A stretch of DNA of 64,000 bases from Syntrophobotulus glycolicus DSM 8271 (GTDB taxonomy: Bacteria; Bacillota; Desulfitobacteriia; Desulfitobacteriales; Syntrophobotulaceae). Made by a program: the position numbers and the translations under genes. Below are positions 1-64,000 of the stretch, one piece after another. The number at the start of each line of letters is the position of its first letter. Position 1 is the first letter of the stretch. Under the pieces are notes generated by a model that was given only the letters and a program-made list of their open reading frames with translations, was not told where the DNA came from and searched no databases. The stretch spans positions 992,001 through 1,056,000 of the forward strand of contig NC_015172.1 in the NCBI RefSeq assembly GCF_000190635.1, written 5' to 3'.

Positions 1-374
1 TTTGACTCGACCGGGCATTATGCAAGGCCGGATGTTTTTGAACTTGTCATTCACCGGTGCTGAAAAAAGCGGCGGCTGTGATTCCGGTACCAGTACAATC
101 TGAAACGGATCAGAAAACGAGGCATTCTTCGGAGACAGAGGAATGCCTCTTAGCGTGCTGCGGGGAAATCAGCGAGATGGTGAGACCGCTCAACAGATCC
201 CGGCAGAAATCATTCGCAAATCAGATTGATCCGTCATGGCTTGACCGATCATGATTTTATCGCATATATCTGATAAAATAATAGTTTAGTCATATGCACA
301 TTCGGGAGTGCTCAGGCTCTCTCACCCATAAAAAAGCGGAATGGGATTCCACGAGGAAAAGGAGTCAAGAAAAG
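1..374. other. left-edge non-coding stretch
   Basis: No convincing gene is seen. A 65-codon open frame at 57-254 has no ribosome site and a composition unlike protein. The stretch holds an inverted repeat with 9-base arms (119-127 and 141-149, 13-base loop) that could be an old terminator, and an AT-rich hairpin near 252-283 just before the ywbE-like gene. TTGACC at 241 with TATATC at 265 is a weak promoter candidate for that gene. Confidence 0.4.
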
Positions 375-572
375 ATGAACGGACAAAACCGAAAGGATGT
401 CACCGTGGGCGCACGGGTGAAAATCGTGCTCAAAGCGGACCAGAGAACAGGAAAGCTCACTGAGGGGAGAGTGGCAAGGCTTCTGACCAAGAGCAGCGCT
501 CATCCCCACGGCATCAAGGTGATGCTGGAGGATGGACAGGTTGGCCGGGTGAAGGAAATATTAGAGCCGTAA
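375..572 (+). CDS. ywbE: YwbE family protein (DUF2196)
   Basis: A 65-residue small basic protein of the YwbE/DUF2196 family, whose function is unknown. Family signs are the opening NGQNRKDVTVGARVKIVLK, a central GKLTEGRVARLLTKS stretch and an ending GQVGRVKEILE; the short beta-rich pattern resembles KOW/SH3-like folds. The ATG at 375 is chosen because GGAG lies 10 bases upstream and the family begins there; the open frame runs further up to 294 without support. The gene stands alone and is followed directly by a strong hairpin terminator, so it is probably monocistronic. Family assignment is by remembered pattern and is fairly secure; any role in translation or nucleic-acid binding is inference. 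Confidence 0.85.
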   Translation: MNGQNRKDVTVGARVKIVLKADQRTGKLTEGRVARLLTKSSAHPHGIKVMLEDGQVGRVKEILEP

Positions 573-583
573 GGACAAATACA

Positions 584-625
584 AGGGCAGGCGTGTGACT
601 TTTCCGCACAGCCTGCCTTTATTGT
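584..625 (+). terminator. rho-independent terminator after ywbE-like gene
   Basis: GGCAGGC-(g)-TGTG pairs with CACAGCCTGCC around a short loop and is followed by TTTATTGTT on the plus strand. It begins 12 bases after the ywbE-like stop codon. Confidence 0.75.
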
Positions 626-743
626 TGCCGCAGCTTAATCATTATTCAATTTTAGCAGCACCGGTAATACCGGCCTTTGCCAGCAGCTATTCTTCCAGCT
701 ATGGATATTCATCTTCATGTCTTTTTTGAAACAGCAAGTCTCT

Positions 744-1100
744 TTATTCGTCCAATAAATAACGCAGCATCTTTTCAGGATTTTCCAGAAAGCGGCGGGT
801 CAGCTGATAATGCTCGGTTTCCCGGTAGTCCACAGAAGAAATGGCGTCCTCTGACAGCTGGTATACCTCCGCGCCAGGATAAGCGCTTCATAAACCTCAT
901 CCAGATAACTGGCGGCATTATAAAAGCTCTCGGCCCTCAAAAAGAAGCCGTCCTTAGGATAGGCGCTCCGCGAAAGGGTCAGGTGACGATAGAAATCGGA
1001 GTGAGTGCCAAAGGTGCCGGACCACAGGCAAACGGCAAAGATAGGAGTGCTCATCCACCGGTGACCGCATCCGTACGCTGCTGATATAATTCCGTTCCAT
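744..1100 (-). pseudogene. wrecked AAA ATPase gene (COG3910-like), two internal deletions
   Basis: Three pieces of one ATPase gene remain in order. Piece one starts at ATG 1100 behind AAAGGTG and reads MERNYISSVRMRSPV up to LPVVR. Piece two, in another frame, reads SGTFGTHSDFYRHL and then PKDGFFLRAESFYNAASYLDE, which is characteristic of COG3910 predicted ATPases. Piece three, again in another frame, reads YPGAEVYQLSEDAIS and ends YLLDE at 744. The Walker A region between pieces one and two, and the signature/Walker B region between two and three, are gone, so no ATPase can be made. It lies just downstream of thpR on the same strand and was probably the last gene of a def-thpR operon. Confidence 0.7.
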
Positions 1101-1112
1101 TTGTTCACCTTT

Positions 1113-1643
1113 CTACCGTTTGCCCCTGACCGCATGGCGCTGGGTGTAGGTCAGCTTTCCATTGACACGCTCCGACAGCATCAGGCTGACAGTATCGGCT
1201 TCCGTCCCAAAGGGGATTCCCAGGAGTTGGCTCTCGTCAAGGGCTTTGTGGAGAAGCACCTGCCTTGCCAAGGTGATATGGGGAGAGAAACGGCGGTTTT
1301 CCAGGATAAAGCCCTTGCCTTGCAGGTGGGCGCTCAACTCTTTTTGCAGGGTGATCAGCGCTTTGTTCGTTCCCAGCCCAAGCCACCAGATGTCGCCGCC
1401 CTCGCGGCGGAACCGTCCGGCGTGGTCAAAGATCAGCTTCATGGGCGGGACCGCTGTGCTGTCCAGCGCTTCCCGCGCCGCAGCCTCGCGCCGCGGCTCC
1501 ACCTCGCCTAAAAAGGCGAGGGTAAGGTGCAGGTTTTCCGGATGCGAGAAACTCCCGCGTCCCGCCTCCCGCAGGCGGCCCTGCACCGCGAGGATATGTT
1601 CTTTTGTCTGGGCGTCAAAGTTAATGGCGAGAAACAGCCGCAT
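1113..1643 (-). CDS. thpR: RNA 2',3'-cyclic phosphodiesterase
   Basis: A 176-residue member of the 2H phosphoesterase superfamily (LigT/ThpR), which opens 2',3'-cyclic phosphates on RNA ends, including tRNA halves. Both catalytic HxTx motifs are present: HLTL near residue 41 and HITL near residue 123, with the usual spacing. The opening MRLFLAINF and length fit the family. The start has GAAGG about 7 bases upstream. It follows def by about 23 bases on the same strand and is probably co-transcribed. Cytosolic; the physiological substrate in bacteria is not settled. Confidence 0.9.
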   Translation of the reverse strand: MRLFLAINFDAQTKEHILAVQGRLREAGRGSFSHPENLHLTLAFLGEVEPRREAAAREALDSTAVPPMKLIFDHAGRFRREGGDIWWLGLGTNKALITLQKELSAHLQGKGFILENRRFSPHITLARQVLLHKALDESQLLGIPFGTEADTVSLMLSERVNGKLTYTQRHAVRGKR

Positions 1644-1666
1644 AGTCCGCCTTCTTTCCTTATCTT

Positions 1667-2077
1667 CTAAATGAGGATGCCATTGCAGTGGTCGATTTCG
1701 TGCTGGATAATCTGGGCGGTGAAGCCTTTGAAGTTTTGCAGGCGGGTTTGCAGGGCGGTATCTTGGTACTGGACCCTGATGTTTTTGCAGCGCCTGGCTT
1801 TGCGGGTGCCGGCAAGGGACAGGCAGGCTTCCTCCGTCTCATACGGTTCGCTTTGTTTGACGATTTCAGGGTTGAGCATCACCAGATAGCCGCCCTCGGC
1901 AGTCACGGCAATGATGCGTTTGGCCACGCCGATCATATTGGCGGCAAGTCCCACGCAGCAGCCGGCGTTGGCGGAAAGGGTATCCAGCAAGTCCTGGACT
2001 ACGGACAAATCCTCCGCGGCGGCAGGGGCGGAGGGAATGCGCAAAAATGCTTCATCTTTTATTATCGCCTGTACCAT
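1667..2077 (-). CDS. def: peptide deformylase, short form
   Basis: A 136-residue peptide deformylase that would remove the formyl group from nascent N-termini. Motif 1 is GLAANMIG (Met where many have Gln), motif 2 is EACLSL instead of the usual EGCLS and still supplies the metal-binding Cys, and motif 3 is HEIDHCNG (HExxH) close to the C-terminus. The start is ATG 2077 with AAGGAG upstream; the open frame extends to 2188 without a ribosome site. The length matches short clostridial deformylases that stop soon after HExxH. The variant motifs 1 and 2 suggest a secondary paralogue rather than the housekeeping enzyme, which is inference. Probably in an operon with thpR. Confidence 0.85.
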   Translation of the reverse strand: MVQAIIKDEAFLRIPSAPAAAEDLSVVQDLLDTLSANAGCCVGLAANMIGVAKRIIAVTAEGGYLVMLNPEIVKQSEPYETEEACLSLAGTRKARRCKNIRVQYQDTALQTRLQNFKGFTAQIIQHEIDHCNGILI

Positions 2078-2244
2078 GTGCTCATTTCTCCTTATTTGTT
2101 TACGGGGTGATGTCAGACGGAGGATAAACAGGGACTTGAGCGGAAGGTTTAATCTTGAAATGATTGATTTTCTTAAAGAATAGCACATAAATTTGTCTTA
2201 GGGCACCCCATTGTCCAGAGAAATGTTTGCCTCAAGGCTCTAAC

Positions 2245-2281
2245 CCATTGGCAGACACTGTCTGGGGGTAATGGTTTTTTT
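2245..2281. terminator. hairpin downstream of ABC exporter operon
   Basis: A CAGACA/TGTCTG hairpin nested in CCATT/AATGG lies 15 bases beyond the end of the minus-strand ABC gene. The T-run (seven T) is on the plus-strand side, the wrong side for a minus-strand terminator, so the assignment is weak. Confidence 0.35.
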
Positions 2282-2295
2282 ATCATAGCAAGAGT

Positions 2296-4092
2296 TCAAG
2301 ACACCTTGTTAGTCAGTGAGTTTTCACTGACTAATTCTGCATAATAGCCATTGTTTTGCAATAATTTGCTGTGATTGCCCATTTCGATGATTGTTCCGTT
2401 TTTCAAAACAATGATGTTGTCCGCGTTTTTAATGGTAGAGAGCCTATGGGCGATGATCAGGGTGGTTCTGTTTTTGACCGTGTTTTCAATTGCCTTTTGA
2501 ATCAGTTTTTCGGTATTGGTGTCAATATTGGCTGTTGCTTCATCTAGAATAAATATTCTGGGATTATGGGCGATTGCTCTGGCGAAGGAGATGAGTTGTC
2601 TCTGCCCTGCTGAGAGGGTTGCCCCCCTTTCCATAACAGGCTCTTCCATACCATTAGGAAAGGAATCAATGACCGAATCGCAGCAAGAGTATTGTATCGC
2701 TTCGGAGAGCGTTCTTTCGTCGATTGGATTGCCAAGTGTGATATTGCTTTTAATCGTTCCGGAGAATAAAAATACATCCTGCAAAACAACTGAAATATTT
2801 TTTCGCAAATCTCTTAAGTTAAGATGATTGAGATTAAAGCCATCGATAAGAATTTCACCCTTTTGAATTTTGTAAAAGCCGCTGATAAGACTGATGATCG
2901 TTGTTTTCCCGGAACCTGTTTCGCCAACAAAAGCGACACTCTGACCCGGGCTTATTTTAAAGCTGACATCTTTTAATATCCAGTTTTCGTTATCATAGGA
3001 GAACCAGACATTTTTAAATTCAATATCTCCTTTTATTTCATCCATTGGGATTCCGGAATCTAAATCTTCCAAAATGTCTTTCCGGTTCAGCAAATCAAAT
3101 ATTCTTTCTGTTGAGACGAGGGCAGATTGAATGCTGGTATATCTTTCAGAAAGGTCTGCAATGGGGTTGAAGAACTGTTTGACATAAGTGGTAAAGGCAT
3201 AAAGAAGACCGATTTGGATATGGTGATTGGAAATTTGGCCCATGCCGTACCAGATCAGGATGGCGACAGAAAGGCTTTGAAAAACCTCTGAGGCCGGCCG
3301 CAAAAAACTATTAAGCCTGACTTGGATCATTGTGGACTGAAAATATTCTTGATTCAGTTTTTTAAATTCCTGTTCTTTTTCTTTTTCCGCATTAAATATT
3401 TGAATGATCTTCATACCGGAAATATTCTCAGCCATGAAGCTGTTTATTTTTCCGATAATATGCTTTACCGTAAAAAAGTTTCTTCGCACTTTGTTCTTGA
3501 TTACAGTGACGAGAGCGGCCATGGGGGGGATTACGGCAAGGGCGACCAGAGCCAGTTCCAGGTTTAAATGTATCATGGCATATAAAATACCGGTAAGTAA
3601 AAAGATGTCGTTGAAAAGGTTCATTAATACATCGGTATACATATCGCTGATTTCTGAAATATCATTTGTAGCTCGTGTGATCAGTCTCCCGGAAGAGGTT
3701 TTGTCCAAATAATGCAGCGGGAGCAGTTGGATGGTTTGAAAGACGCGTTCCCGCAAAGCTTTGATCATTTGCTGGCCGGCTGCGTTGATCACATTCACCT
3801 GAATGTAACCGAACAGGCTTCCGGTTAAAGAAACGAGTAAATATATTATTCCGATTGACGTAAGGGAATAGAAACCGGTCTGTGCTTTTTGACCAATGAA
3901 CAAATCATCAATAACAAACTTGAGGATAATCGGCTTATAGATCACGGCTGTGTTGACGATCACAACACAAACGCAGGCCAGTAAGAGCTTGCTTTTTTGA
4001 GGGGAGGAAATTTTTAGCAGTTCTCTAAGGCTATTGACACTCCCGGCAGTGTTCGGTATGCTTCTCGCTTTGTTCCGCATAAATTTCATCAT
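2296..4092 (-). CDS. ABC exporter, fused permease-ATPase, second half of heterodimer
   Basis: A 598-residue type IV (B-type) ABC half-transporter: six membrane helices over about residues 38-330, then an ATPase domain. Walker A is GETGSGKTT, the signature is LSAGQRQ, and Walker B ends FILDEATANID with a normal catalytic Glu. The start ATG at 4092 has AGGGAGGG upstream and overlaps the preceding half-transporter by 62 bases. With its partner it should form an inner-membrane heterodimer of the LmrCD/BmrCD/TM287-288 type that exports drugs, lipids or peptides. The altered signature (Ala for the first Gly) complements the altered Walker B of the partner, as expected if one ATP site is degenerate. 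Substrate unknown. Confidence 0.9.
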   Translation of the reverse strand: MMKFMRNKARSIPNTAGSVNSLRELLKISSPQKSKLLLACVCVVIVNTAVIYKPIILKFVIDDLFIGQKAQTGFYSLTSIGIIYLLVSLTGSLFGYIQVNVINAAGQQMIKALRERVFQTIQLLPLHYLDKTSSGRLITRATNDISEISDMYTDVLMNLFNDIFLLTGILYAMIHLNLELALVALAVIPPMAALVTVIKNKVRRNFFTVKHIIGKINSFMAENISGMKIIQIFNAEKEKEQEFKKLNQEYFQSTMIQVRLNSFLRPASEVFQSLSVAILIWYGMGQISNHHIQIGLLYAFTTYVKQFFNPIADLSERYTSIQSALVSTERIFDLLNRKDILEDLDSGIPMDEIKGDIEFKNVWFSYDNENWILKDVSFKISPGQSVAFVGETGSGKTTIISLISGFYKIQKGEILIDGFNLNHLNLRDLRKNISVVLQDVFLFSGTIKSNITLGNPIDERTLSEAIQYSCCDSVIDSFPNGMEEPVMERGATLSAGQRQLISFARAIAHNPRIFILDEATANIDTNTEKLIQKAIENTVKNRTTLIIAHRLSTIKNADNIIVLKNGTIIEMGNHSKLLQNNGYYAELVSENSLTNKVS

Positions 4093-5803
4093 ACAGCCCT
4101 CCCTTCTCGATCAGTTCCTGATGCGTGCCGCGTTCATAGATCTTGCCATTGTGCAGCAAGACGATTTCATCGCAATCAGAGACCGCTGAAATTCGGTGAG
4201 AAATGATGAGCGTTGTTTTTTCTTTTCTGTAGGTTCTGAAATTGTTCAGGATATGAGTTTCTGTGACCGAATCGACAGCAGAAAGAGCATCATCGAGGAT
4301 TAATATGGAAGAATTTTTGATGACAGCTCTTGCGATGGAGACACGTTGTTTCTGCCCTCCGGAAAGATTCACACCGCGTTCTCCGAGTATTGTGTCAAAA
4401 CCGGAAGGGAAGTTCGCGATGTTTTCGTATATGCTGCTATACTTTGTTGCCGCCTCTATCTCATCGTCAGAATAGATATTTTTAAAGGACATAATATTGT
4501 CTTTAATACTGGCCGAAAATAAAAAGGTATCCTGAGGGACCAGGCTGATGCTGTTTCTGATTGATTCCAGAGAATATTCATTAATGTCGATGTTATCCAG
4601 ATAAAGCTGCCCCGGACCGACATTGTAAAGTTTGAGAAGAAGGTTGGTAATGGTCGTTTTTCCGGAACCTGTTTTCCCGATGACTCCGATGGTTTTGCCT
4701 TTTTCGATTTTGAGGTTTAAGTTTTCAAGCGCAGGTTTTTTCATGCCGGGGTAAGAAAAAGTAAGATTTTTAAATTCAATGGTTCCTTCGATGTTTCCCT
4801 GAATGGCAGCTTCACTGTCAAAAATACTCGGCGGAATACGGAAAATTTCTTCGAGTCTCTTTAAAGAAGCTACTCCCCGTTGGAAAAAGTTTATTACGCG
4901 TCCGATTGAAACAATGGGCGTCATGATCATGGCGAGGTAAGTGTTGAAGGCAACAAAATTTCCTACGGAGATCTGCCCGCTTAACACCATATGGCCCCCG
5001 AAGACAAGGCTCAGAACAAAGCTGAGACTGAAACATCCTTCAATAATCGGAGTAAGCAGAGATGAGGTTTTTACCATTTTTATATTTGCATCCAACATTT
5101 TGCTGCTAAGAACCTGAAATTTGTCAATTTCCTGGTCCTCCTGCACATAAGCTTTTACAACGCGTATACCATAAATATTTTCCTGTATCCTGTCTGATAT
5201 TTCACCGAAGAGGTCTTGGACTGTTCCGAAGCGCAGCCGGATCTTTTTACCGATGAGAATGATCAGGAAAATGACGATTGGTATGGGGGTTATGGTCAAA
5301 AGAGTTAAACGGAAGTCAACCGAAGTCAGCATGAAGTAGATCGAAGAGGCGCAGATGACGATTCCGTTTATGGATTGAGCAGCAGCCGGTCCCAGAGACA
5401 TTCGAACCGCTAACACATCATTGATGGCATAAGCAAGCAAATCTCCTGTTTTACGTTTGGTATAAAATTCAGGAGATAAGGTTTGAAAGTGTTTATATAG
5501 ATCTTCCCGCAGCGTGCATTCAAATTTCCGGGCATTCCCGATAATGAACATTCTCCAAATATAGGTAAAGAGAAACGTGAAAAGGGAAATCAGAAGCATC
5601 AAACCGATTTCCCAAAGAATGCGATTTCTGTCGTAAGCTTCGTCTTTTAATAAATCGATTGTATTGCCCAATATTTTGGGGAAAAGGGTCTGAATGGAAG
5701 AAGCCAAAAACATAAAAGTTAGTCCGGTTAGATAAGTGATTTTATTTTCCGATACGAAGTTCAGCAAAATGTTATTTTTCAAGTTTTTCACCTGCTGAGT
5801 CAT
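4031..5803 (-). CDS. ABC exporter, fused permease-ATPase, first half of heterodimer
   Basis: A 590-residue B-type ABC half-transporter: six membrane helices (about residues 20-315) followed by an ATPase domain with Walker A GKTGSGKTT, canonical signature LSGGQKQR and Walker B LILDDALSAVD. The residue after the Walker B Asp is Asp rather than the catalytic Glu, the hallmark of the degenerate site in heterodimeric exporters. The ATG at 5803 overlaps the TGA of the LacI-type regulator (ATGA), so translation is coupled. The C-terminal end is rich in Glu, His and Cys (HTEHCRECQ), which is unusual and could bind metal; that is speculation. The pair is probably controlled by the upstream regulator. 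Confidence 0.9.
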   Translation of the reverse strand: MTQQVKNLKNNILLNFVSENKITYLTGLTFMFLASSIQTLFPKILGNTIDLLKDEAYDRNRILWEIGLMLLISLFTFLFTYIWRMFIIGNARKFECTLREDLYKHFQTLSPEFYTKRKTGDLLAYAINDVLAVRMSLGPAAAQSINGIVICASSIYFMLTSVDFRLTLLTITPIPIVIFLIILIGKKIRLRFGTVQDLFGEISDRIQENIYGIRVVKAYVQEDQEIDKFQVLSSKMLDANIKMVKTSSLLTPIIEGCFSLSFVLSLVFGGHMVLSGQISVGNFVAFNTYLAMIMTPIVSIGRVINFFQRGVASLKRLEEIFRIPPSIFDSEAAIQGNIEGTIEFKNLTFSYPGMKKPALENLNLKIEKGKTIGVIGKTGSGKTTITNLLLKLYNVGPGQLYLDNIDINEYSLESIRNSISLVPQDTFLFSASIKDNIMSFKNIYSDDEIEAATKYSSIYENIANFPSGFDTILGERGVNLSGGQKQRVSIARAVIKNSSILILDDALSAVDSVTETHILNNFRTYRKEKTTLIISHRISAVSDCDEIVLLHNGKIYERGTHQELIEKGGLYDEIYAEQSEKHTEHCRECQ

Positions 5804-6795
5804 GATCTAAGGCTTTTTACCGACTCTCTTTCTATTAAGCTGCTTAAAATTGCAATGTTTTCATATGGTTTATTGGGATTGGTTATTCTTTTCAACAATG
5901 TCTCAACGACAGCTTGGCAGGCATACTCAAGGTTGAGATCCAAAGTCGTTAATGTGGGGGTAGAAAGGCTTGAGATATCTGTATTCCCGCTGCCGATAAC
6001 CGAGACATCTCCGGGAACTTTTATTTTTTGGGAAGTTAGAAACTTCATTAATTCAACCGCCTTGATATCATCTTCGCAAATAAATGCGGAAGGAAGATTC
6101 GCGGTACGGATTAATTCGATAAGGGATGAGGAATATTCTGCTTCGGATGGGATAAAATATTCATTTTTGGAGGGGAGTTTATAATCTTCTAAAGCAGTAG
6201 TAATGCCCAAAATGCTTTCTTTATTTCTAATAAATCTGCTGTTGCCGATAAATCCGATTTTGGTATGTCCTTTCTTAATTAAAAGTTCACACAGCTTGTA
6301 GCCCGCGTTCACAAAGTTAAAGCGAATACAATCACAATCAACTGAGGGATAATATCCTGTGAAGAAGACAAGATTATCTATTTTTCCTTGAATAAAAGAT
6401 AAGTACTTCAAAGTGAAACGGCCAATTAAAATGGCCCCGTCAAACTGAATCCCCTTAGACAATTTATAGGGCAGGGTTAGCTGCTTCTGGTTGTCGTTGT
6501 CTACAAATTCTACACTATAATCGGAATTGGTGTTCTGCAAAAATTTTTCCACTCCTTGAACCATGGAGCTAAAGTTGCTGTTGTCTTCCTTATAAGGTTT
6601 TTGGTGAAGGACTAAAATATTAAACTGATCAGCTTTTTTGCTTTTCTCATAGCCCAGTTCTTTGGCTTTTTCAATTATCTTATTTTTTAATTCTTCTCCG
6701 ACACCGGTTTGACCTGAAAGCGCTCTGCTGACTGAAACCGAAGAGACGCTTAAAGCAGCGGCGATGTCATTAATGGTGACTTTGTTGTTCTTCAA
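5800..6795 (-). CDS. LacI-family transcriptional regulator
   Basis: A 331-residue LacI/GalR-type regulator. The N-terminal helix-turn-helix is TINDIAAALSVSSVSVSRALS followed by the hinge, and the remaining 270 residues have the periplasmic-binding-protein-like core, including the ending typical of the family (GNTDISSLSTPTLTTLDLN). The start is TTG 6795 with GGAGG 8 bases upstream. It is the first gene of a three-gene operon with the ABC exporter (ATGA overlap), which is unusual company for a LacI-type protein. The gap to the divergent importer/dehydratase operon holds a 27-bp near-perfect palindrome that is a candidate operator, so it may govern both directions. The effector is not known; a sugar is usual for the family but not shown here. 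Confidence 0.9.
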   Translation of the reverse strand: MKNNKVTINDIAAALSVSSVSVSRALSGQTGVGEELKNKIIEKAKELGYEKSKKADQFNILVLHQKPYKEDNSNFSSMVQGVEKFLQNTNSDYSVEFVDNDNQKQLTLPYKLSKGIQFDGAILIGRFTLKYLSFIQGKIDNLVFFTGYYPSVDCDCIRFNFVNAGYKLCELLIKKGHTKIGFIGNSRFIRNKESILGITTALEDYKLPSKNEYFIPSEAEYSSSLIELIRTANLPSAFICEDDIKAVELMKFLTSQKIKVPGDVSVIGSGNTDISSLSTPTLTTLDLNLEYACQAVVETLLKRITNPNKPYENIAILSSLIERESVKSLRS

Positions 6796-6885
6796 AATAA
6801 TTCCTCCATATATCAGTTAATGATAGAATAAAAAAATAACGAAATAAAATAAAGAAATTAAGTAAGTATTTAAGTGTTTTAGGTA

Positions 6886-6912
6886 AATATGTGTTTAAAT
6901 TAAACGCATATT
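6886..6912. promoter_or_regulatory. candidate LacI-type operator palindrome
   Basis: Two 13-base arms (AATATGTGTTTAA and TTAAACGCATATT) around a single central base differ at one position only. It lies 38 bases before the -35 element of the divergent operon and about 90 bases upstream of the LacI-type gene, which fits an operator serving both. Confidence 0.55.
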
Positions 6913-6949
6913 TTTTATGAAAAATAAGTAAATTATATGAATAACAGTA

Positions 6950-6978
6950 TTGACATACAAGGGATTTAGTTATATGAT
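6950..6978 (+). promoter_or_regulatory. sigma-A promoter of importer/dehydratase operon
   Basis: TTGACA at 6950-6955, a 17-base spacer and TATGAT at 6973-6978. This is one of the best matches to the vegetative consensus in the window. It points at the operon beginning at 7170 and leaves a leader of about 185 bases. Confidence 0.75.
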
Positions 6979-7062
6979 TTCAAAAACATACTTAACACGT
7001 GGATATAATGTAGTATAGAAGATTTACACTTAATATTTTAATGCAATTTAAGTAATAATACA

Positions 7063-7146
7063 ATGTTTTTTAAGTTGACTCAAGCAATGGGAGATTTAAA
7101 TATTCCTTCTGAAGTTGCTCAGAATGATGTTTTAGGTCTCTTTTAA
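7063..7146 (+). CDS. possible 27-codon leader peptide
   Basis: An open frame from ATG 7063 to TAA 7146 encodes 27 residues (MFFKLTQAMGDLNIPSEVAQ, then NDVLGLF) and ends 24 bases before the ABC ATPase start. It sits inside the transcribed leader of the operon. No clear ribosome site is seen, so it may be chance. If real it would be a leader or small regulatory peptide, for which there is no direct evidence. Confidence 0.25.
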   Translation: MFFKLTQAMGDLNIPSEVAQNDVLGLF

Positions 7147-7169
7147 TTTTATGTTTGGGGGCGAAAGAT

Positions 7170-8036
7170 ATGGGATTGATCGAAAATCTTCGTTTAAGTA
7201 AGAAGAGTATGTTTAATCTAGGTGGGATAAGCGAACCGAAAACGGAAAAGCTCTCCGTGTCTGATTTAGGAATAAGTTTTGAAAATACAAAGACCGGAGC
7301 AATTACTGATGCGGTAGAGCAAGTAAGCATTAATATTAATCCCGGCGAATTTGTTACAATAGTCGGTTTAAGCGGCTGCGGAAAATCTTCGTTTCTCAAT
7401 GCCATTGCCGGTCTTGTTAAACCAAGCAGAGGAACAATCAAATTAGGCGATAAAACCATAGACGGCCCGGGCCAGGACAGGACAGTTGTCTTCCAAAAAG
7501 CTTCTTTATTGCCCTGGAGAAATGTCATTCGAAATATTACCTACGGACTGGAATTAAGAGGGATGAAATATAAAGATGCCCTAAACCATGCTGAAGAATA
7601 TATTGAGATGGTCAATTTGAAAGGATACGAAAGCTTTTTCCCCTATCAGCTTTCCGGAGGGATGCAGCAGAGAGTAAATATAGCCAGAGCGCTTGTCTGT
7701 AAACCGGAAGTGCTTCTCTTAGACGAACCGTTTGCCGCGCTTGATGCAATAACCAGAGAAACAATGCAGAATGAACTGCTTTCACTATGGGAAAAAACGC
7801 GCAAGACGGTACTCATGGTTACTCATCAAATTGATGAAGCGGTACTGCTTTCAGACAGGGTAATTGTATTTTCCGCAAAGCCCGCAAGGATATTAGAAGA
7901 AATAAAGATTGATTTGCCAAGACCGCGGATTCCTGAAATAAGGGCGCATGTGGATTTTGATCTGCTTTCTACAAAAATTTGGAGTCTGATTCATACTTCG
8001 GCAAGAAAGAAAGTGGATGTAGAATATGAAATCTAA
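7170..8036 (+). CDS. ABC importer ATPase, SsuB/TauB/NrtD type
   Basis: A 288-residue nucleotide-binding subunit of the nitrate/sulfonate/taurine importer family. Walker A is GLSGCGKSS, the Q-loop region reads VVFQKASLLPW as in SsuB/TauB, the signature is LSGGMQQR, Walker B is VLLLDEPFAALD and the H-loop is VTHQIDEAV. About 40 extra residues precede the ATPase domain. ATG 7170 is preferred over an in-frame TTG at 7155; a G-rich stretch precedes it. It is the first gene of a seven-gene operon and overlaps the permease gene by 11 bases. It would energise uptake of a small anionic organic substrate that presumably feeds the iron-sulfur enzyme encoded downstream (inference). Confidence 0.9.
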   Translation: MGLIENLRLSKKSMFNLGGISEPKTEKLSVSDLGISFENTKTGAITDAVEQVSININPGEFVTIVGLSGCGKSSFLNAIAGLVKPSRGTIKLGDKTIDGPGQDRTVVFQKASLLPWRNVIRNITYGLELRGMKYKDALNHAEEYIEMVNLKGYESFFPYQLSGGMQQRVNIARALVCKPEVLLLDEPFAALDAITRETMQNELLSLWEKTRKTVLMVTHQIDEAVLLSDRVIVFSAKPARILEEIKIDLPRPRIPEIRAHVDFDLLSTKIWSLIHTSARKKVDVEYEI

Positions 8037-8829
8037 TAATCAGGCAGCAATGATCAAAAGACAAATGATTAATCTGACCCAGAGTATCGGTCTTGGCGGA
8101 GGTGTTATTCTGGTGCTTCTGATCACGTGGGAAGTTTCCAGTGCTTTGAACCTGGTTAATCCGATGTTCGCAAGCTCTCCGGCAAGAATATTTACCGCTT
8201 TAATAAAGCTTTTTAAAAACGGTGAAATTATTCCGCATATCGTTGAAAGCAGTAAGGTCTTCGCGATCGGATATCTGATGGCAGCGGTGACAGGTATTCC
8301 CGCCGGGATTGCGCTGGGCTGGTTTAAGAAAGCCGGACTTGCGTTTGGTCCGATGATTGCAGCGTTTTACACAACTCCGCGAATCGCGCTTATGCCTCTT
8401 TTCATTATCTGGTTTGGTTTGGGAGTCGGCTCCAAACTGGCTCTTGTTTTTCTGAGCGCAGTTTTTCCTCTGATTGTGAACATGCAAACAGCGGTATCCA
8501 ATTTAGATAAGGATTTCACGACAGTTGCCAAAGCATACGGAGCGAATCAGCGTCAGATTTTCTTTACAATTGCGCTGCCGGAGTCAGTTCCTTTTCTGAT
8601 CACAGGGCTGAGGCTGGCAACAGGCCGTGCGCTCTTGGGTGTGGTCGGGGCGGAAGTATTTGGCGGCGCTGAAGGTCTGGGGTATTTGATTCAATATGCC
8701 GGAGCGACATTTCAGGTGGATAAGGTATTTGTATGCGTGGTTATCATTGCCGCAGCCGGAATCATTATGGATCGATCACTTCTCGCCTTAAATAAACGGT
8801 TTAGTTTATGGAGAGGTAATGATCATTAA
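8026..8829 (+). CDS. ABC importer permease, SsuC/TauC/NrtB type
   Basis: A 267-residue inner-membrane permease with about six helices (first near residues 20-38). The cytoplasmic EAA loop that contacts the ATPase is seen as VAKAYGANQRQIFFTIALPES, matching the BPD_transp_1 family pattern for SsuC/TauC. It overlaps the ATPase gene by 11 bases. The binding protein of the set is not next to it but five genes along, at 12285, with three enzyme genes lodged between, which ties transport and enzyme together. Substrate not known. Confidence 0.9.
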   Translation: MKSNNQAAMIKRQMINLTQSIGLGGGVILVLLITWEVSSALNLVNPMFASSPARIFTALIKLFKNGEIIPHIVESSKVFAIGYLMAAVTGIPAGIALGWFKKAGLAFGPMIAAFYTTPRIALMPLFIIWFGLGVGSKLALVFLSAVFPLIVNMQTAVSNLDKDFTTVAKAYGANQRQIFFTIALPESVPFLITGLRLATGRALLGVVGAEVFGGAEGLGYLIQYAGATFQVDKVFVCVVIIAAAGIIMDRSLLALNKRFSLWRGNDH

Positions 8830-8887
8830 AATCATTCCGGGCGGATTTGGTTGAAAGATAAACAACGAAGAGAAAAGGAGATTGATT

Positions 8888-9688
8888 ATGATGTCAAGTG
8901 TGACAGCATTTGCAGGGGTGGATGTAGGCTCATTGGGAACAAAAGCAGTGATTCTTGTTGATGGTGAAATAGCGGGATCTACGATCATAAGAACCGGGAT
9001 AAACACGGAAGAAAACGGCAATAAGGGCCTTGACGAGGCACTCGCCAAGGCGGGGTTAAAAAGAGAAGATCTGAAATACGTGGTAGCTACAGGATATGGC
9101 AGAATTTCCGCACCATATGCCAATAAGACGGTAACCGAGATTACTTGTCATGCGAAGGGAGCTCATTACATTCATCCTCAGACGAAAACTATTATTGACA
9201 TGGGTGGACAGGATTGCAAGGCAATCAGGCTGGATGAAGACGGAAATGTTGTTGATTTTGCCATGAATGACAAATGCGCGGCCGGGACCGGCAGGTTTTT
9301 GGAAATTATGGCTAATGTTTTCAAAGTTCCTTTAGAAGAACTTGGTCCGCTGTCACTCAATGCAACAACCGTGTTGCCGGTAAGCAGCACTTGTACGGTT
9401 TTTGCCGAATCGGAAACGGTTTCGCTTCTGGCCAGAGGAGAAAAACCTGAAAACATTATAGTCGGTATTCATCACGCGATTGCCAATCGGGTCGGGGGAA
9501 TGTTCTCGAGAGTCGGGATTCAGAACGACGTGTTTTTCTCCGGCGGTGTGGCGAAAAATATTGGGATGAAGAAAGCGCTGGAGGAGGCGCTGAACGTGCA
9601 GATTGTAGAACCAGGCCAAGATCCGCAGCTGGCCGGCGCGATCGGGGCGGCTGTAATTGCTGAAAATTTATGGAAAAGGGGCAAATAG
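8888..9688 (+). CDS. 2-hydroxyacyl-CoA dehydratase-type activator ATPase (HgdC/BcrA-BadF family)
   Basis: A 266-residue ASKHA-fold ATPase of the BadF/BadG/BcrA/HgdC family. Such proteins are homodimers holding one [4Fe-4S] cluster and use ATP to inject a single electron into a partner enzyme. Seen here: phosphate-1 motif GVDVGSLGTKAV, IIDMGGQDCKAI, cluster-ligand Cys130 in NDKCAAGTGRFLE and Cys169 in PVSSTCTVFAESE, and the adenosine motif FSGGVAKN. Start ATG 8888 follows AAAGGAG by 7 bases (ATG 8891 is also possible). Only one activator gene is present, as in HgdC-type or YjiL-type systems and unlike benzoyl-CoA reductases, which have two. It should be oxygen-sensitive and cytosolic. Confidence 0.9.
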   Translation: MMSSVTAFAGVDVGSLGTKAVILVDGEIAGSTIIRTGINTEENGNKGLDEALAKAGLKREDLKYVVATGYGRISAPYANKTVTEITCHAKGAHYIHPQTKTIIDMGGQDCKAIRLDEDGNVVDFAMNDKCAAGTGRFLEIMANVFKVPLEELGPLSLNATTVLPVSSTCTVFAESETVSLLARGEKPENIIVGIHHAIANRVGGMFSRVGIQNDVFFSGGVAKNIGMKKALEEALNVQIVEPGQDPQLAGAIGAAVIAENLWKRGK

Positions 9689-9689
9689 T

Positions 9690-10862
9690 ATGACGTTAAA
9701 GTCAATCGAAATAATCAGAAAACGTCTGCAAGAAAGACCGGGCGAAATTGAACAGGCCAGAGAGAAAGGGCAAAAGGTGGTAGGATGGCAAGGATACAAC
9801 CTGCCGGAAGAACTCATTTATGCCTTGGGTCTTCTCCCGATAAGAATTGGCGCCGGCGGAGACGACAGGCTGGTTGAAATCGGAGCCAGGTACATTTCCA
9901 CCAAGAATTGTGTTTTTGTCCGTGAGACGGTGGGTCTTTTCGCAGAAAATAAGGACCCATATGTAAAAAATACCGATTTTCTGGCCTTTGACGCAACTTG
10001 CCTGCAAACATACAGAACGGCGGAAATCCTTCAATATTATTTTCAGAAAACGGTCGCGATACTGGGCGTGCCCAGAAACTTCTATTGGCCGGAAGCAAAG
10101 GTTTATTTTACCAAAGAAGTAGAGCATTTCGTGAAAAGATTGGAAGAGCTTTCCGGCAACCGGCTTGATGAGAAAAAACTTCAGGAAACGGTTGTCTTAT
10201 TTAACAAAATCAGAGAAGCAATTCTTAAAATCTATAACAACCAGGCAACCGAAGAAAGATTGATATCCTGGGAAGAAACCTATGATATGATCCAGGCGGG
10301 ATATTTCCTCGACAAAAAAGAATATCTTCTTCTTCTGGAACAGGTTCTGCGGGAGCTGGAAGAAGCAAAAGGGAAAGCGATCATTGCGGAAACGGATGAC
10401 CGGGCGAGAATTTTTGTATCAGGCAGTGTCATTCCGCCTGGAGATAAGAAGCTGATTAATATCATCAACGAAGTCGGAGGCAGAATTGTCGGTGAAGATC
10501 TCTGGTCGGGAATCATTCCCTATTTGGATGTTCATATTGAGGAGGATTCGATCCAGGGGATTGCTATCGCTTATATCAACCGGACACCGCACGGGGCCTT
10601 ACCGTATCTGGAGCTGGACACAGATAAAAGAATTAAAAGACTGAAGGAATTAATTGAAACGTACAAGGCTCAAGGTGTAATCTACCATACACTGCGCTAT
10701 TGCGACCCGTACACGTTTAAGGCCAAGGAAACAAAAGACGTGCTGGCGGCGGATCATATTCCTCTATTGGAGATTCACACCGAATACGCCGGATCAGATT
10801 ATGAAGCCATTAGAACAAGGGTTGAAGCCTTTGTGGAAATGATCAAAAATAAAAATTTATAG
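9690..10862 (+). CDS. 2-hydroxyacyl-CoA dehydratase family subunit (HgdB/COG1775-like), small
   Basis: A 390-residue member of the HgdB/BcrB/BcrC/FldC family. These subunits bind a [4Fe-4S] or double-cubane cluster through Cys residues and carry out difficult reductions or dehydrations after one-electron activation. The three Cys expected for cluster binding are visible: Cys74 (TKNCVFVRETVG), Cys104 (DATCLQTYRTAE) and Cys338 (LRYCDPYTFKAKE). The start ATG 9690 sits one base after the activator stop, with GGAAAAGGGG upstream. No CoA-transferase or acyl-CoA dehydrogenase gene is nearby, so the substrate may not be a CoA thioester; double-cubane proteins of the YjiM type are the alternative. Reaction not known. 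Confidence 0.85.
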   Translation: MTLKSIEIIRKRLQERPGEIEQAREKGQKVVGWQGYNLPEELIYALGLLPIRIGAGGDDRLVEIGARYISTKNCVFVRETVGLFAENKDPYVKNTDFLAFDATCLQTYRTAEILQYYFQKTVAILGVPRNFYWPEAKVYFTKEVEHFVKRLEELSGNRLDEKKLQETVVLFNKIREAILKIYNNQATEERLISWEETYDMIQAGYFLDKKEYLLLLEQVLRELEEAKGKAIIAETDDRARIFVSGSVIPPGDKKLINIINEVGGRIVGEDLWSGIIPYLDVHIEEDSIQGIAIAYINRTPHGALPYLELDTDKRIKRLKELIETYKAQGVIYHTLRYCDPYTFKAKETKDVLAADHIPLLEIHTEYAGSDYEAIRTRVEAFVEMIKNKNL

Positions 10863-10871
10863 GAGGCTTGT

Positions 10872-12263
10872 ATGAGTGATTTGAATAATCTATTTAAGTT
10901 TCCGGAGGAGCTAAAGGAAGACTTTTTGAAAACGGCAGATATTATTTACAGGGATGGTTCCAGAACAGCTCCGGAAGAAATCTGGCATTACTTAACGGAG
11001 ATAGGACCGGTCAAATATCCAAATCTTTATGACAACAGCCCTGAGTATGGGAGGAGATTCTCCGGTGACAATCTTCCGTACTCGCTGAAACACAATTATT
11101 TGCTGATGACCATGAATGACAGGATGACGAAAGCCAAGGAACAAGATGTTCCGGTGGTCTTTGTGCAGGGGGGACAAAGCGTCGATCCATACTATGCCGC
11201 GGGCGCAATTGCCCTGAGACCGGCCAGTACAGGAATATGGGCGCGAAGAAAAGAAGAAGGTCTTGATTTGAATCAAGATGCGGTCAGAAGTGCGGATGAC
11301 AAAGAAAAGGCTTATCGGGCAATTAGCTTTGAAGCCTGCAATACGGCTGGATATGAGCATATTCAGGAAGGTAATCTTCCGGTAGATCTGATAGCCCCAT
11401 ACTCCTGCCTGCGTTGCTCGGATGTTTCTTACGGGCTGGAAGCGCACAGGCACGGAAACAAAAAAAATGTGAAGCTCTTTCTGGCGGATTACCCACTGGA
11501 CCATCAAAAAGACAAGGAATGGGCAATTGAATATTTTGCGGCAAATATCAAAAGGCTGATTGAAACGATCGACGACCTCACCGGAAAAACAACAACAACC
11601 GAGGACCTGAGAAAAGAAATCAAGCTTCATAATGAAGGAAGAAAATTAGCCATTGAAATTGCGGAACTTTGGTGGAGCGCCCAAATACCGCCAACCAACG
11701 GGAAAGATAGAAGAGACCTTTTTCAGCTTGGGGGGATGGAACTGCATGGCGACCCTGAAGCGAGCCTGGGGCTTTTGCACGAGGCGAAGGCCAATATACA
11801 ATACAGGGTTGAGAATAAAATCAAAGGGGACGGTGTTGCCGATAATCCGGCCAGAATCTTTGTATGCGGATCCTGTGTCTTTCCGAATGAATATCAAACA
11901 GAAGCAGCCGGAGGAATTATCGTAGGAAATGACAACCATTGGAGTGATATTACGACTCTGGTCGAGGAAGAGGGAGATCCGTTCTATAATCTTTCTAAAG
12001 CAATCCTTTCTTATCCTTACGAGCAACCAATTAAAGAACGCGCCCAGTGGACAATAGAACAAATCAAAAAATCCAGGGCCGATGGCGTCGTATTTTTATA
12101 CAATTGGGGCTGCAACACCCAATCAGCTGTTGCCAGAGCACTGGTGGATGAAATAAAAAGCAATACAGGCCTGCCGACGTTAATTGTTGAACATGAGTTC
12201 GGAACAAAACAATCGGAGCAACTGCAAAATCGGATCAATGCATTTGTTGAAATGCTGGGATAA
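10872..12263 (+). CDS. 2-hydroxyacyl-CoA dehydratase family subunit (HgdB-like), large
   Basis: A 463-residue second HgdB-like subunit, longer than the usual 370-420. Candidate cluster ligands are Cys156 (FEACNTAG), Cys179 and Cys182 (YSCLRCSD), a later CGSC pair (IFVCGSCVFPNEYQ) and Cys in NWGCNTQS, so it carries more Cys than a standard subunit. The family feature ADYPLD appears near residue 205. The ribosome site AGGAGG precedes ATG 10872, 9 bases after the first subunit. The two subunits probably form an alpha-beta dimer re-charged by the activator. The extra Cys and length may mean a second or larger cluster; that is inference. Confidence 0.8.
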   Translation: MSDLNNLFKFPEELKEDFLKTADIIYRDGSRTAPEEIWHYLTEIGPVKYPNLYDNSPEYGRRFSGDNLPYSLKHNYLLMTMNDRMTKAKEQDVPVVFVQGGQSVDPYYAAGAIALRPASTGIWARRKEEGLDLNQDAVRSADDKEKAYRAISFEACNTAGYEHIQEGNLPVDLIAPYSCLRCSDVSYGLEAHRHGNKKNVKLFLADYPLDHQKDKEWAIEYFAANIKRLIETIDDLTGKTTTTEDLRKEIKLHNEGRKLAIEIAELWWSAQIPPTNGKDRRDLFQLGGMELHGDPEASLGLLHEAKANIQYRVENKIKGDGVADNPARIFVCGSCVFPNEYQTEAAGGIIVGNDNHWSDITTLVEEEGDPFYNLSKAILSYPYEQPIKERAQWTIEQIKKSRADGVVFLYNWGCNTQSAVARALVDEIKSNTGLPTLIVEHEFGTKQSEQLQNRINAFVEMLG

Positions 12264-12284
12264 AAATAATTTAAGGAGATGTTT

Positions 12285-13295
12285 ATGCTAATGAAGAAAA
12301 ATTTGTTGAATGGCACAGCCTTTTTCTTGGTCATTGCTTTATTTGTATTGACCATAACCGGTTGCGGCGGCAACGCGAAACAAGCGGTTTCCGGAAGTAA
12401 AGAGCCGGTAAAAATAAGGCTGGCAAACCTGGCCGTGGGGTTAAGCTCTGCCTATCTGGATTTGGGGGTTGAAAAAGGGATCTTTAAAAAGTATGGGATC
12501 GACCTCCAAATCGTTAATTTTCCAAAGGGAGGGGCGGAAGCCACTGCGGGGGTTGCCAGCGGACAGGTTGATATGGGTAATTACGGGACCCCGATATTGA
12601 CCGGAATATCCAAAGGACTGCCAATCAAAATTGTTGCTTCCCCGCCGGTGAAAGGGAATCCTTTTGTACTGGTTGGAACAAATGATACGAAAACGGTTGC
12701 TGACCTAAAGGGGAAAAGTGTGGCAACCGGCGCTCTTGGCGGGGGCAATCACCAATCCTTTCTGAAAGTTCTTGAGGGAAGCGGAGTGAAGGACAGTGAG
12801 GTTAAGGTTGTCGCTACCGGGGGAACCGACGCTTTCATGATCCTGAAGTCCGGGAAAGTTGCTGCGGTCATGACGAACGAACCAAGTGTATCCCAGATCG
12901 AAGCGGACGGATCGGGTCATGTCTTGGCAAAAGCCGAAGACTTTTACGGCAAATATCAACATAGCTTTATTTTTGCGACCGATGATTTTATTCAAAACCA
13001 TCCGGAAAGCATAACGGATTTCTTAAAAGCGAGCAGAGAGTCTTATGAGTATTGCAAAAACAATTTTGAAGAGCTTGTGGCCAAGGGAAAAACCCTTGTA
13101 GGGCTGGATGAAAGCATTGTCAGAGAATATTATAAAAATGATATTGCAAAATGGGATCTTAGTTTCCAGGTTGATGCCGAAGGAACAGAGAACGCAGTCA
13201 AGATTTTAAAAGGCTTAAAAGAAATTGATGAGAGCGCTGTTTTTGACAAAGATAAATGGATCAATCTCAATTTTCTAAATGACACAGGCAAGTAA
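12285..13295 (+). CDS. substrate-binding lipoprotein, SsuA/TauA/NMT1-like
   Basis: A 336-residue lipoprotein: signal sequence of about 25 residues with lipobox TITGC, then an NMT1/SsuA-type periplasmic-binding fold (RLANLAVGLSSAYLDLGVEK, KGIFKKYGIDLQIVNF, GQVDMGNYG). ATG 12285 is preferred because AAGGAG ends 6 bases before it; an ATG at 12279 overlaps the ribosome site. It would be anchored outside the membrane and deliver substrate to the importer at 7170-8829. Its position after the enzyme genes suggests that its ligand is the substrate, precursor or cofactor of the iron-sulfur enzyme. The pocket cannot be typed by eye. Confidence 0.9.
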   Translation: MLMKKNLLNGTAFFLVIALFVLTITGCGGNAKQAVSGSKEPVKIRLANLAVGLSSAYLDLGVEKGIFKKYGIDLQIVNFPKGGAEATAGVASGQVDMGNYGTPILTGISKGLPIKIVASPPVKGNPFVLVGTNDTKTVADLKGKSVATGALGGGNHQSFLKVLEGSGVKDSEVKVVATGGTDAFMILKSGKVAAVMTNEPSVSQIEADGSGHVLAKAEDFYGKYQHSFIFATDDFIQNHPESITDFLKASRESYEYCKNNFEELVAKGKTLVGLDESIVREYYKNDIAKWDLSFQVDAEGTENAVKILKGLKEIDESAVFDKDKWINLNFLNDTGK

Positions 13296-13328
13296 TCTTT
13301 AGATTATTTTGGCAACTCATTCACCGTG

Positions 13329-13388
13329 CTGCAAGCTTCAGAGATTTAAGTACATATCTTTCGTTGTTTGCAGCCGGTTTCTTTTTGT
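13329..13388 (+). terminator. weak hairpin with T-run after binding-protein gene
   Basis: GCTGCAA and TTGCAGC flank a long loop and are followed by CGGTTTCTTTTT. The loop is much longer than usual, so this may be a partial terminator or chance. Confidence 0.3.
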
Positions 13389-13435
13389 ATCACGAAGAAG
13401 GAAGATTTGAAGGATTAAGCATTTAAGCAGAGGAA

Positions 13436-14668
13436 ATGGGCGGATTACTTATGGATCATTTATGCGGTAAGGTTCTTATCAATAGGTTTCCGGCTCTTCG
13501 TCATAAGAACTTTAGAATATTTTTAATCGGCCAAAGTATTTCTCTGATCGGAACCTGGATGCAAAGGGCGGCACAGCAGTGGGTAATCTATGAACTGACA
13601 AAATCGGCATTCATCGTAGGTTTGGTTGGTGTTTTTCAATTTACGCCGTTACTGCTGTTCTCACTTTTTGCAGGGGTGTTCGCCGACAGATTTCCCAAAA
13701 AAAGGGTTCTTTTATTGACCCAAACCATTCAAATGCTGCAAGCGTTTACCCTTGCCGTGCTTTTTTGGACAGGAAGGATTCAGTACTGGCATATCCTAAT
13801 ATTGGCGGGGGTTTTGGGATTAGCGCATACCTTTGATATGCCGACACGGCAATCATTTTTCATCGAACTGGTCGGAAAAGAAGCCCTGGGTTGTGCGATC
13901 GGAATGAATTCATCTATTGTGAATATTGCCAGAATCATTGGACCGGCTTTGGGGGGGCTTCTATTAATGTATTTTGGCGGTACGTTCTGCTTCTTTTTCA
14001 ATGCCTTTAGCTTTATTGCAGTGCTGATTAGTCTGATGAAGATTCAATCATATCATGTGAATATCAGGAAAAAAGGAAAAAACGTTTTTCACGAAATCAA
14101 AGACGGTTTAAAATACATTTACGCAAAAGAAATTTTATTCCAGGCGATATTATCCATGTTGATTGTCGGAACCATTGCGATGAACAGCGATGTAATTATT
14201 CCGGTTTTTGCAAAAGAGGTGTTAAAACAACAGGCCGGCGGCTATAGTTTATTATTGTCGTCAATGGGGGTAGGTTCCCTGATTGGATCATTAATTTTTG
14301 CCGGAAGAAGCAAGATCACGTTTGAAAAGCAAAATCTTATGAAGACTTCGCTTTTGTTGAGTGTATTCTTAGTCTTTACAGGTTTATTGCAGAATTACTA
14401 TTTGGTTATTTTCAGTTTAGCCGGAGTCGGTTTGTTCAGCATGATATTTATGGCAACCGTCAATTCCACCATTCAGTTGAATTCCTCCGACGAGTACAGG
14501 GGACGGGCGATGGGTGTTTATTCTATGGTATTTACGGGAACAACCCCTATCGGGAATTTATTCTCCGGAATAGTAACACAAAAATTTGGAGCAAATGCAA
14601 GCTTTATTACCTGTGGAGGATTATGCACATTATTGGTATTGCTTCTTTATCTGGTTAAGAAACAATAG
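13436..14668 (+). CDS. MFS transporter (MFS_3/enterobactin-exporter-like)
   Basis: A 410-residue major facilitator of about 12 helices. It opens LRHKNFRIFLIGQSISLIGTWMQ, the usual start of the MFS_3 family (export of siderophores, macrolides and other metabolites), and has the loop-2/3 motif GVFADRFPKKRVL. The start is uncertain: ATG 13436 has AGAGG almost touching it, and ATG 13451 has GGGCGG 7 bases upstream. It lies 140 bases after the binding protein with a weak hairpin between, so it may be the last gene of the operon or separate. If linked, it could export the product of the enzyme; no direct evidence. Confidence 0.85.
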   Translation: MGGLLMDHLCGKVLINRFPALRHKNFRIFLIGQSISLIGTWMQRAAQQWVIYELTKSAFIVGLVGVFQFTPLLLFSLFAGVFADRFPKKRVLLLTQTIQMLQAFTLAVLFWTGRIQYWHILILAGVLGLAHTFDMPTRQSFFIELVGKEALGCAIGMNSSIVNIARIIGPALGGLLLMYFGGTFCFFFNAFSFIAVLISLMKIQSYHVNIRKKGKNVFHEIKDGLKYIYAKEILFQAILSMLIVGTIAMNSDVIIPVFAKEVLKQQAGGYSLLLSSMGVGSLIGSLIFAGRSKITFEKQNLMKTSLLLSVFLVFTGLLQNYYLVIFSLAGVGLFSMIFMATVNSTIQLNSSDEYRGRAMGVYSMVFTGTTPIGNLFSGIVTQKFGANASFITCGGLCTLLVLLLYLVKKQ

Positions 14669-14996
14669 GCTGTCAGCAGGCACCCGGCATCTTTTGGTAT
14701 TTTCAAGGCAGGTGAAGCAGTACATTGTTTGGGGTAAACCCACTAATCCGGCTTGAAAGAAGTGTGGAAGGGATGTCCGGAAAGCTTTTTCTTTTTGGAG
14801 ATCCTTCTGTTGCGTTCCCCGCTGCTGGTGCGGGATCGAATGCGGGCGATGCGGGCGCTCCAGTGAAGTTTCAGGCGGGGAAGGGGAATGTGAAAGGCTT
14901 AAGTTTGCCGCCGTAATGCTGTCGGATATCCCAGTTAGGCTGTTGGCGGCCCGGATAGATGTTCTTGGAAGCACAATGACTGTTGAATGGCCGGGG
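14669..14996. other. intergenic stretch without a supported gene
   Basis: Open frames exist on both strands but have no ribosome site and low-complexity composition. It separates the convergent MFS and peptidase C26 genes. I see no strong terminator. Confidence 0.4.
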
Positions 14997-15710
14997 TTAT
15001 CCCTGATCAGGCTGACAGGCATCTACAAATGCAGAGAAGAGCTGTTTGCTGCTTTCGTCAGGCAGAGAGTATTCCGGGTGCCATTGTACGGCCCATACAA
15101 ACTTTTTTGCCGGCAAACAGACAGCTTCGGCCAGCCCGTCGGGAGCTGCTGCCATGACAGTAAGCTGTGGGGATATGGTATGGATTGCCTGGTGGTGGTA
15201 ACTGTTGACATGAATCGCGTCTTTCCTGAGCAAATCATGCAGCGGGCTGTCTTTGGCGATCTCAAGGCGGTGGGCGGGGGTGTCATAAGGGGGAAGTTGT
15301 TTATGTTGGATAGTTGACGGAAATTGGGTGTTCAGGTCTTGATAAAGGCTTCCGCCCAACAGAACGTTCAACATCTGAATCCCTCTGCAAATACCGAAAA
15401 CGGGTTTATCCAGATCAATAAGCCTTGTAAGCAATTGACTTTCCATGGAATCGCGTATTTCGACAACAAAGCCGCACTGGTCTGATTTAGCCTGATGATA
15501 AAGTGCCGGAGAAACATCATGTCCTCCGGTAAACAGGAATCCATCATACGCCGCGGCCAGTTGCCGGATGATCTGATCATCGTCTGTCAAGGGCAGAATG
15601 ACCGGGCAGCCCCCGGCAGCGATAATACCGTCTAAATATCCCGGCAGCATCCAAATGCTGTTTTTATCTTCATCCCAAAGCGGGATAACTCCTATTGTAC
15701 TTTTATGCAT
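14997..15710 (-). CDS. gamma-glutamyl-gamma-aminobutyrate hydrolase family protein (peptidase C26)
   Basis: A 237-residue class I glutamine-amidotransferase-like hydrolase of the PuuD/peptidase C26 family, which cleaves gamma-glutamyl amides such as those of putrescine catabolism. The catalytic triad is visible: nucleophile Cys in FGICRGIQMLN, and His and Glu in VQWHPEYS. The FTGGHDVSP motif and the length are standard. The ribosome site AGAGGGATG lies just upstream of ATG 15710. No polyamine pathway genes adjoin it, so the exact substrate is open. An inverted repeat with a U-run reading into the gene lies 28 bases upstream and could be an attenuator. Confidence 0.9.
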   Translation of the reverse strand: MHKSTIGVIPLWDEDKNSIWMLPGYLDGIIAAGGCPVILPLTDDDQIIRQLAAAYDGFLFTGGHDVSPALYHQAKSDQCGFVVEIRDSMESQLLTRLIDLDKPVFGICRGIQMLNVLLGGSLYQDLNTQFPSTIQHKQLPPYDTPAHRLEIAKDSPLHDLLRKDAIHVNSYHHQAIHTISPQLTVMAAAPDGLAEAVCLPAKKFVWAVQWHPEYSLPDESSKQLFSAFVDACQPDQG

Positions 15711-15734
15711 TCACTTCATCCCTCTGGTTTGAAT

Positions 15735-15765
15735 AAAAAGGCGCTCCGGTATGAGCCAGAGCGCC
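15735..15765 (-). terminator. terminator-like hairpin upstream of peptidase C26 gene
   Basis: GGCGCTCxGG pairs with CCxGAGCGCC and, on the minus strand, is followed by TTTTTATTC, the arrangement of a rho-independent terminator. It points into the leader of the peptidase gene, 28 bases before its start, and no minus-strand gene lies immediately upstream. It is either an attenuator or the terminator of a lost gene. Confidence 0.55.
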
Positions 15766-15934
15766 TTTGCTAAAATCAGCATAGCACTGTTTTACAGATA
15801 AATCAAGGGATGGAATTTTCCCGGGGAATACCGATGATGATTTACGAATTCGGTCCGGCCCCTGCTGCTTTTGTTTCCTGTATAATGTAAAATCATGTGT
15901 TTTTGCCTTGATTGTGGATGCTCAAAATGGGTAC

Positions 15935-15984
15935 AATATATAATAATGTGATGATTAGCACTAAAATATATATAATTATGTGAT
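15935..15984 (+). promoter_or_regulatory. AT-rich direct repeat and promoter region of the DUF4143 ATPase gene
   Basis: Two near-identical AT-rich blocks (15935-15952 and 15965-15984), each reading AATATATA...ATGTGAT, lie directly before the ribosome site of the gene at 16002. They contain TATAAT-like hexamers and could hold the promoter and a paired regulator site. Confidence 0.35.
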
Positions 15985-16001
15985 TTGGAGGTGGTGTCTG
16001 C

Positions 16002-17336
16002 ATGGAACGATTTATTCTAAACGATCTGCTCAAATGGAAAGACTCCAAATATCGCAAGCCTCTGATCTTAAAGGGCGTACGCCAGGTGGGCAAGACTTGG
16101 ATATTGAAAGAATTCGGCAGAAAATATTATGAGAATGTCGCCTATTTTAATTTCGATGAAAATGAGGAGTACAGGCAGTTTTTTGAAACAACTAAGGATG
16201 TCAATCGCATATTGCAAAACCTTGTTTTTGCAAGCGGTCAGACAGTCGTGCCCGAAAAAACCCTGGTGATCTTTGATGAGATACAAGAGTGTCCCAATGT
16301 GATTAATTCATTAAAGTATTTTTGCGAAAATGCAAGTGAGTATCATGTTGCCTGCGCCGGTTCGCTGCTGGGCATTGCTCTGGCAAAGCCATCCTCTTTT
16401 CCTGTGGGCAAGGTGGATTTTATGGATATCAGCCCCATGACTTTCACCGAATTCCTGCTTGCCAACGGCGACGGGAATCTTGTGGAGTATCTGAGCTGTA
16501 TTGAAAACGTTTCGCCGATACCGGATGCCTTTTTCAATCCCTTATATGAAAAAATGAAAATGTATTTTGTTACAGGCGGTATGCCGGAGTCAGTCAAAAT
16601 GTGGACGCAAGAAAGAAATACAGAAATGATGCAAGCTGCCTTACTCAACATCATCAATGCTTATGAAAGAGATTTTGGCAAACATCCTGACCCAAAGGAG
16701 TTTCCAAAAATATCGCTGCTTTGGAAGTCCATCCCCTCGCAGCTTTCCAAAGAAAACAAAAAATTTATCTACAAAGCAGCCAAAGAAGGTGCTCGGGCCA
16801 GAGAGTATGAAGATGCGCTGCAATGGCTGGTGGACGCACAGCTGGTACGAAAAATTTACCGAAGCGGTGCTCCTGGCCTGCCTATTTCCGCCTATGATGA
16901 CCTGACGGCGTTCAAACTTTATCTTATAGATGTTGGGTTGCTGCGCCGGCTGGCATTGCTTGCTCCATCCGCTTTTTCGGAAGGCAACAGACTGTTTGCT
17001 GAGTTTAGAGGCGCTCTCAGTGAAAACTATGTCCTGCAGGCTTTACAAAATCAATTTGAAGCCACACCCCGATACTGGTCTGTCTTGAATCCATCCTATG
17101 AGGTTGATTTTCTCATTCAGAGGGAAAACGATATTTTCCCTGTTGAGGTCAAGTCTGAGGACAATGTGGAGAGCGCCAGCCTGAAAAAATTTAAGGAAAG
17201 ATTCAGAGACAAAGTCAAACTGCGGATCCGTTTCTCTCTTAATAATCTTAAGCTGGATAACGATCTGCTGAACATTCCTCTTTTTATGGCGGACTATACA
17301 GATAAATTAATCGGTCTGGCGCTGAAACATGGTTAA
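16002..17336 (+). CDS. AAA_14/DUF4143 ATPase
   Basis: A 444-residue protein of the widespread AAA_14 plus DUF4143 family. The N-terminal ATPase has Walker A GVRQVGKT (about residues 25-32), Walker B LVIFDEIQE and sensor region CAGSLLGIAL. The C-terminal DUF4143 domain ends with a nuclease-like pattern EVDFLI followed by FPVEVKSED, resembling the D-ExK core of PD-(D/E)XK enzymes. GGAGGT precedes ATG 16002. The role of these proteins is not established; they are common in anaerobe and archaeal accessory regions. It stands alone, convergent with the GNAT gene. Confidence 0.88.
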   Translation: MERFILNDLLKWKDSKYRKPLILKGVRQVGKTWILKEFGRKYYENVAYFNFDENEEYRQFFETTKDVNRILQNLVFASGQTVVPEKTLVIFDEIQECPNVINSLKYFCENASEYHVACAGSLLGIALAKPSSFPVGKVDFMDISPMTFTEFLLANGDGNLVEYLSCIENVSPIPDAFFNPLYEKMKMYFVTGGMPESVKMWTQERNTEMMQAALLNIINAYERDFGKHPDPKEFPKISLLWKSIPSQLSKENKKFIYKAAKEGARAREYEDALQWLVDAQLVRKIYRSGAPGLPISAYDDLTAFKLYLIDVGLLRRLALLAPSAFSEGNRLFAEFRGALSENYVLQALQNQFEATPRYWSVLNPSYEVDFLIQRENDIFPVEVKSEDNVESASLKKFKERFRDKVKLRIRFSLNNLKLDNDLLNIPLFMADYTDKLIGLALKHG

Positions 17337-17409
17337 GCTCTATGCTCCCGAAGCAGTAAAAAATAATTTATGATGCTCAACCTTCCGGTGTCAAGCTGGG
17401 GCAAACTGC

Positions 17410-17922
17410 CTATAGTATAAGACGATAAAGAAGATGAGGGATGTCTCTATTTTTATCACGTCTAATAAACTGCTTGGTTACGGACATGCCAAGTCTTTCA
17501 GCCACTTTTCTTGAAGCCGTATTCTCCGGTCGAATTTGCGCTGTAATTTCATTTAGATGCAAAATATTAAAAGCATAATCAATACAAGCAGAAGCGGCTT
17601 CAAAGGCATACCCATTTCCCCAGTATGATTTTTGATAAATATAGCCAATGCCGACATATTTTTCATCATCTGCTTGTTCAGAAATTAACCCGGTGACTCC
17701 AATTAACTGATCAGACGCTTTTTCTATCACTGCCCAGTAACGATAACCGTCCCTATGATACCTTATCATATTTTCGTCAATCCACTGCACTACTTCCTCA
17801 TCAGAAAAGGGATGCTCCCAAGCATACATGACATCAATATCCTGCAAAATTGAGCAGACCGAACGATAATCATCTGTTTGTAGTTTTCGCAGGAACAAAC
17901 GTGGTGTTCTTAAAATGATCAT
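17410..17922 (-). CDS. GNAT-family N-acetyltransferase (RimJ/RimL-like)
   Basis: A 170-residue Acetyltransf_3-type GNAT enzyme that would transfer an acetyl group from acetyl-CoA to an amino group. It opens MIILRTPRLFLRKLQTDDY, has the acetyl-CoA loop QKSYWGNGYAFEAA (Q/RxxGxG/A-like) and ends with the ENTASRKVAERLGM motif of RimJ/RimL proteins. ATG 17922 is chosen for AGGAG 10 bases upstream; the open frame runs on to 17979. Substrate not predictable. The gene stands alone. Confidence 0.88.
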   Translation of the reverse strand: MIILRTPRLFLRKLQTDDYRSVCSILQDIDVMYAWEHPFSDEEVVQWIDENMIRYHRDGYRYWAVIEKASDQLIGVTGLISEQADDEKYVGIGYIYQKSYWGNGYAFEAASACIDYAFNILHLNEITAQIRPENTASRKVAERLGMSVTKQFIRRDKNRDIPHLLYRLIL

Positions 17923-18100
17923 ACCAAAATTTCTCCTGCCAAATATATTTGACGCACCTTCTGCGCGAATGATGAACATTGATAAATTCTTGTTTTTCTA
18001 TCCTTATGACCGATTGGATTCAAGTCCATAATATCATGCTTTGTCGCCCATTCCCAAAAGATATCTCACTCCCTTCTCCACGGTATCATAGGGATATTTT

Positions 18101-18403
18101 CTAAACCGTGGTGAAGTGGGCGGTATGTATCGGCAGACAGTGGGTATTCGCTGTCTGCCGTTGCCGTTTTATGCGACGCTTTCGGAAGACCTCGTTCGGG
18201 ATTTTGCCAAGGACATTATCTTCATACAGCCTTTTGAATAATGTGCTCAACTCAGTGGCCCGCCACTTGAGCATCTCCAGCTCACGCTCGGTGCGGGCAA
18301 TCCCACGGCGGATTTCAACACCGTTCTTTTGGGTGATGTGCTTGGCGAAAAGCAGTTCATTCTGCCTTGCGAAGTGGGTCACCCTGCGGAGATCGTCCAG
18401 CAA
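18101..18403 (-). pseudogene. serine recombinase fragment (DUF4368-linker region)
   Basis: About 75 residues (LRRVTHFARQNELLFAKHI, then EIRRGIARTERELEMLKWR, then LSTLFKRLYEDNVLGKIPNE) match the region before the zinc ribbon/coiled coil of large serine recombinases that mobilise clostridial Tn4451/Tn1549-like elements. The catalytic N-terminal domain and the C-terminus are missing, and the reading becomes unrelated basic sequence after NEVFRK. A stop codon lies directly upstream in frame. It marks the left edge of the GC-rich block at 18.1-26.2 kb as former mobile DNA. Confidence 0.7.
18131..18160. repeat. perfect 10-bp inverted repeat
   Basis: CGGCAGACAG and CTGTCTGCCG flank a 10-base loop within the broken recombinase tail. 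It may be a terminator stem or an element end; there is only a short T-run (TTTT) beyond it. Confidence 0.5.
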
Positions 18404-18469
18404 TCACTCTTGACGGCTATGCGGAGCTGCGCATACAATTAAGGTGTAAAAGTTTTTCGGAGGACGGTT

Positions 18470-18676
18470 ATGGAATATATTACGGTACGGGAAGCGGCAA
18501 AAAAATGGAAGGTTTCGGAACGCCTGGTGCAGCAGTATTGCATCTCAGGACGCATCGAGGGGGCTAAGAAGTTTGGTGTTTCATGGGCCATTCCGGAATG
18601 TGCCCAAAAGCCCGCCGACCCACGCAAATATAGACGAACAGGAGGTGGCGGCTACGACAACAGCAACAACAAATGA
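18470..18676 (+). CDS. small helix-turn-helix DNA-binding protein (excisionase-like)
   Basis: A 68-residue protein beginning MEYITVREAAKKWKVSERLVQQYC, a MerR/excisionase-type winged HTH in which an N-terminal tyrosine-rich strand is followed by the helix pair and SWAIPE. Such proteins are frequent in clostridial conjugative elements as excisionases or small regulators. GGAGG precedes ATG 18470 by 6 bases. Its end overlaps the sigma-factor gene in another frame, so it probably starts the sigma operon. Last residues are low-complexity. Confidence 0.75.
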   Translation: MEYITVREAAKKWKVSERLVQQYCISGRIEGAKKFGVSWAIPECAQKPADPRKYRRTGGGGYDNSNNK

Positions 18677-19217
18677 AGCGCTCTACGCCGCCTATCTCGG
18701 CGGCGACGGCAATGCGCTGCGCATTCTCATGGAACGCCACGGCAACGCTTTGACGCTCTATATTAACGGCTACATACACGACATTCACGAATCCGAGGAT
18801 TTGATGATCGAAGCCTTTTCCCGCATGGTGGCCGCAAAGCCCCGGCTTGTGGAAAACGGATTTAAGGCATATCTGTATAAAACGGCCCGTAATCTTGCCC
18901 TGCGCCATGCGAATAAACGCCGCCACTCCTGCTTTAGTCTTGAGGATTTAGAGAACGAACCGGAAAGCAGGCTGCTGGTGGAAGCGGTTTTGCAAACCGA
19001 AGAACAAAACCGCATCCTGCGTCAGTGCATGGAGCAGATTAACCCGGATTACCGGGAGGCATTGTACCTTCTGTATTTTGAAAATATGAGCTATGCGCAG
19101 GCGGCACAGGTCATGGGAAAAACCACAAAGCAAATCGATCATTTGCTGGGGCGGGGCAAGAAAGCCCTTCGCCCGCTATTGGAACAGGAGGGGATTACCG
19201 ATGCGCAGTACCGATGA
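18645..19217 (+). CDS. ECF-like RNA polymerase sigma factor
   Basis: About 190 residues. Region 2 is visible as HESEDLMIEAFSRMVA and FKAYLYKTARNLALRHANKR, region 4 as NPDYREALYLLYFENMSYAQ then QAAQVMGKTTKQIDHLLGRG. The N-terminal part (NEALYAAYLGGDGNALRILM) is typical of a clostridial sigma group found beside small membrane proteins and large surface proteins. The start is uncertain: GTG 18645 is the only in-frame choice near AGGAGG, though the spacing is poor. It overlaps both the upstream HTH gene and the downstream membrane protein gene. It probably directs transcription of its own operon and perhaps of the surface protein at 21311 (inference). Confidence 0.85.
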   Translation: MAATTTATTNEALYAAYLGGDGNALRILMERHGNALTLYINGYIHDIHESEDLMIEAFSRMVAAKPRLVENGFKAYLYKTARNLALRHANKRRHSCFSLEDLENEPESRLLVEAVLQTEEQNRILRQCMEQINPDYREALYLLYFENMSYAQAAQVMGKTTKQIDHLLGRGKKALRPLLEQEGITDAQYR

Positions 19218-19554
19218 ACGGGCCGCCGCCGTGGAAAGGCGAGTAAAGGAATTGGCACGGCAAAAGAAACAGCGGCAAAGCCGGTATCTCGGCCTGTCCG
19301 CTGCCGCTGCCTGTCTGCTTGTCGTCGTGGGGATGGGCGCTGCCATGCCCGGTATCATGGCGGGGCTTTCTCAGGGGGACTATACAAACACCGGCATGAT
19401 GGCAAGTATTTTTTATGAGGGCGGTGCCCTTGGCTATGTGCTCATCGGCCTGCTGGCCTTTGCCCTCGGCGTGTGCCTGACCGTCCTTTGCTTCCTTCTG
19501 CGCCGTGGGAGCCATCGGGATAAGGCGGATGAGAACGATGACCGAAACAATTGA
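19201..19554 (+). CDS. small two-helix membrane protein, putative sigma-factor partner
   Basis: A 117-residue protein: a very basic cytoplasmic N-terminus of about 35 residues (VERRVKELARQKKQRQSRY), one helix, a short exposed segment with YTNTGMMASIF, a second helix (GYVLIGLLAFALGVCLTVLC) and a charged tail. AGGAGGGG precedes ATG 19201, which overlaps the sigma gene end. It is clearly paralogous to the protein at 20985-21314. Position next to a sigma factor suggests an anti-sigma or membrane tether, but no known anti-sigma domain is recognised. Confidence 0.75.
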   Translation: MRSTDERAAAVERRVKELARQKKQRQSRYLGLSAAAACLLVVVGMGAAMPGIMAGLSQGDYTNTGMMASIFYEGGALGYVLIGLLAFALGVCLTVLCFLLRRGSHRDKADENDDRNN

Positions 19555-20194
19555 TGCTTCCATCCGGCTTTCGACCATTGACAATGCTATTCAGCTTGCG
19601 GTCATGGCGGGCTGCGGTATTTACGCCGCCGTGCTTTTTCTCCGGCGTAAGGAGCAGACGTGGTTTTTGCTCACCTGCTTTTACGGCGCTTTCGCCCTTG
19701 GCCTGATTTACTGGCTTTTGTTCCTTGTGTTCCGCTCGGATGTGCCGAGGCTTTCCCCTGTGTCGGATTTAAGCTGGCTGGCAAGCGTGTTGTTTCTGCT
19801 GGTGCTGCAAACGACGATTCGCCTGCCGGAAGAAAGGGCGTACCGGCCTCCCCTGGCATGGGCTGTTCCTGCCTTCTGCGCGGTCATGGGCCTCTATTTT
19901 TTTCAGTGGGGCGACTATTTCCTGAATATTTTGTGGGAGGTGCTGTTGGGCATATGTGGGTACTCCGCCCTGCGGGGGCTGCTGTTTGCCCGCCGCCAAA
20001 GCGGTGGGTTGCGTAGCCGTCAATATTTCCATGGTGCGGTTTTGGCATTTGTCCTGCTGGAGCATGGCCTTTGGGTTGCCTCCGGTCATTGGCAGGGCGG
20101 CACCCTTTTAAACCCTTACTATTGGTTTGACTTTCTCCTGAGCGCCACGTTTTTCACCTTCCTGCCGACGCTGAAAAAGGCGGTGACGGAGTGA
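19538..20194 (+). CDS. polytopic membrane protein of unknown function
   Basis: A 218-residue protein of about seven predicted helices (for example IQLAVMAGCGIYAAVLFL, FYGAFALGLIYWLLFLVF, HGAVLAFVLLEHGLWVASG). I do not recognise a family. It overlaps the preceding gene by 17 bases and the PrsW-like gene by 4 bases, so it is translationally tied to both. ATG 19538 follows AAGGCGG; ATG 19529 is possible. It may be a sensor or partner for the adjacent membrane protease, which is only positional inference. Confidence 0.7.
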   Translation: MTETIDASIRLSTIDNAIQLAVMAGCGIYAAVLFLRRKEQTWFLLTCFYGAFALGLIYWLLFLVFRSDVPRLSPVSDLSWLASVLFLLVLQTTIRLPEERAYRPPLAWAVPAFCAVMGLYFFQWGDYFLNILWEVLLGICGYSALRGLLFARRQSGGLRSRQYFHGAVLAFVLLEHGLWVASGHWQGGTLLNPYYWFDFLLSATFFTFLPTLKKAVTE

Positions 20195-20826
20195 TCTATA
20201 TTGAGAACGTCTTTATCTGCATTGCCGCCCCCCTGCTGGTCGCCATGCTGTGCGCGGGAAAGCGCAGCCGCCCGGCCTTTGTCTTCCTGCTTGCGGGAAT
20301 GGGAGGCTGCCTTTTGTCCGCCTATATCAACACCTTTTTTGCAAGGCTTTACGGTGCGGACATCACACAGGCCACGGTGGAGCTTGCCCCGGTGATCGAG
20401 GAAACGATGAAGCTCCTGCCCCTGCTCTTTTTCCTGCTGGTGTTTGAACCGGCGAGGCGGGAGGCGCAAAGCGCCATCCTTTTTGTGGCGGCGGGCTTCG
20501 CCACCTTTGAAAACGTCTGCTACCTCATCGAAAACGGTGCGTCGCAGCTTTGGTTTCTGCTGATGCGCGGCTTCGGTACGGGCGCGATGCATATCGTCTG
20601 CGGGGCCATCGTGGGTTACGGTCTTTTGTATGTATGGAAACGCCCGTGGCTAAAGGTGGCGGGAACCTTCGGGCTTTTGTGCATTGCCATGACCTTTCAC
20701 TCCATTTTCAATCTGCTTTTGAGCGTGGGGGGCGCCGCGCAGACGGTGGGGCTGCTGATCCCGATCCTCACTGTTTTATCCGGCGTTATCATTACAAAGC
20801 TGCTGCGGCCCAAGCTGCCGGAGTAA
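20191..20826 (+). CDS. PrsW-family intramembrane metalloprotease
   Basis: A 211-residue protein with about seven helices and the PrsW (M82) motifs in order: EETMK (EExxK) near residue 70, FATFENVCYL, GTGAMHIVCGAIVGYG and FHSIFN (HxxxN). PrsW in Bacillus subtilis cuts the anti-sigma factor RsiW. Here the gene sits three genes after a sigma factor and is coupled to it, so a role in releasing that sigma factor from a membrane partner, or in processing the paralogous small membrane proteins, is plausible but not shown. A strong terminator follows. Confidence 0.82.
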   Translation: MIYIENVFICIAAPLLVAMLCAGKRSRPAFVFLLAGMGGCLLSAYINTFFARLYGADITQATVELAPVIEETMKLLPLLFFLLVFEPARREAQSAILFVAAGFATFENVCYLIENGASQLWFLLMRGFGTGAMHIVCGAIVGYGLLYVWKRPWLKVAGTFGLLCIAMTFHSIFNLLLSVGGAAQTVGLLIPILTVLSGVIITKLLRPKLPE

Positions 20827-20845
20827 GCGGCAAACAGCATCCTCG

Positions 20846-20872
20846 GAGCTGCCGAAAGGCGGCTCTTTTTTT
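20846..20872 (+). terminator. terminator of sigma-PrsW operon
   Basis: GAGCTGCC-GAAA-GGCGGCTC (one G-U pair, GNRA tetraloop) followed by seven T, 20 bases after the PrsW-like stop. Confidence 0.85.
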
Positions 20873-20984
20873 GCGCCAAAAAATATTTTCAACTTTATTT
20901 CATTTTAGGTGGGGAGTTTTTGCGTTTTATGTATCTCAGTAAGTAGAAAGACTTTTAGGCGTCTTTTGGGAAGGCGGCTTATTC
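20873..20984 (+). promoter_or_regulatory. promoter region of surface-protein operon
   Basis: AT-rich stretch with a GGGGAG...TTTTGCGTTTTATGTATCTC block between the terminator and the ATG at 20985. No good sigma-A promoter is seen, which leaves room for recognition by the sigma factor at 18645. That is inference. Confidence 0.35.
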
Positions 20985-21314
20985 ATGTACGATACGGAAA
21001 CGCGGGTAGCAATGGTAGCGCAGCGCGTGAACGTGCTGCACAGGAAACGGGAAAAACGCCTGAGCGAGGCGCTGTCCGCACTGTGTCTGATGCTGACAGG
21101 CAGCCTTGTAGGGGCAATCGGCGCATTGGGCGGCCGGGGGCAAGGCAGTGTGACCGGATTGTACGGCGCAACGATGCTGTTTGAGGACGCGGGCGGCTAT
21201 GTGCTGGTGGGCGTGATCGCCTTTGCCGCGGCGGTAGCGATTACGGTGCTGTGCATCCACTATCGGGAAAAGAGAAAGAAAATATGCGATAAGACGGAGG
21301 ATGATCAGAAATGA
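20985..21314 (+). CDS. small two-helix membrane protein, paralogue of 19201-19554
   Basis: A 109-residue protein with the same plan as the one at 19201: basic N-terminal segment (VAQRVNVLHRKREKRLSEAL), a helix, a short exposed stretch containing GLYGATMLFEDAGG, a second helix (YVLVGVIAFAAAVAITVLC) and a charged tail. It is coupled to the giant surface protein by a 4-base overlap (ATGA). The pair of paralogues, one next to the sigma factor and one next to the surface protein, suggests matching roles such as sensor and target, or two anti-sigma-like tethers. No known family is recognised. Confidence 0.75.
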   Translation: MYDTETRVAMVAQRVNVLHRKREKRLSEALSALCLMLTGSLVGAIGALGGRGQGSVTGLYGATMLFEDAGGYVLVGVIAFAAAVAITVLCIHYREKRKKICDKTEDDQK

Positions 21315-24300
21315 AAAAAAGAATGTTAAGCCTGCTGCTGGCGGTGGCAATGGTTGTGACCCTGCTGCCGGTTACGGCGTGGGCGGAGGAAGTTTCTCCG
21401 GTACAGGAAAGCGGCGAGGTCTCTGCGCCTGTCATTGGAGAGAGTATTGCAACCGACAGCAATGCCGGTAAACATACAGTTTCGGAGAATACGCTGTCCG
21501 TCAGCGTAAGCAGCGTGACCGACAGCGGAGCGGAGCTTGCCTTTACCAGCAGCGTGGACGGAACTGTATCCTATCTGGTGCAGAAGTCCGACGAGGCGGC
21601 GCCGGACGAAGCGGCTGTTCTGGCAGGAAAAACCGTTGCGGCAACCACGGGAGCCGCCATAACCGCTGAGCTGACAGGGCTGACGGCGGAAACGGACTAC
21701 ACCGTTTACGCTCTGCTGGAAAGCGGCAGCGGGAGCCGTTCAGCCCTCGCTTCGGCACAGTTTACAACAGAGGCGGCAACGCCCCTGCTGTTAAGGGCTG
21801 GCCGGGCAGCGGGTACTACTCCTTATGTGGATGAGCACGGAGTGGAACACACCGAGACCGCGACAGAAATTTCGAGCGCAACCACAGGGCTGAATGACAC
21901 CACAACCGGTGGCTGGTATGTGGTCAGTGGCAACGTGTCCACGGGAACCCTTACCGTAAACGGCGACGTCAAGCTGATTCTGGCAGACGGTGCATCCCTG
22001 ACAGTTACGGGAAGCGGAACAAAGGCGGGAGTCCTCGTCAATGAAGGGAATAGCTTGACAATTTACGGCCAGGTAATGGGCACAGGCAGACTGGATGCTA
22101 TGGGCGGCGACAGCGGGGCAGGTATTGGTACAGACAAGGACGGTGCTTTAGCTGCCGGTATCGTTAATATCTATGGCGGTACAGTCATTGCCAGGAGCGG
22201 GGGAGGGGTTTACGGCAGTGCAGGCATCGGAGGAGGCCACGACAGCAGCGGCGGTACAGTCAACATTTATGGAGGAAGTGTCACAGCCACGGGAGAAAAA
22301 GGTGGTGCAGGTATTGGAGGAGGCAACCTAGGCAGCGGCGGCAGCGTCAATATCTATGGGGGGACGGTCACAGCCACGGGAGGAACTTACGGCGCTGGGA
22401 TTGGCGGGGGCTACTTAGGCAACAGTGGCATGTATGGCAACGGCTGTACGGTCAATATCTATGGGGGAACAGTCAAAGCCACGGGAGGCTCCACCGGTGC
22501 GGGGATTGGCGGGGGCTACCACGGCAATGGCGGCAGCGTCAATATCCATGGAGGGTGGGTCGAAGCTACGGGAGGAACTTACGGCGCTGGGATTGGCGCC
22601 GGCCAAGGCGGCAGTGGCGACATCGTCAAGATCACCGGCGGCACGGTTACAGCCGCAGGGGGATCCGCCAGTGTAGATATCGGCGGCACAAATGGCACCA
22701 TCACCATCACCGGCGGCACGGTGACCGCCTCCAGATTTTCCTCCGCTGATACTGCTGCGCCAACCATTCAGAGTGTTTCCCCCAATGACGCCGGCGCAGC
22801 TATCAGCGGGAATCTTGCGATTGCCTTCAGCGAAGCAATGATGCCGTCCGTGGGGATAATCTCCTTAGACAACGGTGTTGGAGCATTGACCGGAGGCAGT
22901 TGGGACACAGACAGGAAGGTGTATACAGTTCCTTATTCCAGCCTTACCCGCAGTACGGAATATATCGTCTCAATCTCCGGCTTTTACGATGTAGCGGGCA
23001 ATGCGATGACAGCCGACGCTTCGCATCGCTTTACAACAGAACCAGAGCCTGACACGACAAATCCTACCGTGGCAAGCGTTGCCCCAAGCGGAGCGAATGC
23101 CCCCATCAGCGGGAATATGACCGTTACCTTCAGTGAGGCCATGAACACCTCGGCAGGCACCGTGTCCCTTGACGGGGGAATTACTTCTCTGACGGGCGGC
23201 AGTTGGACTGTAGGCAGTACAGTCTACACGGTGCCTTACGCACTGCTCGGCTACAGTACGGAATATACTCTGTCGATCTCCGGGTTTGAGGATACGGCGG
23301 GGAATCCCATGACAGCCGACAATTCCCATAGCTTTACAACAATAACTGCGCCTGACACGACCAGTCCCACCGTGATAAATGTCACGCCGAGCGGTGTGGA
23401 TACTGCCATCGGCGGAAATATTGTGATCACGTTCAGCGAAGCCATGAATACCTCGGCGGGCACCGTGTCCCTTGACGGAGGTGCAACTTCTCTGGCGGGC
23501 GGCAGTTGGACGGTGGGCGGTACCGTTTACACAGCGCCTTACTCACTGCTCGGCTACAGCACGGCATATACTCTGTCGATCTCCGGGTTTGAGGATGTGG
23601 CGAGCAATCCCATGACGGCCAACACTTCCCATAGCTTTACAACCATAGCGGAGCCTGACACGACCAGACCCACCGTAGTAAGTGTCACTCCCAATGGTAC
23701 AAATACTGCCATCAGGGGAAATATTATCATCACGTTCAGCGAAGCAATGAACACCTCGGCAGGCACCGTGTCCCTTGACGGGGGAATTACTTCTCTGACG
23801 GGCGGCAGTTGGACGGTAGGCAATACCGTCTACACGGTGCCGTACTCACTGCTCGGCTACAGCACGGCATATACTCTGTCGATCTCCGGGTTTGAGGATA
23901 TGGCAGGCAATACCATGACGGCCGACATTTCCCATAGCTTTACAACAATAACTGCGCCTGACACGACCAGTCCCACCGTGATAAATGTCACGCCGAGAGG
24001 TGTGGATACTGCCATCGGCGGAAATATTGTGATCACGTTCAGCGAATCCATGAACACCTCGGCGGGCACCGTGTCCCTTGACGGGGGAATTACTTCTCTG
24101 ATGGGCGGCAGTTGGACGGTGGGCAGTACCGTCTACACAGTGCCATACGCACGGCTCGGCTACAGTATGGAATATACCCTGTCGATCTCCGGGTTTGAGG
24201 ATACGGCGGGGAATCCCATGACTGCGGATACCTCACATCGCTTTACCACTGTGGCAGAGCCGCGGACTCCTTCCGTTTCAGCCAATACACTGACTGTAAA

Positions 24301-26167
24301 TAAGGGCGCTACGGCCAGCTTTACCGTTTCTCTCGGTCAGGGTGTTTCGGCGGCGACTGCGGCGGATATTACCGTCGCAAACGGCAGTATCGCTTCCGTC
24401 AGCACAGGCAGAGTCACAGCGTCAGGAACTGTCACCGTCACCGGGCTTGCGGCGGGAACCACCGGCATCATCGTGACCTTTCATGATTCTGCACAGACAG
24501 TGAAAAACATTGCCGTCACTGTAAACGCCGTTTCCGATAGAGGTAATCGGAACAGGGGCTACAGTTCTTCTTCCGGCAGCAGTTCGGCAACCATATCAGA
24601 AAAACAGCCCGATTACCCGGTAACGGCTGAGATTTCCGTTACGGCGACCGCTGACAAAAACGGGCACGCTACGGCAACTATCCCGGAAAGCGCCATAGCG
24701 GACGCCATTAAGAAAGCTGCCACAGCGGCAAAATCACAGGGTAAGACCGAAAACGGTATCAGCATATCGGTTACGGTAAATACTCCTGCAAATACAAAAT
24801 CCCTCGGACTGGTATTGTCACAATCGGTGCTAAAACAGTTTGCCGACACCAAGGTGCAGCAGTTCGAGGTGAATGGGCAGCTTCTGACCTTTAGCCTCGA
24901 TCAGGAGGCCATCCGCCAGCTTTTATCCCAAAGCACAGGTGACGTAACCGTTACGGTTAAACCTGTCACTGTCGCGGGTGTGCGAAACGCTTACGAAATA
25001 ACCTTTACAACAGTGAAAGATGGCAAAACCGTCACAATCACAAGCCTTGGAAGCGGCAACGCAACCCTCTCCATTCCCTGCCTGCCGGAGAAAAACGAAG
25101 CTGCGGGATACCTCTATGCTGTCTATGTGGATGCTAAAGGCAAGCGGAGCCGCATTCCCGGCTCGGCCTATGACGCAAACAGCAGAAGTGTGATCTTCAA
25201 CACCAACCACTTCTCGGTGTACGGCGTGGGGTACGAAGAACCATCTGCCAATTTTACCGATATCGGCAGCCATTGGGCAAAGGAATCCATTGATTATGTG
25301 GTGGGCAGAGGGCTTTTCTCCGGCACATCCCAAACCACCTTTGCACCGGATAAAGCCATGACACGGGGAATGCTGGTGACGGCTCTCGGCAAACTGGCAG
25401 GCGTGGATGTGAAAGCATACACCACAAACAGCTTCACCGATGTGAAAGCGGACAGTGCGTTCCGCCCTTACATCGAGTGGGCAGATAAAAAGGGCGTTGT
25501 GCAGGGCATCGGAAACGGCAAGTTTGAACCCGACCGTGCCATCACCCGTGAGGAAATTGCGGTCATCTTCGCAAACTTCGCCAAGGGCACCGGCTACAAG
25601 CTGCCTGTGACCCGTGAAGCCGCCGCCTATGCGGACGTATCCAGCATCGGCAGCGCCTACAAAACGGCAGTCATAGCCATGCAGCAGGCGGGCATTATGA
25701 CGGGCGAAACAAACAACAAGTTTAATCCCAAGTCCAATGCTACCTGCGCCGAGGCCAGCGCCATGCTCCACCGCTACATCAAGCTGACCATCGACCCCGC
25801 CACGACACAGGGCTGGGCGCAAAACGACGCAGGCCAGTACCTGTACTACAAGGACGGAAAGGCTCTCACCGGTTGGCAGACCATTGACGGAACGAAATAT
25901 TTCTTCAATACGGATAGTACGCTCAAAACCGGCTGGGTCAAGAATGAGAACAACTGGCGGTACTACACCGGGAACAAAGCGGCTGTAGGCTGGCTGGACA
26001 TCAGCGACAAACGCTATTACTTCACCAAGGACGGCCTGATGGTATCCGGCAGGTGGCTGGAGATCGGCGGTAAGTGGTATTACTTCAATGCCGATGGCTC
26101 CCTCGCTCGGAACACCAAAATCGGCGAGTACGAGGTGGACGAAACCGGCGTGAGAAAGACAAAGTAA
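21311..26167 (+). CDS. giant modular surface protein with SLH and choline-binding-type repeats
   Basis: A 1618-residue secreted protein. In order: signal peptide (about 1-25, ending VTAWA), a fibronectin-III-like domain (about 50-155), a Gly-rich beta-helix built from GGTVTATGG/GAGIGGG repeats (about 245-475), five Big_5/SbsA-type Ig-like domains of about 101 residues (479-983), a BIG2-like domain (about 985-1075), a Ser-rich linker, an uncharacterised domain, three SLH domains (about 1313-1485; GSHWAKESIDYVVGRGLFSG and similar) and about five choline-binding-type repeats (about 1500-1605; GWVKNENNWRYY, KWYYFNADGSLA). SLH binds pyruvylated wall polymer and the C-terminal repeats bind wall polymers, so it has two anchors. 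It is coupled to the small membrane protein gene and ends with a strong terminator. Likely adhesin or S-layer-associated protein. Confidence 0.9.
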   Translation: MKKRMLSLLLAVAMVVTLLPVTAWAEEVSPVQESGEVSAPVIGESIATDSNAGKHTVSENTLSVSVSSVTDSGAELAFTSSVDGTVSYLVQKSDEAAPDEAAVLAGKTVAATTGAAITAELTGLTAETDYTVYALLESGSGSRSALASAQFTTEAATPLLLRAGRAAGTTPYVDEHGVEHTETATEISSATTGLNDTTTGGWYVVSGNVSTGTLTVNGDVKLILADGASLTVTGSGTKAGVLVNEGNSLTIYGQVMGTGRLDAMGGDSGAGIGTDKDGALAAGIVNIYGGTVIARSGGGVYGSAGIGGGHDSSGGTVNIYGGSVTATGEKGGAGIGGGNLGSGGSVNIYGGTVTATGGTYGAGIGGGYLGNSGMYGNGCTVNIYGGTVKATGGSTGAGIGGGYHGNGGSVNIHGGWVEATGGTYGAGIGAGQGGSGDIVKITGGTVTAAGGSASVDIGGTNGTITITGGTVTASRFSSADTAAPTIQSVSPNDAGAAISGNLAIAFSEAMMPSVGIISLDNGVGALTGGSWDTDRKVYTVPYSSLTRSTEYIVSISGFYDVAGNAMTADASHRFTTEPEPDTTNPTVASVAPSGANAPISGNMTVTFSEAMNTSAGTVSLDGGITSLTGGSWTVGSTVYTVPYALLGYSTEYTLSISGFEDTAGNPMTADNSHSFTTITAPDTTSPTVINVTPSGVDTAIGGNIVITFSEAMNTSAGTVSLDGGATSLAGGSWTVGGTVYTAPYSLLGYSTAYTLSISGFEDVASNPMTANTSHSFTTIAEPDTTRPTVVSVTPNGTNTAIRGNIIITFSEAMNTSAGTVSLDGGITSLTGGSWTVGNTVYTVPYSLLGYSTAYTLSISGFEDMAGNTMTADISHSFTTITAPDTTSPTVINVTPRGVDTAIGGNIVITFSESMNTSAGTVSLDGGITSLMGGSWTVGSTVYTVPYARLGYSMEYTLSISGFEDTAGNPMTADTSHRFTTVAEPRTPSVSANTLTVNKGATASFTVSLGQGVSAATAADITVANGSIASVSTGRVTASGTVTVTGLAAGTTGIIVTFHDSAQTVKNIAVTVNAVSDRGNRNRGYSSSSGSSSATISEKQPDYPVTAEISVTATADKNGHATATIPESAIADAIKKAATAAKSQGKTENGISISVTVNTPANTKSLGLVLSQSVLKQFADTKVQQFEVNGQLLTFSLDQEAIRQLLSQSTGDVTVTVKPVTVAGVRNAYEITFTTVKDGKTVTITSLGSGNATLSIPCLPEKNEAAGYLYAVYVDAKGKRSRIPGSAYDANSRSVIFNTNHFSVYGVGYEEPSANFTDIGSHWAKESIDYVVGRGLFSGTSQTTFAPDKAMTRGMLVTALGKLAGVDVKAYTTNSFTDVKADSAFRPYIEWADKKGVVQGIGNGKFEPDRAITREEIAVIFANFAKGTGYKLPVTREAAAYADVSSIGSAYKTAVIAMQQAGIMTGETNNKFNPKSNATCAEASAMLHRYIKLTIDPATTQGWAQNDAGQYLYYKDGKALTGWQTIDGTKYFFNTDSTLKTGWVKNENNWRYYTGNKAAVGWLDISDKRYYFTKDGLMVSGRWLEIGGKWYYFNADGSLARNTKIGEYEVDETGVRKTK
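22745..24258 (+). repeat. five tandem ~303-bp repeats coding Ig-like domains
   Basis: Repeats begin near 22745, 23048, 23351, 23654 and 23957. The last four are closely similar. Units three and five share an almost identical opening (TCCCACCGTGATAAATGTCA) 606 bases apart, and units two and four pair likewise in their ends, so a two-unit block was duplicated after single-unit expansion. Copy number is likely to vary between strains. Confidence 0.85.
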
Positions 26168-26186
26168 TAAAACCCAAGTAGATAGG

Positions 26187-26232
26187 GCAGGGGTGGAGGC
26201 CGGTATGGTTCGGCTTCCAGCCTTGCTTTTTT
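26187..26232 (+). terminator. terminator of surface-protein gene
   Basis: A 16-base stem with three G-U pairs and one mismatch (26187-26202 with 26211-26226), 8-base loop, then six T. It lies 20 bases after the surface-protein stop. Confidence 0.8.
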
Positions 26233-26348
26233 GTGTTCGGCTTGCCTTATAAATAGATGCTTCATCTGCCGCATCTCCCTCCCGCATAGCAAAACGACCG
26301 TTCTCATTGAGGGACTCCTCAGGCGGACGGCCGCTTTGATTTTGAATT

Positions 26349-26675
26349 TTATATAAAATAGGAATAGGTAAAGCATCTGTCCAACAAATACGTCAACCAG
26401 TTGGCTTTTTCCCCGCGTTGATCAAAAGAGACATATCCGTCAGACTTATAAACATAATTGATTTTCCAATAGCCGTCTTTCGTTTTTTTGCTTTTCACAA
26501 AGTCAAGCGCGCTTTGGCAGCCGGCATGTTTCATATTACCTGTTGTATACGCCAAATCCAAGAGCTCTACAACATTTAGTTGATAAGAAGCAGGAAAGGA
26601 CAAATCCAGAATATGATTATTGATGGGCTCCCCATTGGAAAGCCGTTTATACAATTCATGCCGGATTAATACCAA
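26349..26675 (-). pseudogene. C-terminal fragment of an unrecognised protein (alpha/alpha-toroid-like)
   Basis: About 105 residues including SFPASYQLNVVELLDLAYTT, then KTKDGYWKINYVYKSDGYVS and FDQRGEKANWLTYLLDR. The G-Y-W repeats and helical spacing recall terpenoid-cyclase-type toroid proteins, but I cannot name the family. No start signal is seen; the frame is joined out of phase to the bacteriocin signal-peptide stub at 26712. It is probably the tail of a larger gene fused by deletion. Confidence 0.45.
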
Positions 26676-26712
26676 ATGTTAAAATTGAAATTTTCAGCTT
26701 TCTACGCATCAT
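26656..26712 (-). pseudogene. bacteriocin precursor stub (signal-peptide start only)
   Basis: ATG 26712 overlaps the stop of the upstream gene (TAATGATG) and reads MMRRKLKISILTFGINPA then stop. This is the opening of a secretion signal in the position that the intact lactococcin-972-type gene holds at 38789-39151, after a paralogue of the same upstream gene. The rest of the bacteriocin has been lost and the frame runs into an unrelated gene tail. Confidence 0.6.
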
Positions 26713-27155
26713 TATTCTTCCTCCTTAACGATTTGATTTGTTTTAAGCGGATTTTTTTCCGATATGTCAAATTCAGCAAGGGTTAGAGTTCCGTCGTTGT
26801 GTTTAAGTGCTATCGATACTTTATCATTTCCTTCGATGAAGAAGAGTGGCATGAAATCACCATTTCTGTGAGTTCCGTCCAGCGCTAACGCTTTAAGAGC
26901 AGCTGAGCATTGATATCTGACATCAGGACTCAATTTAGAAGTATCGCCGTCATAGACATCTCGCATGTACGCAGGTTTGGCCTTATCAGTATCTATATTC
27001 ATCATTTCTACAGCCTTATCTTTAAATGCAAGTTCTTGCTGAGAGATATGACGATCCGAATAAGCTGTATCGACGTTTACGATTAATCGTACCGCAAGAA
27101 AGATTACGCCAAGACTAATGGCAGCCCATGAGAATGTTTTCTTTCCCTTCATCAT
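26712..27155 (-). CDS. small membrane-anchored protein of bacteriocin locus, copy 1
   Basis: A 147-residue protein with one N-terminal helix (SWAAISLGVIFLAVRLIV) and an exposed remainder. The C-terminal 55 residues (PLFFIEGNDKVSIALKHNDG, then LAEFDISEKNPLKTNQI) align with the end of the protein at 39156-39668 (PVFFFEDNKDEVLVAIKHKDG and KTDRI). Both genes sit directly before a bacteriocin gene. I do not recognise a named family; an accessory or immunity role is suggested by position only. Start ATG 27155 (or 27152) follows GGGAGGAAAG. Confidence 0.75.
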   Translation of the reverse strand: MMKGKKTFSWAAISLGVIFLAVRLIVNVDTAYSDRHISQQELAFKDKAVEMMNIDTDKAKPAYMRDVYDGDTSKLSPDVRYQCSAALKALALDGTHRNGDFMPLFFIEGNDKVSIALKHNDGTLTLAEFDISEKNPLKTNQIVKEEE

Positions 27156-27203
27156 TTCTTTCCTCCCGTCTATCGATATTCGAATTCACCTTTCACCAAT
27201 CTC

Positions 27204-27313
27204 ATCGTGCAGTAAAGATTACCATAGTCTGCGCCTGTTTTTTGTTCTGCGTGATTGGCTTGCATTTTGATTTGAGATTATACGTTGATTTTTCCCTTCA
27301 CTTCTATACATTG
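27204..27313 (-). repeat. dispersed leader element, copy R1 (partial)
   Basis: Matches the R5 copy at about 40340-40448 (including GTGCAGTxAAGATTA, CATAGTCTGCGC, TTTTGATTTGAGATT and CCCTTCAC) and stops where a truncated ABC ATPase gene begins. The part beyond the TATACAT box is missing. It lies directly upstream of the 147-residue protein gene. Confidence 0.65.
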
Positions 27314-27336
27314 GTGATATCAATTCCTTCAATCAT
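27304..27336 (-). pseudogene. ABC ATPase truncated to ten codons
   Basis: ATG 27336 overlaps the DUF1430 stop exactly as in the two intact copies and reads MIEGIDIT like them, then NV and a stop. All remaining 190 codons are gone and the sequence continues into repeat R1. This is direct evidence of a deletion ending in the repeated leader element. Confidence 0.85.
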
Positions 27337-29294
27337 AATATCCTTCCTTTCAGAATGGCCGGGACATTGGCTTTTTCCATCGCGCTTGCCTTCTTGGCGA
27401 TAAATCCTGACTCAAGAGCCAGTAAAATGAGCCCTCCCCAGATCAGATCAGCGCCCTCGGCAATTCCTAAGAGTCCTCTCAGCAAAAACGCCAGGAATAA
27501 GCTCAGCAGAAAAACGACGAATGTAATCAGGATTAACCGTTTGTTTCTGGCAAAAAATGAGTAGCCCAAGACTTTTTTCAGCGCCAGTTCCATCGCGTTG
27601 AACTGATACTCCAGCTTGAGAATAAAGCCGATCAGCCCGATTTCCAGCGTCAGCAAGAAGATTGATAAAATCACGACCAATTTCATATTGCGGGAGATCA
27701 TCGTCCAATTGTGCTCATAGACATCCAGGGCATTGGATTTGACCCTGATTTGATCGGACAGCTGATACTCGGCGATGAACTGATTGAAATCCTGCTCGGG
27801 GATATTGAACATCGTATCATAGGACTGGTGCATAATGTTGCATGCCTGATATTGAAGCGTATTATTGAATAAGATGATCGGGTTCGCCATTGGCCGGCTT
27901 GTATAGTTCACCTGATTATTAATGCCCACTAAACTGATATCGTCGTCATACACTTTGGTCGTAATGGATTGAATATTCTTTCCAAAAAAAGTAGTGAATA
28001 TTTCTTTCGCGATATCATATTCCTGAGAATCCTCCGACATACCGGACGGGATCAGCATATAATAATCATCGTCCGCGCTTTGGACCGTCTCCGCCAAGGC
28101 ATTGTTCCATCCTGATATTTCTTCAAAGGCATTTCGATTGATTAAAATAACAGGGTAAGGGCTGTTGAAATGATCTGACAAGTCGACGTACTGCAATGAA
28201 TAATTTTGAAACCGTTGATAGAATTCTTCATTCATCACAAGGTCATCTTCCATTGTTTTGCCTAAGTGATTATCCACCCTGTAATTTAATTTATAGTAAT
28301 CATAATCCTTATGTTCGGAGAAAAAATCACCTTGCTTATACATCAGATACCCTTGAACCAGTATCGCGAAATTACTGGATAAGACAATCAGGGTAAGTAT
28401 GGTGGTGACGGTTTTCAGGATATAGTTGGCTGTAAGCAGTCCGCCGCCGGAGCGTCTGGCAGCGATATCTTTTTTCAAGTTAACGCGCAATATTGCCGCG
28501 TTGATCAGGGTATTAGCAATCATGAACACCAGAAAAGCCAAGGCCAGGGCTTCAATCTTAAAAAAGACATTGGAGAAGGGGCGTAATAGGAACGGGATGC
28601 TAATAAAGGCGCCGGCCAGGATAGCGAGATCGGCCAAAGCATTTTTGCCGAAAAGGGCTTTGACATCCTCCCCAAGGGTGATCCGCACCATGATTTCCTT
28701 CTTCAAGCTAATGATTTCATAAATCGTCAACAGCAGGATCAAGCCAAAAATGATCGACCAAACTGAAAATAGATTCAGCCAGGTCTCTTGATCGGAGCTG
28801 AACAAATTCGGGAGTCCGCCTCCGTATTTACCGATCAGGCTCGCTTTGAATAGGCGCATCGCTTCCTGGTGAGATGGATCGCCGATGTAATAACAGTCTG
28901 TGAATCTTTCCATCGTTTTAATATGACTGAAATCCTCGTATCTGACTTGGGTTTCCCCCATAAAAAGGCTATTATGCTTTCCTTCAGGAATCCCCTTGGC
29001 TTGCAGGGTTTTCAAGGCGTTCGGAGTGCCGAATATCGTTATCTCTTTGGCGTAGGCCGAGACAATCGTACTGTCCACAAAGAAGAAATCGACATCATAC
29101 GCCTTTCCCGCCTGGAGAAAATCCCGGATGACTTCTTTTTCTTCAATATCGACTTCCCGATTCACAAAATCAAACCCTGACTGGTAATAGGATCCTTGAA
29201 AATCGTCCAGATAGAGAATGAACAGCTCCCCGTTAAACAGAAAGCCTATGGTGATTAACAGGTATATGACGATCAGTTTTATTTTCTTCATCAT
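27333..29294 (-). CDS. bacteriocin-associated membrane protein (DUF1430), copy A
   Basis: A 653-residue protein of the DUF1430 / bacteriocin-associated integral membrane family, usually paired with a lactococcin-972-type ABC ATPase. One N-terminal helix (about 6-25), an exposed domain, a three-helix core (about 165-330), a second exposed domain (about 335-500), and three or four C-terminal helices, a FtsX/MacB-like plan. It should act with the ATPase in export of, or immunity to, the bacteriocin. Copies A, B and C are almost identical in the helical segments but differ in the exposed domains. Its own ATPase partner is lost (ten codons remain), so it may share the ATPase of the unit upstream. 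Confidence 0.85.
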   Translation of the reverse strand: MMKKIKLIVIYLLITIGFLFNGELFILYLDDFQGSYYQSGFDFVNREVDIEEKEVIRDFLQAGKAYDVDFFFVDSTIVSAYAKEITIFGTPNALKTLQAKGIPEGKHNSLFMGETQVRYEDFSHIKTMERFTDCYYIGDPSHQEAMRLFKASLIGKYGGGLPNLFSSDQETWLNLFSVWSIIFGLILLLTIYEIISLKKEIMVRITLGEDVKALFGKNALADLAILAGAFISIPFLLRPFSNVFFKIEALALAFLVFMIANTLINAAILRVNLKKDIAARRSGGGLLTANYILKTVTTILTLIVLSSNFAILVQGYLMYKQGDFFSEHKDYDYYKLNYRVDNHLGKTMEDDLVMNEEFYQRFQNYSLQYVDLSDHFNSPYPVILINRNAFEEISGWNNALAETVQSADDDYYMLIPSGMSEDSQEYDIAKEIFTTFFGKNIQSITTKVYDDDISLVGINNQVNYTSRPMANPIILFNNTLQYQACNIMHQSYDTMFNIPEQDFNQFIAEYQLSDQIRVKSNALDVYEHNWTMISRNMKLVVILSIFLLTLEIGLIGFILKLEYQFNAMELALKKVLGYSFFARNKRLILITFVVFLLSLFLAFLLRGLLGIAEGADLIWGGLILLALESGFIAKKASAMEKANVPAILKGRIL

Positions 29295-29403
29295 ACAGAA
29301 AACCCTTCTATATTAACTGTGGCAAATACGAAAACGAAAGAATGTCTCCATATCAACATATCGTAACCAAAAAATCTTCAAACCCATGCGTTCAAAGCAA
29401 AAT

Positions 29404-30012
29404 TTATAGTTCGATCACCCTCTGGGCCTTATCTTTAATTTTTTGATCATGGGTCACGATAATGACGGTTTTCCCTTCGGCATTCAGTGAAAGCAGAATA
29501 TCCATAATGATTTGAGCATTTTTGGCGTCCAGCGATCCTGTCGGTTCATCCGCTAAAACGATCTGGCATTTTTTTAGAAATAAACGGGCCAATGCTACCC
29601 GCTGCTGCTCTCCGCCGGACAGGGTATAGACTTTGCTATGCAGTTTGCTTTCTAACCCGACTCTTTCCAGCACTTCTTCAATCGTATGATTGGTGCGGCT
29701 GCCCTGCCTGATCAACTCAAGGTTCTGTTCAACTGTTTTACTTTCGATCAGCGCGAAATTTTGAAAGATAAACCCAGCGACAGAGCGGAAATACTCCAGT
29801 TTCTGCTTATTGGTCGTGTACTCGATTCCATTGATTCTTAAGCTTCCGGCGTCAATCGGCTCGATTAAGCCGATCATGTTTAATAAGGTGGTCTTTCCCG
29901 TTCCGCTGGCACCGGAAAAGCAGACGAATTCCTGATCCTCGATCAGAAAATTATAATCCTGAAAGAGAGTCAGACCATCAAACTTTTTGGTGATATCAAT
30001 TCCTTCAATCAT
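29404..30012 (-). CDS. lactococcin-972-group ABC transporter ATPase, copy B
   Basis: A 202-residue MacB/LolD-like ATPase: Walker A GASGTGKTT, signature LSGGEQQR, Walker B IVLADEPTGSLD, H-loop VTHDQ. It has the short length and order of the bacteriocin-export ATPase of the lactococcin 972 group (TIGR03608). ATG 30012 overlaps the stop of DUF1430 copy B. The protein is identical in sequence to the one at 35564-36172; the DNA differs at only a few synonymous sites. It would power the DUF1430 partner in the cytoplasmic membrane. Confidence 0.92.
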   Translation of the reverse strand: MIEGIDITKKFDGLTLFQDYNFLIEDQEFVCFSGASGTGKTTLLNMIGLIEPIDAGSLRINGIEYTTNKQKLEYFRSVAGFIFQNFALIESKTVEQNLELIRQGSRTNHTIEEVLERVGLESKLHSKVYTLSGGEQQRVALARLFLKKCQIVLADEPTGSLDAKNAQIIMDILLSLNAEGKTVIIVTHDQKIKDKAQRVIEL

Positions 30013-31979
30013 AATATCCTTCCTTTCAGAATGGCCGGGATATTGGCTTTTTCCATCGCGCTTGCCTTCTTGGCGATAAATCCTGACTCAAGAGCCAGTA
30101 AAATGAGCCCTCCCCAGATCAGATCAGCGCCCTCGGCAATTCCTAAGAGTCCTCTCAGCAAAAACGCCAGGAATAAGCTCAGCAGAAAAACGACGAATGT
30201 AATCAGGATCAACCGTTTGTTTCGGGCAAAAAATGAGTAACCCAGTACTTTCTTCAGCGCCAGTTCCATCGCGTTGAACTGATACTCCAGCTTGAGAATA
30301 AAACTGATCAGCGCCAGTTCCAGCGCCAGCAAGAAGATCGACAAAATCACGACCAATTTCATATTGCGGGAGATAATCGTCCAATTGTGCTCATAGATAT
30401 CCAGGGCATTGGATTTGGCCATGATTTGATCGGACAGCTGATACTCCGTGATAAAATTATTGAAGTCCTGCTCGGGGATATTGTACATCGTACTATAGGC
30501 GTAGTACATATCACTCTCTGCTTGATCTTCATCAATTTGTTGAAGTGTATTATTGAAAATTATGATCGGGTTCTCCATTGGCCGGCTTACATACTTATCC
30601 ATATTATGAATACCCACTAAACTTACATCGTCATCATATATTTTGGTTTTAAAATGAATATTTTGTCCCCAAAAAGCGGTGAATATTTGTTCCGCCACAG
30701 CATATTCCTGAGAATCCTCCGATATACCGGATGGGATCAGCAGATAATAATCATCGTCGGCGCTTTTGACCGTCTCCGCCAAGGTATTGTTCATTTTTGA
30801 GATTTCTGCAAACGAATTTCTATTGATTAGGATGACAGGGTAAGGGCTGTTGAAATTCGCTGTCAAATCGTTGTATTGCAAGGAATAGTTTTGAAATCGT
30901 TGATAGAATTCCTGATTCATCGTTTCGTCATCTGATATTGTTTTGCCTAAGTGATTATCCACCCTGTAATTTAATTGATAGTAATGATAATCTTTGTGTT
31001 CGGAGAAAAAATCACTTTGCTTATACATCAGATACCCTTGCGCCAGGATGGCGAAATTACTGGATAAGACAATGAGGGTAAGTATGGTGGTGACGGTTTT
31101 CAAGATATAGTTGGCTGTAAGCAGTCCGCCGCCGGAGCGTCTGGCGGCGATATCTTTTTTCAAGTTAACGCGTAGAATTGCCGCATTGATCAGGGTATTG
31201 GCCATCATGAACACCAGAAAGGCCAGGGCCAGGGCTTCAATCTTAAAAAAGACATTGGAGAAGGGGCGTAATAGGAACGGTATGCTGATAAAAGCGCCGG
31301 CCAGGATAGCGAGATCGGCCAAAGCATTTTTGCCGAAAAGGGCTCTGACATCTTCCCCAAGGGTGATCCGCACCATGATTTCCTTCTTCAAGCTAATGAT
31401 TTCATAAATCGTCAGCAACAGGATCAGGCCAAAAATGATCGACCAAACTGAAAATAGATTCAGCCAGGTCTCTTGATCGGAGCTGAACAATTTCGGGAGT
31501 CCGCCTCCGTATTTACCGACCAGGCTCGCTTTGAATAGGCGCATCGCTTTCAGTTGGGATTGATCGCCGATGTAATAACAATCTTGGAACTTTTCCATCG
31601 TCTTAATATGACTGAAATTCTCATATCTAACCTGGGTTTCCCCCATAAAAAGGCTATTATGCTTTCCTTCAGGAATCCCCTTGGCTTGCAGGGTTTTCAA
31701 GGCGTTCGGCGTGCCGAATATCGTTATCTCTTTGGCGTAGGCCGAGACAATCGTACTGTCTACAAAGAAGAAATCGACATCATAGTCCTTTCCCGCCTGG
31801 AGAAAATCCTGGATGACTTCTTCTTCCTCGATATCGGCTTCCCGATTCACAAACTCAAATCCTGACTGGTAATAGGATTCTTGAAAACCGTCCAGATAAA
31901 GAATGAACAATTCCCCGTTAAACAGAAAGCCTATAGTGATTAACAAGGATATGACGATCACTTTTATTTTCTTCATCAT
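30009..31979 (-). CDS. bacteriocin-associated membrane protein (DUF1430), copy B
   Basis: A 656-residue DUF1430 protein with the same topology as copy A and coupled to the ATPase by ATGA overlap. The exposed domains differ from copy A (for example INRNSFAEISKMNNTLAETV against INRNAFEEISGWNNALAETV) whereas residues 165-330 and the last 110 are nearly unchanged. The start ATGATG at 31979 has AGAAGGG upstream and lies just after leader element R2. It begins the unit B membrane protein, B ATPase, A membrane protein. Confidence 0.9.
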   Translation of the reverse strand: MMKKIKVIVISLLITIGFLFNGELFILYLDGFQESYYQSGFEFVNREADIEEEEVIQDFLQAGKDYDVDFFFVDSTIVSAYAKEITIFGTPNALKTLQAKGIPEGKHNSLFMGETQVRYENFSHIKTMEKFQDCYYIGDQSQLKAMRLFKASLVGKYGGGLPKLFSSDQETWLNLFSVWSIIFGLILLLTIYEIISLKKEIMVRITLGEDVRALFGKNALADLAILAGAFISIPFLLRPFSNVFFKIEALALAFLVFMMANTLINAAILRVNLKKDIAARRSGGGLLTANYILKTVTTILTLIVLSSNFAILAQGYLMYKQSDFFSEHKDYHYYQLNYRVDNHLGKTISDDETMNQEFYQRFQNYSLQYNDLTANFNSPYPVILINRNSFAEISKMNNTLAETVKSADDDYYLLIPSGISEDSQEYAVAEQIFTAFWGQNIHFKTKIYDDDVSLVGIHNMDKYVSRPMENPIIIFNNTLQQIDEDQAESDMYYAYSTMYNIPEQDFNNFITEYQLSDQIMAKSNALDIYEHNWTIISRNMKLVVILSIFLLALELALISFILKLEYQFNAMELALKKVLGYSFFARNKRLILITFVVFLLSLFLAFLLRGLLGIAEGADLIWGGLILLALESGFIAKKASAMEKANIPAILKGRIL

Positions 31980-31984
31980 ACAAA

Positions 31985-32215
31985 AACCCTTCTGCTTTTT
32001 GTTTCTACATGATTGGCTTTGATTTGAGATTTATCTGTTCATTTCTCCCTTCACGATATACATTACATTAAACGGGCAAAATCACCTCTTTTAAAAAAAT
32101 ATATTTTCAATCAAATTACGACAAATTAACCTATTTTTACCGGAAGATGATACGGATGTATATCGGAATAAAAAGCTGTAAGAATGCGAACGGCGTTATG
32201 TTATTCTGATTTTAT
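31985..32215 (-). repeat. dispersed leader element, copy R2
   Basis: Full copy directly upstream of DUF1430 copy B. On the minus strand it reads GGTTAATTTGTCGTAATTTG, then GATTTTGCCCGTTTAATG, then TAATGTATATCGTGAAGGGAG and a three-codon open frame. It is extended by a block (CGGCGTTATGTxATTCTGAT, 32190-32212) also found beside copies at 33562 and 38308. Its place before the gene and the TATAT box suggest promoter function. Confidence 0.75.
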
Positions 32216-32219
32216 CTTT

Positions 32220-32813
32220 TCAGAGGGGATTAGCTGGTTCTACTTCGATGCGATCAGGATCAGGGATGTTATACTGATTAAAGTGTCTTACACCCCATTG
32301 ATTTTGGGGGTTAAACATGACCTCTTTTGTGTAGCTGTGATTTTGTTTATCCCAGTAATAATTGAATAATCGAAAATCCAGGTCCGTGGAGATTGAAACA
32401 TAGATGCGTTTTTCCAGATCTGTGGTTTCGGGACTTTGAATGTTGTCTTTATTAAAACTGACAATCCAATATTGCAGTTCCCCATATTGCAACCGGTCAT
32501 TAAAGAGAGGGAAGGTTTCCTCACCTTTTCTCACGAGCAGCACCCATTGATGTCCGGTATCCCATCCGATACGACCGGAGGCTATCTTTTCCGCCGAGGT
32601 ATATAATTCAACGATTTCATTCGTACCATCACTATCGGTGTCGGCATATGTTCGCTCCAACAGGGTGAAACCATCGATTGTTACAGGGGTTGTTGCAGTA
32701 ATCGACTCTGTATTTTCCCCTATACTTTTCGCAGAGCCGCAACCTGGGACGAATAAACTGATCATCAATGCTATGAGGGATATGGATATGATGGGATATT
32801 TTCGTAATAGCAT
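32220..32813 (-). CDS. putative lipoprotein of bacteriocin locus
   Basis: A 197-residue protein with a lipoprotein signal (helix to residue 24, lipobox FVPGC) and an exposed mixed alpha/beta domain with a DTDSDGTNEIVELY stretch that resembles Ca-binding or FG-GAP-like repeats. The family is not recognised. It lies between leader element copies on the same strand as the bacteriocin units; lipoproteins in such loci sometimes give immunity, but nothing here proves that. The ribosome site is weak. Confidence 0.75.
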   Translation of the reverse strand: MLLRKYPIISISLIALMISLFVPGCGSAKSIGENTESITATTPVTIDGFTLLERTYADTDSDGTNEIVELYTSAEKIASGRIGWDTGHQWVLLVRKGEETFPLFNDRLQYGELQYWIVSFNKDNIQSPETTDLEKRIYVSISTDLDFRLFNYYWDKQNHSYTKEVMFNPQNQWGVRHFNQYNIPDPDRIEVEPANPL

Positions 32814-33253
32814 TTACCAATCAACTACTTTCTAATTTTTCTCCATAGATATTATATTAGAGAGAAAAAGGGATTGAGAAAAGTTTATGGACAACCCTTT
32901 TTTCTTTTCGTTCAGTTCAAAGTTGAAGCTATGGTTAGTTCGTCAGATATTAACCTGACACCAAACGTTGATGCCTAGTCCTAAGTAATATCCAATATCG
33001 CCGGAACGAGTTTGAAGGATTTGCAAATCACTGCTGTTCGTCATAAATTGCTGCATAATAAGTTTTAAGGCTTTCAAATATTCTTCTAATCAAAGACTTT
33101 CAGAGGTTGGTGATCACTAGGATTATGAGAGAGCCTTTTGTTGTAGACGGGGATCTTAGATGCATCATAGCCTGTCCACCTCCTTTTGATATTAAAGCTT
33201 CGGGAGTAAACTTAAGCAATCTCATATGTCAGTGAAAATTCGTATGACCATCG
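32814..33253. other. gap upstream of lipoprotein gene
   Basis: About 440 bases with stops in every frame. No ribosome site, terminator or gene remnant that I can name. It is probably decayed sequence between repeated units. Confidence 0.4.
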
Positions 33254-33450
33254 CTTGTTTTTATTTCTACATGATTAGCTTTGATTTGAGATTTATCTGT
33301 TCATTTCTCCTTTCACGATATACATTGCATTAAACGGGCAAAATCACATCCTTTTAAAAGAATAATTTTCAATCAAATTACGACAAATTAACCTATTTTA
33401 CCGAATGCTGATACGGGCGTATATTGGAATTGAAGGCTGTAAGAATGTGA
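33254..33450 (-). repeat. dispersed leader element, copy R3
   Basis: Near-complete copy (TTTATTTCTACATGATTAGC through CAAATTACGACAAATTAACC), without a bacteriocin unit gene directly downstream on its strand; the nearest is the lipoprotein at 32813, 440 bases away. It therefore looks stranded by a deletion. It shares the variant CACATCCTTTTAAAAGAATA with copy R5. Confidence 0.75.
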
Positions 33451-33561
33451 AATGAATAGAACAGCGAAGGTCGTAAGGTGTAATATATAAATCGAATAAG
33501 CGGAAAGGAAGGATTTTTACGTATTAATTAGGCCCATTTGTATCTAAGCTTGGAGCTGTAT

Positions 33562-33810
33562 TGACGCAATGCAGACGGCGTTATGTCATTCTGATTCATA
33601 TTTTTGAGGGTTTTCCAGTCAGCAAAAAAAGCGCCGCCGGAAAAGAAAAAAGCCCTTAAATCCGCTTGTATCACAGCTTTAAGAGCGATTGCTCTGGTAC
33701 CGAGGCCGGAGTCGAACCGGCATGAAGATTATTCAACGTAGCTCGCCTGGCAATACCACAAAGCCAGTAGCTAGACCGTTTGATGATCCATAGCCCCCAT
33801 ACAATTGATC
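33562..33810 (-). repeat. tRNA-3'-end-like repeat, copy T1
   Basis: About 250 bases repeated at 38308-38556. On the minus strand it contains a perfect T-arm (GCCGG-TTCGACT-CCGGC), then CTCGGTACCA like an acceptor end with CCA, and then a terminator stem (GCTCTTAAA/TTTAAGGGC) followed by TTTTTTCTTTT. Upstream there is a CTGGC/GCCAG hairpin but no matching 5' acceptor strand, and one base is missing before CCA, so no functional tRNA is claimed. It may be a tRNA-gene tail captured by an integrating element. Confidence 0.55.
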
Positions 33811-33859
33811 AGGTTTGATTGGCTATGTAGTACTGTAAGATAGAAGGATAAAATAAGTT

Positions 33860-33907
33860 ATAGAGGACGCTAAGAGTTTAATATTCTCAGCGTCCTCTAT
33901 CCTTTTT
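33860..33907. terminator. bidirectional terminator of 350-residue lipoprotein gene
   Basis: A perfect 12-base stem (ATAGAGGACGCT/AGCGTCCTCTAT) with CCTTTTTT on the plus side and an AT-rich tail (ATAACTTATTTT) on the minus side, 25 bases after the minus-strand stop at 33933. Confidence 0.75.
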
Positions 33908-33932
33908 TGTTAAAACAGGAAAGCAGCACAGC

Positions 33933-34985
33933 TTATTTCGTTTGAGTATATTTATTTGAAATATATTTAAATGATCCGTCAGGTTCATTTTTAACAGTTA
34001 AAATACTTTGAGCAGCAAGTTCTTTGCCAAATTCTAATTCAACAAAATCAACCCAAAGAGTCAGTGTTCCATCAGTATTATTTTGGAATTTAGAGACTTC
34101 AAGTGTAGGAGAATAACCACCGCCATTAAAACCATAGAAGGTATAAGTCCCATTCTTCTTGTTGTATTGTTTCAAAGCTCGAAGTGTCTTTGTTGGCACC
34201 TCAAAATATTTTTGCAACTTTTTCTCAACGATATCCTGAGGTATAACAATCGAGTTATTAATGTAATACTTTGAATTGCCCATATATGTGCCGTTTTCAT
34301 ACACCCATAGTCTATCTAAAATGTAATCCCAGTTTAATTCATTGAAGCTGCTACTGTTCCAACTCATAACCAACGGCCCTTGATCAATAAATCCCGGTTC
34401 AACATATCTTTTATAGTATTCGCGGCTTTGTTCGCTTAAAGATAAGACTCTAAAGCCCGTGTTTTCAAGTTCTGGACCATCTTCAAAATGAAAATAAACA
34501 TTTCCTTTCTTTGTGTAAACAAATTTAGTTATGTTTCTTGGAACCATGGTTTCAATACCATTCGCATTGTAAATTATGTAAGAGCATGTCATTTTTCCTT
34601 TGGCATAAGTAAAATTGTAGCTGGTTATATCTAGGATATAGGAAAGAGGCGAATAAACAGTCACTTTCCCTTCTTTTCCAGCTAGAGCATTTTTAAAAAA
34701 ATCATCAACAGGCTTGTAGTTAATCATGTTCTCGTTATATCTTAAAACTGGGAATCCAAGATTTCCAATTTTCTGAGCAACTTCGTTTACTTGTGCATTT
34801 GATGGATTTTCTGATTTATTGTCTGCTACCTCCCTAATGATTTTAGGAATAACTTCTTTAGGAATAACAATTTGAGATTCTTTATTCTGATTTGATGGAA
34901 CATTAGCACAACCAGTTAATGAAAATAGAAATGCTAATGCTGCTAGTAATACTATAATTGTTGGGCAAAAGTTTTTTCTAAACAT
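33933..34985 (-). CDS. putative lipoprotein (DUF6070-like)
   Basis: A 350-residue lipoprotein: signal helix (IIVLLAALAFLFSLTGC) with lipobox SLTGC, then an exposed beta-rich domain (YNFTYAKGKMTCSYIIYNAN, FVYTKKGNVYFHFEDG). It resembles clostridial lipoproteins annotated DUF6070, a tentative match. GAGGAG lies 7 bases before ATG 34985. It sits between the two bacteriocin units with its own terminator, so it may be a separate cargo gene. Function unknown; a neutralising or immunity role is only suggested by location. Confidence 0.75.
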   Translation of the reverse strand: MFRKNFCPTIIVLLAALAFLFSLTGCANVPSNQNKESQIVIPKEVIPKIIREVADNKSENPSNAQVNEVAQKIGNLGFPVLRYNENMINYKPVDDFFKNALAGKEGKVTVYSPLSYILDITSYNFTYAKGKMTCSYIIYNANGIETMVPRNITKFVYTKKGNVYFHFEDGPELENTGFRVLSLSEQSREYYKRYVEPGFIDQGPLVMSWNSSSFNELNWDYILDRLWVYENGTYMGNSKYYINNSIVIPQDIVEKKLQKYFEVPTKTLRALKQYNKKNGTYTFYGFNGGGYSPTLEVSKFQNNTDGTLTLWVDFVELEFGKELAAQSILTVKNEPDGSFKYISNKYTQTK

Positions 34986-35100
34986 ACTTGTCTCCTCTAT
35001 GAATGTATTTCACTTACTCTTATTTATTCGATATAATGCAAAAAACCCTTGGAATAAAATGAGACTAAATGATGTAATATTGTTATATAAAATCTAAGGT

Positions 35101-35345
35101 TTAGTAATAAAAAGTATAATAAGCACTACTTGTTTTGTAACCGTAGGCACCGTTTGCTCTATGCGTACCAAGAATCGACCAATAATGGGTTTGTGATCTA
35201 TTGGCATTATGACCTACATCTGCCTGAGCCCAATCAGGTCCATAGTCCTCATCAATAGTAAGAATATTAGACAGGTTAAACAGAAAGCCTATGATGATTA
35301 ACAAGGATATGACGATCAGTTTTATTTGATAAAACCCTTCTGCTT
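35101..35345 (-). pseudogene. chimera: DUF1430 start fused to bacteriocin C-terminal half
   Basis: On the minus strand, sequence from the DUF1430 leader (GCAGAAGGG) runs into a damaged DUF1430 start (its ATGATGAAG is lost) and through IIGFLFN; after a short joint it becomes the last 50 residues of the bacteriocin, DEDYGPDWAQADVGHNANRS to YYTFYY. The tail DNA differs from 38789-38939 at about one base. An open frame of 67 codons (35101-35304, TTG or ATG start) could make a peptide, but its signal helix is too short for export, so it is called a pseudogene. It records a recombination between a fourth DUF1430 copy and a second bacteriocin gene. Confidence 0.8.
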
Positions 35346-35434
35346 AATTGTGGCAAATATTGAGCGGAGGAATGTCTCCATATCAGAGATATCGTAGCTG
35401 AAGACTCTCAAACTCATTGATATTATGACTAAAG

Positions 35435-35474
35435 TACATGAGCTTTCAATCTAATCAAATTGAAAGCTCATGTA
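35435..35474. terminator. perfect 16-bp inverted repeat downstream of ATPase copy C
   Basis: TACATGAGCTTTCAAT and its exact complement with an 8-base loop, 90 bases past the ATPase stop on the minus strand. The tail on that strand is CTTTAGTCATAAT, only mildly U-rich. Terminator is the most likely reading. Confidence 0.6.
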
Positions 35475-35563
35475 TGATTCAAATACGAAGATTTATTGCA
35501 ATACGATAATTATTCACCTTGACTTGTACATGACCCTGCCTTAGCATACGTTCAAAGCAAAAT

Positions 35564-36172
35564 TTATAGTTCGATCACTCTCTGGGCCTTATCTTTAATT
35601 TTTTGATCATGGGTCACGATAATGACGGTTTTCCCTTCGGCATTTAGTGAAAGCAGAATATCCATAATGATTTGAGCATTTTTGGCGTCCAGCGATCCTG
35701 TCGGTTCATCCGCTAAAACGATCTGGCATTTTTTTAGAAATAAACGGGCCAATGCTACCCGCTGCTGCTCTCCGCCGGACAGGGTATAGACTTTGCTATG
35801 CAGTTTGCTTTCTAACCCGACTCTTTCCAGCACTTCTTCAATCGTATGATTGGTGCGGCTGCCCTGCCTGATCAACTCAAGGTTCTGTTCAACTGTTTTA
35901 CTTTCGATCAGCGCGAAATTTTGAAAGATAAACCCGGCGACAGAGCGGAAATACTCCAGTTTCTGCTTATTGGTCGTGTACTCGATTCCATTGATTCTTA
36001 AGCTTCCGGCGTCAATCGGCTCGATTAAGCCGATCATGTTTAATAAGGTGGTCTTTCCCGTTCCGCTGGCACCGGAAAAGCAGACGAATTCCTGATCCTC
36101 GATCAGAAAATTATAATCCTGAAAGAGAGTCAGACCATCAAACTTTTTGGTGATATCAATTCCTTCAATCAT
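35564..36172 (-). CDS. lactococcin-972-group ABC transporter ATPase, copy C
   Basis: 202 residues, the same protein sequence as 29404-30012 (Walker A GASGTGKTT, signature LSGGEQQR, Walker B IVLADEPTGSLD). It overlaps DUF1430 copy C by ATGA. DNA differences from copy B are few and synonymous, pointing to recent duplication or gene conversion. With DUF1430 copy C it forms the unit next to the intact bacteriocin gene, so it is the best candidate for the working exporter or immunity ATPase. Confidence 0.92.
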   Translation of the reverse strand: MIEGIDITKKFDGLTLFQDYNFLIEDQEFVCFSGASGTGKTTLLNMIGLIEPIDAGSLRINGIEYTTNKQKLEYFRSVAGFIFQNFALIESKTVEQNLELIRQGSRTNHTIEEVLERVGLESKLHSKVYTLSGGEQQRVALARLFLKKCQIVLADEPTGSLDAKNAQIIMDILLSLNAEGKTVIIVTHDQKIKDKAQRVIEL

Positions 36173-38142
36173 AATATCCTTCCTTCCAGAATGGCCGGGA
36201 TATTGGCTTTTTCCATCGCGCTTGCCTTCTTGGCGATAAATCCTGACTCAAGCGCCAGCAAAATCAGCCCTCCCCAGATCAGATCAGCCCCCTCGGCAAT
36301 CCCTAAAAGTCCTTTCAGCAAAAACGCCAGGAATAAGCTCAGCAGAAAAACGACGAATGTAATCAGGATTAACCGTTTGTTTCTGGCAAAAAATGAGTAG
36401 CCCAGGACTTTTTTCAGCGCCAGTTCCATCGCGTTGAACTGATACTCCAGCTTGAGAATAAAACTGATCAGCGCCAGTTCCAGCGCCAGCAAGAAGATCG
36501 ACAAAATCACGACCAATTTCATATTGCGTGAGATCATCGTCCAATTGTATTCATAGACATCCAGGGCATTGGATTTTACCGTGATTTGATCAGACAGCTG
36601 ATACTCCGTGATAAAATTATTGAAGTCCTGCTCGGGGATATTGTACATTGTACTATAGGCATAGTACATAGCATTGTCTGCCTGATCTTCATCAATTTGT
36701 TGAAGCGTATTATTGAATAATATGATCGGGTTTGCCATTGGCCTGCTTACATACTTGTCCACCATGTTATGAATGCCCACTAAACTTACATCGTCATGAT
36801 ATACTTTGGTTTTAAGACTTATATTTCGACCAAACAAACCAGTGAATATTTCTTTCGCGATCGCATATTCTTGTGAATCCTCTGATATACCGGACGGGAT
36901 AAGGATATAATAATCATCGTCCGCGCTTTCGACCGTCTCAGCCAAGGCATTGTTCACTCTTAAAATTTCTTCAAACGAATTTCTATTGATTAGGATAACA
37001 GGGTAAGGACTGCTCAACTCAGCTGTCAAATCGTTGTATTGCAAGGAATAGTTTTGAAATCGTTGATAGAATTCCTGATTCATCGTTTCGTCATCTGATG
37101 TTGTTTTGCCTAAGTGATTGTCCACCCTGTAATTCAATTGGTAGTATTTATAATCCTTATGTTCGGAAAAAAAATCAGATTGCTTGTACATCAGATACCC
37201 TTGAACCAGTATCGCGAAATTGCTGGATAGGACAATGAGGGTGAGTATGGTGGTGACGGTTTTCAGGATATAGTTGGCTGTAAGCAGTCCGCCGCCGGAG
37301 CGTCTGGCCGCGATATCCTTTTTCAAGTTAACGCGCAAAATTGCCGCGTTGATCAGGGTATTGGCTATCATGAACACCAGAAAGGCCAGGGCCAGGGCTT
37401 CAATCTTAAAAAAGACATTGGAGAAGGGGCGTAATAGGAACGGTATGCTGATAAAGGCGCCGGCCAGGATAGCGAGATCAGCCAAAGCATTTTTGCCGAA
37501 AAGGGCTTTTACATCCTCCCCAAGGGTGATCCGCACCATGATTTCCTTCTTCAGGCTGATGATTTCATAAATCGTCAACAGCAGGATCAGGCCGAAAATG
37601 ATCGACCAAACTGAAAATAGATTCAGCCAGGTCTCTTGATCGGAGCTGAACAAATTCGGGAGTCCGCCTCCGTATTTACCGATCAGGCTCGCTTTGAATA
37701 GGCGCATCGCTTCCTGGTGAGATGGATCGCCAATGTAATAACAGTCTTTGAACTTTTCAATAGTCTTAATATTACTGAAATCCTCGTATTTGACTTGTGT
37801 TTCTCCCATAAAAAGGCTGTTATACTTTCCTTCAGGAATCCCCTTGGCTTGCAGGGTTTTCAAGGCGTTCGGCGTGCCGAATACCGTTATCTCTTTTTTG
37901 TATGCCGAGATAAACGTAATATCCAGAAAAAAGAAATCGACATCGTACTCCTTTCCTGCATTGAGAAAATCCTGGATGACTTCTTTTTCCCCGATAACGG
38001 CTTGCCGATTCACAAAATCAAATCCTGACTGGTAGTAGGATTCTTGAAAGCCGTCCAGATAAAGAATGAATAATTCCCCGTTAAAAATAAAGCCTATGGT
38101 GATTAACAGGTATATGATGATCAGTTTTATTTTCTTCATCAT
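36169..38142 (-). CDS. bacteriocin-associated membrane protein (DUF1430), copy C
   Basis: A 657-residue DUF1430 protein with the topology of copies A and B. Its first exposed domain is the most divergent of the three (for example FLDITFISAYKKEITVFGTP against FVDSTIVSAYAKEITIFGTP in A and B), while the membrane segments are almost unchanged. It follows leader element R4 and is coupled to ATPase copy C. It lies 650 bases downstream of the intact bacteriocin gene on the same strand, the gene order usual for lactococcin 972-type loci (bacteriocin, membrane protein, ATPase). Confidence 0.9.
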   Translation of the reverse strand: MMKKIKLIIIYLLITIGFIFNGELFILYLDGFQESYYQSGFDFVNRQAVIGEKEVIQDFLNAGKEYDVDFFFLDITFISAYKKEITVFGTPNALKTLQAKGIPEGKYNSLFMGETQVKYEDFSNIKTIEKFKDCYYIGDPSHQEAMRLFKASLIGKYGGGLPNLFSSDQETWLNLFSVWSIIFGLILLLTIYEIISLKKEIMVRITLGEDVKALFGKNALADLAILAGAFISIPFLLRPFSNVFFKIEALALAFLVFMIANTLINAAILRVNLKKDIAARRSGGGLLTANYILKTVTTILTLIVLSSNFAILVQGYLMYKQSDFFSEHKDYKYYQLNYRVDNHLGKTTSDDETMNQEFYQRFQNYSLQYNDLTAELSSPYPVILINRNSFEEILRVNNALAETVESADDDYYILIPSGISEDSQEYAIAKEIFTGLFGRNISLKTKVYHDDVSLVGIHNMVDKYVSRPMANPIILFNNTLQQIDEDQADNAMYYAYSTMYNIPEQDFNNFITEYQLSDQITVKSNALDVYEYNWTMISRNMKLVVILSIFLLALELALISFILKLEYQFNAMELALKKVLGYSFFARNKRLILITFVVFLLSLFLAFLLKGLLGIAEGADLIWGGLILLALESGFIAKKASAMEKANIPAILEGRIL

Positions 38143-38149
38143 ACAAAAC

Positions 38150-38307
38150 CCTTCTGCTTTTTGTTTCTACATGATTGGCTTTGATTTGAGATTTATCTGT
38201 TCATTTCTCCCTTCACGATATACATTACATTAAACGGGTAGAATCACCTCTTATAAAGAAATATATTTTCAATCAAATTACGACAAATTAACCTATTTTA
38301 CCGGAAA
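38150..38307 (-). repeat. dispersed leader element, copy R4
   Basis: Full copy directly upstream of DUF1430 copy C, nearly the same as R2 over about 150 bases, including the TAATGTATATCGTGAAGGGAG box. R2 and R4 are the two copies in front of complete membrane protein-ATPase units. Confidence 0.75.
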
Positions 38308-38556
38308 ATGACGCAATGCAAACGGCGTTATGTCATTCTGATTCATATTTTTGAGGGTTTCCCAGTCAGCAAGAAAAGCGCCGCCGGGAAAGAAAAAAGC
38401 CCTTAAATCCGCTTGTATCACAGCTTTAAGAGCGATTGCTTCTGGTACCGAGGCCGGAGTCGAACCGGCATGAAGATTATTCAACGTAGCTCGCCTGGCA
38501 ATACCACAAAGCCAGTAGCTAGACCGTTTGATGATCCATAGCCCCCATACAATTAT
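38308..38556 (-). repeat. tRNA-3'-end-like repeat, copy T2
   Basis: Second copy of the T1 sequence, with the same T-arm, CTCGGTACCA end and following terminator. It differs by an extra T (GCTTCTGG against GCTCTGG) and a few substitutions. It joins leader element R4 directly and ends at CCCATACAATT. Confidence 0.55.
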
Positions 38557-38788
38557 CCCTGTTGCTTGCATTTCTGACGGTGCGCTTCCCGTATCTTTCA
38601 TATGATCGTTGGACTTCCCCGTTTTGTAGACTTTATTCGATTGACGGATGAGAAAAAATCCATTTCAAGAGTATCGGGACGTCAATCTTGGAGTTTTCAC
38701 AGAGTTCAGGATACACCCTCGAGCATCGTTTAATCATTCAATAAATTCAATGCTTCCATATAATTTTAAATAGGATAACATCATTGGT
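38557..38788. other. gap between T2 and bacteriocin gene
   Basis: No gene or clear signal is seen. It lies downstream of the bacteriocin stop and has no obvious terminator stem. Confidence 0.35.
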
Positions 38789-39151
38789 TTAGTAATAAAA
38801 AGTATAATAAGCACTACTTGTTTTGTAACCGTAAGCACCGTTTGCTCTATGCGTACCAAGAATCGACCAATAATGGGTTTGTGATCTATTGGCATTATGA
38901 CCTACATCTGCCTGAGCCCAATCAGGTCCATAGTCCTCATCCGAGTCCATTAGTTCACCATCACACCAAAGCTGTGAATGTGCACTAACAGATTGGGTAC
39001 CGGAGCCTGAAGTATATGAATAACCACCTACATATGAACTTAGATTAGTAAAGGCAGAAACACCTTTATAAGAATACGCATACACAGGAATTGCATATAA
39101 ACATAATACAATTAGTGTCAATGCAATCACTTTATATTTTTTGGATTTCAT
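38789..39151 (-). CDS. lactococcin 972 family bacteriocin precursor
   Basis: A 120-residue precursor: Sec signal peptide (residues 1-25, helix ALTLIVLCLYAIPVYA) and a mature part of about 95 residues rich in Tyr, Ser, Gly and Asn. The end, WAQADVGHNANRS ... SSAYYTFYY, parallels the end of lactococcin 972 (WAKATVGRN...SFYYNFW). Lactococcin 972 blocks septum formation by binding lipid II; whether this protein does so is not known. It has one Cys (LWCDGE), unusual for the family, and is longer. AAGGAGG upstream lies inside the end of the preceding gene, 5 bases away, so the two are one operon. Exported by Sec. Confidence 0.85.
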   Translation of the reverse strand: MKSKKYKVIALTLIVLCLYAIPVYAYSYKGVSAFTNLSSYVGGYSYTSGSGTQSVSAHSQLWCDGELMDSDEDYGPDWAQADVGHNANRSQTHYWSILGTHRANGAYGYKTSSAYYTFYY

Positions 39152-39155
39152 AATT

Positions 39156-39668
39156 TTATTCTACCTCCTTCTTATCTATACGATCAGTTTTAGTTGGATA
39201 TTGTTTTGATACATCATATTTAATAAGAGATATATTTCCATCCTTGTGTTTAATTGCTACTAAAACTTCATCTTTATTATCTTCAAAGAAAAAAACTGGA
39301 AGTTTATCACCTTTTTTAAGAATATGTTCTTCTCCTAACATAAAATTAGCAGCCAGTACTTTGTTTTTTGCATCTGATTGCAAACTACTGGTAGTAAGAC
39401 TGTCATTAGCAGTACTACTTTCAGTGTCAGACAAATCCTCCCAAAAAAATGTTTTATATTTTTCATTATCTATATCAAAAGTTTTAATAGCTGAATCTTT
39501 AACTTTTTGTTGTACTTCTAAATTTTTAGCTTTAACTTCTTTATCCATTTCTAATTGTGAGTGTTGTACATTACTTGCATAAGCAATGCTTCCCACAAAT
39601 AGAGCAACGAATAAGGCGAACATACTGCTCGTACCTATTGCAATTTTTTTAATATTCTTTTTATTCAT
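39156..39668 (-). CDS. small membrane-anchored protein of bacteriocin locus, copy 2
   Basis: A 170-residue protein with an N-terminal helix (SMFALFVALFVGSIAYAS, possibly a cleavable signal) and a Lys/Asp/Ser-rich exposed part; the C-terminal 60 residues align with the protein at 26712-27155. It precedes the bacteriocin gene and contains its ribosome site. The conserved FFxEdN, VxxAxKHxDG and KTxxI pattern in both copies defines a small family linked to lactococcin-972-type genes. Function not known. The start at 39668 has AAAGGTGTG about 10 bases upstream. Confidence 0.78.
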   Translation of the reverse strand: MNKKNIKKIAIGTSSMFALFVALFVGSIAYASNVQHSQLEMDKEVKAKNLEVQQKVKDSAIKTFDIDNEKYKTFFWEDLSDTESSTANDSLTTSSLQSDAKNKVLAANFMLGEEHILKKGDKLPVFFFEDNKDEVLVAIKHKDGNISLIKYDVSKQYPTKTDRIDKKEVE

Positions 39669-40071
39669 TTACCACTACACACCTTTCATTATCATCAAAT
39701 TTTACAATGCTCAGCTTGTCGTTAATTTTCATAATACTTTAAGTTTTCATTTTAGCACCTTGTATAATAGAGTCCGGAGACGGGCTCCATTATCTTTCTC
39801 CCCAATATGGGTTAAAATGTAGTCTGCGCTGTGGATTGATTTCGTACTTGGCGGGTTCTCCCGACTGGTTCTATTCTGGAAGCGACAACCACAGCTCTAT
39901 GCTAATTCGTCAGTTAATTGGATAACGCAACGACGCCTTAATATCAGACAAAGATACATTCAGTTTGTTTTATTCTTCATTAAGGCAACAGCAAGGAATA
40001 TTTGAGTTGAGTTTATAACATTTTTCTTCATTTGTAACTACAACTATTTGTAGTATTGGGAATATTTTGCT
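39669..40071. other. upstream region of bacteriocin operon
   Basis: No gene. It includes the near-palindrome at 39764-39793 and an AT-rich promoter zone on the minus strand (CTTAAAGTATTATG). The remainder is AT-rich and unassigned. Confidence 0.4.
39764..39793. promoter_or_regulatory. 30-bp near-palindrome, candidate operator
   Basis: ATAATAGAGTCCG and CGGGCTCCATTAT form 13-base arms with two transition differences. It lies 100 bases upstream of the first gene of the bacteriocin operon and 280 bases from the LuxR-type gene, and could be an operator for it. Confidence 0.4.
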
Positions 40072-40287
40072 CTAAATAATCCCTTTTGATTTTGCAATTG
40101 ATATAGCTTCGGTAGAAGTCTTTGCATCTAATTTCGCAAAAATTTGTCTCTTGTGATAATTTACGCCATTTATACTCAAATACATTTTTGATGCTATTTG
40201 CTTAACCGTCAAACCATTCGACAAATATTTAATAATAGTAATCTGTTGATCACTTAACAGAAAAAACGGAGCACTTCTATGAACCAT
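40072..40287 (-). CDS. solo LuxR-type helix-turn-helix protein
   Basis: A 71-residue protein made almost entirely of a GerE/LuxR DNA-binding domain: LSDQQITIIKYLSNGLTVKQ, then IASKMYLSINGVNYHKRQIF and AKLDAKTSTEAISIAKSKG. There is no receiver or ligand domain. AAAGGAG lies 8 bases before ATG 40287, which supports a genuine short gene rather than a fragment. It is placed directly upstream of the bacteriocin operon on the same strand, behind leader element R5, and could regulate it; the near-palindrome at 39764 is a candidate site. Confidence 0.75.
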   Translation of the reverse strand: MVHRSAPFFLLSDQQITIIKYLSNGLTVKQIASKMYLSINGVNYHKRQIFAKLDAKTSTEAISIAKSKGII

Positions 40288-40339
40288 AGCCTGTTTCTCC
40301 TTTTTTTGACATCGAACTTTCTGGGAGTGACACCAGTCT

Positions 40340-40530
40340 CATAGTGCAGTGAAGATTAACATAGTCTGCGCTTGTTTTTTTCGTTCTACGTGATTGGCTT
40401 TCATTTTGATTTGAGATTTATCTGTTCATTTCTCCCTTCACGATATACATTGCATTAAACGGGCAAAATCACATCCTTTTAAAAGAATAATTTTCAATCA
40501 AATTACGACAAATTAACCTATTTTACCGAA
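40340..40530 (-). repeat. dispersed leader element, copy R5
   Basis: Full copy plus about 45 bases shared only with R1 (GTGCAGTGAAGATTA, CATAGTCTGCGC). It lies 53 bases upstream of the solo LuxR-type gene. Shares the variant CACATCCTTTTAAAAGAATA with R3. Confidence 0.7.
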
Positions 40531-40552
40531 TGAGGCCTGATTAAATATAGGA

Positions 40553-40595
40553 AAAAGCCGTACTACCGTTTATGAAAAACAGCAGTACGGCTTTT
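40553..40595. terminator. bidirectional terminator after secreted-protein gene
   Basis: AAAAGCCGTACT/AGTACGGCTTTT, a perfect 12-base stem with built-in A and T runs, 14 bases past the stop codon at 40609 on the minus strand. Confidence 0.8.
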
Positions 40596-40608
40596 GCAAA
40601 CATTTATG

Positions 40609-41046
40609 TCAATACGCGGTCACTGGATTTGAAGTAACAATCTTCGTTTCTGATCCTCCGTTATCGGCAACGTAAAACTCAACATAACTCCGGTATTGTG
40701 TGCCGGGCGTTCCATAATAGTAGCAATCATAAATATAGGTACCGCTATTGTAGAGATAATCATTTCTGACTATTGTATAGATAGACTGCCAGTAACCATT
40801 TTTTAAGGTTTGGACTTCTATGGTTTTGACTCCAAGTTGGTCGACGATCCTTGTGGCATCTAATTTATTTTTCAGCAAAATTGTCCCATTGCCCATTGCT
40901 TTTGTACTTACACTTGTGGACCGGATATATAAACTTGCCTTGGGGGCTTGAACATTCCCGGCACTTGCATAAGAAGCCAGCGGGGAAGCCAGCATACACA
41001 GCATAACGGTAAAAAGCAGTGCAATCATCTTTTTTTTACATAACAT
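40609..41046 (-). CDS. secreted protein (DUF6147-like)
   Basis: A 145-residue exported protein: signal peptide (LLFTVMLCMLASPLASYA, cut near residue 28), then a beta-rich domain with IRSTSVSTKAMGNGTILLKN and a Tyr-rich middle (YDCYYYGTPGTQYRSYVEFY). It resembles clostridial DUF6147 proteins, a tentative match. ATG 41046 is chosen because GGAGGT, which overlaps the anti-sigma stop, lies 7 bases before it. It is the third gene of a sigma/anti-sigma operon and is probably part of its regulon. Function unknown. Confidence 0.75.
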   Translation of the reverse strand: MLCKKKMIALLFTVMLCMLASPLASYASAGNVQAPKASLYIRSTSVSTKAMGNGTILLKNKLDATRIVDQLGVKTIEVQTLKNGYWQSIYTIVRNDYLYNSGTYIYDCYYYGTPGTQYRSYVEFYVADNGGSETKIVTSNPVTAY

Positions 41047-41050
41047 AGAT

Positions 41051-41938
41051 TTAACCTCCATACATCGAATCTATGATCTTTTTCATTTCACCTGCCGAGA
41101 CATCGCCGCTGATACTATACACAACAATGGAATCATTCCAAACGGCCTGAACTTGGCCAAGGTTACTCAGGATATAGTGTTTTACCCCGTTTTTTTCGTA
41201 GATTTCAACCGGTTTTTCATCTTTTTCAAAGTTAATATTTTCTGCTGCTGCATTACCATCCTCATAGATGTTAAGGTCAAAAACAAGAAATTTACCGGCA
41301 GCATCCTGGTAATAGAGCAAAACGTTCGTGTTATCCAAGCGGGTAAAGCTCTCGGCATACTTAAAGGTAAAACCATCAGGAAGCCATTTAGGGAACAGCG
41401 GTGTGGCAGGAAGATCCTTCAGCACTTCTCCGATACTGCTATAGGTTTTTCTTTGGACAATATTGGCATCGCCGTTTTGCTCGTTTGAGTGATTTTGAGT
41501 AGATAAATTGAAGGTATCTTTCCCCCACTGAACCACAGATTGGATGAAATTGTAACCAAACGCACTGGCGACAACGGACGACGTAAAGAAAACGAGAACA
41601 AGGCAGGCCGCAATTTGGGCAGCCCGTTTTTTACATTGGATTTTGCGCTGGCTGAGGCGCCAGTCTTCATATCTCCGGTCAATATTGAGGCGCATGGCTT
41701 GCACTTTTTCTTCGGAAAGCTCTTCCGCTTTGCCTTCAATCAGGTCAAGCGTCTTTACACATTCAGCGATCAGGTCGGTATCCATGCTTACCGCATCGGC
41801 TGACGACGCTTCGTATAAAATCCTATACAGCTTATCTTTTACAATCGCATCACTCTCCTTTTCGGACAGTATTGTTTTGATCATCTCTTTATCGCTGCTT
41901 GGGCCGGGGGGATAAGAATGATTCGTTTTCTGCTCCAT
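41051..41938 (-). CDS. membrane anti-sigma factor with DUF4367
   Basis: A 295-residue single-pass protein: cytoplasmic N-terminal part with helices and a basic segment (RLSQRKIQCKKRAAQ), a membrane helix (IAACLVLVFFTSSVVASAFG, about 110-130) and an exposed DUF4367-type domain at the C-terminus (PLFPKWLPDGFTFKYAESFT, then VVYSISGDVSAGEMKKIIDS). This is the layout of clostridial anti-sigma factors paired with ECF sigma genes. It follows the sigma gene by 68 bases. The leader right before it resembles the repeated R elements, including the GTGAAGGGAG ribosome site. Confidence 0.82.
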   Translation of the reverse strand: MEQKTNHSYPPGPSSDKEMIKTILSEKESDAIVKDKLYRILYEASSADAVSMDTDLIAECVKTLDLIEGKAEELSEEKVQAMRLNIDRRYEDWRLSQRKIQCKKRAAQIAACLVLVFFTSSVVASAFGYNFIQSVVQWGKDTFNLSTQNHSNEQNGDANIVQRKTYSSIGEVLKDLPATPLFPKWLPDGFTFKYAESFTRLDNTNVLLYYQDAAGKFLVFDLNIYEDGNAAAENINFEKDEKPVEIYEKNGVKHYILSNLGQVQAVWNDSIVVYSISGDVSAGEMKKIIDSMYGG

Positions 41939-41941
41939 GAC

Positions 41942-41990
41942 TTTCTCCCTTCACTATATACATTGCATAAGTTATCGAAAATCACATGTG
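41942..41990 (-). promoter_or_regulatory. leader of anti-sigma gene, related to the R elements (R6)
   Basis: On the minus strand it reads CACATGTGATTTTCGATAAC, then TTATGCAATGTATATAGTGA and AGGGAGAAAG, matching the core of R1-R5 at about 30 positions. It holds a perfect CACATGTG palindrome and the ribosome site of the anti-sigma gene. It may be the ancestral form of the repeats or share a sigma recognition sequence with them. Confidence 0.5.
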
Positions 41991-42006
41991 ATTTTCAAAA
42001 AAATTT

Positions 42007-42570
42007 TTAAATTTCATTTTCAGCAAAATAAGCGCGGACGATCTCTTTTATTTTTCTCTTCAGACGGTAAATCCGGGTCGTCATAGCGGTGGCCGAAATG
42101 TCATATTTTTGGGAAAGCTCCGGGACGGACAGCCTCCCTTTGTAATAGTCCAAGTACAGGTCATACTCACTCTGCTTGAGCTTTCTTAATATCTGAGCAC
42201 TGATTTCATCCGGGTCGAGCGTGGCGGCAAAAAGCTCCTCCAATTTGTTGTCCAATTCCGGCAAAGCTCCGGTGATCTTATCATCGATACTGACCTCGCG
42301 CCTTTTTTTTATGTACATGTTTCTATATGAATTGTTGATCAGGTTGCGCGCCGTGGTATACAGCCATCCTTCCACATTCGGGTGGTTTTTTAATGTTGAG
42401 ATCTGTTTCCGGGCTTCCAGAAATGTGCTCTGCGTACATTCTTCCGCAAAGTCTGAAAGTTGCTCTTGCCCTTTGATCAGCCTTCGGCAATACAAAAAAA
42501 TCCGGTGAAAATACGTATTGCATAAATCCTCATAAAAAGGATCAGTGTTTTTGCGATTCCACTGCCACAA
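42007..42570 (-). CDS. ECF sigma factor
   Basis: A 187-residue ECF-type sigma factor: region 2 (DFAEECTQSTFLEARKQIST, NVEGWLYTTARNLINNSYRN) and region 4 (SEYDLYLDYYKGRLSVPELS, then AMTTRIYRLKRKIKEIVR). The start is TTG 42570 with GAGGAGGGG about 8 bases upstream. It heads the operon sigma, anti-sigma, secreted protein. The R-type elements of the neighbouring bacteriocin island may carry its target promoter; testable but unproven. Confidence 0.88.
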   Translation of the reverse strand: MWQWNRKNTDPFYEDLCNTYFHRIFLYCRRLIKGQEQLSDFAEECTQSTFLEARKQISTLKNHPNVEGWLYTTARNLINNSYRNMYIKKRREVSIDDKITGALPELDNKLEELFAATLDPDEISAQILRKLKQSEYDLYLDYYKGRLSVPELSQKYDISATAMTTRIYRLKRKIKEIVRAYFAENEI

Positions 42571-42972
42571 ATAAACCCCCTCCTCTTACTTGATTTTACA
42601 TCATTTTACAAGATTTGACACCTTATTTTGTCTGAGGCAGGTTTGAAGATCAATTAAGTTTTTTGTAGGCTATTTTCACTGACCAAGCGAAAGGACAATT
42701 TCTCTGGGCATTCAGTGACAAGCCGTTTTTGAGGGTGACAACCGAGAAGTGTTATACTACTGGGAAGTGATGACAAGATTCGGCTTTAATCCTTTAAAAT
42801 GTTGAAGGGTTAAATAAATATTTCAGGACAGTACGGAGGAAGTGGTTGCGTTCATTACCATTATTGTCTATGATAAATACGAGTAAATCATAGAAAAAAA
42901 AGGATAAAATGTTAAACCTGCCCTGATCTTCATCCCTGTGATCGGACGCCCGGATCAGTCCGGAGAAAAATC
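42571..42972. other. divergent intergenic region
   Basis: No gene. It carries the leader of the sigma operon on the minus strand and a plausible promoter for the lipoprotein gene on the plus strand (42729-42758). Nothing else stands out. Confidence 0.4.
42729..42758 (+). promoter_or_regulatory. sigma-A-like promoter candidate
   Basis: TTGAGG at 42729, 18-base spacer, TATACT at 42753. It points to the lipoprotein gene starting 215 bases downstream. Confidence 0.45.
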
Positions 42973-44133
42973 ATGAAAGAAGGTGGCTTTTTGAAAAAAA
43001 CGTATTTCCCTTTTCTCCTCTCTGCCGTTCTCCTTTTTTCCGGCTGCGGCAGTGTTCCTGTCGAGCAGCGGATAACGCCGGAGCAGGCGGTGACCGGGGG
43101 GGAATCCCGTACGTTCAGCAAAGAATTTGCTTTGGAGCACCGGACTGATCCCCCGCTGACAGATCAGTCCTCCGCCTACCTGACGGAAGATTTCGGCGGG
43201 ATTGAAGGCACTGGCTGGGTCCCGATTCGTTTTGTGGATAATGACAGCTTCCTTTACCGCGAGAGAGCGGAGGATTCCCAGAATCCCTGGGTCTGCCGCT
43301 ATCATCTCCGGACCGGGCAAAAAGATAAGCTTTTTCCGGTTCAGGGTGGTGCCGGAAATCTGTTCAGAGAAAATGCTTCCAATTTTAGTTTCGCCGATAA
43401 TCTGGGGGTAATATCCATCAAAGATGACCGGATTGAGACCGAAATTTCCTTCGCCTCTTGGAAACAGGAGCATCAGGAATATGAAGCCTGTGACATCGTT
43501 GCCAATCCCCGGACCGGGAAAATTGCCCTTGTGGATAATACTACGTGGAAGTGTATCCTGACTGATTTTGATTTGAAGGAAGTATCGGCGCTGCCCTTTG
43601 AGGGAGTATACAGAGCTGGTTGGGTTGACGACGACAACCTGATTTTAGGAGCTTTTGATCAGGTCGAAAAACATCAGGGCAGTGCGGTGATAACCTATAA
43701 CATTCAGGACAAAGCGACAACGAAAACTTATATCGGGGACAATGAAGTTTTTGTTGATCCCTATCGGGACTCCGGTGATTACTGTGGGTTTACCTACCTT
43801 GATGATGATCACGGTCCCCCGGGTACCCTCGGAGTGGTCGATTACACGAAGAATAAGATCATCTTCCTGAAATTGAGTAATATTGCCTGGTATTTAAACC
43901 TCCAATACAACTGGGTCATCGCGGCAGCGGCGGATCAGCCGATTGACTGGGATGTCTGGGGCGGGACGACGGAAGGGACAGTGAACCTGTGCGTTTATGA
44001 TGCTGCCGCCGGTTCTTATGGAATCCGGGCCAGGAATTTATCCCGGCCCAATGGGGCGGTGATCATTTCTCCTGATGGCAGGACAATTATTTACCAATCC
44101 TTCAGTAAAAACTATCTGATCCGCGAAAAATAA
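42973..44133 (+). CDS. putative lipoprotein, beta-propeller-like
   Basis: A 386-residue lipoprotein with lipobox LFSGC near residue 25. The mature part is rich in short Trp/Asp-containing strands that recur every 40-50 residues (FVDNDSFLYRE, LVDNTTWKCILTDFD, VDDDNLILGAFDQ, IISPDGRTIIYQS), which suggests a TolB/WD-like beta-propeller. ATG 42973 has CGGAG upstream; a TTG at 42991 behind AAGGTGG would give a more typical signal beginning MKKTYFP. It is alone, convergent with katG. Function unknown. Confidence 0.78.
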   Translation: MKEGGFLKKTYFPFLLSAVLLFSGCGSVPVEQRITPEQAVTGGESRTFSKEFALEHRTDPPLTDQSSAYLTEDFGGIEGTGWVPIRFVDNDSFLYRERAEDSQNPWVCRYHLRTGQKDKLFPVQGGAGNLFRENASNFSFADNLGVISIKDDRIETEISFASWKQEHQEYEACDIVANPRTGKIALVDNTTWKCILTDFDLKEVSALPFEGVYRAGWVDDDNLILGAFDQVEKHQGSAVITYNIQDKATTKTYIGDNEVFVDPYRDSGDYCGFTYLDDDHGPPGTLGVVDYTKNKIIFLKLSNIAWYLNLQYNWVIAAAADQPIDWDVWGGTTEGTVNLCVYDAAAGSYGIRARNLSRPNGAVIISPDGRTIIYQSFSKNYLIREK

Positions 44134-44198
44134 ACGCCTTGATTCAGGCGCGGGCTTAGAGGGAGACAGACTGTATTTTCCTTTCAACGGCATAAGAC

Positions 44199-44234
44199 AT
44201 GGCACCAACCATTAATCAAAATAGTTGGTGCCAT
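44199..44234. terminator. perfect 11-bp inverted repeat between convergent genes
   Basis: ATGGCACCAAC/GTTGGTGCCAT with a 14-base loop, between the lipoprotein and katG ends. There is no long T-run, but the location fits a shared terminator. Nothing else is seen in 44134-44425. Confidence 0.5.
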
Positions 44235-44425
44235 ATTCTTGGCAGTTTTTCCCAATTAAAGGAGCAGTCAAATCTTTTGCCTATAATCCCATCCGGTTTC
44301 CCCGCCTGTATAACTTATGCTCCTGCGTGTCGGAAGGTTACCGCCGGAAGGGGATAGAGGGAAAATTTAGTTTGCGGGAATTTTGCAATTCGGACGCAAG
44401 CAAAGCAGAAGGTTCAAATGACAGG

Positions 44426-47067
<2,642 letters not shown>

Positions 47068-47214
47068 CACTCTGCCGAAAAAATCAAAGGCGTGGTCTGC
47101 GGTGTTCGTGTCGAGGACATCAAAGACCTGTTGATGCAAAAAATCCGATGGCTCGACAAGCTGGTCGACGAACTGGGAAAGGGCAAGGTAATGGAGAAGG
47201 TGTTGAGACAATGA
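47068..47214 (+). pseudogene. C-terminal fragment, perhaps of a MerR-type regulator
   Basis: An in-frame tail of 48 codons ([20 protein letters not shown], then [20 protein letters not shown]) ends at TGA overlapping the ATG of the DUF4180 gene. The helical, charged end resembles that of MerR-type regulators, but the match is weak. The start and DNA-binding domain are missing, so the left end of this cassette is truncated. Confidence 0.5.
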
Positions 47215-47558
47215 AGACGAAAATTATCGACGGCATAGCTGTTATGAACAGCACAGAGCCGCTCATCACGGATGGGCAGTCCGCTCTCGACTTGACAGCG
47301 ACTGTTTATTATGAGCAGGGCGTCACAAAAATGGTGGTTAACAAAGAAGCAATAAGCGAAGATTTCTTCAAATTATCAACCGGCTTTGCGGGGGAGGTCG
47401 TGCAGAAGTTCGTCAACTACCATTTTAGCGTAGCGATTGTCGGCGATTTCTCGAAATACACAAGCAAGCCGCTCCGTGACTATATGTACGAGTGCAACAA
47501 CGGCAAGCACCTGTTTTTTGTGACGACTGAACAGGAAGCGATAGAAAAGTTGAGGTAA
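47211..47558 (+). CDS. DUF4180 domain protein
   Basis: A 115-residue protein of the DUF4180 family. Recognisable stretches are [40 protein letters not shown] and [23 protein letters not shown] 47211 overlaps the stop of the upstream fragment (ATGA) and has GAAGGTG before it. The family is linked to small regulators in Firmicutes; its fold and function are not established to my knowledge. Co-directional with the VanZ-like gene 7 bases on. Confidence 0.85.
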
Positions 47559-47564
47559 ACAGGG

Positions 47565-48071
47565 ATGCGGAGATGCCTAAACTGTTTGATTTTCGGCATG
47601 GGAATAGCCTATACACTATTCCTCATATGGGCGGTGCTTTGGAAGTGCGGAGTGCCTTTCGTCGGCGGTGGGGAACGAGTTTTTAATATCTTGCCGTTCA
47701 ATAACAACACCCGATGGGAGATGCAGTTTAACATAGCTGTCTTTGCACCGTTTGGCTTCTATGTCGCCGCTTCTCTGAGAAAGCTGTCTTTGCCGAAGTT
47801 AGTGTTGATCATCCCATTAGCAAGTCTCGCACTTGAAGTTGTTCAGTTCGTGTTGGCGGTCGGGCGCAGTGATGTGACTGACCTGCTGATGAACACATTA
47901 GGCGGCATAATTGGAATTTTGGCTTTCTTGGTTTTAACGCGGATTTTCCGAAAGCGCGAGCAGATTGTAACGCTTGTTGTTTGCGCTTTAATGACATTGT
48001 TTGAAGTGTACATGGCGGTGTCGTTCATATTTTGGGGACAGTTGAATTTAGGGTTTATGATCATTAGATGA
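47565..48071 (+). CDS. VanZ-like family membrane protein
   Basis: A 168-residue protein with about five helices and the VanZ-like motifs FNIAVFAPFGFYVA and LALEVVQFVLAVGRSDVTDL followed by LLMNTLGGIIG. VanZ-like proteins are associated with low-level teicoplanin resistance in the vanA operon, but most members have no known role. It is coupled to DUF4180 and, by ATGA, to a truncated gene downstream. Confidence 0.88.
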   Translation: MRRCLNCLIFGMGIAYTLFLIWAVLWKCGVPFVGGGERVFNILPFNNNTRWEMQFNIAVFAPFGFYVAASLRKLSLPKLVLIIPLASLALEVVQFVLAVGRSDVTDLLMNTLGGIIGILAFLVLTRIFRKREQIVTLVVCALMTLFEVYMAVSFIFWGQLNLGFMIIR

Positions 48072-48205
48072 TTGAATTTGATATCAAAGGCGCAAGCGGC
48101 GTCCGCAAGACAACGCGCATCGTCGGTGAGGGATATAACCTCTGCGCTAATTCCGGCGTTCAGCCCAAACCTTATCCAGAACAGCAAAAATATCCCCCAT
48201 TTTGA
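48068..48205 (+). pseudogene. 5' fragment of an unrecognised gene coupled to VanZ-like gene
   Basis: ATG 48068 overlaps the VanZ-like TGA and reads MIEFDIKGASGVRKTTRIVG, then EGYNLCANS, like the ordered start of a real protein. From about 48140 it runs into the opposite-strand response-regulator gene and is lost. It marks the right break of the cassette. Confidence 0.5.
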
Positions 48206-48527
48206 CGGGTTTGCTGAGGACGGTCAGGGGAGAGACGGCCGCGAATTGCTCCAGAACCTCAGATGCCGTGCAAAATACGATAGTGCAGGCCGGGTCATAT
48301 TCCCGGATACACAGCGCCGTTTCAACCCCGGAGAGCTTTTTCATACACTGGTCCAGAAAAATAAGCTCGAAGCGGGTTTTCTTTTCCAGGAATTTCTCCA
48401 GCAGCTCCTCGCCGCTGTCAAAGTGGCAGATCCGGAACCGGACCGTATTCTTGACCTCGTAGCTGTGGATCATGGCCTCCATCATTCTGCGCAAGGCCGG
48501 ACCGTCATCACATAAGGCGATATTCAC
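48147..48527 (-). CDS. single-domain response regulator (receiver only)
   Basis: A 126-residue stand-alone receiver domain. Acidic pocket LCDD near the start, phospho-acceptor Asp in IFLDQCM, conserved Thr in VFCTAS and Lys in VLSKPV are all present. It has no LytTR or other output domain, though its sequence looks like the receiver of AgrA/LytR-type regulators. Start GTG 48527 has AAGGAG 8 bases upstream. It follows an XRE-type gene by about 70 bases on the same strand. No histidine kinase is nearby, so the phosphate source is unknown. Its 3' end lies over the break with the cassette to the left. Confidence 0.8.
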   Translation of the reverse strand: MNIALCDDGPALRRMMEAMIHSYEVKNTVRFRICHFDSGEELLEKFLEKKTRFELIFLDQCMKKLSGVETALCIREYDPACTIVFCTASEVLEQFAAVSPLTVLSKPVKMGDIFAVLDKVWAERRN

Positions 48528-48598
48528 ACGCAACAACTCCTTCCCGAAATGATTTGGCGCAAGCCTGACCGGTCCAGCCTGCGCCGTCCGGGCAACTT

Positions 48599-48952
48599 TC
48601 ACGGCTGCCCCCTGTTGGCCTTCGTCGAGGACAGTATCCGGTGCAATTCATTAATGGTGCTGTAAATCATGTTTAATTCGTGCGGGGAACAGTGATTCAA
48701 CCTGCGTTCTATTTTATGCTGGAGCTCCCTGCCGTCCGCTCTTTCGGGAAAGAACACCGCATCGACAGATAAGTTGAGGAGCCTGACGAGTTTATACAGG
48801 ACCTCAATCGACGGGTTTCTGCTTCCCGCTTCGAGCTGTTTCATATGGACGGTGGCAATGTCGGCCAGCTCAGCCAGTTCTTCCTGGGTCAGGTTATTTT
48901 CCAAACGGGCGTTCTTAATGGCCCCGCCCAGCCTTTTTCGATCCAACTCCAT
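48599..48952 (-). CDS. XRE-family helix-turn-helix regulator
   Basis: A 117-residue protein with an N-terminal Cro/CI-type HTH (LGGAIKNARLENNLTQEELA, VHMKQLEAGSRNPSIEVLYK) and a C-terminal helical part that may dimerise (HKIERRLNHCSPHELNMIYS). GGGAGG lies 8 bases before ATG 48952. It forms a small operon with the single-domain response regulator. Target unknown. Confidence 0.88.
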   Translation of the reverse strand: MELDRKRLGGAIKNARLENNLTQEELAELADIATVHMKQLEAGSRNPSIEVLYKLVRLLNLSVDAVFFPERADGRELQHKIERRLNHCSPHELNMIYSTINELHRILSSTKANRGQP

Positions 48953-49068
48953 TTCTGCCAGCCTCCCTTACCGTAATCTTAAAGAATACGCAGCGACTTT
49001 AAAATCAGCATAAAGAATACCCTGATAGATTCTCTAAGAATACTAAAGGGAGGTTTGTGATAAATGTG

Positions 49069-49665
49069 TCATAGACAATGCCCGGATTTTTGGAAATTCC
49101 GCTCGATTCGGAAGGTCCTTGGATTAATCACAGCCAGTTCCAGTTCTCTGGCTTTGGCCCGGTTGACGGTAAACATCGTCCCGCCGGGCTGGCCGTCGAA
49201 AACGGCGATCAGCCGCTGGGATTGGCGGACGATGTACCGGTTGCGTTCCAAGTAACAGCCCTTATGATAGTTCCGGCTGATACAGGTTTCCTTATCGCAC
49301 TGGGCAAGGAGACTGAAATACCTGTCCCGGTCCCCATGACGTCCATGGATGGACGAATGCCGCGGCGCCATGGAGGGTAAGGGGCGGTCCAGCCAGCGGT
49401 TGGCCTGGGTCTCGCAGGGCAGGGCGGCTTCCAGGGTAATCTCCGGGTAACGTTCGCGCAGAGCGATCACCGCCTCGGCAAAATAGGTATCCGATCCCAA
49501 GGCAAAGCCGCAGATAAAACGGGTATATCCGTCTTTGACCGCGGCTTCTGTTTCGGTGTAGAGCAAGAGCTTCAAATGGACGCAGGGGATGCTGTGCTCG
49601 TTATCCCGGAAAGGGAGTTTGGCAGGGCGGTAGCCGGTGAAGCCGCAGGTTTTGGGGGCGGGCAT
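49069..49665 (-). CDS. SLOG-fold protein (DUF1273/YspA-like)
   Basis: A 198-residue protein of the DUF1273 group in the SLOG (SMF/DprA-LOG) superfamily. The nucleotide-binding signs are TCGFTGYRP at the start, FICGFALGSDTYFAEAVIAL in the middle, and ERNRYIVRQSQRLIAVFDG near the end. ATG 49665 with AGGTGAT upstream is chosen; the open frame runs to 49800 in AT-rich sequence. SLOG domains are proposed to bind nucleotide signals and occur in some defence systems, but a role here is inference. Confidence 0.85.
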   Translation of the reverse strand: MPAPKTCGFTGYRPAKLPFRDNEHSIPCVHLKLLLYTETEAAVKDGYTRFICGFALGSDTYFAEAVIALRERYPEITLEAALPCETQANRWLDRPLPSMAPRHSSIHGRHGDRDRYFSLLAQCDKETCISRNYHKGCYLERNRYIVRQSQRLIAVFDGQPGGTMFTVNRAKARELELAVINPRTFRIERNFQKSGHCL

Positions 49666-50043
49666 GGGGATCACCTCACAAAAATATCCTAAAATTAAAA
49701 AAACCTTCAGCATAGAGAGATGTTCTTGCTTTTGGTTTGATTTTAGCAGGAAGAATATCAATAAAATACAATTCCGTTCAAAGATAACCCTTAGAGTCAT
49801 TTAATGTCGTTTAGGAGTATGCGGTGTTTGGTTTTCAAGATTTTTATTTTTGATTTTGTTTTAATGTTTTCCTGATAGTCCGTATTACGTTGATGAAATG
49901 ACAGATGAAGGGGATATATTCTTTAGATTAGCCAGACGTCGACGAATAAACACAATTCGCCTCATTCAATCATTTTAATAATATGCTGTTTATCAGACCT
50001 GAAGGTCATAGGTCAAATCTTTCATAAATGGCATTGACGAGTT

Positions 50044-50097
50044 CTCCTTATATTTAGAGATTTGGGACAAAAGCAATTTATCTCTGAGTATAAGGAG
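50044..50097. repeat. 18-bp imperfect inverted repeat
   Basis: CTCCTTATATTTAGAGAT and ATCTCTGAGTATAAGGAG pair with two wobble positions around an 18-base loop. There is no adjacent gene end, so it could be a relic terminator or a structured RNA. Confidence 0.5.
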
Positions 50098-50208
50098 TTA
50101 TTTATTGTCATAAATTTTTGGTTTATTTTGAAAAATAAACAGGAATTGATAAAAATAAAGAGAATAATATCGAAAATGGTGAATTTAACCAGTAGATATA
50201 AATGCTGA

Positions 50209-50319
50209 ATGAAACGACGAGAGAGGACCAACAAAGTGGGATTTGCCTCGATGGTGGATATTCAGACCGAGACAGTTGAACGCTAATATGTTCAGGAACT
50301 AAGAAAAATTCTGGATTGA
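50209..50319 (+). pseudogene. short broken open frame
   Basis: Reads MKRRERTNKVGFASMVDIQT, then ETVER, stop, then YVQELRKILD in the same frame. The continuity across the stop suggests a decayed gene. Family not recognised. Confidence 0.3.
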
Positions 50320-50386
50320 AATGCTTTTTTAGTTTGAATCGATTGCCAATTATTAAAGACTATTATCCAGAGAGGGGAGAATATTT

Positions 50387-51619
50387 ATGCCGGAGTATGC
50401 TGTTCTGGACCTTGAGACCACAGGTCTGTTCCCGGAAAAACATGACAGGATTATTGAAGTCGCCATCATCATACTCAATTCCAAGGGAGAAATCGCCGAT
50501 CAGTATGAAACGTTGGTCAACCCGGACAGAGATTTGGGTCCTACCCATATTCACAAAATATCGGCGGGCATGGTTTCTGAGGCACCGAAATTTAAGGATA
50601 TTGCCGGTGATATTATTCACTGCTTGGCTGGGAAACACATTATCGGTCATAATATTGCTTACGATTATCGGTTTATCAAGCATGAATTTCGCAGATTAAA
50701 GGTTGAAATCCCTGAACCGCAAATGTCCTGCACCTTCCATCTCACGAGAAAGGTTGAGCCTGATCTGCCTTGCCGAAAGCTTGAGGCGCTTTGCTCCTAT
50801 TTTGATATTCCACTTGAACATAAACATGCCGCCTATTTTGACTGCTATGCGACAGCCGTACTATTTCAAACCCTATTGAAGAAACACGGCATTAAAATCT
50901 TGGAAGAAAAGGAGATTCAGGAGCACATTCTTTGGCCGGCTCTTCCTGTAAACCAGATTCAATACAGGAGGCAGCAATACGAAAATCGAGAGAAAAAGAA
51001 CTATATCAGCGGATTGATTGAGAGATTGCCCAACTTCTCTTGCGGTGAAGAAGGATTTTTGGAATACCTGAATTTGCTTGATGACATTCTGACTGACAGA
51101 AAGATTACTGAGTTGGAAACAGAAGCCTTGTTTCATTTTGCTGAGGTCAAAAAGTTATCAAAGCAGACAGTCATATCTTTTCATCATACTTATCTGACAA
51201 ACTTAGTGAGAATTGCTCTTTTAGACGGTATCCTTACTGACATTGAACTGCAAGATCTCCGTAATGTAGCCTGTATACTGGATATCGACCAAGAAGAGCT
51301 GAACCAGATGATAATTACGGGTAAAACTAATACATCCACACGAGAATTTTATAAAAAGGATTGTAAGGGCAAGTCCGTCTGTTTTACCGGAACACTCCAA
51401 ACCATGAAAGAAGGCCGGCCGCTTACCCGTGAAGAAGCGCATGCTTTGGCGTTGGAGTATGGATTGATTATTAAAAGCGGTGTGACCAAAGATTTGGACT
51501 TCTTAGTGGCTGCCGATTCCGATTCGATGTCCGGTAAGGCCAAAAAAGCCAGGCAGTACAATGTCAATATTATGGCTGAGCAAGCTTTCTGGAATATGTT
51601 GGGCGTTCAATTCTCCTGA
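50387..51619 (+). CDS. DEDDh 3'-5' exonuclease with TerB-like and BRCT domains
   Basis: A 410-residue protein. Residues 1-165 form a DnaQ-like exonuclease with ExoI DLETTG, ExoII HNIAYDYRFI and ExoIII HAAYFDC, so the DEDD acids and the His are present. Residues about 205-310 are helical with a repeated LDDILTDRKITELE / LDGILTDIELQDLR pattern, like a TerB-type metal-binding domain. The last 90 residues form a BRCT domain (GKSVCFTGTLQTMKEGRPLT, IKSGVTKDLDFLVAADSDS). GGGGAG precedes ATG 50387. It lies 60 bases before the giant helicase on the same strand, which suggests a nucleic-acid-processing pair, plausibly in defence. Confidence 0.88.
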   Translation: MPEYAVLDLETTGLFPEKHDRIIEVAIIILNSKGEIADQYETLVNPDRDLGPTHIHKISAGMVSEAPKFKDIAGDIIHCLAGKHIIGHNIAYDYRFIKHEFRRLKVEIPEPQMSCTFHLTRKVEPDLPCRKLEALCSYFDIPLEHKHAAYFDCYATAVLFQTLLKKHGIKILEEKEIQEHILWPALPVNQIQYRRQQYENREKKNYISGLIERLPNFSCGEEGFLEYLNLLDDILTDRKITELETEALFHFAEVKKLSKQTVISFHHTYLTNLVRIALLDGILTDIELQDLRNVACILDIDQEELNQMIITGKTNTSTREFYKKDCKGKSVCFTGTLQTMKEGRPLTREEAHALALEYGLIIKSGVTKDLDFLVAADSDSMSGKAKKARQYNVNIMAEQAFWNMLGVQFS

Positions 51620-51679
51620 AAGGATTGATCCATCATCGATAATTATTGCCGCAACACTTTTGCAAAGGAATGGACCGCT

Positions 51680-54600
51680 GTGACAAAATTAATCGAACTG
51701 GACTGCGTCTACAGTGAAGTTGTCAACTTCGCCATGCAGCATAATCACGTTCCGGTCATTCAAAAATGCATTTTAAAAAATCTGTCGGAAGAGGATCTGG
51801 AAGAGATCGAAGTCCATATCGCTTCCGAGCCGGAGTTTGCCTATGCCTGGAAAACGACAATTTCCGTGATCCCCGCCGGTCAGACCGTGGAACTGGGCGT
51901 TGTCGATCTTCAGTTATCGTATCACTTCCTGTCCGGCCTGACGGAAAAAATCAACGGAACGCTGGTGATCGCGGTCAGAAAAAATCAGGAAGACATCGCT
52001 TCGTTGAGCGGGCAGATCACCGTTCTGGCCCATGATGAGTGGAGCGGCGCCTTAATCCTGCCGGAAATCACCGCCGCTTTTATCACGCCCAATCATCCTG
52101 CCGTTCAGGAAATTCTGCCCAAAGCGAACCGCTTCCTGCAGGAATGGACCGGCAACCCGTCCTTTACCGCTTATCAAAGCCGCAATCCCAACACCGTAAG
52201 AATGCAGATTGCGGCCATCTATGCGGCCCTGCAAAATGAAAATATCGCCTATTGTCTGCCACCCGCCAGCTTTGAGCCGGCCGGGCAGCGCATCAGGCTT
52301 GGCGATACCTTGATCCGGCAAAAAATGGGGACCTGCCTGGATCTGTCCCTTTTTTATGCCGGCTGCCTGGAAGCCGCCGGGCTCAATCCCATCCTGATCT
52401 TCCAGCAGGGACACGCTTTTATCGGCTGCTGGCTGGAAGACCAGTGCTTTGCGGAATGCGTCCAGGACGATATCTCGCTTTTGACCAAAAGAACGGCGGA
52501 AGGCATTCACGAAATCTGCCTGGTGGAATGCACCTGTTTGGTAGCGGGGAAAAACATCTCTTTCGACGAGGCGGTGCAAGCCGGCGCCAGACATCTGACC
52601 GAGCGGGATCAATTTGAGTTCTTTCTCGATATCAAACGAACCCGCGGAAGTGGTATCCGGCCCATACCCCAAAGAGTGCCGTATGGCGAAGCCGCGGTTT
52701 CCGCCGCAGACCTTCCTGCGGACCGGCAGGAGGCCCAAGCGCCCGCAGCCCTGGAAGTTTTGGACAAGATCGAGGATGTGGCTCGGGTGGAGGTATCCCG
52801 GCGGCAAATCTGGGAACGCAAGCTCCTGGACCTCAGCCTGCGCAATACCCTGGTCAATTTCCGGGTGACCAGAAACGCCATCCAGCTCATGGCGGGCAAG
52901 CTGAACAAGCTGGAAGACGCCCTGGCCGGCGGCCAGGAATTTGAAATCCTGGAGAAACCCCAGGACTGGGTCAACAGCCTGCGGGACGCCAAGATTTATG
53001 CCATCGAACAGCAAGCCGACGCCTTGGATAACCTGGCCCGTACCGAGTTTGCCCAGAAACGGCTGCGGACCTTTCTGGAGCAGGAAGAGCTTGCCGTCCG
53101 GGTCACTCATTTGTACCGACAAGCGAAAATCAGCCTGGAAGAGAACGGCAGCAATACCCTTTACTTAGCTTTGGGCTTCTTAAAATGGTACGAAACCGAC
53201 GTTAGTGAAAAAGAGCGCTACGCGCCGCTGGTCCTGATTCCTATCGAACTGGCGCGCAAAGCGGCCAAAAAAGGGTTTTGCATCCGCCTGCGCGACGAGG
53301 ACCCTCAAATGAACATTACCCTCCTGGAAATGCTGCGCCAGGATTTCGGCTTGACCATCGGCGGCTTGGACCCGCTGCCCGCGGATGAAAGCGGGATCGA
53401 TCTCAAGCGGGTCTTTCATACCGTCCGTCAGGCGGTCATGCAGAAATCCCGCTGGGACGTGGAGGAACTGGCCTTTATCGGCTTGTTTTCCTTCAGCCAG
53501 TTCATTATGTGGAATGACCTCCGCAACCGGGCGGAGGATTTAAAGAAAAATAAAATCGCCGCCAGCCTACTGTCCGGCCAAATGGAATGGGAACCCGCCT
53601 CTGCTTTTCCGGCGCCCGGCACCCTGGACACAGCCTTTGCGCCGGCGGATTTTGCCGTGCCCCTCAGCGCCGATTCCTCGCAGTTAGCGGCCATTTGCGC
53701 GGCCGGGCAGGGGAACAGCTTTGTCCTGCACGGTCCTCCGGGTACGGGGAAATCCCAGACCATCGCCAATATGATTGCCAACGCCCTCTTTCAGGGCCAA
53801 ACCGTGCTTTTCATTGCCGAGAAAATGGCCGCCCTTTCCGTCGTCCAAAGAAGGCTGGCCGCCATTGGCCTGGGGCCGTTTTGTCTCGAACTGCACTCCA
53901 ACAAAGCCAGGAAAAAGGATGTTCTGGCCCAGCTCCAGCACGTGCTGGAACTCGGCAAAACTAACGCTCCGGAAGCCTATCAGGAAAAAGCGGACCGCCT
54001 GCAGGCGCTGCGCCGGCAGTTGAATGAAGTGGTGGAAGCCATTCACCGCCAGCGGCCTTGCGGTTTTTCCTTATACGAGGCGCTGGTCCGTTTTGAACAG
54101 TATCAGGAGGTGCCGCAAGTAATCCAGATTTCCGCGCAACAGGCGGCCGCTCTCACGCCGCAGCTCTATACGGCCTGGACGGACCTGGTGCGTGAGCTGA
54201 AAACGGCGGGCGCAGCCTGCGGCGGCGTATACCGCAATCCGCTCGGGGAATTTACGGTCCGTACCTTTCTCCAAAACACCAAACTGGAAATCGCCCGGGA
54301 CCTTGCTTCATACCGGGAAGCCCTGGCGGCCTTGCGTACCGCGCTGGCGGCAGCCGGCGGCATCTTGGAACTCCCGCCCCTGCGGACCTACGCCCAGGTG
54401 GCCGCCGCGGCAGGGTTGTTGGAACTGCTGGCGGGAGCGCGCTATTTTCCGGGCCAACTGCTGGAACACCCGGACCTGCCTTCCCTGCGGGATACGGTCG
54501 ACAAGGTCTGTGCCTGCGGGCAAAAACGGGACAGCCTGGAAAAACAGCTGCTACTGGATTTCTCAGCCTCCATCCTGAACTTTGACCAGGAAACCGCCCT

Positions 54601-57600
54601 TCAGCAGTGGCGCCTGGCGGAAGGAAGCTGGTTTTTACCCAAACTGCTCGGCTACAATAAGGTGGCCAAGATGTTGAAGATGCACGCTTTGCGCCCGGCC
54701 CAGCTGAAAAAAGAACAGGCGCCGGACGTGCTGGGGATGATTGCGGAATACCAGGCCATGGTCCGGACCGTGGCGGAACATACCGTGACGTTCCAGGAAT
54801 TATTCGGCCTTCTCTGGCAGCAGGGCATAGCGGACTGGGAGAGTATCGCCGCGGTCTATGCTCAGGCGCTCCAAGTCCGGGACCTGCTTGCCGCGCTCTG
54901 TGACGACCCTGGCCACCGGCAGGATTTGCTGTCCAAACTGCTCAAGACGGCAGCCGGCGATTTACCCCAGTTCCAAACCGGGAACAAAGAGCTGCTGGAC
55001 ACGGTCGGCTCCCAGTTTGCAAGGCTGCTCTCCCTGCAGCAAAGCCTTGCCCGCAGCGCCGGGATCGATTTTACCCGGCTGCAGGCGGCCGAAGCGGAAA
55101 ATACCGGAGAAAGCTGGCTGCAGTGGATGGAAGCAAAGGTCCGCGCCTGGGAACAGCACCTGGACGGCCTGCGCAATTGGTGCGCCTATTTGACTGTCAG
55201 AGCCCAAGCAGCGGAAATCGGTCTAAACCCCGTGGTTGCGGCCTATGAACAGGGGACGGTAACAGCGGACACCCTGCTGCCGGCCTTTTACCGGGCCACC
55301 GCGCTGGCCTGCGCCACCCATGTCCTGGACCGGGAAGCCTGCCTGGGGGTCTTTAACGGGGAACTCTTTGCCGAAAAAATCGCCCGCTACAAACAAACCT
55401 GCGCCGAATTTGAACAGTTGACCCAACAGGAACTGGCGGCCAGATTGTCGGCCAGAATACCGTCCGCCGCCGCCAGCTATGCCAATTCCTCGGAAATCTC
55501 CATTCTGCAGCGGGCCATCCGCAGCAACGGCCGTATGCTGTCCATCCGCCGGCTCTTCGACCAGATCCCCAACCTGCTGCGCAAGATCTGCCCCTGCCTG
55601 CTGATGAGCCCGATTTCCGCGGCCCAGTATATCGACCCCGCCTATCCGCCCTTTGACCTCGTGATCTTCGACGAAGCTTCCCAGATGCCGACCTGTGAAG
55701 CGGTCGGCGCCATGGCCCGCGGGCATAACCTGATCGTGGTCGGCGACCCCAAACAATTGCCGCCCACCAACTTTTTCAATGCTAACCGCTTCGACGAGGA
55801 CAATTTTGAAAAAGAAGATTTGGAAAGCGTTCTGGACGATTGCCTGGCCCTCTCCATGCCCCAGGAACACCTGCTCTGGCATTACCGCTCCCGGCATGAA
55901 AGCCTGATTGCCTTCAGCAACCGGCAGTATTACGATAACAAACTGTTTGCCTTTCCCTCCCCCAATGATTTGGTATCGGAGGTGCAGTTCATCCCGGTGG
56001 CCGGCTACTATGACCGGGGCGGCAGCAAGCAGAACAAAGCCGAAGCCCAGGCCGTCGTGGCCGAGATCATACGCAGGCTTCAAGACCCCGTTCTCCGCCG
56101 CCGCAGTATCGGGGTGGTCACCTTCAGCGCCGTGCAGCAGAACCTGATCGACGATCTGCTGGTGGAGGCCTTCGCCGTGAGTCCCGAGCTGGAAGAACGG
56201 AACAACCGGGCCGAGGAACCGGTCTTTATCAAAAACCTGGAGAATGTCCAGGGCGACGAGCGCGACGTTATTCTGTTCTCCATCGGCTACGGCCCGGACC
56301 AGAACGGCAAAGTCGCCCTCAATTTCGGCCCGCTCAACCGGGACGGCGGCTGGCGGCGTCTGAATGTGGCCGTATCCCGGGCGCGGTATCAAATGATGGT
56401 CTTCTCCACCCTGCAGCCGGAGCAGATCGACCTGGCCAAGACCCGAGCCGAAGGGGTGGCCGGTTTGAAAGCCTTCCTCAGCTTCGCCCAAAAAGGCAAG
56501 AGCGCCCTGCCGTCAAAACCCGGCAATACCGCTCAGGAGAACGGCACCCTGGAAAAACTGATCGCCGCCAGGCTGAAAACCCTGGGGTACGAAGTCCATA
56601 CCCATATCGGCAGTTCGGAATATAAGATCGACATCGGCATCGTGCATCCGCAGAAAAAGGATGAATATATCCTGGCCATCCTGTGCGACGGCCCCAATTA
56701 TAAAAACGCCAAAACGGCCAGAGACCGCAATATCCTGCAGGACAGTGTTCTCCAAGCTCTGGGATGGTATATCCACCGCCTGTGGGTTTTGGACTGGTGG
56801 GAGAATGCGGATCAGGAAGTGGCGAAGATCAAAGCAGCGGTGGAGAAGGCGCTGGCGGGAGAAAGAATTTCGGATGAGATCGGGGAAGTTCCCCGGCAGG
56901 AAGAGAGCGCGAATCCCCGGGCCGAAGTGATGGTATCGCCCCAATTCCGGCAGTATGCTTCCGGCACAGAAGCGGAAGGGGATAGGTATGAAAAAGGCAG
57001 CGGCAATAACGACGGCAGCTTTGGTGAAAAGGATAGCTATGTTGACAATTACAACAAGACAAGCGCCGGTCACCGGAATGAGGCGGCAAGCTCCGATAAA
57101 CTGACGTACCATTCTTGTACGCTGGAAACTACCGGCGGCAGTGCCGATGATTTCTGCCTGCCTCAGCATAACAAGCTGATTTTGTCCCAAATCGAGCAAA
57201 TCTTATCCAGCGAAGCTCCGATCAGCAAGAGCCTTTTAGGGAAACGACTCTTAAACGCCTGGGGCATTTCCCGCATGGGAACGAGGCTGGAGAGAAGGTT
57301 CGAGGAACTCCTGCAAGCAGGCCGTTTCAAGCGGACGAAATCCCGCGGGATAACCTTCTATTGGAGTAAGGAACAAGAACCGGAAAGCTATGGGCTGTTT
57401 CGTATTCCCGGAAGCAATGGTACGCGCAGGGATATGGAGGATATTCCGACGGCGGAAATCGCAAACGCTGTGAAAGATATCCTGACCAATCAGATCAGTT
57501 TATCGCAGGAAGATTTGGTGAAGGAAGTGTATAAGCTGTTTGGATTCGCCAGGGGGAGCGCGGCGATGGAGGAGATTATTCAGGCCGGGATAAAAGCGGG

Positions 57601-57658
57601 TGTGAAAAAGGGGTATGTGGCGGTGGATGATGGGGGACGGGTTGTGGTGAGGGAGTAG
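51680..57658 (+). CDS. giant DUF4011/SF1 helicase/Vsr-like nuclease/DUF3320 protein (Hhe-like)
   Basis: A 1992-residue protein. N-terminal region contains a transglutaminase-like segment (MGTCLDLSLFYAGCLEAAGL ... QGHAFIGCW, about 216-255) with Cys and His. DUF4011 begins near 370 (RRQIWERKLLDLSLRNTLVN). SF1 helicase: Walker A GPPGTGKSQTIANM near 683, motif II VIFDEASQMPT near 1328, VVGDPKQLPPT, VQGDERDVILFSIGY near 1520 and motif VI RRLNVAVSRAR near 1555. A Vsr/MTES_1575-type nuclease domain follows (about 1620-1700), then a low-complexity linker and a DUF3320-like end. DUF4011-helicase-Vsr proteins have been reported as anti-phage (Hhe type). GTG 51680 with AAAGGA upstream. Coding is GC-rich relative to neighbours. 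Confidence 0.88.
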   Translation: MTKLIELDCVYSEVVNFAMQHNHVPVIQKCILKNLSEEDLEEIEVHIASEPEFAYAWKTTISVIPAGQTVELGVVDLQLSYHFLSGLTEKINGTLVIAVRKNQEDIASLSGQITVLAHDEWSGALILPEITAAFITPNHPAVQEILPKANRFLQEWTGNPSFTAYQSRNPNTVRMQIAAIYAALQNENIAYCLPPASFEPAGQRIRLGDTLIRQKMGTCLDLSLFYAGCLEAAGLNPILIFQQGHAFIGCWLEDQCFAECVQDDISLLTKRTAEGIHEICLVECTCLVAGKNISFDEAVQAGARHLTERDQFEFFLDIKRTRGSGIRPIPQRVPYGEAAVSAADLPADRQEAQAPAALEVLDKIEDVARVEVSRRQIWERKLLDLSLRNTLVNFRVTRNAIQLMAGKLNKLEDALAGGQEFEILEKPQDWVNSLRDAKIYAIEQQADALDNLARTEFAQKRLRTFLEQEELAVRVTHLYRQAKISLEENGSNTLYLALGFLKWYETDVSEKERYAPLVLIPIELARKAAKKGFCIRLRDEDPQMNITLLEMLRQDFGLTIGGLDPLPADESGIDLKRVFHTVRQAVMQKSRWDVEELAFIGLFSFSQFIMWNDLRNRAEDLKKNKIAASLLSGQMEWEPASAFPAPGTLDTAFAPADFAVPLSADSSQLAAICAAGQGNSFVLHGPPGTGKSQTIANMIANALFQGQTVLFIAEKMAALSVVQRRLAAIGLGPFCLELHSNKARKKDVLAQLQHVLELGKTNAPEAYQEKADRLQALRRQLNEVVEAIHRQRPCGFSLYEALVRFEQYQEVPQVIQISAQQAAALTPQLYTAWTDLVRELKTAGAACGGVYRNPLGEFTVRTFLQNTKLEIARDLASYREALAALRTALAAAGGILELPPLRTYAQVAAAAGLLELLAGARYFPGQLLEHPDLPSLRDTVDKVCACGQKRDSLEKQLLLDFSASILNFDQETALQQWRLAEGSWFLPKLLGYNKVAKMLKMHALRPAQLKKEQAPDVLGMIAEYQAMVRTVAEHTVTFQELFGLLWQQGIADWESIAAVYAQALQVRDLLAALCDDPGHRQDLLSKLLKTAAGDLPQFQTGNKELLDTVGSQFARLLSLQQSLARSAGIDFTRLQAAEAENTGESWLQWMEAKVRAWEQHLDGLRNWCAYLTVRAQAAEIGLNPVVAAYEQGTVTADTLLPAFYRATALACATHVLDREACLGVFNGELFAEKIARYKQTCAEFEQLTQQELAARLSARIPSAAASYANSSEISILQRAIRSNGRMLSIRRLFDQIPNLLRKICPCLLMSPISAAQYIDPAYPPFDLVIFDEASQMPTCEAVGAMARGHNLIVVGDPKQLPPTNFFNANRFDEDNFEKEDLESVLDDCLALSMPQEHLLWHYRSRHESLIAFSNRQYYDNKLFAFPSPNDLVSEVQFIPVAGYYDRGGSKQNKAEAQAVVAEIIRRLQDPVLRRRSIGVVTFSAVQQNLIDDLLVEAFAVSPELEERNNRAEEPVFIKNLENVQGDERDVILFSIGYGPDQNGKVALNFGPLNRDGGWRRLNVAVSRARYQMMVFSTLQPEQIDLAKTRAEGVAGLKAFLSFAQKGKSALPSKPGNTAQENGTLEKLIAARLKTLGYEVHTHIGSSEYKIDIGIVHPQKKDEYILAILCDGPNYKNAKTARDRNILQDSVLQALGWYIHRLWVLDWWENADQEVAKIKAAVEKALAGERISDEIGEVPRQEESANPRAEVMVSPQFRQYASGTEAEGDRYEKGSGNNDGSFGEKDSYVDNYNKTSAGHRNEAASSDKLTYHSCTLETTGGSADDFCLPQHNKLILSQIEQILSSEAPISKSLLGKRLLNAWGISRMGTRLERRFEELLQAGRFKRTKSRGITFYWSKEQEPESYGLFRIPGSNGTRRDMEDIPTAEIANAVKDILTNQISLSQEDLVKEVYKLFGFARGSAAMEEIIQAGIKAGVKKGYVAVDDGGRVVVRE

Positions 57659-57770
57659 GGGTTATGTGTGCTATAGCAATAATGGGAAGTTCAGATTGAA
57701 GGTAAAGCTGATTACTCAAAAGCAAAAAATTGATTTATGCTGTTTATGTTTTGTACGAGGAGGACGTAAT

Positions 57771-59837
57771 ATGGATGGAATATTGACAGAACAAAGTAGG
57801 GTAGAGTCATTTCTCGGAGCACATCCTGATCATTATGACTTACTCAAACCATTTAAATTTGGGTTTGTTGCAAACTACGCAACAGAGTTTGTGTTCGCCA
57901 ATACGAATATATATATTTACTTGCTTGAAGCAAATGATTTCATTAAAGAACAGTTCGGTTTTGAGAAAGAGGTCTTGTTCGCTTATTCGCCGTATTCACA
58001 TATGGAGTCACGTTCGTTGCAGGCGCTATATCAAGCTCTTAAAATTTATCCTTACAAAAACAGAATAGATGCTTTAAGCTGTTTTTTTGTATCAGACGAT
58101 GCAAATATAATTGAGTGGATGCGGAGCGGTTCAATTGATAACGAGATTGCTCAAAATATCATTTGTTTTTCAAAAGATGAGTTATTAGCAAATAAAAACG
58201 ATGCATGGTATATACGCAATAGGCTTATCAAGGATTGCTTTGCTGCGGATTTATTCGAGTATTCATTACCATTGAGAGAGGATTCTTTCTTTTTCGGCAG
58301 ACAACAGTACATTTCGAGAATGTTAGATTCGATAAGACGTTGCGAAAACAGAGGAATCTTTGGTTTGCGTAAAACTGGCAAGACTTCTCTTTTGTTCAAG
58401 GTTGAACGAACATTGATAGAACAGAAGATGGGATTGGTGTTATTTATTGACTGTAAGTCCCCCTCGTACAGGACAAAGCACTGGTATGAGTTACTCGGCG
58501 AAATTTGCTCGAAAATAGCAAATATATTAAAAATCGAAAAATACTACTGGAATAAGAACCCAAGTGGAATTTTGGGGGCATTTCGCTATGTCGTACAAGA
58601 AGCTAATAAGAAAGGTAAGAAGATTATTCTGTTCTTTGACGAAATCGAATATATTTCTTTTAATGCAACGCTTGATAAGCATTGGAAAAGAGAATTTATT
58701 GATTTTTGGCAAACTATATGGTCAGTTCAAAGTTTATACAGAAACTTAGTCTTTATCATCGGTGGAGTGAACGCAAGTTCTGTTGAAAAGGATATGCTTG
58801 ACACCATACAAAACCCTTTGTTTAGCATAGTGCAATCAGAATACCTAAAAGGGTTCAATATAGATGAAACAAAATCTATGATTAAAACTATAGGTAAAAG
58901 AATGGGATTAAAGTTTTCATATGATGCCATTGAATATCTTTATAACCAGTACGGTGGTCATCCAATGCTTACGCGAAAAGCGTGTAGTGCTATCAATAGA
59001 ATATTGACCGAATCAAGACCGATTGATATTTCGCTACAAAAAATAAGAGAGCTTTTAGAAGAAGTTAATTCCGACTTAGTTTATTACTTTCAGCATGTAG
59101 TTTCGGAAATACGGATGTTTTATCCAGAGGAGTATGAATTGTTTGAAATGCTCGCTTCGGGTCAAATCGGTGATTTTATAGAGCTCGCGCAGATAAGCGA
59201 GTATTCTAAACATTTATACGATTATGGTCTTGTTGTGAAAGACAATAATGTTCCTTCAATAAATATGCCAGTAGCAGGTCGGTATGCCGCTTTGGAGTTG
59301 GCGAAACGCGAAAAGAGGAACGGACTTTTTAGAACAATTGAAATTTCTAAAAGAAATAATTGGGTAAAGCAAAGGATAGGTTCAATAATAAGCGACTTGC
59401 GTCAATTAGAAATTGTTATAAAATCTCTCGGAAAAGCCAGTCTATTCGGCGCAAATTCTTTTCCAGAAGCCGATAGATTCAGGTCCATAACTGCGGTTGC
59501 GAATGAAACAGAATTTTTGGAATTTATAAATATATGTAATCGGTGTTTTGTTGAGTCAATTGAAAATTACGGCAAAAGCATAGCTAAAAACCGATATTTT
59601 TGGACGGACATTAAGCCAAATTATCCTGCTATTTTCTCTATTCTTGAACGCATTAAAGTATATCGCCACTGGAAAGATCACTCTGCACTTAGGCCTGATG
59701 TGGCCAAAAAACTACAAGAGTTTTTGGAAGCAGACACTTTCGGAATTAGCATTGAGGAAAAGCCGTTTGTTATTCAGCAGAAGTTACTAGATGGTTTTTT
59801 CACAAATATACAAGCGGAAATGAGCAATCTAACCTAA
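57771..59837 (+). CDS. large AAA/STAND-like ATPase
   Basis: A 688-residue protein. An N-terminal domain of about 175 residues (LLKPFKFGFVANYATEFVFA) precedes an ATPase domain with FFFGRQQYISRML, Walker A FGLRKTGKTSLL near residue 198 and Walker B IILFFDEIEYIS near 284, then a winged-helix-like part and a C-terminal helical domain of about 200 residues (NWVKQRIGSIISDLRQLEIV). The plan resembles archaeal-ATPase/STAND NTPases that act as sensors in defence. ATG 57771 has GAGGAGG 8 bases upstream. It follows the giant helicase by 110 bases. Coding is AT-rich, unlike the helicase, so the genes may have different origins. Confidence 0.8.
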   Translation: MDGILTEQSRVESFLGAHPDHYDLLKPFKFGFVANYATEFVFANTNIYIYLLEANDFIKEQFGFEKEVLFAYSPYSHMESRSLQALYQALKIYPYKNRIDALSCFFVSDDANIIEWMRSGSIDNEIAQNIICFSKDELLANKNDAWYIRNRLIKDCFAADLFEYSLPLREDSFFFGRQQYISRMLDSIRRCENRGIFGLRKTGKTSLLFKVERTLIEQKMGLVLFIDCKSPSYRTKHWYELLGEICSKIANILKIEKYYWNKNPSGILGAFRYVVQEANKKGKKIILFFDEIEYISFNATLDKHWKREFIDFWQTIWSVQSLYRNLVFIIGGVNASSVEKDMLDTIQNPLFSIVQSEYLKGFNIDETKSMIKTIGKRMGLKFSYDAIEYLYNQYGGHPMLTRKACSAINRILTESRPIDISLQKIRELLEEVNSDLVYYFQHVVSEIRMFYPEEYELFEMLASGQIGDFIELAQISEYSKHLYDYGLVVKDNNVPSINMPVAGRYAALELAKREKRNGLFRTIEISKRNNWVKQRIGSIISDLRQLEIVIKSLGKASLFGANSFPEADRFRSITAVANETEFLEFINICNRCFVESIENYGKSIAKNRYFWTDIKPNYPAIFSILERIKVYRHWKDHSALRPDVAKKLQEFLEADTFGISIEEKPFVIQQKLLDGFFTNIQAEMSNLT

Positions 59838-59861
59838 TTAAACTTAAAAAAGAATATTAAA

Positions 59862-59957
59862 AAGGTTGGTACAGGTACGATTCATCCTGCATTCCCAGAA
59901 AATTATAACGAGATGCTACCAAACCCGCATAAACACTGGAAAGCTCGCTCGTTATGA
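59862..59957 (+). pseudogene. short protein tail fragment
   Basis: Reads KVGTGTIHPAFPENYNEMLP then NPHKHWKARSL and stop. It looks like a real protein end rather than random translation, but has no start. Family not recognised. Confidence 0.3.
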
Positions 59958-60089
59958 ATCGAAATTGTAACATGAGCTAATTTTAAGGAAATATTCAATT
60001 GCATGTTGTAAAATTGGTATTTGTCCGTATCCTTGTTGCAACAATTTCGGAATTCAGGATATTAGCAGGATTTTCTACAAGAGTTTGAA

Positions 60090-60548
60090 TTGCCCATTAT
60101 GTTTATAATAACAAACTCAATCTCATGTTCGTATGTTTTAGTTGATTTTCCCGGAAATAAAACAAGATACCTGCAGGATTTCTATTACAAGTACCGTGAC
60201 CTGGATGAAAAGTACCTCCGCAAATGTATCGACTACTGTCTGGAAGATATCGCGATGCTTCCGGATGTCCCAAAGTGCTATCGGAAAGAGGAAATAGAGC
60301 CTATCCAAGCTCTCATTTCCGTTTATGGGAAGAAAAAACGGAGGAGAAGCTTAAAGCCTTTGAGCCGTTCAACGGCAGTATTCCCGATTGCTTACCGGTT
60401 GGCGGTAATCTATAAAAAACGCAAGAAACTTACCGAGGCGATGACCATCTGCGACCGGGTGATCGCGTATTACGATAGCGTTGGCATGTGCGGCAGTGCT
60501 TCGGAATTTACAAAGCGGTGCAAAAAGCTGGAGGAAAAATTCATGTGA
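60090..60548 (+). pseudogene. small TPR-like protein gene with two frameshifts
   Basis: In one frame it reads RYLQDFYYKYRDLDEKYLRK and CIDYCLEDIAMLPDV, and at the end AYRLAVIYKKRKKLTEAMTI and CDRVIAYYDS, helical repeats typical of a small TPR-like protein. In between the sense jumps to another frame (EEKTEEKLKAFEPFNGSIP), flanked by an A-run of six at 60331-60340. Two compensating indels would restore one protein. The N-terminus also looks truncated. Sequencing error in the A-run is possible. Confidence 0.55.
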
Positions 60549-60623
60549 ATAATGGACGTGGCAGATATTGGCTATTGCGGTTATAATTATAGTCAAGAAA
60601 ATACGGCAAAGGAGATCGAGCAT

Positions 60624-60769
60624 ATGACCAACGCCTATGTGATAAATAAAAATTCCATCAAGCTTCCTTAAGTTTCAGAAAAACTGAAACTTAAGGAAGC
60701 TTGATGGAATTAAAGGTTATATCCGGCGAAATGGACGGTGTTCTGATATTGAAGGTTGTAGAATTATGA
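60624..60769 (+). pseudogene. AbrB/MazE-type antitoxin gene interrupted by palindrome
   Basis: AAAGGAG precedes ATG 60624, which reads MTNAYVINKNSIKLP then stop; the frame resumes VSEKLKLKEA, stop, and after a shift MELKVISGEMDGVLILKVVE to 60769. Joined, this is a full SpoVT-AbrB swapped-hairpin antitoxin of about 47 residues. The disrupted part coincides with a perfect 28-base inverted repeat. No MazF-like toxin follows directly; a RelE-type module does. Confidence 0.65.
60651..60711. repeat. perfect 28-bp inverted repeat with A5 loop
   Basis: Arms 60651-60678 and 60684-60711 are exact complements, separated by five A. The second arm carries the expected antitoxin codons (LKLKE), whereas the first arm carries the stop. 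There is no T-run, so this is not a standard terminator. Confidence 0.9.
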
Positions 60770-60775
60770 TATAAT
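60749..60775 (+). promoter_or_regulatory. extended -10 promoter candidate of toxin-antitoxin pair
   Basis: TGATATAAT (TATAAT at 60770-60775 with an upstream TG) lies 37 bases before the antitoxin start. The -35 (TTGAAG, 15-base spacing) is poor. Confidence 0.45.
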
Positions 60776-60812
60776 GGGAATGTTAAAAATTGTAAATAAA
60801 GGGGGCTAAAAA

Positions 60813-61067
60813 ATGACTCTTTCCAAAAAAATAGAACAAGCCTTACAAGATGAATTAAAACAGGAAAACATTAAAACAGTGATTGAAATTGCTGAGTTTT
60901 TAAAATTTAAAGAAACCCAGCAACAATGGAATAAAATAAATGAGTCAGAACCTAAGTATATTACAGAAACGGAAAGAGCAAAACTCAATGACCTTAAATC
61001 CAAAGGGGAATTTGTTGAACAAAGAGATCTCCTAGATGAATTAGGGATCCATGAAGATGAAATATAG
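60813..61067 (+). CDS. antitoxin of RelE/ParE-type module
   Basis: An 84-residue, mostly helical, Lys/Glu-rich protein (LSKKIEQALQDELKQENIKT, then VIEIAEFLKFKETQQQ) ending in an acidic tail (DLLDELGIHEDEI). It has the size and position of an antitoxin and overlaps the RelE-type toxin gene. I do not recognise the DNA-binding fold with confidence. AAAGGGGG precedes ATG 60813. It should bind the toxin and repress its own promoter, as usual for such pairs. Confidence 0.75.
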   Translation: MTLSKKIEQALQDELKQENIKTVIEIAEFLKFKETQQQWNKINESEPKYITETERAKLNDLKSKGEFVEQRDLLDELGIHEDEI

Positions 61068-61302
61068 AATTGAGTATGAAAAATCCTGTGTGAAGTATTT
61101 GAAGAAACTGGATAAAAACACACAAATAAGAATAATTAACGCTATTAACCAGTTGCCTTTTGGAGATATAAAAAGGCTGCAAGGAAGTACAGAGGATTAC
61201 AGACTTAGAGTTGGTCAATATAGAGTAATATTCAGTCGATATGAGGAAGAGTTATTGGTTAAGATTATTCAAATTTCCCCTCGCGGACAAATATATAAAT
61301 GA
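61057..61302 (+). CDS. RelE/ParE-superfamily toxin
   Basis: An 81-residue protein with the RelE fold pattern: KYRIEYEKSCVKYLKKLDK, RIINAINQLPFGDIKRLQGS, then EDYRLRVGQYRVIFSRYEE and a hydrophobic last strand. The YRLRVGQYRVIF strand with its Arg pair is the catalytic strand of RelE/YafQ mRNA interferases. ATG 61057 or 61051; both overlap the antitoxin end. It would cut mRNA at the ribosome when the antitoxin is degraded. Confidence 0.88.
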   Translation: MKYRIEYEKSCVKYLKKLDKNTQIRIINAINQLPFGDIKRLQGSTEDYRLRVGQYRVIFSRYEEELLVKIIQISPRGQIYK

Positions 61303-61385
61303 GACGGATCGACCAGTTCCAGGTATAAATTATTTGTTTTTATATTTTGCAGATATTTCAGTCAATTTAAGCAGAGGCACAGATA

Positions 61386-61502
61386 TTCTCCTATGAACAA
61401 TACGTCGAAGCCAAAAGGATGAAAACCATGCAACGCTACCCCATTCTCTTCCGCTACGCCAAAAGCGAACGACTGGATTATGTACAGGAAATATTGTTTT
61501 AG
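61386..61502 (+). pseudogene. protein tail fragment before RecQ wreck
   Basis: FSYEQYVEAKRMKTMQRYPI, then LFRYAKSERLDYVQEILF and stop. It looks like a genuine C-terminus without a start. Family not recognised. Confidence 0.3.
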
Positions 61503-61515
61503 CAAGGGGAGAAAG

Positions 61516-63133
61516 ATGCATAATCAAGCCTTAAGCCTTCTGAAAAAGATGCTTGGCTACAAGTGCTGCGTTTCGCGATGGCCAATGGGAGGCCATTGAC
61601 GCCACTCTGCGGGGACGGAAAACGCTGATTGTACAGCGGGCTGGGGCAAGAGTATTGTGTATTTTATTGGAGCAAAGCTGTTGAGAGAGCGCGGCGCCGG
61701 CCCGACCCTTTTAATCAGTCCGTTATTGTCTTTAATGAGAAGCCAGATAGAAAACGCGCTTAAGATAGGAATCGTGGCGGAAACCATCAACAGTGACAAT
61801 GTATCAGGGTGGCAGGAAATAGAAGAGAGACTGCGTAAAGGAGAAATCGATATTCTCTTGTTGTCCCCTGAAAGACTGGGAAATAAGGATTTTACAGAGC
61901 GGGTCCTTCCTCAAGTGACCGGCGGAATCGGCATGTTGGTCGTTGATGAGGCCCACTGTATTTCTGATTGGGGACATGATTTCAGGTCAGACTACCGGAG
62001 AATTATCCGGACCATTCAACAGCTGCCCGCCAGTGTCCCCTTGGCAGCGACAACAGCTACGGCCAACCAAAGAGTTGTCGACGACATTAAGGCTCAGCTG
62101 GGTGAGGGATTAGCGATCATTCGCGGTCCTTTAAGCAGAGAATCGCTCAGACTCCAAGTGATAAAATTAGCGGACCAAGCGGAACGGCTGGCCTGGCTTT
62201 ACAAGAATCTTCCCCAAATGGATGGGTTCTGGATTATCTATTGCTCTACGACCTCGGACGGCAATAAGGTAGCGAAATGGCTACGGAGCAAAGGAATCAA
62301 TGCTTTGGAATACCATGCAGGATTATCCAAGGATTTTGGCGAAAAGATCAGATTACTGCGCAAAGAGAAAAAGAATTGGCGGATATCAAACAGTTCGTTG
62401 ATACCGAAGAATGCTATATGCGCTATATTTCTGCAAAGCTGGATGATCCGCATGGAAAAAACTGTGGAGAATGCAGCAACTGTCTCAATACAAAATTTTT
62501 TCCAGAGGAAGTTTCCAGAGCAATTGTACTGGAAGCAATCAGGTTCTTAAAAGGGGATTATCAAGATATTGACCCCAGAAAACAGTGGCCTGCCGGTATA
62601 GTGGATCAATCTGCGCGAAAAATATCGGAGGCGGAACAAAATTTCCCCGGCAAGATCTTAAGCACTTATGGAGATGCCGGCTGGGGAAGGGTGGTCGCCC
62701 AAAATAAATATCAGGATGATTATTTCAGCGATGAACTTGTGGAGGCTTCCGCGGAATTGATTCGGGATACCATACTGAAAGAAGATTTAGAGTGGGTGAC
62801 TTCCGTACTTTCACTTCGCAAACCCGAACTAGTCAAGAGCTTTGCGCAAAGGCTTGCCGGGAAACTTCATCTACCTTATTTGGAGGTGCTTGAAAAAAGC
62901 GGCGACACTCCTTCGCAAAAGAAAATGGAGAATAGCTATCAGCAGTGTAAGAATGCTTTTCACGGTTTTACGGTCGTCGGAGACGTACCCGACTTACCGG
63001 TTCTTTTGGTAGATGATATCATAGATTCCGGTTGGACATTAACAGTTTGTGGGATACTGTTAAGAAGAGAAGGCTCGGCCCGGTGTACCCCTTCGCTTTA
63101 GCGAGAGCGTCGGTGGCGGAAGGTGGGGATTGA
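61516..63133 (+). pseudogene. RecQ-family helicase-phosphoribosyltransferase gene, multiply frameshifted and deleted
   Basis: AGGGGAGAAAG precedes ATG 61516. In pieces: MHNQALSLLKKMLG; in a second frame FRDGQWEAIDATLRGRKTLI; then WGKSIVYFIGAKLLRERGAG with SPLLSLMRSQ, VVDEAHCISDWGHDFRSDYR and AATTATAN (RecQ motifs Ia-III). After YHAGLSKDFGEKIRLL the helicase core motifs V-VI are deleted; sense resumes near 62370 with the CGECSNCLN zinc site and a phosphoribosyltransferase-like VLLVDDIIDSGWTLTVCGIL. A last frameshift separates the end GPVYPFALARASV. No active enzyme is possible. Confidence 0.85.
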
Positions 63134-63292
63134 ATGCATAGCAAAATAATATTTGAACGATCAAACGCAAGGGCTACAAAACATTTTGGTTTACCCTAAC
63201 ATACGGGAAAATATTTTCTTAAATTCCAGAAAAAAAATTCTTTAAATTCCAGAAAATTAGTAAGCCGTTTGCTTCAGAAAAATCCATTCATA

Positions 63293-64000
63293 TCAGCAAA
63301 TCCCCGTTACCATCCCCCGTATCTCATTAAACAAACTTCTCGGCTTATTTTTGAAACTTTTAAGACTATAGGAATGATACCGCCCATCCGAGGTATGCAC
63401 GGCGATTTCACCGTTAGCAAGGCGGATAATGCTGTTATTAAATTCGAACCCTTCTACCTTATCCTGATCTCCATCAATCTTTACCACAGATGCTAGACGC
63501 TTCAACTCGGTATATAGACGTAGTTCTTCCGTAGACCGGATATATAATTCAGGAACGTACTCACTGTTCTCCAGAAGAAACTTGTTTGTAAAAATGTTTA
63601 CACGCGGTCCAAATTCTCGCACCTTGATCGGGCAATTCAGCTCGGTCCATTCCTGTACATCAAAACGATAGTACCATTCATCCTGCTTGCTCTTTGTAGG
63701 GATTTCCGTAATGTCTTTACGCTTGACTGTGCTACATCTGAGTACTGAACCATACAGACGGATGCCAGAATCATGACCAAAAATGTTATCAGATTGATAG
63801 AGTGCAATGTAATGTATAGGGAAGCGGTTATCTGCTATTCTCCTAACCGGAATATGATAGAACTTATAAGCAATATTCGCCTTTAACTGCTCCTTGCTGC
63901 GAACAACACCGACCATAACGTCACGGACACTTAAGTCATTATCAACAAGTTTTTCTGTGATCCCAACAGGTAAGGTGGCACGTTCAAATGCTGATTCTGG
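63293..64000 (-). CDS. C-terminal part of a DUF2357-like/unnamed nuclease-associated protein (partial)
   Basis: An open frame of 235 codons that enters from beyond the right edge and ends at 63293. Features: SVRDVMVGVVRSKEQLKANI at the start of the visible part, YHIPVRR, IHYIALYQSDNIFGHDSGIR, LYGSVLRCSTVKRKDITEIP, YYRFDVQEWTEL and IRSTEELRLYTELKRL. I have a memory of such sequences as the tail of large hypothetical proteins beside restriction/defence ATPases, but cannot name the family securely. Nothing shows its N-terminus. Its place at the end of the defence-like stretch is suggestive. Confidence 0.6.
   Translation of the reverse strand, partial: PESAFERATLPVGITEKLVDNDLSVRDVMVGVVRSKEQLKANIAYKFYHIPVRRIADNRFPIHYIALYQSDNIFGHDSGIRLYGSVLRCSTVKRKDITEIPTKSKQDEWYYRFDVQEWTELNCPIKVREFGPRVNIFTNKFLLENSEYVPELYIRSTEELRLYTELKRLASVVKIDGDQDKVEGFEFNNSIIRLANGEIAVHTSDGRYHSYSLKSFKNKPRSLFNEIRGMVTGIC

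Follow-up and report, generated by a model that had tools for sequence, protein, structure and literature searches.

A candidate oxygen-independent organosulfur scavenging operon built around a predicted CoA-free HgdB/DCCP-type reductase in Syntrophobotulus glycolicus

We describe an operon of Syntrophobotulus glycolicus that, on the basis of its relatives' gene neighbourhoods and of functionally analogous systems, we lean towards reading as a module for oxygen-independent organosulfur scavenging, in which an ATP-driven reductase would act on a substrate not bound to CoA, most likely a sulfonate; the case for a sulfonate specifically is weaker than that for organosulfur desulfurisation. Normally, sulfur is freed from sulfonates by SsuD and TauD, enzymes that require oxygen. 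S. glycolicus FlGlyR is a strict anaerobe that uses glyoxylate only, or glycolate in syntrophy (PMC3156405), and in 2024 the authors who described isethionate reductase put the number of desulfonating enzymes that work without oxygen at only three, namely Xsc, IslAB and Isr (PMC11423573). If true, the proposed function would add a further desulfurisation route that does not use nitrogenase relatives and is built on a radical-reductase scaffold already studied in detail. It would then go some way to explaining how organosulfur, which is abundant, can serve strict anaerobes as a sulfur source, and the HgdB/DCCP superfamily would gain a function in which CoA esters play no part.

The operon lies in a window of 64,000 nucleotides (the whole stretch of DNA analysed; all coordinates refer to it) within the single-contig FlGlyR genome of 3,406,739 bases. 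What is reported here on gene content, protein folds, the cysteine pattern, the architecture kept in relatives, sulfur genes in the neighbourhood and regulatory sites was obtained by computation (Table 1). The gene order initially annotated, i.e. ATPase, permease, activator, two subunits, binding protein and MFS transporter, all on the same strand, was confirmed by Pfam (ABC_tran, BPD_transp_1, BcrAD_BadFG, HGD-D, HGD-D, NMT1 and MFS_3, respectively). Translation probably starts at the ATGs at 7170 (ATPase) and 9690 (subunit 1), not at the upstream TTGs of the mechanical ORF list. The weakest member is the MFS_3 gene, which is absent from the same place in most relatives' gene lists and whose product possibly serves in product efflux. 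The activase scores well above the CoA_E_activ cut-off (283.6 vs 125.4 bits), and both of its cluster cysteines are invariant in 19 sequences. Subunits 1 and 2 are the only HGD-D proteins of the genome and, since its remaining BcrAD-type domains belong to two large proteins (about 1,430 residues each) encoded elsewhere, the stand-alone activase is probably dedicated to this operon.

Table 1. Genes and regulatory sites of the module, in window coordinates
Feature	Position	Strand	Basis and remarks
ABC exporter half, 598 aa	2296..4092	-	69.5% identity to R. hungatei L016:3743-5542, same arrangement
ABC exporter half, 590 aa	4031..5803	-	67.5% identity to R. hungatei L016:5505-7235
LacI-family regulator, divergent from operon	5800..6795	-	Peripla_BP_3 + LacI
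Sigma-70-like promoter TTGACA-N17-TATGAT	6950..6978	+	Direct sequence reading
Candidate LacI operator ACTTAA-N14-TTAAGT, inverted repeat	7028..7053	.	Only site in window (0.06 expected)
Candidate leader attenuator: conserved TGACT...GAG element + terminator hairpin with U-run	7076..7144	+	Fold -19.1 kcal/mol
ABC importer ATPase, SsuB/TauB type	7170..8036	+	ABC_tran; best NCBIfam SaoA/TauB, below cut-offs
ABC importer permease, SsuC/TauC type	8026..8829	+	BPD_transp_1
Activase, BadF/HgdC-type ATPase, [4Fe-4S] Cys132 + Cys171 (8882 frame)	8888..9688	+	BcrAD_BadFG, 228 bits
Subunit 1, HGD-D/DCCP-like, invariant C85, C115, C349 (9657 frame)	9690..10862	+	HGD-D, 279 bits
Subunit 2, long HGD-D-like, invariant C156, C182, C335, C414	10872..12263	+	HGD-D on C-terminal part only
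SsuA/TauA-like lipoprotein substrate-binding protein (SBP)	12279..13295	+	NMT1; SsuA_fam 119.6 bits
MFS_3 transporter	13436..14668	+	MFS_3 domain

Neither subunit reaches a curated NCBIfam cut-off. Against the double-cubane cluster protein family (DCCP, NF040772, cut-off 350 bits) subunit 1 scores 210.6 and subunit 2 scores 90.9 bits, against the class I benzoyl-CoA reductase (BCR) families BcrC/BzdN the scores are 104.4 vs 421 and 76.6 vs 454 bits, and against HadB/HadC they are 34.4 vs 750 and 96.0 vs 700 bits. Structure prediction for both subunits, which the initial annotation had proposed, recovered the fold shared by DCCP, BCR and 2-hydroxyacyl-CoA dehydratase (HAD): both AlphaFold2 models (pLDDT 85.2 and 90.7) match structures of all three, subunit 1 aligning to DCCP with a TM of 0.86 and subunit 2 to BCR, HAD and DCCP with Z of 27-33 over residues 65-463. 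Judging from these models and from the activase score, the subunits and activase belong to the BCR/HAD/DCCP fold superfamily with its BadF/HgdC activase, the fold and the two-cysteine feature both being present; within the curated libraries and literature searched, the subunits are an undescribed branch of it. The initial annotation knew of no assigned pathway for this combination, and this still holds, since no curated family was reached and our literature search found no paper tying the scaffold to sulfonates. It had also estimated that the large subunit is some 60 residues longer than usual, and the structural alignment of subunit 2 to HAD, BCR and DCCP indeed begins only at about residue 47-69, which leaves an extra N-terminal piece of roughly 60-70 residues.

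The cysteines set the family apart from these enzymes. Subunit 1 has exactly three invariant cysteines (C85, C115 and C349, in 35/35 sequences), and in a profile alignment the sites of the other, distal, double-cubane ligands of BzdN and DCCP are replaced, one of them by an invariant tryptophan, W283; in BzdO a tryptophan likewise occupies the space of its lost sub-cluster (PMC11971306). Four cysteines of subunit 2 are invariant in 53 of 53 members (C156, C182, C335 and C414), while C179 is found in 25 and C332 in 30 of the 53, so that the complete set of six exists in the S. glycolicus protein and in some family members only. Thus, of the extra cysteines initially noticed in the CLRC and CGSC motifs, which are indeed present, only C182 and C335 are invariant, and the double cubane proposed on their account is rejected as a family trait, subunit 1 lacking the distal ligands and subunit 2 keeping four of six. 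Since C179 and C332 are present in S. glycolicus yet unconserved, a larger cluster is possible in its subunit 2 but is not required by the family. In sequence, C335 appears to correspond to the position of BzdN Ser239, a residue lining a channel to the BzdN cluster (PMC11971306). The likely cluster state is an open-site [4Fe-4S] cluster in subunit 1 and a four-cysteine site in subunit 2. That the enzyme reduces acetylene, azide or hydrazine-like molecules in the manner of DCCP, towards which the sequence and fold of subunit 1 would point, since DCCP is nearest in both, is very improbable given the loss of every distal ligand, the heterodimeric rather than homodimeric make-up and the accompanying importer with its SBP.

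The genes around the operon bear on whether a CoA ester is involved. Among the ORFs of window positions 1-24000 we saw no CoA-transferase, CoA-ligase or acyl-CoA dehydrogenase, and no CoA-activation gene occurs among those neighbours that were identified in relatives, where the Pfam scan covered part of the neighbours. Taken with the Pfam assignments, this agrees with the initial view of an HgdB/C-type reductase that is driven by ATP and is not accompanied by genes for CoA activation. Neither of the observations that were to count against that view, homologues assigned to a known CoA pathway or a nearby CoA-transferase, was made in the relatives examined. A conventional 2-hydroxyacyl-CoA dehydratase or benzoyl-CoA reductase with its CoA genes elsewhere would have the same fold and activase family; it is nevertheless very unlikely, as the scores fall far below every HAD and BCR cut-off, no CoA gene adjoins and the pattern of three plus four cysteines is unlike the published HAD and BCR patterns.

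The proposal that an SsuA/TauA-type importer feeds the enzyme stands at superfamily level: the SBP carries an NMT1 domain, and its scores (SsuA_fam 119.6 vs a cut-off of 163.5; taurine 55.4 vs 304) reach neither curated importer family, so by sequence the importer can be assigned to the SsuABC/TauABC superfamily only. NMT1/SsuA-like importers also carry nitrate, phthalate, cyanate and thiamin precursors. One may therefore consider that a CoA-free ATP-driven reductase acts here on some other small anion, e.g. a nitrogenous or aromatic acid, as a carbon or nitrogen source or for detoxification, the sulfur genes near its relatives being incidental. This wide substrate range, the sub-threshold SBP, the FAD_binding_2 oxidoreductases that adjoin several relatives' modules and the local LacI control (see below) would all suit such a reading. 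What weighs against it, and makes it rather unlikely, is that sulfur-gene neighbourhoods arise independently in Bacillota, an archaeal MAG, Chlorobi and Thiodictyon. Upstream of the module at locus L014 lie cystathionine lyase/synthase-type genes, CysE and an Rrf2 regulator with CymR as its best NCBIfam match (149 of 195 bits), and downstream an FAD oxidoreductase, an S-box and MetA (above cut-off); a CysK was identified there by eye. Loci L022 and L060 have a nitrite/sulfite reductase, two TusA and DsrE, as well as IscS, MetX and MetY by sequence inspection, and L066 (Chlorobi) has MetY, above the OAH_OAS_sulfhy cut-off. No sulfur gene was found in the flanks examined at L013, L015, L016 and L023, nor beside the S. 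glycolicus operon. Of the substrates initially listed as candidates (sulfonates, aromatics and amines), organosulfur is favoured by these neighbourhoods and aromatics and amines are not. Elsewhere in the S. glycolicus genome a sulfite-reductase-like gene, TusA and MetY form one cluster, and genes for a sulfate importer, CysH, CysD and CysN were read by eye, so the organism could assimilate sulfite. The ABC exporters and FAD oxidoreductases that lie near relatives, in turn, hint at a chemistry that goes further than desulfonation alone.

The module extends further than was first annotated. The LacI gene and the exporter pair (2296-5803) are part of it, and the gap between the LacI gene and the operon (6796-7169) is its regulatory region; both had been overlooked. 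The LacI-exporter arm adjoins the system in Ruminiclostridium hungatei (L016; 66-70% identity), L013 and L023 have LacI alone, and in all three loci the LacI gene, 54-66% identical, occupies the same place. ABC exporter pairs are also present in the Chlorobi and Thiodictyon islands. The candidate operator motif recurs at L013 and L023, again between LacI and the operon, and because it occurs only twice in the S. glycolicus genome, once in the window, we regard LacI as a local regulator and reject a global regulon; a genome-wide search found no shared LacI site at sulfur genes of S. glycolicus. The leader element is likewise found at L013, L014 (two copies), L015 and L023. No S-box, T-box or other Rfam element precedes the operon in the window at gathering threshold, and no Rfam family fits the leader. 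Sub-threshold Rfam hits in the L014 leader were weak and are ascribed to chance.

In Thiodictyon and five Chlorobi islands nitrogenase-like H, D and K genes stand beside the system, joined in Thiodictyon and one Chlorobi island by a variant radical SAM gene. Their cysteines follow the Isr-like signature (a single conserved cysteine in D, 7/7; three in K, 6/6; the NifH-type pair in H, 6/6), and it is by the single cysteine that IsrD differs from every other NifD homologue, according to its authors (PMC11423573), who also showed that IsrBHDK with SsuCAB supports growth with isethionate as sole sulfur source. The nearest solved relative of these HDK proteins is a C-S reductase, methylthio-alkane reductase (9FMG). 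Of the 13 Chlorobiaceae genomes that carry subunit 2, 9 also have an Isr-like D gene, vs 14 of the 73 that do not carry it (Fisher, p=6e-4), and for the closest Isr-like D subclade the counts are 9/13 vs 1/73 (p=1.5e-8). These p-values overstate the evidence, as the genomes share ancestry and are not independent; four of the 13 subunit-2-bearing genomes lack the Isr-like gene. Such co-localisation of HDK and radical SAM genes might mean that the HgdB/C-like complex, instead of breaking a C-S bond itself, serves some other metalloenzyme, e.g. an Isr-like reductase, by activating it at the expense of ATP or by supplying its metallocluster. That role is improbable: most loci, the S. glycolicus operon included, have no adjoining nitrogenase-like gene, only a distant lone NflH was found in S. 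glycolicus, and the operon has its own importer and SBP.

Members of the family are few, and their distribution is patchy. A sample of 398 genomes from across the phylum contained subunit 2 once. There is no orthologue in the remaining 73 genomes of the S. glycolicus order (four have partial matches of 26-31% only), in the other 57 of 58 in the order of R. hungatei or in the other 193 of 194 sampled in the family of Thiodictyon, and in Chlorobiaceae 13 of 86 genomes carry it. When 84,980 species genomes were scanned, 15 loci came to light (53-79% identity), spread over Bacillota, Pseudomonadota, Chlorobi, Treponema and one Bathyarchaeota MAG. This patchiness suggests horizontal transfer, and single cases could be explained by MAG binning errors; a search for plasmid-borne relatives gave weak partial matches only. 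The gene-neighbour survey, also proposed initially, showed that importer, activase, subunit 1, subunit 2 and SBP are kept together across phyla, many loci having at least two subunit-2 genes per subunit-1 gene.

For the substrate class, reaction and product, and for the roles of the exporters and attenuator, we infer the following scheme from the neighbours and from Isr and Mar as functional analogues. The SsuABC-type importer would take up the substrate; the activase, a predicted [4Fe-4S] ATPase dimer, would use ATP hydrolysis to drive electrons of very low potential into the subunit 1-subunit 2 heterodimer, which would reduce the free, not CoA-bound, substrate and break its C-S bond. Released sulfite (or thiol or sulfide) would enter the sulfite reductase and homocysteine synthase route, while the exporters would remove the carbon remnant. 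Subunit 2 variants, often at least two per locus with one subunit 1, may set the substrate range, and control would be exerted by the local LacI repressor and the leader attenuator. More tentatively, and with somewhat less than an even chance in our estimate, the family may constitute a class of C-S reductases that are driven by ATP, work without CoA and are built on the HgdB/DCCP scaffold, unrelated to nitrogenase. In this class a 3-Cys and a 4-Cys cluster subunit would form the heterodimer, large subunits would be exchangeable so as to vary the substrate range, and anaerobes from Bacillota to Chlorobi as well as an archaeon would use the enzymes to gain sulfur from sulfonates or related organosulfur. 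The organosulfur reading is testable in cultured S. glycolicus, R. hungatei and Paenibacillus forsythiae.

Among characterised systems, DCCP (PDB 6ENO/7YYL; NF040772) resembles subunit 1 in fold, is nearest to it in sequence (23% identity over about 395 columns) and also has an ATP-dependent activase partner. In contrast to the DCCP homodimer, whose subunits each bind an [8Fe-9S] double cubane through six cysteine ligands, the operon enzyme is a predicted importer-linked heterodimer of two diverged subunits, and its subunit 1 keeps only three cluster cysteines. The class I benzoyl-CoA reductases BzdNO/MbdON and 2-hydroxyisocaproyl-CoA dehydratase HadBC share with it the HGD-D heterodimer, the BadF/HgdC-type activase and the fold, whereas the operon differs in having no nearby CoA genes, scores below all curated cut-offs, three plus four invariant cysteines and a long N-terminal extension on subunit 2. 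IsrBHDK with SsuCAB of Rhodobacter capsulatus (PMC11423573) would be its counterpart in function, pairing an SsuABC-type importer with an ATP-driven free-substrate reductase for anaerobic use of sulfonate sulfur; the two are not homologous, Isr being built on a NifHDK-like nitrogenase scaffold and the present enzyme on that of HgdB/DCCP. ATP-dependent reductive C-S cleavage, proposed here, is known for MarHDK (PMC12552129), which differs in its nitrogenase scaffold, its complex cluster and its methyl thioether substrates.

Upstream of the operon in five Bacillota, S. glycolicus among them, there is a conserved leader element in which TGACT/C is followed by an A-rich spacer, GAG and a terminator hairpin, the stem of which has altered bases between loci while pairing is kept. 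It found no match in Rfam, and is a candidate new attenuator or riboswitch.

Features in the window, in relatives and elsewhere in the S. glycolicus genome
Feature	Position	Genome position
Leader, S. glycolicus	window 7076-7144	
Leader	L013:6157-6227	
Leader, two tandem copies	L014:5296-5361 and 5403-5462	
Leader	L015:6193-6252	
Leader	L023 about 3966-4045	
FAD_binding_2 oxidoreductase beside module	L013:14132-15633	
Same	L014:11598-13106	
Same	L017:12421-13929	
Same	L022:4531-6135	
Distant activase-sub1-sub2 set	L062:1330-4784	
Second sulfite-reductase-like locus, read by eye	L124:5688-13716	2,569,687-2,577,715
Region with lone NifH-like gene	L122:9768-16023	2,841,767-2,848,022

The Chlorobi islands (L061, L066, L093-L112) look like multi-substrate organosulfur islands: they carry several HgdB-like pairs, Isr-like genes and paired exporters, along with numerous importers of the NMT1 type, a porin and a small radical SAM gene of the TatD-associated kind (TIGR04038). 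A more distant set on the same Chlorobi contig (identities: activase 54%, sub1 40%, sub2 30%) suggests a wider family.

Elsewhere in S. glycolicus, a second sulfite-reductase-like gene adjoins, as read by eye, a glycyl-radical-type enzyme accompanied by two activase-like genes, a LacI and ThiF/JAMM-type genes. This set of genes might form a sulfonate lyase route of its own. The genome also has a lone NifH-like gene with 62% identity to Thiodictyon's Isr-like H; close to it are apparent genes for MetNIQ, a cystathionine-synthase-type protein and a NifB-like radical SAM protein, and no D/K partner was recognised in the 20 kb read. The window also encodes a secreted-looking 1618-aa protein (21311-26167) with repeated Ig-like units and SLH-like and choline-binding-like repeats.

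The flavocytochrome c-like FAD_binding_2 oxidoreductase is a recurrent neighbour of the module in four relatives and is absent in S. glycolicus; in R. capsulatus, isethionate strongly induces an FAD oxidoreductase (PMC11423573).
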